This document shows, piece by piece, positions 1-64,000 of a stretch of 64,000 bases of DNA. The DNA is from Archaeoglobales archaeon. Lineage in GTDB: Archaea > Halobacteriota > Archaeoglobi > Archaeoglobales > Archaeoglobaceae. Position 1 is the first letter of the stretch. Each line of letters opens with the position of its first letter. The notes under the pieces are model-generated. The model did not search any database and was not told the origin of the DNA. It saw only the letters and a program-made list of their open reading frames with translations. Both the position numbers and the translations under genes were made by a program. The stretch spans positions 124,001 to 188,000 of the forward strand of contig JASFYH010000001.1 in the NCBI GenBank assembly GCA_030055595.1. The letters are read 5' to 3'.

Positions 1-1
1 A

Positions 2-763
2 GCTTTTACATTCTCATTTCCATTTACACCAGCGATCATAGGTTTTGTGATCGAGGAGTTCTATCCAAAGTCTGATCTCAGTGCGGAGGAGATCGAGAAG
101 CTCTCTTCGGAGCTAAGCAGAAGTGCAGAAATTCTAAGAAACAATACAGAGAACAAAAGCTTGGTAATAGAGGAGCTGAAAAGAATTTCGAGGTTGATCT
201 CTCCATATGGCGGTCCGATCGTGCTCACACCTCTCGAAGCCCTGATCTTAAGCGTAAAGATCTCGATCGCAATTGGCATAGCTTCCGCGACTCCCTATGC
301 TCTGATCTTAGCAAGCAGAGCTTTAAGAGCGAGGGGTTTGCTAAAGACTTCAGTTTTTTACTATGCAGTCTCCAGTCTGCTCTTTTTCTTCTTCGGAGCC
401 ATTTACGGATTTTACATTGTAAGGTTCATAATCCAGTTTCTCCACTCTCTAACAAGAGCACAGGGCGTAATTCCGTTATACAACCTGGCAGAGTTTGTGA
501 ACTTTATTCTCTTTATGATCCTGATCTTCGGTTTTCTCTTTCAAATCCCCGTAGTAATGGTCTTTCTCGTTAGAAATCGCATTTTGAAATACGAGAGCAT
601 AAAATATTACCGGAGACACTGTTACGTTCTCTTTTTTGTTCTTGCAGCTTTGGTTACACCTACGGTGGATCTATTCACCCAAACTATGCTTGCATTGCCG
701 ATGATCCTGCTTTTCGAATTTGGGATTTTATTTTCGAAAATATTCAGTCCTGCTCAGTCTTAA
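2..763 (+). CDS. tatC: TatC, Sec-independent protein translocase (5' end truncated by window edge)
   Basis: Frame is open to the window start (AFTFSFPFTPAIIGF before the listed start). Multiple TM helices and the C-terminal TPTVDLFTQTMLALPMILLFEFGI are TatC-like. Confidence 0.85.
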   Translation, partial: AFTFSFPFTPAIIGFVIEEFYPKSDLSAEEIEKLSSELSRSAEILRNNTENKSLVIEELKRISRLISPYGGPIVLTPLEALILSVKISIAIGIASATPYALILASRALRARGLLKTSVFYYAVSSLLFFFFGAIYGFYIVRFIIQFLHSLTRAQGVIPLYNLAEFVNFILFMILIFGFLFQIPVVMVFLVRNRILKYESIKYYRRHCYVLFFVLAALVTPTVDLFTQTMLALPMILLFEFGILFSKIFSPAQS

Positions 764-1031
764 TAGCTTCAACGATCTTCTTTCCCGCTACAACTTCGTC
801 GATGCTGTGCACAACACCGCCAAGATCCTCTATTACCTCCCTGATCTCCTCATAGTCCATGTTTGTGCCAACGATCGTGATCTTTACAGACTCAGTTTCC
901 TGATCGATCTCTGAGAGAGTAATGTTAACACCTTCAACGTTTTCGATCTCGCTAAGTTTCAAAGCGAAGAATACATTTGAAGGTTCGTGAGATTTCAGAA
1001 CGTCGAGAACAACCCTTCTTATTCCTCCCAT
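744..1031 (-). CDS. DUF211 family protein
   Basis: 95 aa; MGGIRRVVLDVLKSHEPS...VVHSIDEVVAG is typical of the archaeal DUF211 family. Confidence 0.75.
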   Translation of the reverse strand: MGGIRRVVLDVLKSHEPSNVFFALKLSEIENVEGVNITLSEIDQETESVKITIVGTNMDYEEIREVIEDLGGVVHSIDEVVAGKKIVEAIKTEQD

Positions 1032-1071
1032 ACCAAAAGTTTATTACTCAGAAGTATATGAAAGTTTTCGT

Positions 1072-1710
1072 ATGTTTGATCTGCATACTCACTCGATCTT
1101 TAGCGATGGAGAGCTTGTGCCGAGCGAAATGATCAGAAGGTTTTCTGCAATTGGAAACGAAGGACTTGCGATCACAGATCACGTGGACTTCTCTAACCTC
1201 TCGCTTGTTCTTTCAAACCTCCTAAAACTCAGAGAACTCGAATACGAGATCGAATTTCTCGTTGGCGTGGAAATAACTCACGTGCCTCCAAGGCTCATTG
1301 GTAAAGCTGTTGAGCTTGCTTGGAGAGAGGGGGCTGAGATCGTTGTCGTGCATGGCGAGACGATCGCAGAACCCGTAGCTGAGGGGACGAATTCGAGCGC
1401 TCTCGGAGAAGAGATCAACATTCTTGCTCATCCCGGGCTGATCAGTGAGGAAGATGCGGAGAGAGCAAAAGAAAATGGGGTTTTTCTTGAGATCTCTGCG
1501 AGAAGAGGACATAGTTTAGCGAACGGACATGTTGCCAGAATTGCGGAAAAGTTCTCGTGCGATCTCGTGATCAACACGGACATGCATGCTCCAGCGGACA
1601 TAATAAATTCGGAAACCGCAAAAAAGATCCTTTCAGGAGCGGGAATGGGGGAGCCTGAAAAAGTTCTTAAAAACAACGAAAGGTTATTCAGGAAACTTAA
1701 GAAGAGGTAG
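1072..1710 (+). CDS. PHP-domain metal-dependent phosphoesterase
   Basis: MFDLHTHSIFSDGEL and ITDH motifs; INTDMHAP near the C-terminus. Confidence 0.85.
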   Translation: MFDLHTHSIFSDGELVPSEMIRRFSAIGNEGLAITDHVDFSNLSLVLSNLLKLRELEYEIEFLVGVEITHVPPRLIGKAVELAWREGAEIVVVHGETIAEPVAEGTNSSALGEEINILAHPGLISEEDAERAKENGVFLEISARRGHSLANGHVARIAEKFSCDLVINTDMHAPADIINSETAKKILSGAGMGEPEKVLKNNERLFRKLKKR

Positions 1711-2592
1711 CCTTTTTTCGAGCATTTCTGAAGTCATTATTTGAACGATCTTCTCAAGTTTCTTCCTTTCTTCGCATTCAGGAAAGTAATTCAGAGCGTT
1801 CAGGCTTTTTTCAGCAAAGGATGAGATCAACTTTAGGATCTCCTCAACCGCTTTTCTTTTTCCGAATTTCTCCGCATAGATCTGTGGAAGCGTCATGGAT
1901 TCTAAAAAAGAACGCTTATCATTCAGAGCGTCAAGATACTCAAGAAGATCATCGACAAGCTGATAGGCAATTCCCAAGTTAAAACCATAGGTATAAAGCT
2001 TCTCCATTGCAAGACTGTCTCCAGAGGTTATTTCACACGCTATTTTTGCCATGTATGCAAAGGCATATGCGGTCTTCTTCTTTATGCATTCAAAGTAATC
2101 CCCCTCTTCGAATCTCTCAAACTTGCTGTTTAGATCCATGATTTCTCCTTCGCACATCTCTAAGCCAGCAATAGCAGATTCTCGAATAACTTTCTCTCCG
2201 TATACTGACGTTAGCTCTACAGACTTGGAGATCAGCCAGTCTCCAAGCACTATTGCGAATGCGGGGCCATATTTCCTGTGTATGGGTATAACATTTCTTC
2301 TCAACTCCGCCCCGTCTATGATGTCGTCGTGGATCAGACTTGCGGTATGGAGCAACTCTCCCGCAATTGCGAGGTTCATCAGCTTTTCATAACTCCCCCC
2401 GCACATTTTGCCTGAAACAAGAGCTATTATTGGGCGAACTCTCTTCCCTCCACTTAGGAGTATGTATTCTAAAGCCTCTACGATCTTGGGGCTTGAATTT
2501 AGTGATTTTATGAATTTCCTGAGTTCATTCTCAAAAACTCTGAATTCTTCCCAGTTCTCGATCACCAAAGTTTGCATGGGGGGTATGAACAT
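1684..2592 (-). CDS. Polyprenyl (geranylgeranyl/farnesyl) diphosphate synthase
   Basis: GGKRVRP, LIHDDIID and YQLVDDLLEY motifs of trans-isoprenyl diphosphate synthases. Confidence 0.85.
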   Translation of the reverse strand: MFIPPMQTLVIENWEEFRVFENELRKFIKSLNSSPKIVEALEYILLSGGKRVRPIIALVSGKMCGGSYEKLMNLAIAGELLHTASLIHDDIIDGAELRRNVIPIHRKYGPAFAIVLGDWLISKSVELTSVYGEKVIRESAIAGLEMCEGEIMDLNSKFERFEEGDYFECIKKKTAYAFAYMAKIACEITSGDSLAMEKLYTYGFNLGIAYQLVDDLLEYLDALNDKRSFLESMTLPQIYAEKFGKRKAVEEILKLISSFAEKSLNALNYFPECEERKKLEKIVQIMTSEMLEKRLPLLKFPE

Positions 2593-2602
2593 ATAATCTT
2601 TT

Positions 2603-3397
2603 TCACTTCCTCCAAGCTAAGGCTGTGGCTGATAGCACAAGAAATCCTCCCAAGAGCTGAGAGAAGCTTAAAACCTCTCCAAAATAAAGAAAACCAACCA
2701 GAATGGCAAATAAAGGTTCAATCAGGGCAATTATCGGGGCTCTCTGTAGTTTTACTTTCTTAACTCCGTATATAAAGAGCGTAAATGGGATTGCGGTTGG
2801 AATTAAGCCAAGTCCAAATGCCCAGAAGAGTGGAAATTCGGAGAAATTCAGAAGAGCATAGGGTAGCAGTATTATGGAGCCAAAAAGGACATTGAAGAAG
2901 GTTATGTTGAAAGAAGAGAAATCCTTGGCTTTTTTTGTAAGTGCAAAAACAACCGCATAACTAATTCCAGAGATTACGCCGGAAATTAAACCTAAATTAA
3001 ACTCCGGATAGGGAGAAAGCATTAAATATAGCCCAAAAAGTCCCAGTGGGATCGAGATAATTGTCTCTCGTTCAATTTTCTCGCCATGGAGAATTGCTAA
3101 GATCAGAACATAGATCGGAGCGGTGTAGAGTAGCAATGCTGCGGTTCCCGCTTCGATCTGTTGTATGGCACTCACATAGGAGACGATCGTGAGCAGATTG
3201 AAGAAAGCCAAGGCGATGTGCAGTCTCGTGATCCTGAACTCTTCTCCGAGTAGAAAAAGGATAGGCAGAAGGAAGATCGTGGCAAATGAAAGGCGAATAA
3301 ATGCTACAAAAATTGGATCGCTACCCGTGTTGCGAACAAAAATTGAGATCGTGCCCATTAAGATTGCTGAAAAAAGAATTGCGAACTCTCCTCGCAT
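2603..3397 (-). CDS. EamA/DMT-family transporter
   Basis: About 10 hydrophobic helices; duplicated EamA-like pattern ending ALIEPLFAILVGFLYFGE. Confidence 0.75.
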   Translation of the reverse strand: MRGEFAILFSAILMGTISIFVRNTGSDPIFVAFIRLSFATIFLLPILFLLGEEFRITRLHIALAFFNLLTIVSYVSAIQQIEAGTAALLLYTAPIYVLILAILHGEKIERETIISIPLGLFGLYLMLSPYPEFNLGLISGVISGISYAVVFALTKKAKDFSSFNITFFNVLFGSIILLPYALLNFSEFPLFWAFGLGLIPTAIPFTLFIYGVKKVKLQRAPIIALIEPLFAILVGFLYFGEVLSFSQLLGGFLVLSATALAWRK

Positions 3398-4689
3398 TAG
3401 GTATCTGGGAGAGTTCCCCTCAAGTATTCCTCGTAAGCTTTCAGGTCGAAATAACCATGACCGCTTAGGTTAAAGACGATCACTTTCTCTTCTCCAGTCT
3501 TCTTCGCCTCAATAGCCTTGTCTATGGCTACTTTTACCGCATGGGCACTCTCTGGAGCGGGAATAAGCCCTTCGACCCTTGCGAAGAGCACGCCCGCGTC
3601 AAATACTTCGAGCTGTCCGACTGCGACTGGCTTAATTATTCCATTTTTGACGAGAACGCAAAGCGACGGAGCCATGCCATGATAGCGAAGACCACCCGCA
3701 TGTATTGGTGGAGGAATGAAGTCATGTCCGAGGGTATACATCATCAAAAGCGGTGTCAAGCCAGCGGTGTCGCCAAAGTCGTATCTGTATTCTCCAGAAG
3801 TCAAAGTTGGACATGCTCTTGGTTCTACTGCGATCAGTTCAATGTTCTCCTTTAAAGCGTCTTTTACGAAAGGATAGCAGAAACCAGCGTAGTTGCTTCC
3901 CCCACCCACACAACCGATCATGTAATCTGGCTTTAGATCGAGCAGTTCAAGCTGTTTTTTAACCTCAAGTCCAACGATCGTCTGGTGAAGCAAAACATGG
4001 TTCAAAACACTTCCAAGGCTGTATTTTGCGTTATTACTTTTTACAGCGGTCTCAACCGCCTCGCTTATCGCAATTCCAAGGCTTCCGGGGCAATCTGGAT
4101 CTTTTTCAAGGATCTTTCTTCCGCTTTCAGTAAGCCTGCTTGGCGATGGTATAACTTCAGCCTTCCATGTTTCCATCAGAATTCTTCTGTATGGCTTTTG
4201 CTCGTAGCTTGCTTTAACCATGTAAACTCTGCACTTCAAGCCAAATAGATTTGTTGCAAATGCCAAAGCGGAACCCCATTGTCCCGCTCCAGTTTCTGTT
4301 GTGAGCATTTCTATGCCCTCCTTCATGTTGTAGTAAGCCTGAGCAATTGCTGTGTTTGGCTTATGGCTTCCCGGAGGGCTTACACCCTCATACTTGTAGA
4401 AGATCTTTGCGGGCGTATTCAAAGCCTTTTCAAGTCTCTCCGCCCTTATAAGAGGAGTAGGGCGATAGATCCTATAAATGTCTAAAACTTCCTCTGGAAT
4501 TCTGATCCATCTATCTTCGCTCATTTCCTGCTTGATCAATGCCTTTGGGAAAACGGGCTCAAGTTCTTGCGGTTTTATTGGCTCTCTCGTTGCGGGATTT
4601 AGTGGTGGTGGGATCTTCTCAGGCAAATCTGGGATCACGTTATACCATTTCTTCGGGAGGTATTCTTCGTCCAGAACGTATCTGCTCAT
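3397..4689 (-). CDS. trpB2: TrpB2-type tryptophan synthase beta chain
   Basis: 430 aa with N-terminal extension; [11 protein letters not shown] lysine motif, [20 protein letters not shown]. Confidence 0.9.
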
Positions 4690-4740
4690 GAATTACGAGA
4701 ATTTTCCCAATATTTAAGTCTTATCCTATAGAAAGGGGAT

Positions 4741-5733
4741 TTAGGAATTAATAAATTCGTAAACTTGCTCTAAAGCTTTAACGATCCTTGGACCGGGGCG
4801 GGAAATTATATCTGCGTCGATAACAAACACTTTTCCGTTTTTAACCGCTTCAACGTTTTTTAATCTCTTGTCACTAATCACCCACTCGTAAACGACATCT
4901 CTTCCACCACTCATTCCGCTACCACTGCTGACTACTATGACTTCAGGATTCGCTCTGATCAAATCCTCAACGCTCACAATTCTCCAGCCTGAGAAGTTAA
5001 AAACGTTCATCCCGCCTGCGATCGTAATTGCCTCATCGATGAAAGTCTCCTTTCCGCTTGCATAAATAGGATCGTTCGATATAATATGAGCAACTTTTTT
5101 TCCACTCTTTTCTTTCGCCTTTATTTCAGAAATTCTTTTCTCCATCTCTGAAACAATCTTTTCCGCATTTTCATAATTCCCAACCGCCTTACCGATTGCA
5201 AGGATCGTTCTTTCGATCTCCTTTATGTTTTTTGGATTGAATGCTATAACTTTAGTGTATTTTCGAAGAGTCTCTATCGCTTCCAAGTCATTTCCATAAC
5301 CGGAAACTACAAGATCAGGCTTTAGAGCGAGAACTTTTTCTAGATCAAAGTTCACGTATCCTCCAACTTTCTGGATCTCCCCTTTTCTTAATTTCTCGAG
5401 GACTTCTGGTGGATAATCACAGTAGTCTGTAACTCCGATCACCCTATCCCCCGCCCCTATAGCAAACAGAATCTCGGTATTGCTTGGCGAGAGAGAAACT
5501 ATTCTCTTTGGCTCGCCTTTTTTTATCTCGTATCCAGTGTCATCGAAGGATAGATTGAAAGTGGTTAGATCTATAGTCATTAATTCATTTTCACCTTTTT
5601 TGGAGGATTGATCAGAGATCTGCACACAGAATGAAGCGGGGAGGCAGATCATGAGAATTAGAGCCACTTTACTCCATTTCGTGTTAAAACATTCTGAAGT
5701 GTTATTTTTTAAATTCTGAGACCTTTTCTCCAT
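4741..5733 (-). CDS. BtuF-like ABC transporter substrate-binding lipoprotein
   Basis: RIVSLSPSNTEILFAIGAGDRVIGVTDYCDYP is the helical-backbone metal/cobalamin receptor motif; lipobox-like LPASFC. No adjacent permease or ATPase. Confidence 0.8.
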   Translation of the reverse strand: MEKRSQNLKNNTSECFNTKWSKVALILMICLPASFCVQISDQSSKKGENELMTIDLTTFNLSFDDTGYEIKKGEPKRIVSLSPSNTEILFAIGAGDRVIGVTDYCDYPPEVLEKLRKGEIQKVGGYVNFDLEKVLALKPDLVVSGYGNDLEAIETLRKYTKVIAFNPKNIKEIERTILAIGKAVGNYENAEKIVSEMEKRISEIKAKEKSGKKVAHIISNDPIYASGKETFIDEAITIAGGMNVFNFSGWRIVSVEDLIRANPEVIVVSSGSGMSGGRDVVYEWVISDKRLKNVEAVKNGKVFVIDADIISRPGPRIVKALEQVYEFINS

Positions 5734-5843
5734 ATAGGTTAGAGTTATACTGAACTTAAAAATTTTCTGATTTGTTTGACTTGAAATAAAATAAATTTTA
5801 AATTAGATCGATATGCTTATTTTCACATTTTTCAAGTCTCTCT

Positions 5844-6587
5844 ATGAATTATGAGAGAGTAGTAGATAGGATCGTTGATTTCATTCGAAAACAAGTGGAA
5901 TCCGCAAATGCCAGCGGTGTTGTTCTCGGGTTGAGCGGTGGTGTCGACAGTGCGGTTGTTGCATTTCTCTCTGTAAAGGCTCTTGGAAAAGAGAGAGTTT
6001 TTGCAACGATCATGCCCGAGAAAGGAGTTACTGCGGAGGAAGATGTTGAAGATGCGATTGAGATTGCAAATTTGCTTGGAATTGAGTTCAAGGTTATTGA
6101 GATCGGTGATCTCGTTAAGCTCTTCCTTGAAAAGCTTGGAAAAACCAATATAAATGCAGAAATAAACCTTAAGCCGAGGATCAGAATGCTCATAAATTAT
6201 TACTATGCGAACAGCCTCAACAGGCTCGTTATTGGAACGGGCAATAAGAGCGAGATCTCAGTCGGATACTTCACAAAGTATGGTGACGGTGGTGTTGACT
6301 TTCAACCAATTGGCGATCTTTACAAGACTGAACTCTTTGAATTTGCAAAATTCCTTGGAGTTCCTGAGAAGATCATAAGAAAAAAGCCTACCGCTGGCTT
6401 GTGGGTCGGTCAGACCGACGAGGGAGAGATCGGAATGAGCTACGCAGAGCTTGATGAAACACTCAAGTTGATCGAGAAAGGAGTTATAAAGGACGAAGAG
6501 AAATTCAAAAGAGTTCTTAGGATGGTTGAGAGCTCAAAGCATAAGCGAATAATGCCTCCAGTAGCAAGAGTAAGGGATCTGATTTGA
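5844..6587 (+). CDS. nadE: NAD+ synthetase
   Basis: LGLSGGVDSAVV P-loop; GTGNKSEISVGYFTKYGDG; PTAGLWVGQTDE. Confidence 0.95.
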   Translation: MNYERVVDRIVDFIRKQVESANASGVVLGLSGGVDSAVVAFLSVKALGKERVFATIMPEKGVTAEEDVEDAIEIANLLGIEFKVIEIGDLVKLFLEKLGKTNINAEINLKPRIRMLINYYYANSLNRLVIGTGNKSEISVGYFTKYGDGGVDFQPIGDLYKTELFEFAKFLGVPEKIIRKKPTAGLWVGQTDEGEIGMSYAELDETLKLIEKGVIKDEEKFKRVLRMVESSKHKRIMPPVARVRDLI

Positions 6588-7219
6588 AGACGGTTATAAT
6601 TGCACTGATTCTCATAATGAGCTCTTCAACGGTTTTTGCTGACACAGTTTACGGGAAGATCTACCGCTGGGATACCCTTGAGCCCGCTAAGGCTGTTGTG
6701 AGCATAAAAAATGGGGTTGAGCAGAGAATGGTTGCAGTTGATGGCAGTTACAGCTTTGAAGTTGAACCGGGAAATTACACTGTCATCGCAAGAAGTGGGA
6801 ATCTGGTTGCAGTCGAAAATGTGACTGTAAAGGGAAAAATCCTTCTTGATCTAATCCTCTTCCCAGAGATCGAGATCCTTGAACCACCAGAAATGCCTGA
6901 AATGGAAGAAATAAGCGAGGAGGACTATAGCTTGCTGGTGATAATTCTTAGCTTGACAGGTATTCTAATAATATATACTCTAAAGAGGAGGTTTGGAGTA
7001 GAGAAGCGGGAAGAAATCGAATTGCTTCCAGAAGATCTGAGAAAAGTTCTAGAAGTGATAAAGACAGAAGGCGGAAGGATAACTCAGAAAGAGTTAAGAA
7101 GGAAGCTTGGATACAGTGAAGCTAAGATCAGTCTTATAATAGCAGACTTAGAAAGAAGAGGACTCGTTGAAAAAGTCAAAAAAGGTAGGGGAAATATAAT
7201 CTTTCTTAAAACTCCTTAA
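6584..7219 (+). CDS. Membrane-anchored winged-helix protein with extracytoplasmic carboxypeptidase-regulatory-like domain
   Basis: Signal peptide, beta-sandwich region (VYGKIYRWDTLEPAKAVVSI...), one TM, then C-terminal wHTH (GGRITQKELRRKLGYSEAKISLIIADLERRGLVEKV). Confidence 0.7.
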   Translation: MKTVIIALILIMSSSTVFADTVYGKIYRWDTLEPAKAVVSIKNGVEQRMVAVDGSYSFEVEPGNYTVIARSGNLVAVENVTVKGKILLDLILFPEIEILEPPEMPEMEEISEEDYSLLVIILSLTGILIIYTLKRRFGVEKREEIELLPEDLRKVLEVIKTEGGRITQKELRRKLGYSEAKISLIIADLERRGLVEKVKKGRGNIIFLKTP

Positions 7220-7967
7220 TTTCGAATTTTAGTCCCTCTTCTATTAAACTCCTAAGCAAGTCGTTTATTCGGTCTTCGGAGCAAACCGCGATCACTCCAC
7301 AACCGTGGTGAGAAGCTTCAATGCAAACTTCTTTTGCTCCAAAGAAGATCGGTTCAATTCCAATCTTTCTACAAGCTATAAGAGCTTCTATTCCCATTGC
7401 AACAACAATACTTTTCCTTTTACTCTTGACAAGTTCTCTAAAGCTCTCAAGATCCATTTTCCTGCTTCCACCTTCACCAACATTTGGAACTTTAACTATG
7501 ACTATTTCCCCCTTCTGAGGCGCCTCGAATATTCCTGTAGGCTTGATCAGCAGGTCTTCTCCATCTCCAGCGGAAGTGAGGGCAACTCCATTTCCTTCTG
7601 AAGTCTTCTTTGCAAATATAAACCCATCTTCAAACCAATATTTTACCACATCCCCCTCTTTTACACTTCCAACAGCTATAGCAACAATACTCTTCGAATA
7701 AACTTTTTTTAGTAGCTCCTCGCTGAAAACGTGGAGATCCAGCAAACTTCTGGATAACCATTCCTCACCTTTTTCAGTTAGCTCATAGTAGCCCCTATGG
7801 ACGACTTTTATGAAATTCTCAGCGACAAGCTCTTTAAAGTGCTCTGAGATTGCCTGAGGAGTTAGATCAAGCTTCCTCGCAATGTCTCTCTGGTTACATT
7901 CTGGATTCAACAGTAGCTCTGAGAGGATCAAAAGCCTGGTCACATCTTTTTTGTTTATTAGGATCAT
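7206..7967 (-). CDS. HTH transcriptional regulator with conserved C-terminal domain
   Basis: N-terminal wHTH (NQRDIARKLDLTPQAISEHFKELVAENFI). Confidence 0.7.
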   Translation of the reverse strand: MILINKKDVTRLLILSELLLNPECNQRDIARKLDLTPQAISEHFKELVAENFIKVVHRGYYELTEKGEEWLSRSLLDLHVFSEELLKKVYSKSIVAIAVGSVKEGDVVKYWFEDGFIFAKKTSEGNGVALTSAGDGEDLLIKPTGIFEAPQKGEIVIVKVPNVGEGGSRKMDLESFRELVKSKRKSIVVAMGIEALIACRKIGIEPIFFGAKEVCIEASHHGCGVIAVCSEDRINDLLRSLIEEGLKFEIKEF

Positions 7968-8123
7968 GATCTGATCGGTGCGGAAATTCTATTATAAATT
8001 TTTCTTGGTTTGGAGGGCAAAATATTTATTAACCACAAACAATTCTGATGAGAGGTTTTTAGTTTGGGAAGATGATAATAATGAGAAAAGCTTAAATAAT
8101 GGTAGTGCTGATTATTATTATAG

Positions 8124-8330
8124 GTGGTTGTGATGTCTAAGATCGTTCATGCTCAGACCGTATTGCCGGAGAATGTTTTGGAAGAGCTAAAAAGGAAGAC
8201 TGGAGAAAATGCTACAAAAGATGCAATTGCAAAGGCGGTGGAGCATTACCTGATCTGCCCATACACGCACGAGGAACCATTAGAGAAAAGAATTGAAGAG
8301 GTAATTAAGAAAAAGAAGCAGAAAGAGTGA
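8124..8330 (+). CDS. Small conserved archaeal protein (DUF5371-like)
   Basis: 68 aa; VLPENVLEELKRKTGENATKDAIAKAVEHYLICPYTHEEP. Confidence 0.5.
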   Translation: MVVMSKIVHAQTVLPENVLEELKRKTGENATKDAIAKAVEHYLICPYTHEEPLEKRIEEVIKKKKQKE

Positions 8331-8434
8331 TCCAAGTAATTGGCGAATTATTTTGATAACTTCATTTTTCCAGTCTTCTTGTAAATTTGGGAAGTAATAT
8401 ATACCTTCCAAGACCGCATACAAAAGGTGATCGC

Positions 8435-9154
8435 ATGATCTCAAATGGAGATTTCATCAGGCTCAGCTACACCGCAAAGCTCGAAACTGGGGAGGTTATA
8501 GACACAACAAGTGCGGAAGTGGCTAAGGAGAACGGAATATTCAACGAAAACACAAGATATGGAGACATTTACGCAGTGGTTGGCGAAGGGCACGTGCTAA
8601 AGGGTCTGGATGAAGATCTTGTTGGCAAAGAAGTAGGATACAGAGGAGAAGTAAAAATTCCGCCAGCAAAAGCCTTTGGAGAATACGATCCAAACAAAAA
8701 AGACTCCTTTAGCATGACGAAGTTCAAAGAGAAGCCCGAGGTTGGGCAAAGAGTTAGAATTGGCGACAAAATTGGAACCGTTGAGAGAATAGTGGGACGC
8801 AGAGTAGTTGTGGACTTCAACCACCCTCTTGCGGGGAAGAATTTGATCTTTCAATACGAGGTCAAAGAAAAACTTGAAAAGTTGGAAGATAAGCTTAAGG
8901 CTCTCTTTGTGATTCACACTGGTTTAGAAGTGAAGAATTTGGCTGTTGAAGGCGAAAAAGCAACAGTTGAGGTTCCAAATGAAGCTTACCTGAATCAGCT
9001 CTTCCTTTTAGGACGCTACAGAGTTGTCAGAGATGCCTTCAGACTTCTTAACTTGAAGGAAATTCAAATCGTTGAGAAGTTTGAGAAGAAGGCTGAAGAA
9101 GAGAAGAAGACTGAGGAGACTAAGAGCGAAGAAGTTCAAAAGACTGAGTCGTAG
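8435..9154 (+). CDS. FKBP-type (SlyD-like) peptidyl-prolyl isomerase
   Basis: MISNGDFIRLSYTAKLETGEVIDTT...GEGHVLKGLDEDLVGKEVG; listed ORF starts at 8387 but an RBS-preceded ATG at 8435 fits better. Confidence 0.85.
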   Translation: MISNGDFIRLSYTAKLETGEVIDTTSAEVAKENGIFNENTRYGDIYAVVGEGHVLKGLDEDLVGKEVGYRGEVKIPPAKAFGEYDPNKKDSFSMTKFKEKPEVGQRVRIGDKIGTVERIVGRRVVVDFNHPLAGKNLIFQYEVKEKLEKLEDKLKALFVIHTGLEVKNLAVEGEKATVEVPNEAYLNQLFLLGRYRVVRDAFRLLNLKEIQIVEKFEKKAEEEKKTEETKSEEVQKTES

Positions 9155-10164
9155 AGAATTTCGATCAAATCAAGAACTTTTATCTCAGCTTTTTTTGCCT
9201 TTGCAGAATCTTCGAGCATTACGAGGCAGAATGGGCACGAGACCGCCAAATAGCTCGCCCCAGTTAATAGTGCCTCCTGAATTCTCTGTGCAGAGGGTTT
9301 CCAAACGAAATCTCTAACGACACCCCCGCTTCCACCACCACAGCAAAGCGAAAGCTCCTTATTTCTCTGCATTTCGACAAATTCTACTCCCGGAACTGCT
9401 TTAAGCAATTCTCTCGGCTCAGAAATAAGCTTGTTGTATCTTGAAAGATAGCAAGAGTCGTGATAAGTCACAAGCCCTTCAAAGGGCTTTGAAAACCTAA
9501 GCTCTGCATTTCGCACCTTATTCAGGAGGATCTCGGTTATATGGTAAGCCTCAATCCCGTAGTAATTCTTGAAGGCGTTATAGCAGTGAGGGGAAATCGT
9601 TATGATCTTCTTTACCCCAAAAGTCTCAAATCTTCTCATGTTGTCCTCTTTTAGCATTCCAAACAGCCCCTGCTCCCCCAAAGCCCTTACGTCGTTTCCA
9701 CAGCAATTCTCCTCTGGAAGGATCGCAAAGTTGACCTTTGAGGCTTTTAATAGCTCAATAGCCTTTTCAACAACCTTCTGCACCCTTTGATCATAAGCGG
9801 AGCACCCTATAAAAAACAGATATTCGAAGTTGCCCTTTTCTGCAATTTTTGCATCAAAATTTGGTCTTTTTACAGCTCCGAATGGATTTCTGAATTTTTG
9901 AATATTCTCAAGCATTTGTCTGAGCTCTTTTGGGATTGAACCCTTTTCTATCACTTCGCTTCTTGAATTTATTATGAAATCTACGAGCTTTATCCCTCTT
10001 GGACATCTTTGCTGACAGATCAGACAATTTGTGCAGTTCCAGAGCTCATTACTCCAGAAATCTTGCTTATTTAAAAATCTTGCAATTGCTCTCCTGAGAT
10101 TCATGTTGTATCGCATGCTACATGAAGATGAGCAAACGCCACACTGAACGCAAGTTGAAAGCAT
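9136..10164 (-). CDS. Fe-S oxidoreductase with CCG domains (HdrD-like)
   Basis: CVQCGVCSSSC and CTNCLICQQRCP ferredoxin-type clusters; two CCG motifs (ENCCGNDVRA; LCCGGGSGG...SCPFC). Confidence 0.8.
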   Translation of the reverse strand: MLSTCVQCGVCSSSCSMRYNMNLRRAIARFLNKQDFWSNELWNCTNCLICQQRCPRGIKLVDFIINSRSEVIEKGSIPKELRQMLENIQKFRNPFGAVKRPNFDAKIAEKGNFEYLFFIGCSAYDQRVQKVVEKAIELLKASKVNFAILPEENCCGNDVRALGEQGLFGMLKEDNMRRFETFGVKKIITISPHCYNAFKNYYGIEAYHITEILLNKVRNAELRFSKPFEGLVTYHDSCYLSRYNKLISEPRELLKAVPGVEFVEMQRNKELSLCCGGGSGGVVRDFVWKPSAQRIQEALLTGASYLAVSCPFCLVMLEDSAKAKKAEIKVLDLIEILYDSVF

Positions 10165-10234
10165 GAAGTTTCTTCTCAGCGAAGGATAAAGATTTAACTA
10201 TTAAGCCTTAGAGCAATAATTCGAAAATAAAAAA

Positions 10235-10528
10235 TTAGAATCCGAATGCGGACTTGACGACTTCAAAAACATTTATTCCATTCTGGGCCAGAATAAGGTT
10301 GAGCACCGCACCAACGATTGCCCCCGCAATGAGCCCTGCAATGGCTTTTATTTTAATTACGAGAATGACTGCGATGATCAAAAGCACGAGCGTGGAGACA
10401 GCGCTGATATTCCTTAGCGTTTCCTCAACTTCAATAAGAACGTTCCCCAAGAAGCCCAAAAGCGTCGTTATGGTGCTCATTCCGAAGAGAAAGCCTATTA
10501 TGAAACCAACCGCCGTAGCCAACTGCAT
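10235..10528 (-). CDS. Small integral membrane protein
   Basis: 97 aa with several hydrophobic segments. Confidence 0.45.
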   Translation of the reverse strand: MQLATAVGFIIGFLFGMSTITTLLGFLGNVLIEVEETLRNISAVSTLVLLIIAVILVIKIKAIAGLIAGAIVGAVLNLILAQNGINVFEVVKSAFGF

Positions 10529-10577
10529 ATTTTATGTTACTCTCTGAGATTTATATTTTTCGGTTATCATTCACAAG

Positions 10578-11165
10578 CTACTGATCGCTTTCGATCTTTC
10601 TGATTGTGTGCAAAATTCTTTGCAAAGTTGTGAAAAATCCGAGTATGCAGAGAAGCCAGAGTGAAGCTAAAATTCCTCCAAAATCCTTTAAAAGGATTCC
10701 AAGCATTATTATTAGAATTCTCGTATCTCTACCAGCAATTCCAACTTTGCACTCTATGCCCTCTTTTTCCGCCATAAGCCGTGTCATGGAAACGCTGAGA
10801 GTTGCAAAAAGGGCGAGAAAACCCTCAATCCAAAGCTGAGAATAAATTGCGATTGCAAAAATTAGAGCGAAATCAACAAATCGGTCGAACAATCTGTCAA
10901 GATACGCTCCTTTTGCCGAAACTCTGCCAGTAATTCTCGCGAGATCGCCATCAACGCAATCCAAGATTTGTGATATTAGAATTAGAGCCACAGAAACGAG
11001 GGGATTGTAAAACAAAACAACCGCAGATATGAGACCAACTATAAAAGCTAAAATCGTTATAAAATTCGGAGAGATTTGCTTTTTGCTTATTTTCACTGCT
11101 ATGGGCATTGAAATCCTCCTGTAGACGAGATTTGTCAAAATATATTCCCAATTTATATTTAACAC
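10578..11165 (-). CDS. CDP-alcohol phosphatidyltransferase family protein
   Basis: DCVDGDLARITGRVSAKGAYLDRLFDRFVD matches D(G)2(A)R(X)8G(X)3D(X)3D. Confidence 0.85.
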   Translation of the reverse strand: MLNINWEYILTNLVYRRISMPIAVKISKKQISPNFITILAFIVGLISAVVLFYNPLVSVALILISQILDCVDGDLARITGRVSAKGAYLDRLFDRFVDFALIFAIAIYSQLWIEGFLALFATLSVSMTRLMAEKEGIECKVGIAGRDTRILIIMLGILLKDFGGILASLWLLCILGFFTTLQRILHTIRKIESDQ

Positions 11166-11209
11166 CTCCAGACAGTAAATTTTAAATATTTGGGAATATA
11201 AGTGTTTCT

Positions 11210-11950
11210 ATGAAGGCAGTTATACTTGCTGCGGGAATGGGGAGCAGATTGGGGCATTATACCGAGCAGATTCCAAAGTGTATGCTTAAAGTTGGCAAGA
11301 AAACGATAATAGAGCATGCCATAGAAGTTCTTTCAAGCTTTGGAATTAAGAGCTTCGTGATCGTTACTGGACACAAGGGGAGAAAACTTCGAAAATTTTT
11401 GACAGAGAATTTCGATCTCGATTTTACTTTTGTCCATAACCATGTGTATCGCGAGACAAACAACATATACAGCTTTTATCTTGGCATAAAAGACGTATGG
11501 GAAGACGTTATTCTTCTGAACTCTGACGTTTACTTCCATCCCGGGATCTTCGAAAGGCTATATTTAGCTCCAATTAACAGATTTTTGCTCGTTGTTGACG
11601 ATCAAAAGCCTTTGGGAGAAGAAGAAATGAAGGTGGTGATTGAGAACTCAAAGATCTTAAGGATAAGCAAGCGAATTCCGCCAAAGGAAGCGAATGGCGA
11701 ATACATCGGAATGGCAAAGATTCCAGAGAAGTATCTCGGGTTGTTAAAAGAGTTTGCAGAGCAGATTATGGAAGAAAGTGGTGCGGGAGTTTTTTACGAA
11801 GACGCAATCCAGCAAATGATCGAAATGGGAAATGAAGTTCATTACGTTTCAACACAAAAAATGCCATGGGTTGAAGTGGATTTTCCACATGAGTTGAGAA
11901 TTGCAAAAAGAGTTTACGAAAGCTTTAGGGCTCACCGTTATTATATCTAA
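11210..11950 (+). CDS. Nucleotidyltransferase, possibly CTP:inositol-1-phosphate cytidylyltransferase
   Basis: MKAVILAAGMGSRLGHYTEQIPKCMLKVGKKTIIEH pyrophosphorylase signature; divergent from a CDP-alcohol transferase. Confidence 0.7.
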   Translation: MKAVILAAGMGSRLGHYTEQIPKCMLKVGKKTIIEHAIEVLSSFGIKSFVIVTGHKGRKLRKFLTENFDLDFTFVHNHVYRETNNIYSFYLGIKDVWEDVILLNSDVYFHPGIFERLYLAPINRFLLVVDDQKPLGEEEMKVVIENSKILRISKRIPPKEANGEYIGMAKIPEKYLGLLKEFAEQIMEESGAGVFYEDAIQQMIEMGNEVHYVSTQKMPWVEVDFPHELRIAKRVYESFRAHRYYI

Positions 11951-11959
11951 AACAAAAAA

Positions 11960-12667
11960 TTAGAATGTCTTTATAACTCCTTCTCCCTTCACATTCACAT
12001 CTCCAACCCAGCCTTTCTCAGTCTTTTTGAAGGTCGGAAGCAATTCAAAGCTTCCCTTGATCCTTATCTCTCCGCCTCGCATGTCCCCGCCGACAAAACC
12101 GCATGAGCCGTGTATCTCGATTACTCCAGCACGCATCTCAGTTCCAATGAAGTCGCCAGCATTGCCCTTGATCACGATCTCGCCACCATTCATCTTCTCG
12201 CCAACGTAGTTCCCAGCGTTGCCCTCAATGATTATTTTGCCAGCAGTCATGCCGACCGCGTCGCCGTAATAAGCACAGCCAACAAGATTGCCTGCATTGC
12301 CCTTAACAATTATTTCACCGCCCGCCATTTCGATGCCGAGCCAGTCGTCTGCGTTGCCCTCAATGGTTATTTTGCCACCACGCATGAATGCTCCGCAGTT
12401 AGCTCCAACGCTCCCCTTTACAACGATCTCGCCATCAACCATCCTTGCTCCAATCCACTTGACTCTGCTGAAGTCGCCGTCAAGGATTAGCTTCTTTTCA
12501 TCGCCTTGCTTTGCGACTTCAAAGAGTTCTCCAAGCTCAACGACTTTGTTGCCATAGTAAACCTTAAACTTCTTTACTTCGTCAACGCTTCGCAAGGCAA
12601 GCTCTGGCGTGAGTTCAGCTTCAACGCAGACTTCAAAAAACTTCTTAGGCTTTATTACGACTGCCAT
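11960..12667 (-). CDS. fwdC: Formylmethanofuran dehydrogenase subunit C
   Basis: Repeated G(N)AGxxxGxxMxGGEIxIxG motifs; in operon with fwdA/B/D. Confidence 0.93.
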   Translation of the reverse strand: MAVVIKPKKFFEVCVEAELTPELALRSVDEVKKFKVYYGNKVVELGELFEVAKQGDEKKLILDGDFSRVKWIGARMVDGEIVVKGSVGANCGAFMRGGKITIEGNADDWLGIEMAGGEIIVKGNAGNLVGCAYYGDAVGMTAGKIIIEGNAGNYVGEKMNGGEIVIKGNAGDFIGTEMRAGVIEIHGSCGFVGGDMRGGEIRIKGSFELLPTFKKTEKGWVGDVNVKGEGVIKTF

Positions 12668-14347
12668 TTAAACCACCTCGATTCTTGCGGGCTTCTTAAT
12701 CCAGCGCTCCTCGACACCATAGTTGCCAAGCTGGACGCTGTAGTAGTTGAAATACTCCCTAATGTCGGGCATTACCGCCTGAATGTCTGCTTTCTTTGTT
12801 GCGTCAACCCAGAATGTTCTTCCATAAACTTCTTTTACAAGCTCTCCGCCCTTCACAATGATTTCTCCGCCCTTGATCGTGTATTCAGCACTCTTAAACA
12901 TCTTATAGACCTTTTCGAACTCCTTCGAGGTGTCAGTTTCCAGAGGATTGAGGTTGTAGATCGCTATGTCCGCGTCCGCTCCAATGCCAAGATGACCTTT
13001 GTTTTCAAGTCCCAAAATCTTTGCAGGCAGGCTTCTTGTCATGTGTATTACTTCGTAGAGTGTCTTCTCAACGTCTATGCTTGTCAGGCCTGTTGCTTTC
13101 TGAACGTAGGCATTAACCTTACTCAACTCGCCCTCTCGCATTTTCTTGCTCATCAGCATCGCCATCACATACGGATACTCCGTGAATGGACCGCCATTTG
13201 GATAATCTGTCGTTAGCGCGACTTTGTTGCTGTCCACAAGCAGTCCAAGCTCCAGGCCAATAGCCCACTGCAAAGCATGGACTGGATTGTTTGGCAAGTA
13301 GCCTATTGGCACTATTCCCGCTCCAGTTTCAACTTCGGTGTCTTTGTTGCTCCATCTCGCTCCAATGAGCTTGTGCAGGCTGAACTGGAAAGGAGCGTCG
13401 CCAGTCATTGCGGTTGCATGCCCAAATATCGGCTGACCCATATCGATTGTAACGTTGTCCATCGAGTTCACAACTTTTGCAATCTCGGCAGCACCACTTC
13501 CAGCATCTCTCCAGCTACTACCAGCGTAGGCGTTGAACTGCACATGCGTCACATGGAGCACCTGCCTTTTGGCATTGCTGAATCCATTTGCGAGCTTTAT
13601 TGATTCGATCGTGGTCTGATAGTTCCCCGGAACTCCAAGGTTGTTGCAGTGCAGGTGCACAGAATGAGGTAATCCGAGTTCTTCGTTTGCCTTGATGAGC
13701 CAAGTTATTATTTCCCTTGGAGTCACATTGAATCCGGGCACTTGATCATCAAGGCTTTTCACGTTTCCTCCATACATCCAAGCCTCAACGCCTCCGGGGT
13801 TAACAACTTTGACTCCAAAGCCTTTGCTCCTCTCAATTGCCCAGGCAACCAGTGCCTTGAGCTTTTCCATGTTCTTTTCTTCAATGCACTTGAATACAAG
13901 GTGCCAGTTTCCGAAAACAGGCAGAGCGCCTTTGTCGATCATTGGAATCGCATCGAGCTCTTCATGGGTGTGCAAGGCTCCTATCGGGGGCTGAGCAGCT
14001 TCAAAGCTCGTTGTATAGCCCATTTTTGCGTATTCATAACCAATTGCTGGAGCTGTTAACAGAACTCTTCCTACAGTTGCTCTAAACTTGCCCGCGATGT
14101 TTCTGACAACTCTCATTTCCTCGGGACGCATTGTTCTGCCGGTGTTGATCTTGCTTCCAGCAATGTGAGCATGCATGTCAACTCCGCCAGCGACTACAAG
14201 CTTTCCGCTTGCGTCTATTACGGTGCAATCTTGCTTTTTCACCTTGGTTTCATCTACGATCTTTCCATCTTTAACGAAAAGATCCATCTTCTCCGCTTTG
14301 ATCTTGTTCTTGGGATCAACAACAATTCCGTTCTTTATCCAGAGCAT
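12668..14347 (-). CDS. fwdA: Formylmethanofuran dehydrogenase subunit A
   Basis: Amidohydrolase HAHIAGSKINTGRTMRPE; VDPKNKIKAEKMDLFVKDGKIV. Confidence 0.95.
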   Translation of the reverse strand: MLWIKNGIVVDPKNKIKAEKMDLFVKDGKIVDETKVKKQDCTVIDASGKLVVAGGVDMHAHIAGSKINTGRTMRPEEMRVVRNIAGKFRATVGRVLLTAPAIGYEYAKMGYTTSFEAAQPPIGALHTHEELDAIPMIDKGALPVFGNWHLVFKCIEEKNMEKLKALVAWAIERSKGFGVKVVNPGGVEAWMYGGNVKSLDDQVPGFNVTPREIITWLIKANEELGLPHSVHLHCNNLGVPGNYQTTIESIKLANGFSNAKRQVLHVTHVQFNAYAGSSWRDAGSGAAEIAKVVNSMDNVTIDMGQPIFGHATAMTGDAPFQFSLHKLIGARWSNKDTEVETGAGIVPIGYLPNNPVHALQWAIGLELGLLVDSNKVALTTDYPNGGPFTEYPYVMAMLMSKKMREGELSKVNAYVQKATGLTSIDVEKTLYEVIHMTRSLPAKILGLENKGHLGIGADADIAIYNLNPLETDTSKEFEKVYKMFKSAEYTIKGGEIIVKGGELVKEVYGRTFWVDATKKADIQAVMPDIREYFNYYSVQLGNYGVEERWIKKPARIEVV

Positions 14348-14351
14348 TTTT

Positions 14352-15608
14352 TCACCCCTTCAGCTTTTCAACTCTCTTCAGGATCTCCTCAAGGATCTTT
14401 TCGTCAGTCCAGTAATTTGTGTCAATGATCTTCTTAACCCTAAGCGGTATGCAGTCCATTCTGTAAGCGGTGCCTTCCGCTTCAATGCCATACACCGCTG
14501 AGGGAATAACAATTTTTGCAAGTAGCGTTGTCATATTTGGATAGGGATCGATCTGGATCACGGGGATCTGCTTCAAATGCTTAACCGCAGACATCGGGAA
14601 GTGCGCTACTGGGTCTGAAGCAATTATGAGCGCAGCATCGCAGTCTCGACGCTTAAGCACTTCCACAGCAGAAAACTCCGCAGGAGAAAACCTTGCATAA
14701 CCGCGACTGAAATCGATCGCATACTGGTAGCCAACTTCCCATGCGGGCACCTCTCCCGCACCAACGACATTATAATGTCCACGCATTGGCCAGATTACCC
14801 AGCGAGTAGTTCTGTTAAGCAACTGAATAAGCTTTATCGCATTTTCAATGTTTCTGTCTCTTCCCCTTGATTGCGTAACGCCAAGACCATAGAAAATCAC
14901 TCCATACTTTGCTTTTTTCATGATGTCCGCAAGTTCCACGAGTCTCTCTTTCAGAACTCCGCCAACTTCGTTTGGCACCACATCAGCACTTCCGCTTATT
15001 ATTGCTCTCAAGGCTGAAATTATTGCGTAATCGAAACCCGGCTTTATTTGGATAAACACGTCCGCCATTTTGGCGGTCTTTGTTGGACGAACATCAACTA
15101 CAATCACCTTTCTTTGTTTTCGATCTTTTACCAACAACCCTTTTGCGGAAATGCTGTATCTAAGTCCATGCCTCGGATGGGCTTCAGCGGGATTTGAACC
15201 CCAGAAAATAACGACATCCGCGCGGTTCTTTATAGAGCCAAGCGTAGCTCCCGGCAGACCTTCTTCGATCACCGCCAAAGTGCCCGGAGCGTGGCACACG
15301 CTTGCACATTGATCGTAAACCCCACCGAGCTTCTCTGCTAAGAGCACGCCAAACCTTATTGCCTCGTTAGCAGTTGAAGCCCAACCATATAGCAAAGGCT
15401 TCTTTGCATTCACAAGGATTTCAACCGCCTTGTCGATAGCTTCTTCATAGCTTACTTCTTTTCCATCGATCATCGGGGCTTTTATTCTCTGTTTTTCGGC
15501 AAATTTACTGCTTCCAAGCTTGCAGAACTTCTTTATCTTCTTCTTTTCAAGATCAAACTCACCGTCATCGCAAACACTACCGCAAAATGTGCAGATCACG
15601 TCTTCCAT
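14352..15608 (-). CDS. fwdB: Formylmethanofuran dehydrogenase subunit B (Cys-type, tungsten-like)
   Basis: CTFCGSVCDDGE, CASVCHAPG, WGSNPAEAHPRH. Confidence 0.95.
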   Translation of the reverse strand: MEDVICTFCGSVCDDGEFDLEKKKIKKFCKLGSSKFAEKQRIKAPMIDGKEVSYEEAIDKAVEILVNAKKPLLYGWASTANEAIRFGVLLAEKLGGVYDQCASVCHAPGTLAVIEEGLPGATLGSIKNRADVVIFWGSNPAEAHPRHGLRYSISAKGLLVKDRKQRKVIVVDVRPTKTAKMADVFIQIKPGFDYAIISALRAIISGSADVVPNEVGGVLKERLVELADIMKKAKYGVIFYGLGVTQSRGRDRNIENAIKLIQLLNRTTRWVIWPMRGHYNVVGAGEVPAWEVGYQYAIDFSRGYARFSPAEFSAVEVLKRRDCDAALIIASDPVAHFPMSAVKHLKQIPVIQIDPYPNMTTLLAKIVIPSAVYGIEAEGTAYRMDCIPLRVKKIIDTNYWTDEKILEEILKRVEKLKG

Positions 15609-15977
15609 TTAGATCGCCTCCAGAAGTTCTTTAACCGTTTTAACCTTCTCTTCCGTCTTCTCAACTCTCGCTTTTACTCCCTTGAACTGTGGCATTCCTG
15701 TGCCATCTGTTGAGGGATCGATCACCGCATTCGCATAAGGACCCATCGGAATGAATGCTAACCCTTTTGGCAGATCAGATCTCTTTGCGAAAACTACGAC
15801 TTCACCAAATTCTGTGATAACTTTGACTCTCTCCCCCTCTTTCACCGCCAATTGTCCAAAATCTTCTTCGCTGAGTTCGATGTAATTTACAGCATTAAAA
15901 TACTCTTCGCTTAATTTTTCTTCAACAGTGGCTCCCTGATCAAGAGTTCTGCCCGATATAAGCTCGACCACTATCAT
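15609..15977 (-). CDS. fwdD: Formylmethanofuran dehydrogenase subunit D
   Basis: ISGRTLDQGATVEEKLSEEYFNAV; molybdopterin dinucleotide-binding-type domain; starts the fwd operon. Confidence 0.92.
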   Translation of the reverse strand: MIVVELISGRTLDQGATVEEKLSEEYFNAVNYIELSEEDFGQLAVKEGERVKVITEFGEVVVFAKRSDLPKGLAFIPMGPYANAVIDPSTDGTGMPQFKGVKARVEKTEEKVKTVKELLEAI

Positions 15978-16113
15978 AGCACCACCAGAATTTTTTGATG
16001 CTCATTAATGCGAAGGTATATATAACGCTATCTTTTTTGTGAGATCGACTTAACATAAACAACAGAAACCTTAAATAGTAGTATGTCATTATAATAATCA
16101 GAAAGGTGAGTGG

Positions 16114-16899
16114 ATGGCGAGAACGATAACGATCGCTTCTGGGAAAGGTGGGACCGGAAAAACAACGATAACCGCTAATTTGGGAATAGCTCTAACACAG
16201 CTTGGCTATGATGTTACGATCGTGGATGCAGATATAACAATGGCGAATTTAGAGCTGATATTGGGAATGGAAGGTCTACCTGTTACTTTGCAGAACGTTC
16301 TTGCGGGAGAAGCAAGAATAGAAGAAGCAATTTACGTTGGTCCAGGTGGAGTCAAAGTGATCCCTGCGGGTGTTAGCTTAGAGGGGCTAAGAAAAGCAAA
16401 TCCTGAAAGACTTGAGGAGGTTTTGACAAGGATAATTGGTAGCACTGATATACTGATCCTCGACGCTCCGGCAGGACTTGAGAGAAGTGCGGTGATAGCA
16501 ATTGCAGCTTCTCAAGAACTTCTACTTATCGTGAATCCAGAAATTGCCTCTATAACAGATGGATTGAAGACTAAGATCGTAGCTGAGAGGTTGGGAACGA
16601 AAACTCTTGGAGCAGTGATAAACAGATTGACTGGATGGGGCATAGATATGGCAAGGAGTGAAATTGAGGCAATATTGGAAGCAAAAGTGATCGGCATAAT
16701 CCCTGAGGATCCTGAAGTGAGAAAATCTGCAGCATTTGGTAAGCCGGTAATTCTTAGCGCTCCAAATTCGCCAGCCTCAGTAGCAATAAAGGAACTCGCT
16801 TATGCTGTAGCTGGTAAAAAGAAAGGCGTTACAGTCGCTCAAGCTAAAAAAGAGGGCGCAATTACAAAGATGCTAAAGGTATTTAGGAGAAAGAGGTGA
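16114..16899 (+). CDS. minD: MinD/ParA-family ATPase
   Basis: [10 protein letters not shown] deviant Walker [16 protein letters not shown]. Confidence 0.9.
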
Positions 16900-16903
16900 A
16901 GAA

Positions 16904-17095
16904 ATGTTCGAAGGTTTATTAGGGTTTACGCTAATTATTTTGCTCATCATTAGTCTAATACTCAACATAATTCAGCTGGTAAAGATCAAGAACTTGAACA
17001 GGGAGTTGAGAGAGGTTGGAGCAAGGGTTACTGTTACGAAGGATGAGCTTGCACAGATTAGGAGAAGACTTGAGAAGATGAAAGGAGAGCTTTAG
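16904..17095 (+). CDS. Small TM/coiled-coil protein downstream of minD
   Basis: 63 aa: one TM then charged coiled-coil; 4 nt after minD. Confidence 0.5.
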
Positions 17096-17166
17096 TTTGT
17101 GTTTTGAAATTATAAATTTTTAGCAAAAGGTTTTTCTACTAAAATCCGAAATAAGAAGTAGGTGGT

Positions 17167-17325
17167 ATGATGAGGCGATTCGACTGGAGAAAGTTTAAGA
17201 AGAAAGGTCTAAAGAAAATTTTGAGCAAAGACGAAAAAATGCTTGAAGAGAACGTCCAAGAACTAAAGATGGAGAAAGGCGGAAATATAAAAGAGATCTC
17301 AAAGGAGGTTTTACCTGAGGAATGA
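17167..17325 (+). CDS. Small basic hypothetical protein (52 aa)
   Basis: MMRRFDWRKFKKKGLKKILSKDEKMLEENVQELKMEKGGNIKEISKEVLPEE; stop overlaps the next start (ATGA). Not in the ORF track; read manually. Confidence 0.45.
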   Translation: MMRRFDWRKFKKKGLKKILSKDEKMLEENVQELKMEKGGNIKEISKEVLPEE

Positions 17326-17531
17326 AGCTTAGATTTATTTTTATTGGATTTGGGAAGAAGGAGGAAGAATTGGAGATTGGAATAGTTATGAGATATTCTG
17401 ACATTTTAGAAAAGATCTTGAAGATAAATCCAGAAACGGTTGTCCTGCTTAAAAATTCAACCCCAGTCCCAATAGATGAATTTGCAGAGGAGGGAGAGAT
17501 AACTGTAATTCGCGTGATCTCTGGAGGATAA
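17322..17531 (+). CDS. Ubiquitin-like/MoaD-ThiS-like small protein with C-terminal GG
   Basis: 69 aa; beta-grasp-like pattern ending PVPIDEFAEEGEITVIRVISGG. Confidence 0.7.
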   Translation: MKLRFIFIGFGKKEEELEIGIVMRYSDILEKILKINPETVVLLKNSTPVPIDEFAEEGEITVIRVISGG

Positions 17532-17629
17532 GATATCAATAATGATTTATTCTTATATAAGAAAATTAAACATGTAAAATTTTTTCAATGATGAGAGAAA
17601 AGTTTTTATAGATACTATACCACTGGGTA

Positions 17630-17908
17630 GTGATGCAAAAAGAAGAAGTGCTCGTCCTGCACTTGGTGCTCTTTAACATAAAGAGAATTTTAGAAAGTGC
17701 GGGTTTGGCGAATGGGCATTTTAAAGCCTACGAAAGCCTTGGCATAAGTCCTGTGCAAGTAAATAGAAGCAAGTCAGACCATAAGAAAGCGGTCTTGCTC
17801 CTCTGCAAGGGAATTTCTGAGGTTCTAAAAACGAGCAATCCAGAAAGACTTTCGCAGGTCTCAAGACTGAAAGAAGCATTCAATACTCCAAAACTCATTG
17901 TTCATTAG
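17630..17908 (+). CDS. UPF0058 family protein
   Basis: KEEVLVLHLVLFNIKRILESAG...ISPVQVNRSKSDHKKAVLLLCKGISEVL. Confidence 0.75.
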   Translation: MMQKEEVLVLHLVLFNIKRILESAGLANGHFKAYESLGISPVQVNRSKSDHKKAVLLLCKGISEVLKTSNPERLSQVSRLKEAFNTPKLIVH

Positions 17909-18341
17909 AACTGAGCACCATATAGTAGGCATCTTCGCCATCGCTGTAGTAGCCTGGGATAGTTTCTACTATTTTAAAACCAAGCTTCTCGTATAGTTTC
18001 TGAGCGATCTTGTTTGAAACTCTAACTTCAAGAGCAATCTCCTTTTTCCCCTTCTCTTTCAATCTTTCAATCGCTCTCTTCATAAGATACTCCCCTATTC
18101 CGCTACCTCTGAATTCCTTTCTAACTGCAAGCGAAACGATCTTTCCTCTAAATTGGTCCAAATCCATCGTCACGACATAACCAACGATCTTATTGCCTAT
18201 ATCAGCGACGAATAGATCGCTTCCGTAGGTTAAGTAGACATACATGTCAAAGGAGGGATTTTTTGGATTGAAAGCTTCCCGATCGATCTCAAGAACTTCT
18301 TTGAAGTCCTTTGTGGAGTATTCTCTAATTATCACTTGCAC
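17895..18341 (-). CDS. RimI-like N-acetyltransferase (GNAT)
   Basis: VSLAVRKEFRGSGIGEYLMKRAIERLKEKG, LYEKLGFKIVETIPGYYSDGEDAYYMVL. Confidence 0.85.
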   Translation of the reverse strand: MQVIIREYSTKDFKEVLEIDREAFNPKNPSFDMYVYLTYGSDLFVADIGNKIVGYVVTMDLDQFRGKIVSLAVRKEFRGSGIGEYLMKRAIERLKEKGKKEIALEVRVSNKIAQKLYEKLGFKIVETIPGYYSDGEDAYYMVLSSNEQ

Positions 18342-18375
18342 AAAAGCTTATACCTTCGAAGAGAATATTAAGATA

Positions 18376-18753
18376 ATGCTTCGACTTGCGGAGTTCATTG
18401 TAGAGAAGAGATATAGTAGAGTTGCAGAAGTCGGTATTGGAAACCGCACCGCAGTGGCAGAGTTCTTAGCTTCTCGTGGCGTGAGAGTAATTGCAACAGA
18501 TCTTAGAGAGGTGCAAACAAGGGTTGATTTCTACATCGACGATGTTCGAAATCCGAAATTGGAGCTCTATGAAGGAGTAGAACTAATTTATTCAATTCGT
18601 CCACCACCAGAGCTTTTTAATAGCATTAGAAGCCTTGCAAAGAAATTAAATGCGGATTGCATAATCAAACCCCTTTATGGAGACTATACTGACGGAAAGC
18701 TGGTTAACTATAAAGGTTTGGCATTCTACATATGGAATCAAAACAGTTTCTGA
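18376..18753 (+). CDS. UPF0146 family protein
   Basis: RVAEVGIGNRTAVAEFLASRGVRVIATDL...IYSIRPPPEL; upstream part of listed ORF overlaps rimI, so start assigned at 18376. Confidence 0.75.
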   Translation: MLRLAEFIVEKRYSRVAEVGIGNRTAVAEFLASRGVRVIATDLREVQTRVDFYIDDVRNPKLELYEGVELIYSIRPPPELFNSIRSLAKKLNADCIIKPLYGDYTDGKLVNYKGLAFYIWNQNSF

Positions 18754-19685
18754 TGAGAAAATTCTTGGAATACTACAGGAAAGCGGATCTAAAACTACCA
18801 AAGAGCTTTGAAAAGAGAGAATTCGCGTTAGTTCCTTTTGAAACCCTCCCAGAGTTTATAATGCATAGACACATCTCGTTTACTTCAGAAGAGGACTTTA
18901 GAAGTTATGCGATCTCAAATGTTCCCGCTCATGTTTACTATTCCTCTGCATATTACCAAAATCCCGGAAAGGAGAAGATGGAAGAAAAAGGCTGGCTTGG
19001 TGCAGATCTTATCTTTGATATCGACGCTGATCATTTGCCTTTGAAAACGAATTCCATAGAAAAAGTTCTTGAAGTTGCGAAAAGAGAAGTAAAAAAGCTT
19101 CTGAAGGTTCTGAAGCTTGACTTTGGTATAAACGAAGCGGAGGTCTACTTCTCGGGTAGTCGTGGCTATCACGTGCATGTTTGCGAGGAGGAATTTTTGG
19201 GGCTCGATTCTGCAGAGAGAAGGGAGATAGTAGATTATTTAACGATAAACAACCCTATAATAGTCCAGAAGAAGAAGCTGTTAGATTCAAACGTTGCAAT
19301 TAGGTTGAGCACGTATTTAAAGAAGAAGAAAAAGTTGGAGGGAAAAGAGCTTCTTAAGATGCTAAAAAAACCTGACGAAATCCTCGAAAAGTTCAGGATC
19401 TATATTGATGCCCCAGTAACTGCGGACGTTAAGCGACTCATAAGAATGCCTGGAACGCTACACGGAAAAACTGGACTCAAAGTTGTAAGGATCGAAGATC
19501 TTGACTCTTTCGAACCTCTTAGAGACGCTATTGCCTTTGGAGAGGATAAAATGAAGCTGAGAGTTCTTAAAAAAGTGAGGCTGAGAATAGGGGATAAAGA
19601 ATTGAATTTATCCCAAGGCGAAATCGCTGAAATTCCTGAGTTTGCCGGCATTTATCTATTATGCAGAGGCTACGCAACGCTCTAA
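18732..19685 (+). CDS. priS: DNA primase small (catalytic) subunit
   Basis: DLIFDIDADHLP catalytic Asp motif; YFSGSRGYHVHV; MPGTLHGKTGLKV. Confidence 0.93.
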   Translation: MESKQFLMRKFLEYYRKADLKLPKSFEKREFALVPFETLPEFIMHRHISFTSEEDFRSYAISNVPAHVYYSSAYYQNPGKEKMEEKGWLGADLIFDIDADHLPLKTNSIEKVLEVAKREVKKLLKVLKLDFGINEAEVYFSGSRGYHVHVCEEEFLGLDSAERREIVDYLTINNPIIVQKKKLLDSNVAIRLSTYLKKKKKLEGKELLKMLKKPDEILEKFRIYIDAPVTADVKRLIRMPGTLHGKTGLKVVRIEDLDSFEPLRDAIAFGEDKMKLRVLKKVRLRIGDKELNLSQGEIAEIPEFAGIYLLCRGYATL

Positions 19686-20684
19686 AATTTGGATCAATCT
19701 TTCATTTTCTTCCCTTTTGCCGATCGTAGCCCTTATGAAATCACCTTCGAGTCCTATTAATCCGCTTAGATACCTAACTACAATTCTTTTTTCGAGAAGC
19801 TCCTCAAAAATATCTTTTTTAGCTCTGAACAAGAGGAAATTTGCCTCAGATGGGTAAACTTCAAATCCGAGCTTTTTAAGCTTTGAGAACACCCTTTCTC
19901 TTTCCTCAACGATCTTATCTCTGAGCCCGAGGTAATAGTTGATAGATCTTACTGCGGAGATCGCGGTTGCAACTCCTGGTGTAGGGATTGCAAAGGGAAG
20001 TCTCACCTTCTCCAAAGCCTCTGCAACTTCTTTTCTTGCGATCGCATAACCTATCCGCAATCCAGCAAGCCCAAAAAACTTTGAAAAACTTCTTAGGATT
20101 ATTACATTTTCAAATTCATGAACCAAATCGACCAAATTCTTTTTTGCGAATTCCGCGTAAGCTTCATCGATCAAAACGTATTCAGAGCATTCGGCAATTT
20201 TCTCAGCAGTTTTTCTGTCCACGGTGTTTCCAGTGGGATTGTTGGGTGAGCAGATGATCGAGAGCCTTGGTTTTTCTTTTTCAAAAAACTCCGGAGTGAT
20301 GGCATAGTTTTTGAAAATTGGAAGAAGAAGAGAAGAGTCTCTAAGCATAGCATAGGTTAAGTATAGGGAGTATGAGGGCATCGGAATTACAACTTTGTCG
20401 AGTTCATTAACAATAATATCACAAACTCTCGAAACAAGCTCAGAAGAACCACATCCCAGAGCTATATTTTCTATTTCCACGCCAAGATAGTCGCTTATAG
20501 CCTTCTTAAGCTTGGGATACGAAGCGTCGGGATATCTATTGATCTTGCTCAGGGATTCAAGATAGGCTTTTTTAACTTCTTCACTTGGCTCATAAGGGTT
20601 CTCATTTGAATTAAGTATTATAACGTCTCCTTCTGGAAAAATTCCAGCGTCATAGGGGTTTATGATCTTCACTACGCCTCGCAT
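19659..20684 (-). CDS. hisC: Histidinol-phosphate aminotransferase
   Basis: LNSNENPYEPS, SPNNPTGN, DEAYAEFA, RSFSKFFGLAGLRIGY. Confidence 0.9.
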   Translation of the reverse strand: MRGVVKIINPYDAGIFPEGDVIILNSNENPYEPSEEVKKAYLESLSKINRYPDASYPKLKKAISDYLGVEIENIALGCGSSELVSRVCDIIVNELDKVVIPMPSYSLYLTYAMLRDSSLLLPIFKNYAITPEFFEKEKPRLSIICSPNNPTGNTVDRKTAEKIAECSEYVLIDEAYAEFAKKNLVDLVHEFENVIILRSFSKFFGLAGLRIGYAIARKEVAEALEKVRLPFAIPTPGVATAISAVRSINYYLGLRDKIVEERERVFSKLKKLGFEVYPSEANFLLFRAKKDIFEELLEKRIVVRYLSGLIGLEGDFIRATIGKREENERLIQILERCVASA

Positions 20685-20848
20685 GTTTTCATAAAAAACT
20701 TTAGACTTTTAAAGAATTTCCTCTATAAAGAATGATCAAAAACGATCGGAAGAAATGAGAGCAGGTGTCTCCAAAAGATCACTGCGGTTTGAAAAGAGTT
20801 AAAATCAATAATGAGCTCCCCAGATCCCCGCTGGTGGTTAAATTACGC

Positions 20849-21337
20849 CTACCAATCGAGAAGTTTTTCAATTTTATCTGGTTTCACTCCAGTCTGCACT
20901 CCGGGTTGCTTGGGTCGATATCCAAGTTTATCACCATATAGCTCAAAAAGATATTTTGCGGAAAGCTTTGCTATTTCATGGATTTTTAGATCTGAGATCT
21001 CTGCTTCTCGTTTTTCTCTCCTTTTATCTACGTAGTAAACACAGAATAAGCATCTATACTTTGAGATCTTCTTTGGTTCTACGTCGGAAAATATGTCTTC
21101 AAGAGCTTCAAGAGAACAGTAGGCTCCATCACTGAATTTGCAATTATTTATTTTCTCATTGGCTATTTCATTGACCGCATTCATGAATTCTCGCAATTCT
21201 GAGGAATCGCTCTTCTTTTTAGTAAAATACCATTCTATTAATTTATAAACTAACTCTTGAGGAGATATATTCGCCTCTTCAGCCTTATTGATCAAAAGAT
21301 CCTCAAGCTCGGGAGGAATGTCAATAACCAGTCTCAT
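20849..21337 (-). CDS. Ribbon-helix-helix-like protein with Cys-containing C-terminal region
   Basis: MRLVIDIPPELEDLLINKAEEANISPQELVYKLIEWY; start overlaps stop of the actin-like gene. Confidence 0.55.
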   Translation of the reverse strand: MRLVIDIPPELEDLLINKAEEANISPQELVYKLIEWYFTKKKSDSSELREFMNAVNEIANEKINNCKFSDGAYCSLEALEDIFSDVEPKKISKYRCLFCVYYVDKRREKREAEISDLKIHEIAKLSAKYLFELYGDKLGYRPKQPGVQTGVKPDKIEKLLDW

Positions 21338-22338
21338 GTTCTCTTCTTCTTCTCTTTCTTTTCTTTCTCTTCTTCTGATTTCTCCTCACCTTTCCCTGTC
21401 TCACTTTTTATTTCAACCTTCTCTAAAAAAGTTTTTGCAAGGAGGTAGTAGCCCATTGCATTGCTTGTTATCGGATTTTCAGGCCTTCTTATTTCACCGA
21501 TATCGCTAAAGCCTTCTTTTAAGGTATCAAAAACTTTCGGAAGCAAGACACCGCCACCAGTGACCACAAAGTTATCCAGTAGCATAGTGGAGAGTCCTTC
21601 AAGTAAAGTTTTTGTTTTATTTACTATTTTGTCGGCCCAGAGTTTCATCATTCTTTCATACTCATTTAAGACCTCTTCTCTCTTCACTGAGATCTTTTTA
21701 CCGCTCCTGACTCTTCCTATAGTATAATTCTCGTTCAATAGCATTTTTGTCATCTCTTCGGGAGAAACAGCTATACCTATCCGATCTCTGATCAAAACTT
21801 CAAGGTTTTCATAGAGCTTATCAACGCCTGTAAGCATTGTGTCCCCTCTTAAGTATTCCATCTCCGAGAGAACAAGTATGTCGGTGGTGCCGAAACCTAT
21901 ATCGATGCACACACCAGTCTCTATACTCATCGAAGCTAGAGTTCCAACAGGCTCTGGAAACACAAGAACCCTCGTTTTAAGTTCTTTTTCAAGCTGGGAT
22001 TTTAGTTCTTCCCTCTCTTTCTTCGAAGACTTTACCGGTAAACCGGTTGCAACAACCTCGGGTTCAATTTCGAGCTTTTTCAGCCCGTATTTCGCAAGTT
22101 CCGTGAAGGATGTGTGGATCACTCTCCCATCCTGAATAGGTCTATAGACTTCCATACCTTCTACCGCCCCGAGAATAGAAAGTGCTTGGTCACCTACATA
22201 AACTCCTTTCGTTTCAGCTTTCAAAGACCAGTCCTTTTCTTCTCCGTAGGCAACAATGGAGGGATACATCAAGACGTTCTTACCGTCTGAAGTTATTTTG
22301 GTGTAATTTGTCCCTATGTCCAAGCCAACAATCTTCAT
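21334..22338 (-). CDS. Actin-like ATPase (ParM/Ta0583-type)
   Basis: GLDIGTNYTKI phosphate-1, CIDIGFGTTDILV phosphate-2, VVTGGGVLLPKV adenosine motif. Confidence 0.82.
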   Translation of the reverse strand: MKIVGLDIGTNYTKITSDGKNVLMYPSIVAYGEEKDWSLKAETKGVYVGDQALSILGAVEGMEVYRPIQDGRVIHTSFTELAKYGLKKLEIEPEVVATGLPVKSSKKEREELKSQLEKELKTRVLVFPEPVGTLASMSIETGVCIDIGFGTTDILVLSEMEYLRGDTMLTGVDKLYENLEVLIRDRIGIAVSPEEMTKMLLNENYTIGRVRSGKKISVKREEVLNEYERMMKLWADKIVNKTKTLLEGLSTMLLDNFVVTGGGVLLPKVFDTLKEGFSDIGEIRRPENPITSNAMGYYLLAKTFLEKVEIKSETGKGEEKSEEEKEKKEKKKRT

Positions 22339-22438
22339 TGTTAAATCTAATATTGTGGGATATAAAAAAATTGTGTGCCACGACTAAACATTGCAAACTC
22401 TCGAAAGTAAAATAAAGTCTTAGAACTTTATTTTTCTA

Positions 22439-22690
22439 ATGCTTGGATTTGAGGAGATCATATTTATCGCAATAGTAGCCTTGCTAATTTTGAGCCCCGA
22501 GAAGCTGACGGAATTTGCAAGGGAGATCGGGAAGATCTATGCGGAATATAAGAAGGCTAAGAGGTTGGTAGAACTCGAAATTTTATATGGCGTCTCCGAA
22601 GAGAAATTGAAGGAAGATCTGGAGAAGAAATATAAAGAACTAGAGATAGAAGTAGAAGAGACTAAAGCCGAGAGATCTCCTCCTCGCTAA
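22439..22690 (+). CDS. tatA: TatA-family translocase subunit
   Basis: MLGFEEIIFIAIVALLILSPEKLTEFAREIGKIYAEYKKA. Confidence 0.75.
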   Translation: MLGFEEIIFIAIVALLILSPEKLTEFAREIGKIYAEYKKAKRLVELEILYGVSEEKLKEDLEKKYKELEIEVEETKAERSPPR

Positions 22691-23240
22691 ATCCAGTAAG
22701 TTCGATCACACTCAAGCCAGTTCTTAATTCTTTTGTTTCCATTTCTGAGAGTTTCTCTTTGAAGCTTTCATCAGAAAGAATAAGACTATTTCCAAAAGGA
22801 TCTTCGAGAATTATAGTCAACTCCTCATCACCCTCCACGACCCCGTTTATTTTTTGCAAGATCCATTCACACCTCTTAACTTTATCTGCGTCTTCTTCAT
22901 TCCATTTCATGGCTATTCTGACTATGTCCGCGACCCTGGTCAGAACACCTTCAAGATTTGTTATGAAAGCCTGACTTGCTGGCCCCGGCTCTATTGAAAC
23001 CCCTATTTCTGGGATCTTTATTGTTCCTGAAGTGGAGCGAATCACCTTGGTGAATAGATTCTTCCGGTTTGCCCTGATCCTATACCTAGATGGTTCTTTT
23101 TCGCCTAAAACGATCGAATCCGCATGCTTGAACCCGCATTCACAGAAAGCAGAGGTAAGAAGGATCTTATCAAAAAAAGGGACTTCGTAAGTATCTACAA
23201 TAAGCCTAAGTTCCCTGCCACAGATCGGGCAAGAGATCAT
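22662..23240 (-). CDS. ZPR1-type zinc-finger protein
   Basis: CPICGRELRL...CECGFKHADSIVLGEKEPSRY. Confidence 0.85.
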   Translation of the reverse strand: MISCPICGRELRLIVDTYEVPFFDKILLTSAFCECGFKHADSIVLGEKEPSRYRIRANRKNLFTKVIRSTSGTIKIPEIGVSIEPGPASQAFITNLEGVLTRVADIVRIAMKWNEEDADKVKRCEWILQKINGVVEGDEELTIILEDPFGNSLILSDESFKEKLSEMETKELRTGLSVIELTGFSEEEISRL

Positions 23241-23599
23241 TTAACTCCTCTAATCTTGTTTCTGTCCACTTTTATACCTGTTGGGGTTATAACGACGTAT
23301 TCTTCTCCAAGTCCAACAATGTCGCCATTAATTTCATCAGCAAGCTGTTTAAGATCTTTTAGAATTCGATCAAGTGTTAGTTTGTCATGCTTTATGAACG
23401 CCACATCCGCTACTATTATATTTCCATCATAGATCTCCTTCTTGATCCTTGGAATCTCATTTAAACCCGTTACTTCTGCCACTTTAATTAACACTGAAGC
23501 TTTTTCACTAATTTCCGCCTCGTATTGAGACAAATCGAGTTCCTCATAATCCTCTATTGTAACCTTTTCCTTGCTCTTAAATTTCTCGAGTATCCCCAT
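23237..23599 (-). CDS. sepF: SepF-like cell division protein
   Basis: 120 aa; DGNIIVADVAFIKHDKLTLDRILKDLKQLADEINGDIVGLGEEYVVITPTGIKV. Confidence 0.85.
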   Translation of the reverse strand: MGILEKFKSKEKVTIEDYEELDLSQYEAEISEKASVLIKVAEVTGLNEIPRIKKEIYDGNIIVADVAFIKHDKLTLDRILKDLKQLADEINGDIVGLGEEYVVITPTGIKVDRNKIRGVK

Positions 23600-23638
23600 G
23601 AGACCACCTAAAATTAAAATGTAGGAAAGTATTTAACC

Positions 23639-24829
23639 TTAACGCTTAGCCTTTAGAAGTTTCAGAACAAACTGGTAGCTCTTGATAAGATCATGGCGGT
23701 GGAGGTATAGCATCGGGACTGAAATCAGAATGTAAACGAAGCTCAGAAGATAACGAGTTTCGACGCTTTGGTAAACAAATTGTGCGAGAAATAGTCCGAG
23801 CAATGCGAGTGCTTCAAAGAAGCTGAATCTCAGGTTCACTATAACCGCAACTCCAAGCAATGATTGCGCTGCGGTTAGCAAAAATTCCTCTCTTTGCCGA
23901 TCATCGAGCGGTAAAGAGCTTGGATTCGCTAAGGAAATGCTGTAGATCAAAGCCAAACAGCCCACAAGCAGTGTCCACTGGTTTACCTTTGAAGAAACAA
24001 GAGTGTTGAAGCTTGCAGTAGTGCGAAGTTTTCTAACAAAATAAATGGCTACGATGAACTCAGGAGCCTCGCTTGCAAGCGGAGCGATCCACTGAACCAT
24101 CAGAAATTCGTCAATTCCAAAGATCCTTGCAGAATTAACAAGACCTTCGGCAAAGGCTTCAACGCTTATTAGAATTACGAATGCGGAAAAGATCAACATC
24201 AGAACGACTGAAGTTCTCCTTTTTTGGGCTGGAAAACAGCAAAGGTAAGCGGGAACTCCAACTGCGGTGAATTCCTCTCTTTCAGCCTTTGTCGCGAGGT
24301 ATACGTAAAGCAGGAACATTGAGCTCAAGATAGCGGTGTCAAAAAGCGAAATAGAGCCTTTTATAGGTATAGAAAAGCAGTAAAGAGAAGCTAAGAGCAA
24401 TACAAAGAATTCAAGCCTTATGCCTTCATCAAGCTCGATCTCCTTTTTTCTAAGCTTTAGCATTGCAACAATTGCAACAAGGCTCCAGCCAATGCCAAGC
24501 AGTAGCCTATTTGCACCAGTCATATTCGCTGCAGCGTAGTGAATATACTCTCCGCCAGCTTTGCCCGCCATCCATGTAAAATACATGTCGACTGCATATT
24601 CAGGTAGCACAGCTATCAAAGCGACGATCGCAAGGCTTAGAGATCTTGGCAAGTCTTTTTCTGCGGTTTCAGCACCCCATGAAAGAAGGAATGCTGCGGA
24701 GATAACAGCAATTCCCGACAACAATGCTTCTATTGGTGCGGAATAGTGATAATTGAATAAATAAGATATGATCCAAGGGATCGTGCCAAGAATTGCAAGC
24801 AGAATGAAGATCTTTTCCTTTAGGAACAT
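23639..24829 (-). CDS. Sodium/calcium exchanger family membrane protein
   Basis: Repeated alpha motifs: ALIAVLPEYAVDMYFTW and WIAPLASEAPEFIVAIYF. Confidence 0.8.
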   Translation of the reverse strand: MFLKEKIFILLAILGTIPWIISYLFNYHYSAPIEALLSGIAVISAAFLLSWGAETAEKDLPRSLSLAIVALIAVLPEYAVDMYFTWMAGKAGGEYIHYAAANMTGANRLLLGIGWSLVAIVAMLKLRKKEIELDEGIRLEFFVLLLASLYCFSIPIKGSISLFDTAILSSMFLLYVYLATKAEREEFTAVGVPAYLCCFPAQKRRTSVVLMLIFSAFVILISVEAFAEGLVNSARIFGIDEFLMVQWIAPLASEAPEFIVAIYFVRKLRTTASFNTLVSSKVNQWTLLVGCLALIYSISLANPSSLPLDDRQREEFLLTAAQSLLGVAVIVNLRFSFFEALALLGLFLAQFVYQSVETRYLLSFVYILISVPMLYLHRHDLIKSYQFVLKLLKAKR

Positions 24830-24876
24830 CGTTCGCAGTTAACTCAGGTTTTAAAAATTTTTGCGAAAATTTAGAA

Positions 24877-25578
24877 CTAAATTGCTTCTGTGGGCTCGAT
24901 TCTAACGTTCAGATATATGAAAGGAGTGTCAAGCACCGCAACTACGAACTTCATCGCATAGGAGGTTATGAAGATCTCAAATATCCCTTCCCAACCCAAA
25001 GCCTGCAGGAATTCTGGATTGAATACCACAAAGAATAGAAGAGTGAACGTAACGTTGTCTATGAACTGCGAAACCATCGTCGAAGCATTGTTTCTCAGCC
25101 ATAGGAATTTGCCCTTTGTTCTCTTCTTCCAGAGCTCAAAAGCCCATATGTCGTGAAGCTGTGAGATTATGTAAGCTGTAAGGCTTGCAACCATTGCAGA
25201 AGGCATGAACTGGAAAACCTGAGCCATTGCTGGGCTAATCGTGTCGCTTTCATGAGGCTCAAATAAGATCGTTAACTGCATTATGATCGTTGCGAAGATC
25301 ATTGCAAAGAAGCCCGCAAGAACCGCCTTTCGCGCATATTTTGCACCGAAGCGTTCTGTTAGTATGTCAGTCGCAAGAAAAGTCGAGCCATAGATCACGT
25401 TTCCCATTGCGGTAACCAAGCCAAAGACTTCGATGATCTTTGTGACTTGAATGTTGGCTATTACTATTGCCAGAGCCATCCAGACGTAAAGTCCCGCCTT
25501 TCCGAAGAGCTTAAAGGCTATGGTGATTCCTGTGAAGCAAACGATCAAGAGCAAGAAGCCAAGGATCTCGTTCAGCAT
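24877..25578 (-). CDS. Queuosine-precursor transporter (YhhQ family)
   Basis: [46 protein letters not shown]. Confidence 0.82.
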
Positions 25579-28151
25579 AGCACAAATACTACGCTTTTTG
25601 GAGTCTCAATTTTCTCAGCTTCAACGCCTCTAACGGTTCTTTTAAGCTCGAATTCAAACCATTCTGGCTTTAATTCAATTTTTTCTTCGCCAATGCCTAT
25701 TTCTAATGGCTCTTTTGTTAGCTTCAGCTTTTCTGACTCGCTTAGCCTTTCAACAGCCTTAATAATTTCCTTCACTCGATCTTTGAACAGAGGTCCGAGA
25801 ACTGCAAATTTTGGCTTGATCTTCTTAACCTCCTCTTTCGTAGCGGGCATTTCCTTGGTGATCTCAACTTCCGAGCTCGTTGCAAATTTAAGATCTAAAG
25901 CGTCAAGATCGAGCTGTGTAAAAACGATTATTTTCTTAAGCGGGGCATTTAAAGCAAGTCCTTTGTCATGCTTGAACTTCCTAATTGCTGAAATGATTTC
26001 CTTCATCTCCTCCCCCGCCTTTTCCGCTTGCTCATCGATCATTTGCCATTCAACGCTGGGATAGCTCTGCAAATGAACACTACCTTTGGAGAACTTCTGC
26101 CAGATCTCCTCGGTTATAAATGGCGTAATTGGGGCTAAAAGCCTCAGAATTCGATCAAGTGTGTATTTAAGCGTAAACTTCGCTGGATCCGATTCTTCTC
26201 CAGAGTAAAGTCTACCCTTCACAAGCTCTATGTAGTTGTCCGCAAGCTCATACCATACAAAGCTTCTTATTGCCTTAAGAGCATCATCAAATCTGTATTT
26301 GTCCATATTCTCGCGAACGAAAGCTATAAGTCTGCTCAGCTTTGAAATGATCCATTTGTCCGCAATTCTCAGCCTTTCAATATCTTCAGGTTTCTCTTCG
26401 TAATCGCTAATGTGCGTCAAGGCAAATCTTGCAACGCTCCAGAGCTTTTGCTGAAATCTGCTCGCAGCAACAACTTCTCGCCAGCTGAAGATCAGATCTT
26501 CACCAATAACACCGCTTGCAGCCCACTGACGAAGCGCATCCGCACCGTATTTCTCTACAACTTCTTCAGGGCTTATCACATTGCCAATGCTCTTGCTCAT
26601 CTTTCTTCCGTCTTCACCGAAAACGATGCCGTTGATCACGATCTCCTTCCACGGGATCTCGTTCTCAAGAGCCTGAGAGCGAAGGATCGTGTAGAAAGCC
26701 CAAGTCCTTATGATGTCATGCCCCTGCGGGCGAAGTGAAACAGGATATTCCTTTAGCTGAGGCCAGCCCGCAATAACCAGTGGTGTGATGCTTGAGTCCA
26801 TCCAGGTGTCGAGAACGTCTTTCTCACCCTCGAACTCGCTACTTCCACATTCGCAAGGCTTTCTTGGTTTCTCTTTTGTCGGATCAACAGGAAGCCAGTC
26901 CTCTTCAGCAACAATCACTTTTCCGCACTTCTTGCAATACCAGACTGGAATTGGTGTAGCAAAGACTCTCTGCCTGCTTATAACCCAGTCCCATTCCATC
27001 GCCTCAACCCAGCTTAGAAGTCTATCGAACATGAACTCTGGCACCCACTTGATCTTCTTAGCGATCTCAACGATCTTTTCCTTGTCAACCTTTACAAACC
27101 ACTGCTCCGCTGGAAAGATCTCAACAGGAGTCTTGCAACGCCAGCAAACTCCGACGTTGTGCTCAACTTCTTCCTGCCTCAAAACTTTACCCTCTGCCTT
27201 CAGATCCGCGATGATCTTCTCCCTTGCCTCAGAGATCTTTAAACCCTGATATTTCCCAGCAAGCTCATTCAAGGTTCCATTGCGGTTAATTGTGTTTCTA
27301 AGCTCAAGTTCATACTTCTTCCACCACTTCACATCTTGTCGATCGCCAAATGTGCAGATCATCACAATTCCCGTGCCAAAATTAGGATCCACCGCCTCGT
27401 CCGCAATGATCTTAACTTCATGTCCTCCGACAGGAACCTTTACTTTTTTGCCAACCAAATGCGTGTATCTTTTGTCTTCAGGGTTCACCGCTAAAGCCAC
27501 GCAGGCGGGAATTAGCTCAGGACGGGTTGTGGCGATAACAACGTCATCTGAAAATTTTATATAATTAAGCTTTGTTTTTCCTTTCCTGTATTCGATCTCA
27601 GCCAAAGCTATCGTTGTTTCGCACCTTGGGCAAATTATGACTGGATGATAGCCCCGATAAATTAGCCCATTTTTGAACATTCTAACAAAAGAGATCTGGG
27701 TCTTTGTATAATACTCTGGATACATAGTAATGTATTCCTTGCTCCAGTCTATGCTGAAGCCAAGTCTTTTCGCCGTTTTACGCATTTTCTCTATGTTTCC
27801 TTCAGTGAACTTAACGCAAAGTTCCCTGAACTTTTCTCTGTCAACTTCGTTCTTCTTTATCCCGTATTTCTCCTCAACCTTTACTTCAGTTGGCAATCCA
27901 TGGCAGTCCCAGCCCTGAGGAAACATGACCTCATAGCCGTTCATTCGTTTGTATCGAGCTATAAAATCAATTATACACCAATTGAGGGCATGACCTATAT
28001 GAAAAGAACCCGTGGGATAAGGAGGGGGAGTATCGATTATGTAATGTGGCTTCTTCGAATTCCAGTCAAAGTAGAACATCTTTTCATCCCAGCTTTTAAG
28101 CCATTTTTCCTCAACCTCAATGCTCCTATATTCCTTTTCCATGGTTTGCAA
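25572..28151 (-). CDS. valS: Valyl-tRNA synthetase
   Basis: [26 protein letters not shown]; 859 aa with anticodon-binding domain. Confidence 0.95.
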
Positions 28152-28251
28152 TCTGTGTTAAGCATATATTTTTTGCCTTTAAGTAATTGGCAAAGAAGCG
28201 AGCTGAGCAAATTAACTTCACGAAAAAAACATATAAACTGCTCCAACGATA

Positions 28252-28545
28252 TTGCATATGATCTCGGTAGAGGAATTTAAAGAAGCATGGAAAGAGATTG
28301 AAATTGAAGAGGCTAAAAAGGAATTTTTAGCTCACCTTTATGTCTACGTCATAGTGAACGTATTCTTAGCCATTGTTAACTACCTAACTTCTCCAGACCA
28401 GCTCTGGTTCTACTGGGTTCCCCTTGCTTGGGGCATCGGTTTGGCTTTTCACTTTGTATTCTCTCGCAACAGATTTGTGATCCCCGACTGGGAAGGCAAG
28501 GTTGCAAAGGTTGAAATGAGGGCAAGGAAAGGAAAAGAACAGTAA
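28252..28545 (+). CDS. 2TM-domain protein
   Basis: EEAKKEFLAHLYVYVIVNVFLAIVNYLTSPDQLWFYWVPLAWGIGLAFHF. Confidence 0.7.
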   Translation: MHMISVEEFKEAWKEIEIEEAKKEFLAHLYVYVIVNVFLAIVNYLTSPDQLWFYWVPLAWGIGLAFHFVFSRNRFVIPDWEGKVAKVEMRARKGKEQ

Positions 28546-28603
28546 AATTTCACTTGCTATGAAAAACGGGTAAGATTTATTAATTACAGAATAAAGAAGT
28601 GTC

Positions 28604-29761
28604 ATGAATCCCGTAAAATTTGCGGAGGACATTTACTGGGTAGGTGCCTTAGACTGGGAAGAAAAAGATTTTCACAACTTTCAGACGCCACGAGGGTTGA
28701 CTTATAACTCCTATTTGATTCTGGATGAAAAGAAGGTTGTAATCGATGCGGTAAAGCATAAGTTTGTTTCAGAGCAAATTGAAAGGATCTCAAAGCTCAT
28801 AGATCCGAAGGAGATCGACTATGTGGTTGTGAATCACATAGAGCCGGATCATGCAAGTGGTCTTGCAGATCTTATGCGAGTGGCAAAGAAAGCGGTTGTG
28901 ATCTGCTCGCAAAGAGGCAAAGAAGGGCTATGCAAGAATTTTGATTGCAAAGACTGGAATTTCATGGTCGTAAAAAATGGAGACACGCTTAAAATTGGCA
29001 AAAGAACGCTAATGTTCCTTGACATGACAATGCTACACTGGCCTGACAGCATTGCAACCTACGTCGTTGAGGACAAGATCTTATTCTCAAACGACGCATT
29101 TGGACAGCATGTTGCAAGTGAAGAGCGATTTGCTGAGGAGCTTGGTGTAGAAGAAGCTCTGAAATGGGCTAAGCTATACTATGCAAACATCCTGATGCCC
29201 TTGGCAACGCTGATCAAGAAGAAGCTTGAAGAGCTTAAAGGGGTTGAGGTTAAGCTGATCGCTCCAAGTCACGGGGTTGCTTGGAGAGATCCAAAGATTA
29301 TAATTGAGCATTACAGGAAATGGGCGGATTTCGAGACAGAGAATAAGGTTGTTGTCGTTTACGACACGATGTGGGGCTCTACAGAGAAGCTTGCAAGAGC
29401 AATAGCTGAAGGGGCGAGCAAGAATGCAAAAGTCAGGCTTTTCCACACCCGAAAGGATTCTTGGACTGAGATTGTTTCAGAAATTCTGGATGCCAAAGCC
29501 ATAGCAGTTGGAGCACCAACGATCCACAATTCGCTCTTTCCACCTGTTGCAGGCTTTCTGAGCTACCTTAAGAGCCTTAAGCCGAAGAACAAGAAAGCCT
29601 TAGCCTTTGGTTCCTATGGCTGGAATGGTGTTGCGGTAAAGGAAATTGCAAAAGCCTTGGAAGAGCTTGGATATGAAACGAAGCAGTTTGCGGTTAAATT
29701 TAAGCCAACGAAAGAGGAACTTGAAAAAGCCTACGAGTTGGGGGTTGAGCTGGCGAAATGA
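28604..29761 (+). CDS. fprA: F420H2 oxidase / A-type flavoprotein (flavodiiron)
   Basis: HIEPDHASG, diiron ligands, then flavodoxin domain VVVYDTMWGSTEKLARAIAEGA. Confidence 0.9.
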   Translation: MNPVKFAEDIYWVGALDWEEKDFHNFQTPRGLTYNSYLILDEKKVVIDAVKHKFVSEQIERISKLIDPKEIDYVVVNHIEPDHASGLADLMRVAKKAVVICSQRGKEGLCKNFDCKDWNFMVVKNGDTLKIGKRTLMFLDMTMLHWPDSIATYVVEDKILFSNDAFGQHVASEERFAEELGVEEALKWAKLYYANILMPLATLIKKKLEELKGVEVKLIAPSHGVAWRDPKIIIEHYRKWADFETENKVVVVYDTMWGSTEKLARAIAEGASKNAKVRLFHTRKDSWTEIVSEILDAKAIAVGAPTIHNSLFPPVAGFLSYLKSLKPKNKKALAFGSYGWNGVAVKEIAKALEELGYETKQFAVKFKPTKEELEKAYELGVELAK

Positions 29762-30360
29762 TTCTCGGAATCTGCGGTAGCCCAAGAAAGAAGGCTACAG
29801 AGTTTGTGCTGAACAAGGCACTTGAAATGCTAAGCGACTTGGGCTTTGAAACTAAATTTTTTACGGTTAGGGGAAAAAACATAGGCTTCTGCCAGCATTG
29901 CGATTACTGCCTTAAGCACAAGGAGTGCAAGCTTAAGGACGACATGGTTGAGCTTTATGAATTGCTTGGAAAGGCAAAAGGCATAATTATAGCAACTCCA
30001 GTTTACAATGGTGGCGTTAGCGCCCAGATCAAGGCAGTTATGGATCGTTGCAGAGCCCTGGTTGCGAAGAACTTCGATTTCTTCAGGGGCAAAGTTGGAA
30101 TGGCTATTGCAGTTGGCGGAGACAGAATTGGTGGACAGGAGCTTGCAATCCAGCAGATCTTGACTTTTTACATTTTAAACGGCATGATTCCAGTAAGTGG
30201 TGGAGCTTTTGGTGCAAACCTTGGAGCAACATTCTGGAGCAAAGACTCTCTTGAAGGTGTCATGGAAGACGAAGAGGGGTTCAGGAGCCTGAGAAAAACC
30301 ATTAAGAGGTTTGCTGAGCTTTTGAGGATTTATGAAGGTCGCTTGGGGAATAACGGGTAG
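29758..30360 (+). CDS. NADPH-dependent FMN reductase-type iron-sulfur flavoprotein
   Basis: ILGICGSPRKKATEFVLNKAL; CQHCDYCLKHKECKLKDDM; ATPVYNGGVSAQIKAVMDRC. Confidence 0.85.
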   Translation: MILGICGSPRKKATEFVLNKALEMLSDLGFETKFFTVRGKNIGFCQHCDYCLKHKECKLKDDMVELYELLGKAKGIIIATPVYNGGVSAQIKAVMDRCRALVAKNFDFFRGKVGMAIAVGGDRIGGQELAIQQILTFYILNGMIPVSGGAFGANLGATFWSKDSLEGVMEDEEGFRSLRKTIKRFAELLRIYEGRLGNNG

Positions 30361-30880
30361 TGGGGACAGAATTAGAGAGACAGTAGAAGTGATGAAAAAA
30401 GTAAAGGAGCTTTATCCTGACGTGGAGATCAGGGTTTACCTTTCTAAGGCAGGACAGCAGGTTGTTTTGTTTTACAAGCTCATGGAAGAGCTTAAAGCGA
30501 ACTTCAAGGTGTGGACTGAAGTTAACGCCAATGCCCCATTTCTTGCGGGAATGCTTCAGAGCGGAAAATTTGAATTTTTGCTTATCGCTCCCGCAACTTC
30601 CAACACGGTAGCCAAGATCTCTCTTGGTATTGGCGACACTTTGCTAACAAATTCCGCAATAATGGCTCTGAAAGCATTCGTTCCAGTTTACATCATGCCC
30701 TCAGATTACAAAGAAGGAATAGTTGAAACTGAATTGCCCGATGGGAGAAAAATGAAGCTAAGAATTCGAAAAGAAGACGTTGAGCACGTTGAAAGACTTA
30801 GAAAAATGGATGGAGTTTTCGTTTTGGAGAAGCCAGAAGAGATCTTTGCGGTTTTTGAAAAGCACTTTAAAAAGAATTAA
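30332..30880 (+). CDS. afpA: Archaeoflavoprotein AfpA
   Basis: WGITGSGDRIRETVEVMKKV...LIAPATSNTVAKISLGIGDTLLTNSAIMALKAFVPVYIMPSDYKEG. Confidence 0.8.
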   Translation: MKVAWGITGSGDRIRETVEVMKKVKELYPDVEIRVYLSKAGQQVVLFYKLMEELKANFKVWTEVNANAPFLAGMLQSGKFEFLLIAPATSNTVAKISLGIGDTLLTNSAIMALKAFVPVYIMPSDYKEGIVETELPDGRKMKLRIRKEDVEHVERLRKMDGVFVLEKPEEIFAVFEKHFKKN

Positions 30881-30887
30881 GTCTTAA

Positions 30888-31712
30888 TTAACCACCAAGA
30901 ACCTTCTCAATCCTATTGACGATCTCTTCAAACGCATTCGCAGTCTTGGAGCTAAAGTCAACAACGAAAGGCATTCCGCTATCCGCTTCCTTCGCTATTT
31001 TCGGATCCATCGGTATTTCGCCAAGCAATGGAATTCCGAAGCTTTTAGCAATTCTTTTACCCGCTCCACCATTAAAAACTTCAATCCGTTCTCCGCATTT
31101 CGGACAGCTCAAATAGCTCATGTTCTCAACTATTCCAATAATCCGCGTCTTTAGAAGCTCTGCAAACTTCACGGATTTCTTAACCACTTGTTCTGAAACT
31201 TCTGATGGAATTGTCACTATTATGACTCCATCCATGTCAGGCAAAAGCTGTGCAATGCTCAATGGCTCATCTCCAGTGCCCGGTGGTAGATCGATCAGCA
31301 GATAATCAAGCTCTCCCCAGTCAACTTCGCCAAGTAGCTGTCTGATTGCGGAGATCTTAAGCGGACCTCTCCATACCACTGGCGCCTCATCTGCGGGTAG
31401 CAAAAAGTCCATCGAAACGACCTTGATGTTCATCGGTCCAAGAACTGGAATGATCTCATCACCTTTTTCAGAAACCTGAAGTCTTCTTCCTTTAAGCCCG
31501 AGCATCTTCGGCACACTTGGTCCATGAACATCCGCATCAAGTATTCCGACTGAGTAGCCTTTCATTGCAAAAGCCATTGCAAGGTTCACAGTTACCGTGC
31601 TTTTTCCAACACCGCCCTTGCCACTTATCACCGCAATTTTATGCTTAATTTTGCCCATCCGCTCCTTTATCCTTTTATCCTGTTCTTCCATGAGCTTTCT
31701 TCTGTCTTCCAT
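30888..31712 (-). CDS. Mrp/Nbp35-type Fe-S cluster carrier P-loop ATPase
   Basis: ISGKGGVGKSTV; DVHGPSVPKMLG; ENMSYLSCPKCGE. Confidence 0.92.
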   Translation of the reverse strand: MEDRRKLMEEQDKRIKERMGKIKHKIAVISGKGGVGKSTVTVNLAMAFAMKGYSVGILDADVHGPSVPKMLGLKGRRLQVSEKGDEIIPVLGPMNIKVVSMDFLLPADEAPVVWRGPLKISAIRQLLGEVDWGELDYLLIDLPPGTGDEPLSIAQLLPDMDGVIIVTIPSEVSEQVVKKSVKFAELLKTRIIGIVENMSYLSCPKCGERIEVFNGGAGKRIAKSFGIPLLGEIPMDPKIAKEADSGMPFVVDFSSKTANAFEEIVNRIEKVLGG

Positions 31713-31807
31713 GTTATCCTTCCTTCTCTCTCAGTTCTTTAATACTTCTCTCCACCCATAACAATTATCCACGAAAGCTTGGAGAATCCAGAAGAAAAAA
31801 TTTAAAA

Positions 31808-33082
31808 TTAAACTCTTTCGAGGATCATTGCCATTCCCATTCCACCGCCAACGCAAAGCGTTGCCAGTCCATAGTCAATCGCTCTGCGTTGCATTTCGTT
31901 GATCAGAGTTGTAACGATTCTCGCTCCAGTCGCTCCAATCGGATGCCCTAAGGAGATTCCGCTTCCATTCACATTCGTTATACTCCAGTCGAGCTCGAGC
32001 TCCTTTATGCAAGCCAAAGCCTGTGCTGCAAAGGCTTCATTAAGCTCTATAAGCCCGATATCACTCAGCTTCATGTTCGCCTTTGCAAGGACTTTTCTCA
32101 CCGCTACAATTGGTCCAAGACCCATATATGCGGGATCAATCGCAGCTGAGGCATAGGCAACGATTCTTGCCTTTGGTTCAAGTCCAAGAGCTTTTGCGGA
32201 CTTCTCCTCAGCTATAAGCAAAGCTGAAGCTCCATCATTCACACCACTTGCATTTCCCGCAGTTACAGTGCCATTTTTCTTGAAAACTGGCGGAAGAGTT
32301 GCGAGTTTCTCAACGCTCGTGTCCCTCCTCGGATGTTCATCGATCTCGTGCCTGATTACTTCTTTCTTTTGCCTAATCTCGACTGGCACAATTTCATCCT
32401 TAAACTTACCTTCGTCTATTGCCTTCACCGCCCTCATGTGGCTGTCATAGGCTATGCGATCTTGCTCTTCTCTGCTTATTCCATAACGCTCCGCAATGTT
32501 CTCAGCGGTGAAGCCCATATGATAGCCATAGAACTTCTCCCAGAGACCGTCGAAGACCATCAGATCGAGGATTTCATCAACCGCTGTTGTGCTCATCCTG
32601 TAGCCCCAGCGAGCCTTTCGCAAAGCGTAAGGAGCGTTGCTCATGCTTTCCATTCCGCCAGCGATTACAAATTTCGCATTTCCAGAGTCAACGCTCTGCG
32701 AAGCCAAAGCGATCGCTTTAAGACCGCTCGCGCAGACCTTGTTTACAGTAAAAGCGGGCACTTCCTTTGGAACTCCCGCATAGATCATTGCCTGCCTTGC
32801 GGGATTTTGTCCTTGTGAAGCTTGCAAAACGTTTCCCATAATTACCTCGTCGATAGCCACTTCGATTCCCTCATAATCAAATGCCTTTTCAAGCTCTATT
32901 CTGCCCTTTGGAAGCTTATTCGGATAGAACTCAACCGATTCTTTTGTTGGAACTGTTTTAATTCCGAGCTTTTTCAGCAAACCCTTAATCGCAATTGCTC
33001 CCAGTTCGTAGGCTTGGAAGTCCTTTAGAATTCCACCAAATCTGCCTACAGGAGTTCTTACACCCCCAATAATAACTGCCAT
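31808..33082 (-). CDS. Acetyl-CoA acetyltransferase (thiolase)
   Basis: VNKVCASGLKAIALASQSV, GNASGVNDGASALLIAEE, NGSGISLGHPIGATGARI, CVGGGMGMAM. Confidence 0.92.
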   Translation of the reverse strand: MAVIIGGVRTPVGRFGGILKDFQAYELGAIAIKGLLKKLGIKTVPTKESVEFYPNKLPKGRIELEKAFDYEGIEVAIDEVIMGNVLQASQGQNPARQAMIYAGVPKEVPAFTVNKVCASGLKAIALASQSVDSGNAKFVIAGGMESMSNAPYALRKARWGYRMSTTAVDEILDLMVFDGLWEKFYGYHMGFTAENIAERYGISREEQDRIAYDSHMRAVKAIDEGKFKDEIVPVEIRQKKEVIRHEIDEHPRRDTSVEKLATLPPVFKKNGTVTAGNASGVNDGASALLIAEEKSAKALGLEPKARIVAYASAAIDPAYMGLGPIVAVRKVLAKANMKLSDIGLIELNEAFAAQALACIKELELDWSITNVNGSGISLGHPIGATGARIVTTLINEMQRRAIDYGLATLCVGGGMGMAMILERV

Positions 33083-33191
33083 ACTCAGTATTTATTTTGG
33101 AAGTTAAAAACTTTGTCATTCTTACCATTTTTCATGCTTAATCCTTTTTCTGACTTCGATAAGTTTAAAAGTAAGCTAAGAAAGCGAAGAT

Positions 33192-34019
33192 GTGCAGAGA
33201 AACATTGCAATCTACGGTAAAGGTGGAATAGGCAAGTCAACGGTTGCAAGTCATCTTGCGGTCTACTGGGGTCTCAAAGGGTATAGGGTAGCCCTTATTG
33301 GTTGTGATCCGAAAAGAGACACCACTTTGCTTTTAACTGGGAACAGAAGGGTGAAAACAGTTCTGCAGGCTTTAAAAAATAATGAAGCGGTTGAGCAATG
33401 TTTCGAAAAAGGCTACGCAGATGTCCTGTGCTCAGAGATTGGCGGTCCGGAGCCGGGTGTGGGTTGTGCGGGTAGAGGACTTCTTCTTGCTTTTGAGCTC
33501 ATCGACAGGCTTGGAGTGATAAGAGATGCTGAAATCGTGATCTACGATGTGCCCGGAGATGTTGTGTGCGGGGGCTTTGTTGTGCCAATGAAGCGTGGAA
33601 GCGAAGTCTATGTCGTGACTTCTGGCGAATATCTCTCGCTTTACGCAGCGAACAACATCTGCAATGGCACAAAAAATGCGGGAGCCAAATTTGGGGGTAT
33701 AATTCTGAATTCAAAGTTCGATCTGGATTTTGAAAGCAGAATAGTCGAAGAATTCGCCAAAGCTGTCGGAACTAAGATAATAGGCGTTATTCCATACTTG
33801 AGAAAGCTCAAAGAGTGCGAAATTGCAGGGAAAACCATTTTCCAGCTCCAAGAGAACTCTAAAGAAGCGGAAATCTTCCAAAATGTTGCCGAAAGAATTC
33901 TAAAGAATGAACCCTCTACAAAAATTTCAGGACTTGAAGATGAGGATTTGATTGCAATTTTTGAGAAATTTTACCCCTCTTCGAGCTTTTCACAAACACA
34001 GAACTCGCAGAAAGAATAG
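33192..34019 (+). CDS. cfbC: Ni-sirohydrochlorin a,c-diamide reductive cyclase, NifH-like component
   Basis: IYGKGGIGKSTVASHLAVYW; GGPEPGVGCAGRG; YDVPGDVVCGGFVVPMKRG; cfbB/D/E nearby. Confidence 0.9.
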   Translation: MQRNIAIYGKGGIGKSTVASHLAVYWGLKGYRVALIGCDPKRDTTLLLTGNRRVKTVLQALKNNEAVEQCFEKGYADVLCSEIGGPEPGVGCAGRGLLLAFELIDRLGVIRDAEIVIYDVPGDVVCGGFVVPMKRGSEVYVVTSGEYLSLYAANNICNGTKNAGAKFGGIILNSKFDLDFESRIVEEFAKAVGTKIIGVIPYLRKLKECEIAGKTIFQLQENSKEAEIFQNVAERILKNEPSTKISGLEDEDLIAIFEKFYPSSSFSQTQNSQKE

Positions 34020-34447
34020 GGATTTTCTTGTTTTTCCTTTGCGGGGCAGTAATATTTATTTCCAATCTGCTTAATCCTTAATCCTCCCGGAAAAATTAAT
34101 TTCGGAGAATGAACTGGTTTTTGGGCAATAAAGATTAGATAAGGCACAACAACTCTCGAGACCTTTACAAAGGCTTTTTCGTATTCATTTTCTGGATCCT
34201 TTTTAAGCCTCTCCATCAAACCCTTTAATTTCTCCTCTTCCAATTCTCCCTCAACATTGTTTGTTCTTATAAGCTCGTAGAGATGTTCTGCAAAATAGCC
34301 AAAGATCTCGTCTACCCAGAGCCTTCTGTAGTTCTCTGGAACAAATTTGAACTCTTCAAGCAGATAATTTTTTCCGAGTGCAAGATCGAGATAAGAAATG
34401 CTTAAAGCTTCTCTTTTCAGAGCATTCAGCAGTTCTCTCTTTTGCAC
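33971..34447 (-). CDS. DUF2115/UPF0305-like protein
   Basis: 158 aa; same strand as and 30 nt after mcrA; C-terminal YYCPAKEKQENPYSFCEFCVCEKLEEG. Confidence 0.65.
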   Translation of the reverse strand: MQKRELLNALKREALSISYLDLALGKNYLLEEFKFVPENYRRLWVDEIFGYFAEHLYELIRTNNVEGELEEEKLKGLMERLKKDPENEYEKAFVKVSRVVVPYLIFIAQKPVHSPKLIFPGGLRIKQIGNKYYCPAKEKQENPYSFCEFCVCEKLEEG

Positions 34448-34477
34448 AGAATTGAGTTTTAAAAAAGTATAAAAAAT

Positions 34478-36145
34478 TTAGTGCGGTGGGATTACCGCAT
34501 CTCTCTCGCCGTCTGGCATGAATTCTCTCAGAGCACCCTTTGCGATCATCTTTCTTGGCTCTGTCCAGTCGAACTTCAGCGTTGGATCTGCAAATGCTAC
34601 CTTGACTATTGGGTTCACGCACCAGGCATGCTTGCATGCTGCATGAGCTGCTGCAACTATTCCCGCATATTCTCCGCTGTGTCCGACGTTCATCGCATAG
34701 TTCGGGTAGTTTGCACCTCTTAGCTCCATTGGCAAGCCTTCATCGCTTCTGTAGGCGAAGCTGTTAGTAGCTCCAAGCTGATCCTGCTGGTCATAGCCGT
34801 AGAATCCAAGTCTGCCCATGTGCTCCTTGTGCAAGATCATTGACAGATACCAGCCGTTAACTCCCGCTTGAGCGTCTCCAGTGGCGATTGAAGCACCAAC
34901 GCCCGAAGCTGCTGCAAGCACCGAAGCTCTCTGCGAACCGCCGAAGTGAGTCTCCATGAGTGCGGGGAATCTCTCGTATTGCTCAAGTCCGTAAAGCGTT
35001 GCTTCAGTTGCAACGTCCAAGATCGTGTCCATCGTCCTTGGAGCCTTTGCAAATCCTCCATACTTCTTCTTTACATAGTCAGCGATGTAGTAGCAGAAGT
35101 CGTCGAGAATGTCGTCTGTGTAAACTGCAGTGGCGTATTGAGTGAACCCTACGCCTCCAGACATGTATATTCCGAACCAGAGCTGGTCAAAGATCACAGA
35201 GCCAGCAGCAAGGGTCTCCAATGAGACTCTAACTGGATCGTCGGGATACTTTCTGCTTGTCTGCACTATGTCTGCCAAGTAGCCAAATGGCAGTCCGCCG
35301 GGCTCATTTGGACCTCTTGCCCTTCTCCAGGGTGTAAGGGTAGCCATCTGGATAACTTCCGCATGCTTCGCAGCATATGCGAATTCGGCGATCGCAGCTT
35401 CGCCAGCCATCAGCTTGTATGAGGAGATCATTGCCATGCTGATCTGCATTGCAGACCATCTTGAGATCGTTCCTCCATCTGCAGCTCTGCCAACGATGAT
35501 TGGCACCCTTGTTACCTGATAGAGAGCCTTTCCAATAGCCTTCTTCAAAGCCTCAGCCTGTTCCTTCGGGAACTGCTTGTTTATGTCGATCAGGAACTTC
35601 TTGTCGATCTGATCCGCAAGTTCGTCATTGCCAGTGAATACCTTCACGTATGAGTCAGAAACGAGTGCGGGATGAATTTCGACCATGTGCTCCTGCACAA
35701 CCGCACCGCCTGGCAGTGCATGGTTCACGACTTCGAGATACTGGTTGATCGTCTCGGGAGTTACTTCTTTACCAAGTCTCTTCTCAAGCAAGGCGTGTGG
35801 TGCATCGAGACCAACGATCACAGTCCTTCTTATGTCATCCCACATCTGCTGCATTGCAGCGTTGTTTATATAGTGCAGATCATCGCCTTCACAGTAGACA
35901 TCAGTAGAGGAGATCTTGTATGGCATCAAAACTCTTTGTCCGACAGGAATACCGCCAAGGTGCATCTCGGGGTTGTATCCGGGAACTCCCCTCTCTTTTG
36001 AGATCTTCTGAGCCCATTCCACAAACTCTCTCTTTCTTGCGGATTGCTTCCAGCCATCGTAGATGTAGAATTTTGTCTGCTTATCAGTTGGCTCTTCCTT
36101 GAATTTCTTCTTCAGAGCATCAATAAACAACTTCTTTTCAGCCAT
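34478..36145 (-). CDS. mcrA: Methyl-coenzyme M reductase subunit alpha
   Basis: [87 protein letters not shown]. Confidence 0.98.
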
Positions 36146-36155
36146 TCAAACCACC

Positions 36156-36950
36156 TCACAATTTTTCAGCTTTTTCAAGCCTGAATCCCGCAAGAGTTCT
36201 CAGCAAGTGAATCCTCTTTACCCAGTTGAGCAGTTCTGGATCATTTCTTGTCGAGACACCGTCGACCCTGTAGATCGTGGTCATCTTCTTCAACTCTTCT
36301 TCTGGCAATGGCTTTCCTACCCTGACTGGAGTCTCCAATGGGACACCAACTTGATCCTTCACATAGACAACTTCACCAGTATTCTTGTCAAATGTATACC
36401 TTCTCAGAGCATCGAACATCATTCCATTCTCGTCAAGTCTAAGAGAGTGCCCATGCACTGTAGCGCCTCTAACACCAACCCTTGCTGGATCGAATACTTC
36501 AGTTTCAAGCAACTCCTTTGCAACAAGCTCGAGATCGCGTTCTCTCATTTCAAGTGGAGCTCTGCCCGAGAGTGTTCCGGGATCAACGCCTCTGTATCTC
36601 CAGAATGCCATCCAGCTCCTAACGTATGGGGCAAGCGGTGCGAAGTAGACGGAGTCCGTGAACTGAATGTATCTGATTCTGTCTCCCGCCTTTGCTCCGG
36701 GAGTTGGCTCTACAAGCTCCCTAATTGGGCATGCGGGTTCACCAAGCTCTTCAAGTGGTGGATGCACAGACTTATAAGCTTCTCCTGGAACTCTATGCCC
36801 AAGGAGTCTCACGACGTCTTCGTCGGAGATCGATCTCAGCTTCTTCAACTGATATCCGGGATCCAAGTATTTCCTCCTATTTTCAGCAACGATCGTCTGC
36901 CCCGGATATGCGGGCTTATACTTTCCAGCCTTAACTTTAATCTCGCTCAT
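36156..36950 (-). CDS. mcrG: Methyl-coenzyme M reductase subunit gamma
   Basis: [58 protein letters not shown]. Confidence 0.97.
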
Positions 36951-36954
36951 ACAT

Positions 36955-37575
36955 TCACCTCCAATCCATATGCGACTTAACCTTCATACATATCTCATCG
37001 ATTTTTTTCGGCGGGCAATTCTGCCCTCTAACTACGTCGGTAACTATCTCAACAACTTCTCCCAGAGTTTCGGGTTTTTCAGGGCTCATTACACGTGTTC
37101 TAACACCCGCTTTTGCGAAATCTTCAAAGGTTACAGGACACTGGCAAACAACGACCGCCTTTATTGGGGCATATCTAAGGATTGCTTTAGCTTTTCCGAC
37201 AACGTGATGCTTTACATTTCCTAAATGGATTATGCAAAGCTTGTGCTTCGATATTCTGTCAATTTCTTCAAATTTCAATCCGAAATGGGAACCAAAGCCT
37301 CCCCTTGACGCCGAGGCTCCCGGAGGAGCACTCGAACCTGCGTCGAGCACAAGAACGCTCGGATTTATCCCCTCTCTTCTCAATCCCGCAGTTATTTCAC
37401 ATACAGGCTTTGTTACGTGTCTCGTCGAAGGGGACATCGAGATCACGATCACGTCGGATTTCTTTGCACCGCAGTAACCTTCAGACACAGTCCCACGCTG
37501 GGCTAATCCACCACCCAGCCCAATCCCCATCGCTTCTCTGCAATCTACAAACTGTGTCTGCCTGCCAATTTTCAT
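36955..37575 (-). CDS. mcrC: MCR operon protein C (activation-complex component)
   Basis: [29 protein letters not shown]; between mcrD and mcrG. Confidence 0.92.
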
Positions 37576-37958
37576 TCTTCGTCCCCTTCGTTTTCTCTCA
37601 TCTGCATTATGTATGCAAGCTTGTAGTCGTGAAGCGTCGGATAGTCCTTCGTGAATTTTCCGATTCTTAGGGAGTAACCAAATGGCAGTAAACTATCGCA
37701 GACTTCTTTTAGCTTCTCCGAGACTTTGTCAGCATCTTTTGAACGTAGAATCAGCCTGCTTACTGCAACCGAGAGCTCCAGTTCTTCGCCTTTAACAACG
37801 ATCTTCTCTTTGGCATCGCTTTTAACTCTCGGTCCCTGAATTAATACACCCTCAACTCCTTCGATCTCATAAATTCTGCTGAGAAGTTTCTCAGCTGTTT
37901 TTGCTCCCAGAATTCTATTCGGAAATATTTCTATTTCCTCTCTGGGAGAGTGTTGCAT
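37572..37958 (-). CDS. mcrD: MCR operon protein D
   Basis: EIFPNRILGAKTAEKLLSRIYEIEGVEGVLIQGPRV; after mcrB. Confidence 0.9.
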   Translation of the reverse strand: MQHSPREEIEIFPNRILGAKTAEKLLSRIYEIEGVEGVLIQGPRVKSDAKEKIVVKGEELELSVAVSRLILRSKDADKVSEKLKEVCDSLLPFGYSLRIGKFTKDYPTLHDYKLAYIMQMRENEGDEE

Positions 37959-37963
37959 GATAG

Positions 37964-39295
37964 TTACACCGTCTTCTTAACCTCCGCAGCACCCTTTGCG
38001 ACGTGCACTATTGGCTCTCTTAGCGCTGGGATTGTGCTGAAGACACGTCCAATGATACCAGCGATTCTGTCTGGGCTGTAGTAGACTGTTCCAGCATCTA
38101 ATGCGATTGCAGCTGCGATTGCGGGAGCAACGAATCCCTTGCTGTGCCTCGTAACTATGTGGTTGCCATGGAACACTACTGGGCTTCCACCACCATAGAT
38201 CGAGTGGCTGAAGAACGAGAACTCGACACCCAAACCAAGTGCCCTGCCAAAGTCTACGGACGGCAATCCGGTTTGCCTCTCAAGCAGATCGTTGTAGTAG
38301 ATCGTAACACCAGATATGCTCTGCATTGCTCTCTGAGCACCGCAGTTCACCATTGTCGCTGCAAGGAATCCAGCTGCAGCATAAGCATTCCACAAGGCGA
38401 TATCGTCGGTGGTGTATGTCACGTAGCCAGATGCGCCCTTGCCATTGGGCTTAATGACTTTATCTTCAACAGCCTTCTCTACAAGGCTTGCAACAACAGT
38501 TCCAACTGATCCATTCTTTCCGTTCTCCTTTACAAGCTCATACACGAGGTTGTTTGCATTCAATCCCTGATATGCAAGTCCAAGCAGATGCAATCTCTCA
38601 AAGGAACCAATTGCATCTCCCATTTCGATCATTGCGGTCTGTTCAAAGATCGATGCTAAGCTTGCGGAGTTCATTGCATTCTTTCTTGCGATTGTCGCTA
38701 TATACGAAACTGGCACATTTCTCAACGCATACCCCAAGCCTTCATTCTGCTGGGGCACAGACAGCAAAGACTGCACATTTGCACCCATCAGATCCATTGT
38801 TTGTGGATACCTGCCCCATACCGCTGCCTTTACCATTGGTGCATCGAACATGTCTACCTTGAATATGTCAATGATAGCTTCAGTCACGGCAGCTGCGGTT
38901 GCTGTAATTGGTGCGGTATACTCAACCGCCTTCAAAACTCTGAGTGTTGGAACCTTCACAAGAAGGCTTCTGCCCTCGTCAAGGATCTGAACTTCTGTGT
39001 CGTCATCCTTCTTAATCTGGATCGTGCTTTTGATCTTGTCAGCAATGGCTCCGGCGTTGCCGACAACATCGAGTTTCAAAGACTTCCCGGGAATTATGCA
39101 CTTCTCTCCACCAACCGCTCCAGTCTCGAGAGCCTTCTGAATTCCTTGCAAGTTCACCGCTACGGATCTCTGCACCGTCTTAATGATCCCTTCTATGGCA
39201 GGGTTCAGCAAGGGGCTAATCGCTTCGAGTGGCACTCCCGACTCAAGCAACTTCCCTTTGTCGTCATAAAGGTCTATTTTGTCCTTATATTTCAT
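37964..39295 (-). CDS. mcrB: Methyl-coenzyme M reductase subunit beta
   Basis: DKIDLYDDKGKLLESGVPLEAISPLLNPAI; SFFSHSIYGGGSPVVFHGNHIVTRHSKGF. Confidence 0.98.
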   Translation of the reverse strand: MKYKDKIDLYDDKGKLLESGVPLEAISPLLNPAIEGIIKTVQRSVAVNLQGIQKALETGAVGGEKCIIPGKSLKLDVVGNAGAIADKIKSTIQIKKDDDTEVQILDEGRSLLVKVPTLRVLKAVEYTAPITATAAAVTEAIIDIFKVDMFDAPMVKAAVWGRYPQTMDLMGANVQSLLSVPQQNEGLGYALRNVPVSYIATIARKNAMNSASLASIFEQTAMIEMGDAIGSFERLHLLGLAYQGLNANNLVYELVKENGKNGSVGTVVASLVEKAVEDKVIKPNGKGASGYVTYTTDDIALWNAYAAAGFLAATMVNCGAQRAMQSISGVTIYYNDLLERQTGLPSVDFGRALGLGVEFSFFSHSIYGGGSPVVFHGNHIVTRHSKGFVAPAIAAAIALDAGTVYYSPDRIAGIIGRVFSTIPALREPIVHVAKGAAEVKKTV

Positions 39296-39332
39296 AAATC
39301 CACCCCCTTTTTTTCGATTTCACAACGCTTAC

Positions 39333-39350
39333 TGCATTTCTAAAAATGCA
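39333..39350. repeat. Perfect inverted repeat TGCATTT-CTAA-AAATGCA upstream of mcrB
   Basis: 7-bp arms, 4-nt spacer, about one TATA-to-TSS distance from the candidate TATA box. Confidence 0.7.
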
Positions 39351-39356
39351 CACAAG

Positions 39357-39368
39357 TTTAAATATTTT
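39357..39368 (-). promoter_or_regulatory. Candidate TATA box of the mcr operon
   Basis: AAAATATTTAAA on the minus strand, ~62 nt upstream of mcrB. Confidence 0.5.
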
Positions 39369-39518
39369 CTCATTTTTTCCAGCCTTTATAAAGACTTTCA
39401 TTTAAAATCGAGATTATTATAATTTTTATTCTGGTTTTAAATATTAATAAACTATTAACACCTTCAAGAACCTCTCTTTTTTCAAAAATCTTTTTAAGCT
39501 ACACCCAAATTAAAGCCG

Positions 39519-40460
39519 ATGGCAGAGCACGATCTCAACCACGCAATCGCTGAGCTTCGCAACTGGCCTGGCTTGGTCAGAAAAAAGTTCGCTGGGAGGC
39601 TTGCAGAACTTGTAGACGAGTTCTTTGGAGAAGATGCGGGATATTTCAATCTTGGTGACTGGGAGGTTGTATTCACCGTCGATGGAATCTGGCATAAGGT
39701 TCTTGAAGAGGATCTATACTGGGGTGGCTTCATCTCGATCCTCGTCAACGTGCACGACGTTTATGCAATGGGTGCTAAAGCGAAATATGCGGTCAATGTG
39801 ATCTCTGTCAAAGACACCGCTTCGCTGGACAGCATTAAGAGAGGCATGCTTGATGCAGCAAGAAAGTATGGGATCAAGATCTTGAAGGGTCACGTTCATC
39901 CAGACGCTCCTTTTAATTCTGTAGAAGTTGCGATGATCGGGTTTGCTAAAAAAGGGAGCCTTATAAAATCAAACTCCGCTAAGGAAGGCGATAGCATCAT
40001 AGTAGCGGTGGACACAGTTGGAGAGCCACATGGAAAGCTGATCTACAATTTTGATTCCACTAATAAAGATCCAGAAGCTCTGAGAAAACAGCTTGATTCG
40101 ATGGTTCATTTAGCTGAGAAAAAGCTCGTTAATGCTGGCAAAGATCTAAGCAACGCTGGGATAATTGGCACCATAGCCATGATGCTTGAAGTTAGCAAAA
40201 AAGGTGCTTTGATCGATCTCGAAAAGATTCCAAAGCCTGAAAACGTTGAAATGCTACAGTGGCTAAAAAGCTATCCCGCTTGTGGCTTCTGCGTTACCAC
40301 TTCGCAACCCGACGAAGTTGTGAAGATTTTTGATTCTCATGGTCTAACTGCGGAAGTGGTTGGAAAGGTTGATTCAACCCGAGTCGTGAAATTGGCTTAT
40401 AAAGAAGATCAGAGAACATTCTTCGACTTCAGAAAAGAGAGTGTTCTTGGATTAATTTAA
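39519..40460 (+). CDS. mmp2: Methanogenesis marker protein 2 (AIR-synthase-related)
   Basis: AIAELRNWPGLVRKKFAGRL...DGIWHKVLEEDLYWGGFISILVNVHDVYAMGAKA; next to mcr. Confidence 0.85.
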   Translation: MAEHDLNHAIAELRNWPGLVRKKFAGRLAELVDEFFGEDAGYFNLGDWEVVFTVDGIWHKVLEEDLYWGGFISILVNVHDVYAMGAKAKYAVNVISVKDTASLDSIKRGMLDAARKYGIKILKGHVHPDAPFNSVEVAMIGFAKKGSLIKSNSAKEGDSIIVAVDTVGEPHGKLIYNFDSTNKDPEALRKQLDSMVHLAEKKLVNAGKDLSNAGIIGTIAMMLEVSKKGALIDLEKIPKPENVEMLQWLKSYPACGFCVTTSQPDEVVKIFDSHGLTAEVVGKVDSTRVVKLAYKEDQRTFFDFRKESVLGLI

Positions 40461-41816
40461 TCACTTCTTTTTGTATTCACCGCACTTTTCTAAAAATTCT
40501 TCGGCTCTTTCAGCTGAAAAAAGCGTATGCATGTAGCTTGCTAAGCAGTTGTGCAGAATTATTCCGTCGTGAATTCCGTCTATTCCGTAGCCCCTTTCAA
40601 GCTCATAAGCGTATTTCGTGTCTTTTTCCAAATCTAAAAAGGAATAGTGAAACTCGTGACCCAGTATTTGTTCTCCCTTTTTCGATATGACATTGTCTTC
40701 TACAACCTTAGCCCTTGTATATCCGAGAAATCTCCTTGATAGATCTAAAATCGCTTCCGCGGGGATCACTCCAACGCCTTCAAATTTTTCACCGCTTACA
40801 ACGATCTTTTTGCAGAGAAACATTAAGCCACCACATTCAGCATAACTTGGGCAATCGTCTTCAATTTTATTTTTCAAAGAAATCATAGCTTTCCTGTTGA
40901 ACTCCCTTGCAAAGACCTCAGGATAACCTCCGCCAATTATGATTCCGTCCGTTTCGTCTGGCAAATTACCCTCAAGAGGGCTGAAAAATATCAAGTTCGC
41001 TCCTAAGGCTTTAAGGGTGTCAAGATTTTGTGCGTAATAGAAATTGAAGGATTTATCGAGAGCAATGGCAATATTAACGTCCAAATCATTTTTTTCGAAC
41101 CGCTCTTGAATTTCTGGAAGTTCCTCTGCACTCTCCGCAATTCTAAGAAGTTCATCAAGATCTAATCTCTCTTCCACGATCTCCGCCCATTTCTTGACTT
41201 TCTCTTCAACCTCTTTTTCGATCTCTTCCACTGTTATTAGCCCCAAATGTCTCATTCCGATCTCAAGTTCTTTCTTCCTTGGAATTGCTCCCAAAACTCT
41301 TATATTTGTCAGTTCTTCTACCGCCTTCTTAGCCTTCAGCTCATGCCTCTCGCTACGAGAAGAGTTCAGAATTACACCCTGAATGTTTGCATCGAATAAA
41401 GACACGAAACCCTTAACGATCGCCGCTGTCCCCATATTAAGACCACGAATGTCGATGGTGAGCAGTATTGGTGCCTTTAAGATCTTTGCAATGGAAAAAG
41501 TGCTCCCCTTCAAGCTCAGCGGATCTGAGGAATCGTATAAGCTTCTGACTCCTTCAATAATCGCAAGATCCGCCCCCTCGCAGTATTTCTCGAAGTCTCT
41601 GAGAACCTCGTCCTCGCTCATTAGCCAAGAATCGAGGTTTACCGCTCTTCTACCAGAAGCGAGGCTCAGATACTTTGGATCTATGAAGTCTGGACCGACT
41701 TTGAAAGTCTGGACTTTGTAGCCTCTCAGTGTTAGAGCTCTTGCTATTCCGCACGTGAGCATTGTTTTTCCGCTACTGCTGTTCGATGCAGAGATCAAAA
41801 CTCTGGGGATCCGCAT
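40461..41816 (-). CDS. cfbB: Ni-sirohydrochlorin a,c-diamide synthase (CobB/CbiA-like)
   Basis: PRVLISASNSSSGKTMLTCGIARAL; GPDFIDPKYL; glutaminase CPSYAECGGLMFL; in a cfb cluster. Confidence 0.9.
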   Translation of the reverse strand: MRIPRVLISASNSSSGKTMLTCGIARALTLRGYKVQTFKVGPDFIDPKYLSLASGRRAVNLDSWLMSEDEVLRDFEKYCEGADLAIIEGVRSLYDSSDPLSLKGSTFSIAKILKAPILLTIDIRGLNMGTAAIVKGFVSLFDANIQGVILNSSRSERHELKAKKAVEELTNIRVLGAIPRKKELEIGMRHLGLITVEEIEKEVEEKVKKWAEIVEERLDLDELLRIAESAEELPEIQERFEKNDLDVNIAIALDKSFNFYYAQNLDTLKALGANLIFFSPLEGNLPDETDGIIIGGGYPEVFAREFNRKAMISLKNKIEDDCPSYAECGGLMFLCKKIVVSGEKFEGVGVIPAEAILDLSRRFLGYTRAKVVEDNVISKKGEQILGHEFHYSFLDLEKDTKYAYELERGYGIDGIHDGIILHNCLASYMHTLFSAERAEEFLEKCGEYKKK

Positions 41817-42889
41817 AAAGATCTTATTGCATTGCCCAAATGGGATCTAACGATCTCTTTTTTGCCAAGAACATTCACATGAGCCCCCTCCTCGTTAACC
41901 GCTCTCTGATAGCCCAGTTCTCTAAGCCTCGTCATAGTCCTCTCGCCCGAAGAAACTCCGACCGAGTATTCAAATGCATTTGGTTTTAAAGCCTGAGGGA
42001 TCCCAAGGATGATCGCAGAAGAATAATCAAAGCTTTTTGCTAACTCAAGTGCTTTATCCGCTGAGTATGCATACTCATCCAGAGAACCGCTAAAATGGTC
42101 AACTTCCACTCCATTCTCGCTTAGTTGTTTGAGAATATTCCTTGCATCTTCTCTAACCTTCGGCAACCCTCTGCTATCTTCGAGGTTTGCAATAACACTG
42201 AAGTCCCCTCCAAGCTTTTTATTAGCGTTGTTGATCGCAAGGATTATGTCCGCATAAAGGTAAGCGGTTTCCTTCTTTGCGTTAAGAATGACAAGCAAAC
42301 CGTCCTGCAATTTTTCAATGAGCTCTTTGGCAACCTCTCTGACATCATCCCCCGGGGTAGGGGCAATGTAGCCCGGGATGGCAACCCCACGCTCTCGCTC
42401 GACTTTGCTTGCCATTTTAAGAATTCTGGTCTGCCTTTCGAGTTCCTCTTTGTCTATTATGCCAAGCTTAAATGCGGACTCAACAACCCTCATCGCTCCT
42501 TCAGTGTTATCCCCGCATCCAGAAACGTTTGCACAAACAACCTTCGTGGGAATTTTAGCTTCTGAAACCTCAGCTTCGAGATCTTCGCCGATGATCGTAG
42601 TGCAACAGGTTCCGACGACGCCAATGATCTCTGGTTTAAAGTCGCTGTAAACCGCATCAAGCACTTCTAAAAGTTTCTGCTTTCCCCCAAGCACGACGTC
42701 AAAGTCGCTCATGGACGTTGTAAAGATCTTTACTCCATCTCTTTCAAGCAATCTCAAAGCCCTGAAATTGCATCCTGGAGGTCCATGCAAGACGATGTGC
42801 CTGCAATTAAGGTCTCTGAGCGTGTAGAGAGCTGCAGCTATTGGATTTGGTCTCGGATGGACTGCATATGGTAGACTTTTAAGCTTCAT
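41795..42889 (-). CDS. cfbD: Ni-sirohydrochlorin a,c-diamide reductive cyclase, NifD-like component
   Basis: HIVLHGPPGCNFRALRLLERDG; VGTCCTTIIGEDLEAEV; adjacent to cfbB/cfbE. Confidence 0.9.
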   Translation of the reverse strand: MKLKSLPYAVHPRPNPIAAALYTLRDLNCRHIVLHGPPGCNFRALRLLERDGVKIFTTSMSDFDVVLGGKQKLLEVLDAVYSDFKPEIIGVVGTCCTTIIGEDLEAEVSEAKIPTKVVCANVSGCGDNTEGAMRVVESAFKLGIIDKEELERQTRILKMASKVERERGVAIPGYIAPTPGDDVREVAKELIEKLQDGLLVILNAKKETAYLYADIILAINNANKKLGGDFSVIANLEDSRGLPKVREDARNILKQLSENGVEVDHFSGSLDEYAYSADKALELAKSFDYSSAIILGIPQALKPNAFEYSVGVSSGERTMTRLRELGYQRAVNEEGAHVNVLGKKEIVRSHLGNAIRSLCGSPEF

Positions 42890-44258
42890 TGCTGAAAAAT
42901 AAGATTATGGGATTATTAAACCTTGCTGAAAGCTTTTCTACCTCATTTTTACTTAATTTTTCAACGAATTCCCCTTTGACTCCGAGTTCCATGAGTTTTC
43001 TGCCCAAGGCTCCAGAAAGCAAGATCATGTCAATATCCCTCTTCTTCAGCTCTTTTGCAAGTCTTTGAGTATCTATTATCTCGCATGTTGCTCTTTCTGA
43101 CCCAGAGAGCACAACTATTAGTTCTTCTGCTTTTTTGCCCTTAATGGACAAAGCTTCATCGATTGCACTGAGTATGGCGGGCAAATTGATGCCCCTGTTC
43201 GAACAGTCAACCAGAATCCCCTTCGCTGTTTTTTCTGAAATCGCTCTGCCTTTGACACCTTGAAAGCCCTCAATAGATCTGCATGCGTCCTCAATTTCGA
43301 GATCTAAAGAAGCAACCGCAGTTAAGGCTCCAAGGGCATTAAGAATTTGAAATCTTCCAAAAAGGCTTTCTTTGAGCTTGAATTCAAACGGAGCATTTAT
43401 TTTTTTACCTGAGATTGTATAAAGGTCTTCGATAACACCTTCAACATGATCTTCGATCTTTTTGACCCTAACTTCATGCCCTCTTTCTATTCCGTAAACG
43501 TTTGAATTGCCAAAAAACACGTGTGCAAATTTTCTCGCAATGTTGTCTCCGTTTAGCACAAGAATTCCATTTTTCATATTCATCGCCATTTGTAGCTTGC
43601 TGTTAAAAGCATTCTTAAAGAAAGACGCTCTGTAGTTCTCATAGATACCTGTCACGACTCCCAAATCACTTACCCCAGTTCCGCCAAGAGAGATCTCAAA
43701 AATTGCATATTCAAAATCAATTCCTTCTGCCAATCTGAAAGCCTTCAAAGCATTTGCGGGGGTTATGCTGAGCCCTTCAGCGAGCAAAATGTCGCCTGAA
43801 TCCATGGAAACTCTCGTGCTCAGGCTATCGTGGATCAGCACTTTGTAGCCAGAGTCGTTGAGGATCTTCGAGATCATGTTCGCGGTCGTTGTTTTACCAT
43901 TCGTCCCAGTGATCTCAATGATCTTCTTCGAACCCTTCATTTCAGAAAGAATAATTCCGACAGCCCTTGCATGACTTATGATCGGGACTCCAAGCTCCAA
44001 TGCAGAGATAAAGAGCTTCATTGCTGGATCTGCATGCTGAACAATTATAACATCGTAATCTTCGATCTTGATTTCCTTCTCGTCTAAAAAAATCTTAAAT
44101 CCATGATTATTGAGCTCTTCAACATCCTTAGCCTTTAAAGTTTTGTGATTGTCAAAAGCGTGAACTTCGCAGCTCCGTTTAGCTAACTCCTCACAGAGCA
44201 CTTTTCCTCCATGTGTCATGTCAACTACAAGAGCCTTGCAGTTTGCCAGTGGACGCAT
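42879..44258 (-). CDS. cfbE: Coenzyme F430 synthetase (Mur-ligase-like)
   Basis: EITGTNGKTTTANMISKIL Mur-ligase P-loop; overlaps cfbD. Confidence 0.9.
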   Translation of the reverse strand: MRPLANCKALVVDMTHGGKVLCEELAKRSCEVHAFDNHKTLKAKDVEELNNHGFKIFLDEKEIKIEDYDVIIVQHADPAMKLFISALELGVPIISHARAVGIILSEMKGSKKIIEITGTNGKTTTANMISKILNDSGYKVLIHDSLSTRVSMDSGDILLAEGLSITPANALKAFRLAEGIDFEYAIFEISLGGTGVSDLGVVTGIYENYRASFFKNAFNSKLQMAMNMKNGILVLNGDNIARKFAHVFFGNSNVYGIERGHEVRVKKIEDHVEGVIEDLYTISGKKINAPFEFKLKESLFGRFQILNALGALTAVASLDLEIEDACRSIEGFQGVKGRAISEKTAKGILVDCSNRGINLPAILSAIDEALSIKGKKAEELIVVLSGSERATCEIIDTQRLAKELKKRDIDMILLSGALGRKLMELGVKGEFVEKLSKNEVEKLSARFNNPIILFFSNEA

Positions 44259-44307
44259 GCAGGTTCCTGAGACTTAGCAATAAAAAGACTTTTGATTTTG
44301 GTTTAAA

Positions 44308-45057
44308 TTATCCCTGAATTAGATTGAATATTCTTGCTCTTAGCTCAATAAATTCTTTGGAGAATCTGTTTCTTGGTCTTTCAAGTTCTACCTCTACGAG
44401 GTCAAGCAGTTTTGCGGGTCTTCTCGAGAGCACCGCAATTCTGTCCGCCAAATAAACCGCTTCCTCAATGTTGTGGGTCACATAGATAATGGTTTTCCTT
44501 GTCTCTTGCCATATTCTTACAAGCTCGCTCTGCATCACATTTCTCGTTTGTGCATCAAGAGCACTTAAAGGCTCATCCATTAGCAATATTTCAGGTTCGC
44601 ATACAAGAGCCCTTGCAATTGCAACCCTCTGCCTCATACCGCCAGAGAGCTCATGCGGATATGAGTTCTCAAAGCCTTCAAGCCCTACCAATTTTATGAA
44701 TTTCTTGGCTTTTTCTAAAGCCTCAACTTTTGGAATTTTTCTAATTTCAAGTCCGAAGAGGACGTTTCCGAGGACTGTTCTCCAAGGAAAGAGAGCATAA
44801 TCCTGAAAAACCATTGATCGATCCTGCCCCGGACCAGTTATGCTTTTGCCACGTAGCAGAATTTCTCCTTCATCCTGTTTTTCCAATCCAGCAATGATCC
44901 TAAGCAGAGTTGTTTTTCCGCAACCACTTGGACCAAGGATACTTATAAACTCCCCTTCTCTGACGTCAAAACTAACTCCATCAATTACCATAAGCTCTTT
45001 TTCTTGACTGTTAAACCACTTCCTTATGTTTTTGATCTGTAGCAAGATCTCACTCAA
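44308..45057 (-). CDS. ABC transporter ATP-binding protein (nitrate/sulfonate/taurine type)
   Basis: GPSGCGKTTLLRIIAGL, LSGGMRQRVAIARAL, FQDYALFPWRTV. Confidence 0.9.
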   Translation of the reverse strand: MSEILLQIKNIRKWFNSQEKELMVIDGVSFDVREGEFISILGPSGCGKTTLLRIIAGLEKQDEGEILLRGKSITGPGQDRSMVFQDYALFPWRTVLGNVLFGLEIRKIPKVEALEKAKKFIKLVGLEGFENSYPHELSGGMRQRVAIARALVCEPEILLMDEPLSALDAQTRNVMQSELVRIWQETRKTIIYVTHNIEEAVYLADRIAVLSRRPAKLLDLVEVELERPRNRFSKEFIELRARIFNLIQG

Positions 45058-45847
45058 CCACGAACCCCCTCCTCCAACTCAGCAACCGATCTTCCGCAAG
45101 TCTGTAAATTCTGTCGAGTATTAAGCCGATAATCCCTATGGCAAGCATATAGGAAATCACGACATCAGGGGAATGGTAAAGTCTTGCAAGCTGAATTTTG
45201 TAGCCCAAACCAAATTGCGAGACACCAAAGAGCTCTGCTGCAACCACGCACATCCATGCAACTCCAGAACCAACTCTAAGCCCATTGAAAAATGCTGGCA
45301 TCGAAGCGGGAATGATCACTTTTCTAAGCATCGTGCTGGTTTTCGTAGCTCCAAGCGTTAAAGCAGCTTCCACGTATTTTTTCTCCACCGAAGACACACC
45401 ATACATCGTGTTCAGCAAGATTGGAAATACCGCTCCTATGAAGATTATGAACGCTGCAGCTGTGTGTGTTAGCTTGAGAAGCAATATGGCTATCGGAATC
45501 CAAGCTATGGGTGGTATCGGGCGAATAAGCTCTACGATCGGATAAATTAGTTTCTCCACAGTCTTGGACCACCCCGCAATAAGCCCAATGGAAAATCCAA
45601 CAAGAATAGCGGAAGCAAATCCGAGAGCATAGTGATAAATGCTGTATGCCATGTCTGTAAGCATTTGAAATCCACTATCCGCAAATTTCGGGTCTCCAAG
45701 GGTTAATTGGATAAAAGTTACAATAACCTTAGAAGGTGGAGCCAAGACAAATGGGTTGCTAATAAAGATCCAGTAGTAAGCTTCCCAAAGCACCAAAAAA
45801 ATCCCAATTGAGAAAAAGAAAATAAAAAAGTCTTTGACCCTCATCAA
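45050..45847 (-). CDS. ABC transporter permease (SsuC/TauC type)
   Basis: EAALTLGATKTSTMLRKVIIPASMPAFFNGLRVGSGVAWMCVVAAELFG. Confidence 0.9.
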   Translation of the reverse strand: MMRVKDFFIFFFSIGIFLVLWEAYYWIFISNPFVLAPPSKVIVTFIQLTLGDPKFADSGFQMLTDMAYSIYHYALGFASAILVGFSIGLIAGWSKTVEKLIYPIVELIRPIPPIAWIPIAILLLKLTHTAAAFIIFIGAVFPILLNTMYGVSSVEKKYVEAALTLGATKTSTMLRKVIIPASMPAFFNGLRVGSGVAWMCVVAAELFGVSQFGLGYKIQLARLYHSPDVVISYMLAIGIIGLILDRIYRLAEDRLLSWRRGFVVE

Positions 45848-46881
45848 CTTAACCCTAATTCATTTTTCAGCTTTGGCACCAATTTCAAAGCCTCTTCGTA
45901 AAGGCTTGGATCCACAACATTTTCTGGAGTGACTCTGACTGGGTTTCCAGAAGCGTCCTTCGTAATCTTGAGTTCATATTGAGCTTCACAAAGCATATCA
46001 AGACCCTTTATCCAATCTTTATTCCTCGGATCGGTTTGCAGATTTGTGCTCCCTGGGAAAGTATCCGCAACACGTTCATTTACATTCAGCCACTTTATAA
46101 GTATTTTCTTTATTTCCTCCTTGTTCTTTGGATCCTTCGCATACTCACTTGCAACAATGTGCAGAGCCAAAAACTTTACTGCAACTTCTCTATGTTCTCT
46201 CATGAAGTCTCCACGCATTAACACAACACAGCATGGATGGTTCGGCACTATTTCTGGGGAGTTTGCAACGATCTTACCGTAGCCTTCGATTTCCGCTATA
46301 TAACCGCTTGGATCTGGAGCAAAGCCAAAATCGACTGCTTTAGCCTTTAGAGCTTCTCTTATTTCTTCAGGACCTCCAGATTTAACTTCCACTTTTGAGA
46401 TTTCGACTCCAAGCTCTTTAAGCCATTTCATGAGCATGGTATGTTGAATCGACCCAGGGGGGAATGTCATGACTTTCTTCCCCTCAAGTGATTTTGCACC
46501 ACTGTATTCCGTTCCCGGGATTGCGATTAGAGAAGAACCCTCAGTATTTGCTACCGCAACGATCTTGGCATCAAATCCCTTTGAGAGCAACGAAAGTGGT
46601 GGTGCAGCACCAACATAAGCTACTGAGTGCTCACCCGCAGCAAAAGCTTCCATTTGCGGAGGTCCTGAGGAGAACGGGCTTGTTTTAAGCTTCACTCCGA
46701 GAACTTTCTCGTCCCAGCCCTTTTCAATTATTACGAACAAAGCGGTGTGGTGCCAGCTCGGCTGATAACTCAATTTTATTTCCTGCAATTTTGGTTCTGT
46801 GGGCTTTTCTTGTGTGACACAGAGACCAAATGCAACGAGCAAACCTGTTGCGACGAATAGCAAATACGCTTTCGAGTTCAT
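45844..46881 (-). CDS. ABC transporter substrate-binding lipoprotein (SsuA/TauA/NrtA type)
   Basis: MNSKAYLLFVATGLLVAFGLC lipobox; IKLSYQPSWHHTALFVIIEKGW; start reassigned from 46917. Confidence 0.85.
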   Translation of the reverse strand: MNSKAYLLFVATGLLVAFGLCVTQEKPTEPKLQEIKLSYQPSWHHTALFVIIEKGWDEKVLGVKLKTSPFSSGPPQMEAFAAGEHSVAYVGAAPPLSLLSKGFDAKIVAVANTEGSSLIAIPGTEYSGAKSLEGKKVMTFPPGSIQHTMLMKWLKELGVEISKVEVKSGGPEEIREALKAKAVDFGFAPDPSGYIAEIEGYGKIVANSPEIVPNHPCCVVLMRGDFMREHREVAVKFLALHIVASEYAKDPKNKEEIKKILIKWLNVNERVADTFPGSTNLQTDPRNKDWIKGLDMLCEAQYELKITKDASGNPVRVTPENVVDPSLYEEALKLVPKLKNELGLS

Positions 46882-47081
46882 ACATCTCACCCCAGAGTTT
46901 TGAAAGGGAAAACTCATATAACTTTTTCCATTTTTGTCAGTTTGTTGTCCTTATAGGGAAAAATTTAGATTTTTGTATTCCTTTTTGTGATAATATTTAG
47001 TATTATAGGGATTAGAGAAAGATGAGCAAAATATGTTCCTAAAAAGGCAAAAATTTATTAGCTCGTTGCCTTATAGTATAC

Positions 47082-47603
47082 ATGGATACAAATAGTCTGA
47101 TCTCTTCTCTAATTATTAGTGAGAATTTTGGAGAAAAGCTTGAGGAGATCGTGAAGAAGAGACTTAAAATGAACATAAGGGAGTTTGCAAAAGAGGCGAA
47201 AATTCCACAAAGCACGATCTACAAGCTTCTTTCGGGCGAGAGAGAGCCAAATTTGGGCACACTCAGGAAAATCGCGGAAACGATAGCAAGATTCACAAAG
47301 AACTCAGAAGAGTTCATAGCGGTAATCGCTTCAAGATCCGCACTTAATCAGCTAACGAGCTATGAGATTGATGTGGAGGGTAAGGGAGTCAAGGTAAGAG
47401 AATATCCCGCGAACTCTTTTGACGAGGCAGTAGTTTCTGCAGTGAAGGCGGAAAGAGATGGAGCAAAGGCTATTGTTTGCGCTCCGATTCTGAGTCCAGT
47501 TCTTGAAAAGATCTTAAGTGTTCCAATTGTCACGATCATCCCAAAAAACGATCTACTGGACTCGATTAAAATTGCAGCTAAGAAAGGTCTCTCAAAGCCT
47601 TAA
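47082..47603 (+). CDS. XRE-type HTH regulator with conserved C-terminal domain
   Basis: MNIREFAKEAKIPQSTIYKLLSGEREPNLGTLRKIAETIA; divergent from the ABC transporter. Confidence 0.8.
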   Translation: MDTNSLISSLIISENFGEKLEEIVKKRLKMNIREFAKEAKIPQSTIYKLLSGEREPNLGTLRKIAETIARFTKNSEEFIAVIASRSALNQLTSYEIDVEGKGVKVREYPANSFDEAVVSAVKAERDGAKAIVCAPILSPVLEKILSVPIVTIIPKNDLLDSIKIAAKKGLSKP

Positions 47604-49363
47604 CCTACTCCACAACCCCCTCTGTCTGCCTTTTCAAGCATACCCGACTCTTCAGTGGTTGCAGTAACTTCTAAGGACTCTGCAAATCTAAGTTCTATTT
47701 CTACAAGCTTTTTGATGATCTCCTCTGGAGAGCCAATCCCCTGAAGCTTCCCGCTCAGCATTAGTGCAACTCGATCACATGTTAGCTTCGTGAAGTGCAT
47801 GTCGTGTGATATTATAAGTATTGTAGTCTTAAACTCCTCTCTCACTTTGTTGAGTGTATTTGCAACTTCTACCTTTGTAATCGGATCCATCGTTCCCGAA
47901 GGCTCATCCAGTATGAGGATTCTCGGTTCTCTGATCATAACCTGTGCTAAAGCGACTCTATGCCTCTGTCCTTCGCTCAGTTCGTCAGGGAACTTCATGA
48001 GTATAGACTCCGCCTCTTGTTCATCGAATCCGATGCTTGTTAGAATATCGACCGCCCTAATTCTTGCGAACTCTGACGGTAGATCAAGGCTTATGCAGTC
48101 TGTTAGGTTGTCAAGCACTGTTCTGTGCGGGTATAAGCTGTATTCTTGGTGTAGGATTCCAATGTAGGGCGTCGCTCTGCCTCTACCAGTAATTCCTGGT
48201 GTCCTCATGTCAACCCATTCGTCACCAATTCGGACAAATACTTCTCCAGCTGTGACATCCGCAATTCCCGCTATGATCCTCGACAGAGTTGTTTTTCCAG
48301 AACCACTTGGACCGAGTATTCCAAAGATCTCTCCTTCTTTAACTTCAAAGGAAACTCCATCAACCGCCTTAACAACACCTCTGCTAACAGAATAGTAGTA
48401 TTTCTTTACGTCTTTTAACCTTAAGATGTCTTCTTCAAGCTTGAATTCTGCTTTGATTTTTTCAGCACTAACCTGACTCAGGAATTTTTGGATTAAATCT
48501 TCTGGTCTTCCCTCAGCTACAATTTCACCATCTTCAAGCCATACAACTCTGTCAGCCAATTCTTTGATAACTTCTGGAATGTGAGAGGTTAAAACCATCG
48601 TCTTTTTTGCGTTCTTTATGTATCTTCTCAGCGTCTCTAAAATAAGCCTTGTATTATCAGGATCCAGAGTTCCAGTAGGCTCATCTGCCAGCAGTAGAAT
48701 TGGTTCTATTGCAATCTGCCTCGCTAAAATAACCCTCTGCTTTTCACCACCACTAAGATCTCTTGCGATCGTAAGAATTCGGTGTCCCAAGTTTACCGCT
48801 TTAAGCAACTCCATCGCCCTGTTTACAACATTATTTGAATAAGCAGCCTTCTCGAGGATCTCGAGTCTTCTTGTTGTTCCAAAAGCTATTCTTGTCTCGG
48901 TTTCAGAGCTTATAATTGCCTCCATTACGTTCTCCAATGCAGATTTCTCGCTAAAAAGTGCAAAGGTTCGCTGTAGCATTATTCCGACTTTTTTCCTGAT
49001 TGCAGAAGCGAGTTCTTTATCTTCAACTCTCCATATATCTATTTCTCTCTTTTTCAGTATTTCTCCGCATCTCGGACAACTTTGCCCATCTTTACTTGGC
49101 AAATCAACCCAGTAACAGTTCGGACAGATTGAGAGAATATATAGAACTCTGCCCTCACTCGGCTCATAGTCTTTGTATCCTCTTATAAGATGAATAAGCA
49201 CAGACTTACCGCTTCCGCTTACACCGATAATACCGAGTGTTTCCCCTTCTTTAATGCTCAGATTGATCTTTTTTAGAGCAAAATGATCGCCAAATTTTTT
49301 TGAGATGCCTTCTAATCGTATAATCTCGTCAGCCAATATCTCCACCTCCAGTGCCAGAAGCAA
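47600..49363 (-). CDS. atwA: MCR activation ATPase, component A2 (double ABC ATPase)
   Basis: Two ABC domains (GVSGSGKSVLIHLIRG; GPSGSGKTTLSRIIAG) with CPNCYW...CPRCGEIL insertion; neighbours mmp3 and mcr. Confidence 0.88.
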   Translation of the reverse strand: MLLALEVEILADEIIRLEGISKKFGDHFALKKINLSIKEGETLGIIGVSGSGKSVLIHLIRGYKDYEPSEGRVLYILSICPNCYWVDLPSKDGQSCPRCGEILKKREIDIWRVEDKELASAIRKKVGIMLQRTFALFSEKSALENVMEAIISSETETRIAFGTTRRLEILEKAAYSNNVVNRAMELLKAVNLGHRILTIARDLSGGEKQRVILARQIAIEPILLLADEPTGTLDPDNTRLILETLRRYIKNAKKTMVLTSHIPEVIKELADRVVWLEDGEIVAEGRPEDLIQKFLSQVSAEKIKAEFKLEEDILRLKDVKKYYYSVSRGVVKAVDGVSFEVKEGEIFGILGPSGSGKTTLSRIIAGIADVTAGEVFVRIGDEWVDMRTPGITGRGRATPYIGILHQEYSLYPHRTVLDNLTDCISLDLPSEFARIRAVDILTSIGFDEQEAESILMKFPDELSEGQRHRVALAQVMIREPRILILDEPSGTMDPITKVEVANTLNKVREEFKTTILIISHDMHFTKLTCDRVALMLSGKLQGIGSPEEIIKKLVEIELRFAESLEVTATTEESGMLEKADRGGCGVG

Positions 49364-49480
49364 TTCTCTCGGAAGTATTTATCCTTTGCTAAATTTTCCC
49401 CTACTCATCAATCATCGAATTTGAAAGAGTTTGGAAAACAATCGAATAGATTAAATACTAAGTTGCCAAATTCGAAATAC

Positions 49481-50971
49481 ATGAAGGTCAAGCTTAACGG
49501 CAAGGAAATTGAAGTCCCTCAGAATGCGACGGTTAAAGATCTTCTGCCTCATGAAGAACAACTTATTGTTATAGTCAGAGAGAAGAGAGACCAAGAAAAG
49601 AAGGCAGAAAACTTTAAGATTCAGATCGGTAAAGGAAATATAACCTTAAAAATAGAAAATCAGGAACTCTGGAATGCTATCGAGAGTAAAGTTCAGGGAT
49701 TGGAGATTGCTTGGAGGACTAAAAGAGTTCTTGCCTTCGGTCCTTTTTCCTGTGATCTGAAGTGCTCAACTGTCAGCCATGAATATGAGCCGGGTGAGGT
49801 TGTTCTGAGCTTTGCTGGCGGTAGCATAGAAAGTGCATATCTGATGTTTGCGGTGACACGCTACCCCCTAACGCACTGCACGATCTCGGACGGAGTAGTT
49901 GCAAGAGTTATAGAAGGTCTTGGAGTCCTAAGATCGCTTGAGATCGGTGAAAAGATCGAAAAAGTAGAGCCAGTATTTGGTAGAAAACATTCAGGTGGGA
50001 TTAGGATCAGAGCCAATAAAGATGAGCAACTTTACGAAGGAGATGAGATCTATTCTCAAGTTTCTGTAGATCTACGCAAAGATCTCCCGAGTGCCTCAGA
50101 ATACGCTATGGCGGTTCTTGAAAGAAAAAATGCCGTGGAGGAGTTCACAAACACTTTTATTAGGTTTGAGGGTTTAAAGGGCATAAGCATAGGAGAGGAA
50201 AATCCAGAGAAGAGAATTAGAGGTGCGGTTACTATAAGGAGAAGCGGAAAGAATTCTGGGAGTGTTTACTTTTACCTCAGAGATCGGATGCCCCACAGAG
50301 ATCATTGCGTCGTTGGATTTGTTGAAAGCGGGATAGAGCTTCTGGAAGTTGCTCAAAGGGGGGATAAGATAAAGATCGTTACAAATCCAAGCAGAATTGA
50401 TCTCGTTGGCTTGACTCAGGCTGAGGCAGAAACTTTTCTCGCTAAAAGAGGCTTGAGACAGCATAGAGAGGGAGATACGGAAGATCATGCAGTTATTGTC
50501 TCACAGATCCCAGAAACAAGTCTTGAGATTCTATCAAGAGGAGAAGTAGCCACTTTTGGTGTTAAAGCTTCTAAAGTGATAAAGGTCAGGCTATTTGACG
50601 AATTAGCTCCCAAGACCGCACTTTATTTCAGAATTGCTACGGGTCTTGTTAGCAAAAAGGTTGGAAGACTTCCAGTATACTTCAAAACAAGGGATCTTGT
50701 TGTATTTAAACCAAACATATCTTTTGAGGAGCCTTTGATTCCTGAGAACACTCCGAGGGTGTTAGTTAGTGCTGGTGAGATCGGAGTCACAAACATGTCC
50801 AGAAAACATGCGGGGCTTATAGGGGTCAGATTCAATGATAGCAAGGACTTTGGACCGACTGCAGAGCGTTTTGAGTCAACTAACATTGTAGGAAGAGTAA
50901 TTGAGAATTTTGATTTGATCAGAGAGGCAAGGGAGGGAAATGAGATCTATATCATGGAGGTGCGAGAATGA
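49481..50971 (+). CDS. mmp3: Methanogenesis marker protein 3 (UPF0288)
   Basis: MKVKLNGKEIEVPQNATVKDLLP; AFGPFSCDLKCSTVSHEYEPGEVVLSFAGG; listed ORF starts 60 nt further upstream. Confidence 0.88.
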   Translation: MKVKLNGKEIEVPQNATVKDLLPHEEQLIVIVREKRDQEKKAENFKIQIGKGNITLKIENQELWNAIESKVQGLEIAWRTKRVLAFGPFSCDLKCSTVSHEYEPGEVVLSFAGGSIESAYLMFAVTRYPLTHCTISDGVVARVIEGLGVLRSLEIGEKIEKVEPVFGRKHSGGIRIRANKDEQLYEGDEIYSQVSVDLRKDLPSASEYAMAVLERKNAVEEFTNTFIRFEGLKGISIGEENPEKRIRGAVTIRRSGKNSGSVYFYLRDRMPHRDHCVVGFVESGIELLEVAQRGDKIKIVTNPSRIDLVGLTQAEAETFLAKRGLRQHREGDTEDHAVIVSQIPETSLEILSRGEVATFGVKASKVIKVRLFDELAPKTALYFRIATGLVSKKVGRLPVYFKTRDLVVFKPNISFEEPLIPENTPRVLVSAGEIGVTNMSRKHAGLIGVRFNDSKDFGPTAERFESTNIVGRVIENFDLIREAREGNEIYIMEVRE

Positions 50972-51747
50972 AGGTTCGCTATTTCGTTTTATCTCCAGAT
51001 GCGGGCATTAATCCAGAGGAACTTGTTTTCAGGATCATGGAGTCAGGATTTCAGGGAATAGTCAAGGAGACGTGCTTCGGAGCGATCGTTGAAGGCGAAG
51101 ACGAGGAAGTCGATAAACTTGCGGAGGGGTTAAGAGAGGAATATTACTACTTATTCTCAAAAGAGAGAGGTTATCCAGTTGGGGATAAGAGGATCTGCAG
51201 AGCACAGCGTGGAGGAGGGGCAAGAACTGGCTTTTATCAGATCGAATACGAGTCGGAATTTTTGCCTTTCATTTCGGAAGCTTTAAAAGATTTGAAATTC
51301 GAAAAAGTCAGGAGTCCAAAAAAGGTAATTGTTCACCCGATAAACAGTCTCATACTGTCGGATCTAATTGAAAGAATTGGTCATAAGCCTCTAACGATGA
51401 TGTCCGAGATCGGAAAGCTTGTAAGGGATCCAGAGATCGATGCACCTCCGAGAAACATAACTACTGAGGACGTGATCAGAGGTCTAAAGTATGGTTCTAT
51501 AGAGATGCCCTCTGGCATAAGGGGTAGGCTTGGAGTCTGGGATGAGCTAATTGAAGAGGCTGAAGCGGGTTTAATTGCTAACTACGAATACGCATTTGGC
51601 TGTGCGGGATGCACGCATAACGACGTCCTGATCTACTTAATAAAGGCAAAGAAGATCCCGTATGTATGGCTTAACCTTCCAAAGACTCCGGAAGAGGCAA
51701 AAGAATTTGTTGGCAAGATCTATGAATTTCTAAGCACTTTGGGGTGA
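50968..51747 (+). CDS. Fusion of methanogenesis marker proteins 6 and 5
   Basis: Residues 1-~115 resemble Mmp6 (YFVLSPDAGINPEELV...RICRAQRGGGARTGFYQIEYE); ~118-259 resemble Mmp5 (KVIVHPINSLILSDLIERIGHKPLTMMSEIGKLV...YEYAFGCAGCTHNDVL). Confidence 0.75.
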   Translation: MKVRYFVLSPDAGINPEELVFRIMESGFQGIVKETCFGAIVEGEDEEVDKLAEGLREEYYYLFSKERGYPVGDKRICRAQRGGGARTGFYQIEYESEFLPFISEALKDLKFEKVRSPKKVIVHPINSLILSDLIERIGHKPLTMMSEIGKLVRDPEIDAPPRNITTEDVIRGLKYGSIEMPSGIRGRLGVWDELIEEAEAGLIANYEYAFGCAGCTHNDVLIYLIKAKKIPYVWLNLPKTPEEAKEFVGKIYEFLSTLG

Positions 51748-51751
51748 TCAG

Positions 51752-53005
51752 ATGGTAAAAGTTGCTTTAATTTCATGCGGAGCGGAATACAGCGGTGTTT
51801 ACCATGAGATCGAGAAGGCAATTGAAATGGTTGGTGGCGAAGTCGTGATTCCCGAGACGGATCTTCAGGATGTTAAAGAAGTTGACGAGGAATTTGGAAT
51901 CGTGGTGAAGGGTGGCGATTTAAAGCTGATGATGGCAAGGGCAAAGTCTGTTGCTGAAGATCGATGCGATGCGGATGCGGTGTTTGTTGCAACATGCTTT
52001 AGATGTGCTGAAGGAGCTCTTGTTAGAAACGCGGTTAGAAAATATCTTCAGGATGCTCGAATTCCTGTTGTTGCATACTCCTTTACTGAGAGAAGCAAAG
52101 CGGGTAATTTCCTGCTCAGAATGGAAGCTCTTGTAAATATTGTCAGGAGAAAGCATTTGCTTGCGAGAACAAAGCATGAGGGGCTTACTGTTGGTGTCGA
52201 TTCAGGCTCAACAACAACTAAAGCGGTAGTTATGAGGGACAATGAGATCATCGGAACCGCTTGGAGACCTACGGTAGACATAATAGAGACCGCAGACAAA
52301 GTTCTTGAAGAAGCTCTAAAAATGGCAGGAGTTAAGCTTTCTGAAGTTGAGGTTATTGGAACTTCTGGCTATGGTAGATTTTTGATTGGAGAACATTTAA
52401 AGGCGGGAATCATTCAGGACGAAATAACTGTGGGAGCAAAGGGTGCAACATTTCTTGCGGGAAAGCAGAAAGGCGACGCAACGATCCTCGACATCGGAGG
52501 AATGGATAACAAGGCAATCACCGCACACGACAGCTTGCCAGACAGCTTTACTCTTGGCGGGATCTGTGCGGGCTCATCTGGTAGATTTCTTGAAACGACC
52601 GCAAGAAGACTTGGAGTAGACATAGCGGAATTCGGAGAAATGGCTACAAGAGGAGACTACAGAAAGATAAGGATGAATTCATACTGCATAGTCTTCGGAA
52701 TGCAAGATCTTACCACTGCACTCGCAGGAGGGGCTAAGGCAGAAGACGTTGCTGCAGCAGCATGCAGAAGTGTTATAGACCAAATCGTTGAGCAACAGCT
52801 TCAGGAGATAACACTCAGAGAACCAATAATTGAAGTCGGTGGAACTTCATTGCTTAAGGGGCTTGTTAAGGCGGTTAGAGAAGCTCTTGGTATGGAAGTA
52901 ATTGTGCCCAAATATTCTCAGTTTGCAGTAGCCACGGGCATGGCTTTTGTTGCCTCGGGGGCAAGGGAGGAGAAAGTTTATGAGGTTAGTAGTAGAGTCG
53001 CCTGA
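51752..53005 (+). CDS. mmp15: Methanogenesis marker protein 15 (BadF/HgdC-type activator ATPase)
   Basis: VGVDSGSTTTKAVVM; LGGICAGSSGRFLETTARRLG; MVKVALISCGAEYSGVYHEIEKAIE. Confidence 0.87.
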   Translation: MVKVALISCGAEYSGVYHEIEKAIEMVGGEVVIPETDLQDVKEVDEEFGIVVKGGDLKLMMARAKSVAEDRCDADAVFVATCFRCAEGALVRNAVRKYLQDARIPVVAYSFTERSKAGNFLLRMEALVNIVRRKHLLARTKHEGLTVGVDSGSTTTKAVVMRDNEIIGTAWRPTVDIIETADKVLEEALKMAGVKLSEVEVIGTSGYGRFLIGEHLKAGIIQDEITVGAKGATFLAGKQKGDATILDIGGMDNKAITAHDSLPDSFTLGGICAGSSGRFLETTARRLGVDIAEFGEMATRGDYRKIRMNSYCIVFGMQDLTTALAGGAKAEDVAAAACRSVIDQIVEQQLQEITLREPIIEVGGTSLLKGLVKAVREALGMEVIVPKYSQFAVATGMAFVASGAREEKVYEVSSRVA

Positions 53006-53549
53006 TGAAGAGGGCAGAATCGCTTACGAGAGAACAATAAACACTGTTCTTTCGGAATCAACGATAAAGGGATTTATAAAGCGCTTGAAAGTATTTGCAG
53101 ATCCAAAGGAGCCAGTTTTTATTCTTATAATTCAATTCGCAAGAGGTGGCGGAGTTTTGAAGTTTTCTGAGGTTGCTACGCTAAAATTTGTTAGAGAAGG
53201 GGCAATAGTTGTCTGCGAAAATGACAAATTCATGCCTGAAGTTCTAAGAATTTTGTGGGAAAAATTTGGAAGCGAAAAAGTGGAGCAGTTGAGCAGATAC
53301 GAGATCATGGTAAAAGGTGAAATTGGTGAAGACATTCTGAATACCATTATTTACGATCCCGAAAAGGAGTTGATGGTAGGACTTATGGATCTAATACTCA
53401 GAATAGTGCCCGAGGGCTTCAGAATCAGAAAGTATATTCGCAAAGAGGGTTTAATGGCTCTAATCGCTTCTGAGGATCCAATAAAGAATGAGTGGGTTGA
53501 AAAAGCCCTGAAAATGATGGAGGGAGCAGATGATACCTCTAATCTTTAA
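52980..53549 (+). CDS. mmp17: Methanogenesis marker protein 17
   Basis: MRLVVESPDEEGRIAYERTINTVLSE...; position between mmp15 and mmp7; start reassigned from 52947. Confidence 0.82.
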   Translation: MRLVVESPDEEGRIAYERTINTVLSESTIKGFIKRLKVFADPKEPVFILIIQFARGGGVLKFSEVATLKFVREGAIVVCENDKFMPEVLRILWEKFGSEKVEQLSRYEIMVKGEIGEDILNTIIYDPEKELMVGLMDLILRIVPEGFRIRKYIRKEGLMALIASEDPIKNEWVEKALKMMEGADDTSNL

Positions 53550-54414
53550 TGGCGGTGTTTATGGTCATCAGGAATTCGAAGATCTTGTTTACGATCTTGG
53601 AGGTTTTGTGATCCAGAAGAATTTTGCACAAACTGAAGTCACGATCTTCTTCATTGTGCCTGAGGAAGATCTGGAAAGAGTAAAAGAAAAGGCGTTAGAG
53701 TTAAAAGCAGAGCTTAAAAACGCTCCTTTAGCTGGATCAGAGATCGCTGTGGTAGTCCCAACAATTTCGATCTATCATTTGCCTCATCACTCATGCGACA
53801 TTGCGGAATATTTGCGAAGAAAAGGGGCGAAGACTAACATGGTTGGCTTGTCGAGAGGCGTCGGGAAAAGACTTGCAAGGCTTACCGCTTTTGAGAGGGA
53901 TCTGATCAATGAACACGACGTCGCAGTGTTTTTGTTCGGAAATTTTAGGGAGTGTGTGACTGAGAAAATGAAGCTCCTGAGAGAAATCACAGTCCCTGTG
54001 GTTGCTACAGGATTTCCAAAGATCTCACCACCTGAGGGAGTAGAATATGTGCCAAATTTGGGCAGAATTGTTGGGAAATTTAGCAGAGAAGGCGACATAG
54101 ACCTTCTTGAAAATGTAGCAAAGGCTGTAGAGAGACTGGTAGATAAGAAGAGAAGAGTCTTTGAGCGTTTTGAAGTTCCACCTTATTATCTCAAGAGCGA
54201 GGTAGAAAATCAAATTCCAGAGATAAATGAAAGCACTTCTCCCGCACCAATTACAGTTAAGCTCGATGGGCTTAGAATAAAGCTACCTTACGAAAAATTC
54301 GGTGAAAAGATTAGAAACGTTCGCATACTGGATTTTAAGCTTGGAGACATCTGCAACGTTTTTCCATCAGTGGTTGAGGGACAAACGCTTGTTAGATTTG
54401 CGGGATCTTGGTAG
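53530..54414 (+). CDS. mmp7: Methanogenesis marker protein 7
   Basis: MIPLIFNGGVYGHQEFEDLVYDLGGFVIQKNFAQTEVTIFF; PHHSCDIAEYLRRKGAKTNMVGLSRGVGKRLARL. Confidence 0.85.
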   Translation: MIPLIFNGGVYGHQEFEDLVYDLGGFVIQKNFAQTEVTIFFIVPEEDLERVKEKALELKAELKNAPLAGSEIAVVVPTISIYHLPHHSCDIAEYLRRKGAKTNMVGLSRGVGKRLARLTAFERDLINEHDVAVFLFGNFRECVTEKMKLLREITVPVVATGFPKISPPEGVEYVPNLGRIVGKFSREGDIDLLENVAKAVERLVDKKRRVFERFEVPPYYLKSEVENQIPEINESTSPAPITVKLDGLRIKLPYEKFGEKIRNVRILDFKLGDICNVFPSVVEGQTLVRFAGSW

Positions 54415-54531
54415 ATCTATGGATTGGAATTATGTATCGTGAAAAATTCGATTTATTCTTATATATCATGAATAATTTTATCGTGTGTAAAAAAAGAAAA
54501 CATAATATATGGTGAGCAGAAGTGCAGATGT

Positions 54532-54552
54532 ATTCCGGATGAATTCCGGAAT
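54532..54552. repeat. Inverted/direct repeat ATTCCGG-ATGAATT-CCGGAAT in the mtr leader
   Basis: 7-bp inverted arms, 7-nt spacer; ATTCCGGA also recurs directly with 11-nt period; downstream of a TATA-like CATAATATAT at 54501-54510. Confidence 0.7.
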
Positions 54553-54590
54553 GGAACAGATTAAAAAGTAAAATTGATGGAGGGATAAAA

Positions 54591-55484
54591 ATGGACGTAA
54601 GCACGGGATTGGGGCTTGTTGCACTTATGGGTGCAGCAGCTACCATTGCGGGAGCAGCAGAGGATCTTGAAAGTGATGTCGGTTCTCAGAGCAATCCAAA
54701 CTCACAGGTTCAGTTAGCTCCACAGGTTGGAGTTCTACACAGGATCTTCAACAAAGCAATTTCTGGAGAGCCACCCGCTTATGCCTTCTACTCGAGCATC
54801 GCCGCGACTGTTGCATGGATTTTAATGAACGCAAACTTCAACATAATCGCTGCATTTGCCATTGGAGCCTTTGTTGCGTCGATCTTCCATGGAATTTATG
54901 CAAGCACCGCCTACATGGGCAGACTTGCAAGCCAGCGCAGATATGGACAACCGATCTACTTGGACGTGATCTATAGCCATCTACCGCCAATCATGGCTCA
55001 TGGCTTTATTGCGACTTTCTGCATTCTCGGGCTCTCTTATATACTGTGGGCTTACTTTGAGCATCCGTTCCCGTTTGTGTTGCTTGCATTCATTTGGGGC
55101 ATAACGGTTGGAGCAATTGGTTCCTCCACTGGAGACGTGCACTATGGTTCTGAGAGAGAGTATCAGAACAAACCATTCGGCGCGGGTCTGAATGCTGCAC
55201 TCTCAGGCAAGATCGTTACCAAAGCAGAAATTGGAACAAGGAGCAGTATAGACAACGCATGGTTCTGTGCCAAGTTTGGCGGTCCAGCAACGGGAATAAC
55301 GTTTGGTCTTATCGTATTCTTGGACAACTGGAGAACACTCGTTTTTGATGCGTTCTGGGCAATCATCGCTGGCTTTGTGATCGTTGCACTGCTGATCGTG
55401 GCAAATAGGCTAATAGAAGTATGGGCAAGGAAGAATTATGGACCATATCCTGAGAAGCTTGCAATGCTTGAAGGAGGTGCTTAA
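54591..55484 (+). CDS. mtrE: Methyl-H4MPT:CoM methyltransferase subunit E
   Basis: LGLVALMGAAATIAGAAEDLESDVGSQSNPNSQVQLAPQ. Confidence 0.95.
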   Translation: MDVSTGLGLVALMGAAATIAGAAEDLESDVGSQSNPNSQVQLAPQVGVLHRIFNKAISGEPPAYAFYSSIAATVAWILMNANFNIIAAFAIGAFVASIFHGIYASTAYMGRLASQRRYGQPIYLDVIYSHLPPIMAHGFIATFCILGLSYILWAYFEHPFPFVLLAFIWGITVGAIGSSTGDVHYGSEREYQNKPFGAGLNAALSGKIVTKAEIGTRSSIDNAWFCAKFGGPATGITFGLIVFLDNWRTLVFDAFWAIIAGFVIVALLIVANRLIEVWARKNYGPYPEKLAMLEGGA

Positions 55485-55486
55485 AG

Positions 55487-56176
55487 ATGGATCCAATAAC
55501 AATCATTATCGGGCTTATAATTGCGGGCATTCTGATCGTCATCGGTGTTCACTTGATCCCAGTCGGTGGAGCGCCAGCTGCGATGGCAATGGCTACTGGA
55601 GTCGGAACGGGCACAGTTCAGCTCGCTACAGGAGCGGGTTTGACGGGCTTGGTTAGCGCGGGCTACATGTATCACTTCGCCGGAGTTCCAATGAGCTATG
55701 TTCTGTTGAGCGGTGCGATCGGAAGCATGCTCATGCTGGGCATTACGATGCTAATTGGAAACGTCATTTACATTCTTGGTGTCGGTGTTCCGCCAGTGTC
55801 TGCAAAGGTCAAGTTTGATCCGATAACAAAGGACAGACAGGATCTATATGTTTCTCCAGGCACAGAAGGACATGGAGTTCCAACAGTTTCGTTCGTTAGT
55901 GGAATCATCGGGGCATTCTTTGGAGGAATTGGAGGTGCTTTGACCTATGTGTTGCTTAACGAACTTGGCATATCGCCAGCAATTTCAGCTTTCATTGCGA
56001 TAGGCTTCTTCTTGGCTAATGCGGTTCTTGCAGCATACAACATTGCGGGAACAATTGAGGGGTTCCATGATCCCAAGTTCAAGAGATTGCCAAAGGCTAT
56101 TGTTTCAAGTCTGATCGTTTCGGGCTTCATAGCGGTAATTCTCGTTCTTAGCTCTGTTGGAGGTGTAAAGCTATGA
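55487..56176 (+). CDS. mtrD: Methyl-H4MPT:CoM methyltransferase subunit D
   Basis: HLIPVGGAPAAMAMATGVGTGTVQLATGAGLTGLVSAG. Confidence 0.95.
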   Translation: MDPITIIIGLIIAGILIVIGVHLIPVGGAPAAMAMATGVGTGTVQLATGAGLTGLVSAGYMYHFAGVPMSYVLLSGAIGSMLMLGITMLIGNVIYILGVGVPPVSAKVKFDPITKDRQDLYVSPGTEGHGVPTVSFVSGIIGAFFGGIGGALTYVLLNELGISPAISAFIAIGFFLANAVLAAYNIAGTIEGFHDPKFKRLPKAIVSSLIVSGFIAVILVLSSVGGVKL

Positions 56177-56982
56177 GCGCCGGAGCTTGCAGTGCTAAAG
56201 CGGGAGCGGTGGAAGAGAAGAAAATCTCAAACAACCTTATTGCGGTCCTCGGGATCGTTGGATCGCTCGCTGGGATCTATGTCGCATCGATGTTCAACTT
56301 CTTGGCATTCGTTGGGGGAGTGGCAATAATCCTTGCGACACTCTGGGGCGCTAATGGAGTAAGAACTGTAGCTAAATACGGCATTGGCACTGGAGTTCCC
56401 TCGGTTGGTATGGTTGCTCTCGGTGGCGCGGTTGCAGCGGTCTTTGTAGGGATTTACCTAACAACTAAAACCGTTCTACTTGCACCCGTTGTCGCTCTTG
56501 TCCTTGCATTGCTCACGGGTTTGCTCATAGGCATTTCTGCAAGATACATTCTGAAGATGAACATCCCAGTAATGGTTAGATGCATGACAGAGATCTGCGG
56601 AGCGGGAGCTTTGCTGATCTTAGCCCATGTAGCCACAATAACTGGCTCATTCGAGCTGTTTTACCTTCGAAGCATCTCAGAGACGGGCATAATAATGATG
56701 GTCTTTATAGTCGGAGCTCTTGGAATTCTTCACCCATACAATGCCTGTCTTGGAGCGGACGAAAGGCAAGGAAGGACTCTAAAGCTCGCTTTGGCAACTG
56801 GAAGCGCTCAGGTGGTCTTAGCAGGAATCGCTTCGCTTTACTTCTTGGGGCTACCGGGTATTATAACGATCCTCTTTGGGGCACTTGCATGGTTTGTGAC
56901 TTACAGCATATTCGTAAAGACTTCGTTTGAGGAAGGAATTGTGTTTAACACGGGACTTATACCGGAGGTTGAGCATAAATGA
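56173..56982 (+). CDS. mtrC: Methyl-H4MPT:CoM methyltransferase subunit C
   Basis: GIGTGVPSVGMVALGGAVAAVFVG; HPYNACLGADERQGRTLKLA. Confidence 0.94.
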   Translation: MSAGACSAKAGAVEEKKISNNLIAVLGIVGSLAGIYVASMFNFLAFVGGVAIILATLWGANGVRTVAKYGIGTGVPSVGMVALGGAVAAVFVGIYLTTKTVLLAPVVALVLALLTGLLIGISARYILKMNIPVMVRCMTEICGAGALLILAHVATITGSFELFYLRSISETGIIMMVFIVGALGILHPYNACLGADERQGRTLKLALATGSAQVVLAGIASLYFLGLPGIITILFGALAWFVTYSIFVKTSFEEGIVFNTGLIPEVEHK

Positions 56983-57275
56983 CGTTCGCGAAAGTTTCTT
57001 CTGAACCGGGTTTAGTGCTCGACGCGGTTCGTGGTGTGCTGGGCGAAGAGAGAGAAGATTTGCTCTTCTACCCCCTCTCAGACGTCGAAGAAGCGGTGAA
57101 GAAGCTCGAAGCAATTGCAGATGATCTCGTAAACTCTTTAGATCCGCTGAAAAACTTCAAAGCTTCTTATCAGGGAAGGGACAAAACACTATACTACGCG
57201 GGTATGACAACTGGAGTTTTTTACGGACTTGTTATTGGGCTAATTATAGCGTTCCTAATCGCGTGGGTGATGTGA
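56979..57275 (+). CDS. mtrB: Methyl-H4MPT:CoM methyltransferase subunit B
   Basis: 98 aa with C-terminal TM; position between mtrC and mtrA. Confidence 0.88.
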   Translation: MTFAKVSSEPGLVLDAVRGVLGEEREDLLFYPLSDVEEAVKKLEAIADDLVNSLDPLKNFKASYQGRDKTLYYAGMTTGVFYGLVIGLIIAFLIAWVM

Positions 57276-57276
57276 T

Positions 57277-58005
57277 ATGGCGAACAAAGTTGAGCCCGCT
57301 GCGGGATGGCCAAAGATTAAGGGAGAATACTTGGTAGGCGATCCGAAGAGCTGTGTTGTCGTAGCAACTCTCGGAAGCCACTTGGATGAAAAGAAGCTCA
57401 TAGAAGCCGGAGCAGGAATGGCTGGAATCTGCAAAACAGAGAACATAGGAATTGAAAAGATGGTTGCAAATATCGTTGCAAATCCGAACGTTAGATTCCT
57501 GATTCTCTGCGGTGCAGAAGTTACTGGTCATCTTACTGGAGATGCAATTATAAAGTTGCACAAAAATGGAATAAAGAACAACAGAATAGTTGAGGCAAAA
57601 GGTGCAATTCCATACATCGAAAATCTCCCCGCTGAGGCTATAGAGAGATTTAGGAAGCAGGTAGAGATTGTAGAAATGATCGGCGTCGAAGATCTTTCAG
57701 CAATAACGGCAAAGGTAAAAGAATGCATCTCAAAGGATCCCGGAGCTTTTCCTGAGCCACCGATGGTTGTAGAAATTAAAGAGGAGAAAAAGGAAGAGAT
57801 TGCGGAAGGGGAGATTTATCCAGTGCCCGGAGAGATCGCAAACATCGAATCTTGGGTCAGGGATATCGAAGGAAAAATCAAAGAGGTTGCTCTGCTTAAC
57901 AAGTTCTCCGCAGGGGTCTATGCGGGCAGATTTCAGGGATTTTGGATTGGTCTAACTTTGGCGATGATCGTTTTTGGCGTGTTAATGTGGAGGGTAGGAA
58001 TATGA
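57277..58005 (+). CDS. mtrA: Methyl-H4MPT:CoM methyltransferase subunit A (corrinoid)
   Basis: VEPAAGWPKIKGEYLVGDPKSCVVVATLGSHL; LCGAEVTGHLTGDAIIKLHKNGI; C-terminal TM. Confidence 0.96.
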   Translation: MANKVEPAAGWPKIKGEYLVGDPKSCVVVATLGSHLDEKKLIEAGAGMAGICKTENIGIEKMVANIVANPNVRFLILCGAEVTGHLTGDAIIKLHKNGIKNNRIVEAKGAIPYIENLPAEAIERFRKQVEIVEMIGVEDLSAITAKVKECISKDPGAFPEPPMVVEIKEEKKEEIAEGEIYPVPGEIANIESWVRDIEGKIKEVALLNKFSAGVYAGRFQGFWIGLTLAMIVFGVLMWRVGI

Positions 58006-58202
58006 GCGGATTTCCCAGAATCATGAAACCAAGAGCTGTAAAAATCGACGAAATTGTAAACAGAGCTGATTACAGCGCACAGTTAATTGCAAGAGCTCAG
58101 AAGCTTGAATCTGGAGTTAACATGGCGGGATTGACAGGCTTTGTTCTCGGTCTTCTGATGGCTGTGCTTCTTGTTGTAATCCCATTGCTCTGGCTGGGGT
58201 GA
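58002..58202 (+). CDS. mtrF: Methyl-H4MPT:CoM methyltransferase subunit F
   Basis: 66 aa; start at 58002 overlaps the mtrA stop; one TM. Confidence 0.85.
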   Translation: MSGFPRIMKPRAVKIDEIVNRADYSAQLIARAQKLESGVNMAGLTGFVLGLLMAVLLVVIPLLWLG

Positions 58203-58208
58203 TCGAAA

Positions 58209-58436
58209 ATGGATAAGAAAGAGAAGGAGATCCCGAGAGCTTATGTTGACACCGCTGAATACATGGCACTGCTCGAAAGAATAAAGAAGGTCGAGGAGAA
58301 AGTGGAATTCTTCCAAGCAGAGGTTGCACAGCAGGTTGGCAAAAAGATTGGCAGGGATATTGGGATACTTTATGGGCTTGTTTTTGCCCTAATTCTGGTA
58401 GTTATTTATCTTTTGCTGAAATCACCTTGGGGGTGA
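58209..58436 (+). CDS. mtrG: Methyl-H4MPT:CoM methyltransferase subunit G
   Basis: 75 aa; YMALLERIKKVEEKVEFFQAEVAQQVGKKIGRDIGILYGL. Confidence 0.9.
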   Translation: MDKKEKEIPRAYVDTAEYMALLERIKKVEEKVEFFQAEVAQQVGKKIGRDIGILYGLVFALILVVIYLLLKSPWG

Positions 58437-58440
58437 GAAA

Positions 58441-59376
58441 ATGTTCAAATATGAAAAGGAGCAGAAGGTTTTTGAATTTGGAAAGATAAAGGTCGGCGGT
58501 CAGCCGGGCGAATATCCGCCAGTGCTTGTCGGGACAATCTTCTATAAGGGGCACAAGATCGTAAGCGATGACCACAAGGGAGTATTTGACAAACAAAAGG
58601 CTGAAGAGCTATGGAAGATGCAACAGGAATTCTCTGATCTAACTGGGATCCCATGCATGCTCCAGATCGTTGGCGAGTCTGCAGAAGCTATGGAGAAGTA
58701 TATCGAATGGTTTAGCAACATTGCGGACGCCCCATTCCTTATTGATTCCACTGACGCAAATGTTAGGATCCATGGAGCAAAGTTCGCCACAGAGATCGGA
58801 GTTCATAACCGAGCGATCTACAACTCGATCAACCCAAGTTTGACTCAACAGGAAGTTGACGCACTCAAGAACAGCAAGATCGACTCTGCAATTGTCCTTG
58901 CTTTCAACCCGACTGACAACACCGTAAAGGGCAGACTTGACATTTTGCAGAAGGGCGGTGCGGGCTTGAGCAAGGGTTTGCTTGACATTGCAAACGAATG
59001 CGGAATTAAGAGAATCCTGATCGACGTCGCAGCTACACCGCTTGGAGCGGGAGCGGGGGCGACATTTAAGGCGGTAATGGCGGTCAAGGCAAAACTTGGA
59101 TTACCCGCGGGTGGTGCACCGCACAACATTCCATCCGCATGGCCATGGATCAAGAAGCTGAAAAAGGAGAAAAAAGAAGTATTTCCGCCTGCAGACATTG
59201 GCTCCAACCTGATCATGCAGATGCTCGGAGCGGACTTCTTGCTCTACGGACCTATTGAGAATGCACCGATGATCTTTCCAAGCACCGCAATGGTCAGCAT
59301 AATAGTTTCTGAAGCGGTAAAAGAACTCGGAGTAAGCGTGCAGGCCGAAGCTCATCCGATCAAGAGACTTGTCTAA
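58441..59376 (+). CDS. mtrH: Methyl-H4MPT:CoM methyltransferase subunit H
   Basis: FKYEKEQKVFEFGKIKVGGQPGEYPPVLVGTIFYKGHKIV. Confidence 0.96.
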   Translation: MFKYEKEQKVFEFGKIKVGGQPGEYPPVLVGTIFYKGHKIVSDDHKGVFDKQKAEELWKMQQEFSDLTGIPCMLQIVGESAEAMEKYIEWFSNIADAPFLIDSTDANVRIHGAKFATEIGVHNRAIYNSINPSLTQQEVDALKNSKIDSAIVLAFNPTDNTVKGRLDILQKGGAGLSKGLLDIANECGIKRILIDVAATPLGAGAGATFKAVMAVKAKLGLPAGGAPHNIPSAWPWIKKLKKEKKEVFPPADIGSNLIMQMLGADFLLYGPIENAPMIFPSTAMVSIIVSEAVKELGVSVQAEAHPIKRLV

Positions 59377-59385
59377 GGTGCAGGA

Positions 59386-59790
59386 ATGAAAGACACAGTT
59401 GCTTTGCTCATAGGACACGGAAGCAAGCTTGAAGTTCAGAAAAAAATAATTGAGAGACTTGCAGAGACTATAAGGAATAAAAAAATTTTTGCAGAAGTAT
59501 TCTACGCTTTCATGAATGTAAACAAACCGACGATAAGGGAAGCTATGACCGAGATCGTGAGCAAAGGTTATAGAAAGGTCATAGCTATCCCTGTATTTCT
59601 TTCAGAGGGCATTCACACGACTGAGGACATACCAAGAGAGCTCGGGATTGAAAATGGCAAGCGAAAGGGCATAGTGGATTTCAACGGAGTAAAAGTTGAG
59701 CTTTGGTATGCAAAAACCATAGGCTACGATGATAGAATTGCGGAAATACTCGTTGAAAGGGGGAAGGAAGCGGTTGAGAATTCGAAGTAA
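59386..59790 (+). CDS. cfbA: Sirohydrochlorin nickelochelatase (CbiX-like)
   Basis: LLIGHGSKLEVQKKIIERLAETI; VIAIPVFLSEGIHTTEDIPRELG; other cfb genes in window. Confidence 0.88.
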   Translation: MKDTVALLIGHGSKLEVQKKIIERLAETIRNKKIFAEVFYAFMNVNKPTIREAMTEIVSKGYRKVIAIPVFLSEGIHTTEDIPRELGIENGKRKGIVDFNGVKVELWYAKTIGYDDRIAEILVERGKEAVENSK

Positions 59791-59842
59791 TTTTCCCGAT
59801 AGGGTTATCTTTTTTGCAATCTTATTTTTGTGAGGTGGTAAT

Positions 59843-61141
59843 ATGGCTGAAGAAGTTAAAGAAATTCCAAAATCCGAATGGGCTTTGCAAAGGTATCTAT
59901 ATACTCGAGACATCTCGAGCGCTCCTGTAATCAACTTGCTTTTAAAGCAAGTCGATGTCATTTATCAGCCAAGAGACGAGAAAGAAGTAATAGAAGTTTT
60001 AAGGATCGCTGAAAAGGAGGGGGCAACTGTAGTCCCGAGGGGAGCGGGAACATCGGGTTATGGTGGTGTTTTACCTCCTAAGGATATAGCCCTATTCCGT
60101 CTCTCCAAGAGAAAGACAATAATGATTGATTTCACAAGGATGGACAATTTTGAAATTGATGAAGAGAAACAGATCGTTGCATGCTCTCCGGGAGCGGTTT
60201 GGTGGGATATTGAGAAGGAGTTGAACAAGAAAGATCTTACGCTTAGAGTTTATCCGACAAGCGCTCCTTCTTCAACTGTTGCTGGATGGATCGCTCAAAA
60301 CGGTTATGGGGTTGGAAGCCTCAAATATGGCGGGATAGCTGACAACGTCGAAAAGATCAGAGTTGTCGACTTCAATGGAGTTAGGGAGATTGAAGGAAAA
60401 GATCTGAAGTATTATGTGGGGATGGAAGGCATAACTGGACTAATAACGAAGGCATGGGTAAAAGTTAAAGAAATGGAGGACATGAAATACTACGGATTCC
60501 ATGTTTCTGCAAAGGAAGCAAACAAGATCGTTTTTGCTGGCGAGCATTATGCAGGTCTTTTCCTCGACGCAGGCTACGTTAAGCTGAAAAACGAGGCTTT
60601 TGGCACAGAAATGCCAGAAAAGGATGTTTTGATGATAGCAACGACAGAAAAGCTTGACGGAGACGAAAGCCTTGGTGAAGAGATCTGGGAAAAGAGATTC
60701 TACCCTATGAGGGTTAGAAGACTTGGTCCTGGATTGGTTGCTGCTGAGAACGTCCTGCCAGCAGAATCGATTCCCGCTTATCTCAACAGGCTTAACAAGA
60801 TGATAAAGAAACCACATGGTAGTGAAATCTGGTATTCAAAAGGTAAGAAAGGGGCGGTGCTGACATTCATACCCTCCGACGAGAGAAAGTTCATTGGCTA
60901 CACAATGACTTGGCTAAACAGCATCCGAGCTCTGAAGACTGCGAAAAGAATGCGTGGTGTTCCTTATTCCACGGGCTTTTATCTTAGTTCTGAGGCAAAG
61001 TTGCTCTTGGGCAGTGATTATGCGGAGCTGAGAGAATTTAAGAGACAAGTTGATCCGAAGAATCAGCTCAATCCCGGAAAGGTGTTCCCCACGGGAGCTC
61101 TCCCGCTTGCTATGAGAATTGCTCAGAAGGTGATCCCATGA
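59843..61141 (+). CDS. FAD-linked oxidase, GlcD / D-lactate dehydrogenase-like
   Basis: VVPRGAGTSGYGGVLPPKD; PTSAPSSTVAGWIAQNGYGVGSLKYG; C-terminal DPKNQLNPGKVFP. Confidence 0.85.
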   Translation: MAEEVKEIPKSEWALQRYLYTRDISSAPVINLLLKQVDVIYQPRDEKEVIEVLRIAEKEGATVVPRGAGTSGYGGVLPPKDIALFRLSKRKTIMIDFTRMDNFEIDEEKQIVACSPGAVWWDIEKELNKKDLTLRVYPTSAPSSTVAGWIAQNGYGVGSLKYGGIADNVEKIRVVDFNGVREIEGKDLKYYVGMEGITGLITKAWVKVKEMEDMKYYGFHVSAKEANKIVFAGEHYAGLFLDAGYVKLKNEAFGTEMPEKDVLMIATTEKLDGDESLGEEIWEKRFYPMRVRRLGPGLVAAENVLPAESIPAYLNRLNKMIKKPHGSEIWYSKGKKGAVLTFIPSDERKFIGYTMTWLNSIRALKTAKRMRGVPYSTGFYLSSEAKLLLGSDYAELREFKRQVDPKNQLNPGKVFPTGALPLAMRIAQKVIP

Positions 61142-62304
61142 AGCTCGAAAAAGAGTTAAACGATATGGTAACAGCTTGTGCACAGTGCTTCTACTGCAGA
61201 GTTTGTCCAGCTTTTCAAACATTGAAGTGGGAGAGCGTTTCGCCAAGAGGAAGAGTTTACATGCTAAAGGGACTGCTAAAGAAGAAGATCAAGCTCGAAC
61301 CTCAGCTTGTAGAGGACTTCTACAAGTGCACCACCTGCGGGGCATGCGAGGAGCAATGTCAAACTGCGCTAAAGCTTGTAGAGCTCTGGGAAGCGGCAAG
61401 GCACGAGTTTGTTAAAGAGGGGCTCGCACCACTTGCGGTTCACAAAAAGCTTAGAGAACTTGCACAGAAAACTGACAACCCCTACGGAGAGCCAAAAGAA
61501 AAGAGAGAGGAGTGGATTAAGGGCTACAAGTATGAAGACAAGGCAGAAATCATGTATTTTGCGGGATGCACAGGAAGCTTCAGAGCGGTTGAGCTTGCAA
61601 AGAACACTGTTGACTTATTCAATAAAGCGGGGCTTAAATTTGCATATGCGGGCAAGGATGAGTATTGCTGTGGATCGCCATTCCTCAGGACTGGGCAAAG
61701 AGATTTGGCTTACGAGTTATTCAAAAAGAACTATAATGAGTGGAAGAAGAGAGGTGTGAAGACAATCGTTTCGAGCTGTGCGGGATGCTATAGAACAATA
61801 CTAATAGATTATCCAAAGATCGCAAAGGAGCTTGGCTTGGAGTGGAATTTCGAAGTTATGCACACATCACAGCTTGTGAACAAGCTAATAAAAGAGGGAA
61901 AGATTACTCCGCAGAAGCTGACAGCAAAGGTGACATATCACGATCCATGCCACCTTGGAAGGCATACGAAAGTTTATGAGGAGCCAAGAGAAGTGATAAA
62001 GGCAATAGGTGCAGAATTGGTTGAAATGGAGAGGAATAGAGGAGAATCGTTCTGCTGTGGTTCTGGTGGAGGAGTAAAGTCGCAGTTCAAGGATCTTGCG
62101 GGAGCCATCGGCAAAAACAGGATTGAGGAGGCAAAGGAAACCGGAGCGGAGTATCTTATTTCCTGCTGTCCATTCTGCAAGTATCATCTCAAGCAGATGG
62201 CTGAAGAGCAGGGAATTCCAATAAAGGTGGTAGATCTCGTAGAAGTCGTTAACAACCTTGCAGTCAAAGGCGAATATAAAGGCAATGACATTCGCTGTGC
62301 CTAA
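61138..62304 (+). CDS. Fe-S CCG-domain subunit (HdrD/GlcF-like)
   Basis: CAQCFYCRVCPAF, CTTCGACEEQC, EYCCGSPF, SFCCGSGGG...SCCPFC; start overlaps glcD-like stop. Confidence 0.87.
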   Translation: MKLEKELNDMVTACAQCFYCRVCPAFQTLKWESVSPRGRVYMLKGLLKKKIKLEPQLVEDFYKCTTCGACEEQCQTALKLVELWEAARHEFVKEGLAPLAVHKKLRELAQKTDNPYGEPKEKREEWIKGYKYEDKAEIMYFAGCTGSFRAVELAKNTVDLFNKAGLKFAYAGKDEYCCGSPFLRTGQRDLAYELFKKNYNEWKKRGVKTIVSSCAGCYRTILIDYPKIAKELGLEWNFEVMHTSQLVNKLIKEGKITPQKLTAKVTYHDPCHLGRHTKVYEEPREVIKAIGAELVEMERNRGESFCCGSGGGVKSQFKDLAGAIGKNRIEEAKETGAEYLISCCPFCKYHLKQMAEEQGIPIKVVDLVEVVNNLAVKGEYKGNDIRCA

Positions 62305-62325
62305 TTTTTATTTTTGGTGATCTAA

Positions 62326-63060
62326 ATGGAGATTGCAGAGCTAAGAAGCAAGGCAAAGGAGCTGAGAGAAATTCTTGGTTTGAAAGGCTATATTGTGGGA
62401 GTTAAAATCTCTCCGAAAAGGCTTGAGGTTAATGCCAAAAGGCTAAAGGGCTACAGATACTGTCAAGCTCTAATGCAGGCAAGAAAGGGCGAGCATGTGC
62501 TTCTTGGAAAAGAAGAAATTGGTTGTGCAGCATCTGCAGACATATTTGGATTTAAAGAGCTTCCAGAAGGTTTTAAGACTGGGGAGCATTCGCTCAAGAT
62601 CGGAATTTCAAAGGAGCCTGAAGTTGGAGCTAAGATCTATGGGGACGTTGAAAAATTCTCCGCGGGGGAAGTTGAGGATCTATACTTGTTCCCGCTTGAA
62701 ACCGCAATAATGGAGCCAGACGTTGTTATTGTTGAAGATCAGCCTGAGAAGCTAATGTGGATCATGCTTGCTTATGTTAACGCAATTAAGGGCGAAAGAG
62801 TTGAGCTCAACACCGCGGTTATGAGAGCAACTTGTTTGGACTGCACCGCAATTCCCTATAAAAGGCAAAAAATAAACCTCAGCTTTGGCTGTTTTGGCTG
62901 TAGGATGGCTACCGACATAGCAGACGACGAAGCTTTGCTCGGATTTCCATTCAAATTCTTTGAAGAGATTGCAGACTACGTGAAGCACTTCTCAAAGAAT
63001 GCAATTCCAAGTGCAAGAGATAAGAAGGCTTATAAGGCACTTAAGGCTAAGGAAGGCTGA
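62326..63060 (+). CDS. DUF169-like protein
   Basis: RYCQALMQARKGEHVLLGKEEIGCAASADIFGFKELPEGF; LSFGCFGCRMATDIADDEALLGFPF. Confidence 0.7.
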   Translation: MEIAELRSKAKELREILGLKGYIVGVKISPKRLEVNAKRLKGYRYCQALMQARKGEHVLLGKEEIGCAASADIFGFKELPEGFKTGEHSLKIGISKEPEVGAKIYGDVEKFSAGEVEDLYLFPLETAIMEPDVVIVEDQPEKLMWIMLAYVNAIKGERVELNTAVMRATCLDCTAIPYKRQKINLSFGCFGCRMATDIADDEALLGFPFKFFEEIADYVKHFSKNAIPSARDKKAYKALKAKEG

Positions 63061-63065
63061 GAGAA

Positions 63066-63932
63066 ATGAAAGAAGAGACGTGGGACAAAGTTGGGAGCAA
63101 ATTTGCCCATCTGACCTCTGCCCACCCATGCTACAGCCATGAGGCACATTTCAAGTTTGCAAGAATTCATCTACCCGTGGCGCCGAAATGCAACATTCAG
63201 TGTGGCTACTGCACAAGAAAGATTGACAAATGCGAATATCGCCCGGGAGTTTCTGCGTGTATAGTGAATGCTGAAGAAGCTTTGAAGAGAGTTGAAGAAG
63301 CCCGAAAGAACTACCCGCTTAAGGTTGTAGGAATTGCTGGTCCTGGCGAAGTTCTCGCAAACGAAGAGTCTTTTAAGACTCTCAAGCTCGTTCACGAAAA
63401 ATATCCCGAGCTTATTCTCTGCATAGCAACAAATGGACTTCTTTTGGCTGACAAAATTGAAGATCTTAAGAGCTTGAACGTCAAAACGGTCACGGTGACA
63501 GTCAATGCTCTTGATCCAGAGATCGGGGCAAAGATCTATGAATGGGTTGAATACAATGGTAAAAGGCTCAGTGGTGTTGAAGGGGCAAAGTTTTTGATCG
63601 AGAAACAGCTTGAAGGAATAAAAGCTTCAGCTGAGGCGGGAATGGCTGTGAAGGTTAACACAGTGTTAATTCCCGGGCTTAATGAAGGCGAGATTGAAAA
63701 GATTGCGATTGAGGCTAAGAAAAGAGGAGCTTTTATAATGAATATAATCCCCCTTATTCCGCTCCACAGCTTTAAGGACTGGAGAAAGCCAACTTGCGAA
63801 GAGCTTGAAAAGGCAAGGGAGGTTGCTTCAAAGCATTTAAGAGTTTTTAGACTTTGCAGACAGTGCAGGGCTGACGCATGCGGAATTCCGGGAAAGGAGA
63901 AAGCTGTGGGTAGCACATACTTCCATGGTTAG
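63066..63932 (+). CDS. nifB: NifB-type radical SAM FeMo-cofactor (NifB-co) synthase homologue
   Basis: HPCYSHEAHFKFARIHLPVAPKCNIQCGYCTRKIDKCEYRPGVS; GIAGPGEVLANEE; CRQCRADACGIPG. Confidence 0.88.
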   Translation: MKEETWDKVGSKFAHLTSAHPCYSHEAHFKFARIHLPVAPKCNIQCGYCTRKIDKCEYRPGVSACIVNAEEALKRVEEARKNYPLKVVGIAGPGEVLANEESFKTLKLVHEKYPELILCIATNGLLLADKIEDLKSLNVKTVTVTVNALDPEIGAKIYEWVEYNGKRLSGVEGAKFLIEKQLEGIKASAEAGMAVKVNTVLIPGLNEGEIEKIAIEAKKRGAFIMNIIPLIPLHSFKDWRKPTCEELEKAREVASKHLRVFRLCRQCRADACGIPGKEKAVGSTYFHG

Positions 63933-64000
63933 GTTATCTTTTTTATCTTCTAAACCTCGAATTGCCCGTAGCGAGTATATCTCCCTTCATAAAAAATCGA

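Follow-up and report, generated by a model that had tools for sequence, protein, structure and literature searches.

A NifB homologue in an MCR gene block of a nitrogenase-lacking Archaeoglobales genome, candidate supplier of the MCR activation clusters

NifB builds the [8Fe-9S-C] precursor cluster of the nitrogenase cofactor. Outside nitrogenase, clusters of the L-cluster type are reported in the published structure of the MCR activation complex (PDB codes, 8s7v, 8s7x, and 9h1l), at residues of McrC and Mmp7, seven of which bind, or may bind, clusters, with the carbide having as yet no definitive assignment (PMC12176620). A probable part for NifB in the formation of the activation clusters is already put forward in the same 2025 Nature paper, which also refers to work reporting NifB as essential to methanogens, among them species lacking nitrogenase (PMC12176620). 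In addition, a genetic study suggested that methanogens use nifB for more than nitrogen fixation (PMC8809328). On the genomic side, mcrABG of Methanomixophus-type Archaeoglobi are 77-83% identical to those of the korarchaeote Ca. Methanodesulfokora washburnensis and group with them, in conflict with the genome tree (PMC7380581); a search of the article by terms turned up no mention of nif genes.

The window, a 64-kb stretch of a 1.55 Mb, 99% complete Archaeoglobales assembly, carries a nifB gene (63066-63932, forward strand). The genome is that of an MCR-bearing member of the Archaeoglobi of the Methanomixophus type. Very probably, this NifB builds [8Fe-9S-C] L-type clusters for the MCR activation complex and not for nitrogenase, a reading based on (i) an intact gene under selection, (ii) the lack of nitrogenase, (iii) conserved ligands in the acceptor proteins, (iv) co-occurrence with McrC, (v) linkage at the operon level, and (vi) a phylogeny that matches that of McrC. 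The idea that NifB serves MCR activation is not new and is in print in essence (PMC12176620); genomic support, not proof, is added here, the new elements being a co-transferred block, the within-genus co-absence of NifB and McrC, and two kinds of exception.

A short-form NifB in a genome without nitrogenase

The gene has an ATG start and encodes a protein of 288 amino acids corresponding to the short form of NifB, a radical SAM domain without the NifX-like tail. Among curated family models, the open reading frame matches the nifB model TIGR01290 at 1.7e-88, compared to 6e-22 for the next-best model, MoaA, and a PDB search returns NifB structures (7jmb, 7bi7, and 7jma, ~1e-98) as the closest solved proteins, which bears out the sequence-only reading that had named the gene a nifB homologue. 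Misassignment of a MoaA or another radical SAM protein was considered and rejected, since the NifB score is far higher and the nearest solved proteins are NifBs. The score of 297.3 bits falls below the NCBIfam equivalog cut-off of TIGR01290 (343.65), a model of 441 positions that covers the tail absent from the NifBs of this clade; its members, including those of Methanoperedens and Korarchaeota, score 277-302 bits, and many other archaeal NifBs exceed the cut-off. The methanogen NifBs found without nitrogenase (M. jannaschii type; M. thermautotrophicus, 7bi7) are likewise short single-domain proteins with the same cysteine layout. The window NifB nevertheless differs from the M. jannaschii type in its clade, a separate one shared with the NifBs of Korarchaeota, the f25 ACR lineage, and Methanoperedens, in its score below the NCBIfam cut-off, and in its setting within an MCR/MTR gene block.

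The radical SAM motif CxxxCxxC is present as C42-x3-C46-x2-C49, within IHLPVAPKCNIQCGYC, and further conserved cysteines are located at positions 22, 56, 119, 244, 264, and 267; all nine of the nine cysteines in 7jmb/7bi7 align with cysteines of the window protein. The Cys/His ligand positions of the K1 and K2 [4Fe-4S] units in the solved NifB structures, grouped following PMC6053413, are all matched. The third K1 and K2 cysteines show a spacing slightly unlike that of M. acetivorans NifB and the same as in 7bi7, and a serine of the korarchaeal NifB aligns at C56. By analogy with the characterised enzymes, the protein most likely makes [8Fe-9S-C]. The genome holds one copy of nifB; among congeners, the gene is almost saturated at synonymous sites, against a pN of only 0.04-0.11, so that the sequences indicate an intact gene under strong purifying selection, not a relic.

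A profile search with PF00148 and the NifH family disclosed no nifHDKEN genes in either the 64-kb window or the whole genome. The only PF00148 (NifD-family) match in the genome is CfbD (41795-42889, reverse strand; TIGR03282, over cut-off), and the sole strong NifH-family match is CfbC (33192-34019, forward strand). As these are the only NifH/NifD-family proteins, the genome lacks nitrogenase; the earlier statement that the window contains cfbC and cfbD and no nitrogenase genes thus stands and extends to the whole genome, where the search found no nif operon. A nitrogenase hidden elsewhere was rejected on the same genome-wide search. In this the window genome resembles the methanogens that have NifB without nitrogenase.

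Activation-complex genes and the gene run ending in nifB

The mcrBDCGA operon (34478-39295, reverse strand) is identified by TIGR03256, TIGR03257, and TIGR03259, all over cut-off, with mcrD assigned from position and homology to the korarchaeal operon, and includes mcrC (36955-37575, reverse strand; TIGR03264, over cut-off; PDB match, 8s7v_I). The other components of the activation complex are encoded by the A2 ATPase gene (47600-49363, reverse strand; TIGR03269, 749.8 bits, over cut-off) and, on the forward strand, by mmp3 (49421-50971; TIGR03268, 5e-140, over cut-off), mmp17 (52947-53549; TIGR03291, 1e-40, over cut-off), and mmp7 (53530-54414; TIGR03274, 4e-102; PDB match, 8s7v_H). Mmp7 scores 341.3 bits against a cut-off of 349.15, and its match to 8s7v_H spans nearly the full length. 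The curated models thus place all five genes (A2, McrC, Mmp3, Mmp7, and Mmp17) in the window, as had been read from the sequence. Alignment to the 8s7v chains indicates that the seven reported cluster ligands of McrC and Mmp7 are all conserved, comprising (i) C12, H53, C59, and H124 of McrC (C12, H49, C55, and H118 in the solved complex) and (ii) H83, C89, and C142 of Mmp7 (H84, C90, and C143). By sequence, the window holds the same genes and the same cluster ligands as the solved complex, and the nitrogenase-precursor-type clusters mentioned in the sequence-only reading are those reported in PMC12176620. In the window, mmp3, mmp17, and mmp7 form a single run just upstream of the run extending from mtr to nifB. 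A single fusion protein of 259 amino acids (50968-51747) combines methanogenesis markers 6 and 5, which have separate genes in two other Archaeoglobi, G055 and G056.

The run ending in nifB lies on the forward strand, with every intergenic gap from mtrE to nifB being 52 nt or less, and comprises (i) mtrEDCBAFGH (54591-59376), named from inspection of their sequences and arrangement, the open reading frames having the same order in congeners; (ii) a gene for a CbiX-type chelatase (59386-59790; PF01903, 1.7e-24), a candidate CfbA that would catalyze the first step of F430 synthesis; (iii) a gene for a GlcD-like FAD protein (59843-61141; PF01565, 5e-30), overlapping by 4 nt with (iv) that of an HdrD-like CCG/4Fe-4S protein (61138-62304; PF02754 and PF13183, with TfrB/HdrB/HdrC-type matches); (v) a DUF169 (COG2043) gene (62326-63060; PF02596, 5e-50), 5 nt upstream of (vi) nifB. 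The genes mmp7 and nifB are 8.65 kb apart, in agreement with the ~9 kb first estimated. Shortly after nifB, just past the window end (L007 from 2405), comes the gene for methanogenesis marker 14, an order also found in the congeners. The DUF169 protein carries several conserved cysteines, kept in the korarchaeal block, and is 61% identical to the Korarchaeota counterpart in the same position; a search of solved structures and literature found no function or structure for this family.

The MCR cluster of Ca. Methanodesulfokora washburnensis (L012) displays the order A2-like, mcrBDCGA, cbiX, glcD, hdrD, DUF169, nifB, mm2, cfbB, cfbD, and cfbE, and the genes from mcrBDCGA through cfbE are also present in the window, with 49-81% identity. 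The korarchaeal cbiX-nifB block comes immediately after mcrA, whereas that of the window follows mtrH, with the mcr operon ~24 kb away on the opposite strand. A further arrangement occurs in G076, from a different family of the phylum, where overlapping A2 and mcrC genes are followed by a NarI-like cytochrome gene, hdrD, and nifB, with cbiX, cfbE, and cfbD farther along. In most methanogens inspected, gene positions place nifB away from mcr. The physical link between nifB and MCR is tighter than the window sequence alone could reveal, with the caveat that a gene neighbourhood is no proof of function.

Distribution and phylogeny of NifB and McrC

Co-occurrence of NifB with McrC, expected if the former supplies the activation complex, is found within the Archaeoglobi, across the phylum, and in the Korarchaeota, where McrC occurs in one of 23 genomes and the same genome has NifB. 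In a class sample of 59 Archaeoglobi, with nitrogenase-family proteins counted above 100 bits, NifB is found in five of six genomes with McrC, in eight of twelve with nitrogenase-family proteins, and in none of the 39 with neither MCR nor nitrogenase-family proteins; G050 (NifB and CfbD, no McrA or McrC, 73% complete) and G056 (McrA only) were set apart. Within the window genus, G000, G046, G051, G052, and G053 have NifB as well as McrC, and G047, G048, G049, and G054 lack the two along with CfbD. With MCR and NifB shared or missing as a pair among close relatives, the genus constitutes a natural experiment. Other Archaeoglobi, namely G038 (L060), G035, G037, and G041, three of them 99% complete, contain nitrogenase-family D/K-like proteins and no NifB match at 1e-30; these may be nitrogenase-like enzymes able to work without an L-cluster.

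In the phylum sample (393 genomes, completeness of 85% or more), NifB and McrC occur together in 232 genomes, McrC alone in five, NifB alone in 23, and neither in 133. The Fisher value for these counts (7e-73) disregards shared ancestry and is not readable as a probability; shared ancestry inflates the counts, with perhaps only two or three independent events. The 23 NifB-only genomes comprise (i) six Archaeoglobi with nitrogenase-family proteins; (ii) G385, with NifDK-like genes beside nifB; (iii) five with McrA, McrC being missing from the assembly; (iv) four from families whose other sampled members are mostly MCR-bearing, presumably assembly gaps; and (v) seven orphan cases. In G385 (L185), which has no MCR, the NifDK-like genes, a NifH/CfbC-like protein, and nifB form one cluster, and the branch is long. 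The McrC-only genomes are G055, G102, G131, G182, and G307. G102, an f7 genome that is probably ANME-1, has McrA and McrC and only a C-terminal NifB fragment (L193, near 9132-9341) located well inside an 87 kb contig, a possible pseudogene or assembly break. Given this fragment and the fragmented state of G131, G182, and G307, only G055, with its relative G056, is a firm McrC-only exception.

In a tree of 67 NifB sequences, the window genus is sister to the korarchaeal NifB (support 100/99), joined next by the ACR-bearing f25 lineage (94/70) and then by Methanoperedens and relatives. The NifBs of nitrogenase-bearing Archaeoglobi constitute two other clades, and the AU test rejects their union with the window genus, both for all nine sequences (p 2e-5) and for the main seven (p 0.007). 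The McrC tree discloses the same sister pair, the window genus and Methanodesulfokora (100/98), which points to a common history of NifB and MCR in this case.

Proposed role, exceptions, and alternatives

As in characterised NifBs, two [4Fe-4S] units held by the conserved Cys/His residues would be fused, and a SAM-derived carbide would be inserted at the C42/C46/C49 radical SAM site. The finished cluster may then pass, via a carrier for which the DUF169 protein is a candidate by position, to two sites on McrC and one on Mmp7, where the clusters would relay electrons to F430 while A2 spends ATP. The GlcD-HdrD pair is, also by position, a candidate electron donor; this was considered and not claimed, since a published proposal has an hdrD-glcD complex regenerating CoM and CoB (PMC6783470). 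Cluster synthesis, transfer, and use are thus predicted steps. No other known client of NifB is found in the window genome, in favour of a role in activation. The sequence-only view of NifB as a candidate supplier of the activation cluster gains from co-occurrence, linkage, and the tree, but it does not hold universally, as seen from genomes of the Polytropus type without NifB and from G063.

Two sets of genomes stand against the activation role. G055 and G056, Archaeoglobi that are 99% and 95% complete, each contain two divergent ACR-type McrAs and, by their agreement with what has been published on it, appear to be of the Ca. Polytropus type. No NifB was found in them down to E 1e-5, save one 26-bit radical SAM match in G056, although mmp3, mmp7, mmp17, and mcrC are present in G055 with all ligands (L169, C29) and mmp7 in G056 with all ligands (L183, C63; further loci of the two are L130, L131, L134, and L135); a binning artefact is less likely, given two independent near-complete assemblies. 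On the other hand, G063 (L157, L198-L254), a near-complete archaeal genome assembled as a single 1.07 Mb contig, encodes a NifB with all conserved cysteines, and searches by tblastn and profile, with working positive controls, found no MCR, F430 genes, McrC, Mmp7, or nitrogenase-family protein. Relatives of this NifB in f14 and f18 genomes (L158-L162, L188-L191) fall in the same clade (100/100). NifB presence alone does not predict MCR, and, since G063 keeps NifB with neither system, there are probably NifB clients besides nitrogenase and MCR.

These same genomes favour the alternative in which the NifB cluster serves a protein outside the known clients, the adjacency to MCR arising only from joint transfer of the block: orphan NifBs occur in G063 and its f14/f18 relatives, and the Polytropus-type genomes manage without NifB. 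The alternative is nonetheless unlikely, with NifB being lost together with MCR and CfbD within one genus and nifB being tied to mcrC and A2 in the separate arrangement of G076. Less probable still, and by a wide step, NifB would supply CfbC/CfbD, the F430 cyclase, instead of the activation complex. CfbD is the only NifD-family protein of the genome, cfbD and nifB are close together in Korarchaeota and in G076, and the incomplete G050 combines NifB and CfbD without McrC or McrA; however, [8Fe-9S-C] clusters are reported absent from CfbD (PMC12176620), and G055 has CfbD without NifB. That NifB is the leftover of a lost nitrogenase, as nitrogenase-family genes with nifB nearby in some other Archaeoglobi could suggest, can hardly be credited, being refuted in the main by the tree with its AU test and by purifying selection, with nifB also standing last in the mtr-cofactor gene run.

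Supply of the activation complex remains the preferred role. A broader joint reading, offered tentatively and doubtful as a whole, would make cbiX-glcD-hdrD-DUF169-nifB a dedicated module for MCR cofactor supply and reduction that moved whole with MCR between phyla, with DUF169 as the carrier from NifB to McrC/Mmp7, GlcD-HdrD as the reductase, and the Polytropus-type ACR activated by a NifB-independent cluster. If NifB serves MCR activation, the core cluster of nitrogenase belonged to methane metabolism in the window lineage, and, as argued in PMC12176620, this use probably predates nitrogen fixation. Concrete partner genes are indicated by the linked block. The exceptions carry equal weight: the Polytropus-type genomes raise the question of whether alkyl-CoM reductases can be activated without NifB. 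The orphan lineage, in turn, raises the question of what else uses such clusters; in the f14 and f18 genomes, nifB lies near SufB/D-type and HerA/NurA/Rad50-like genes.
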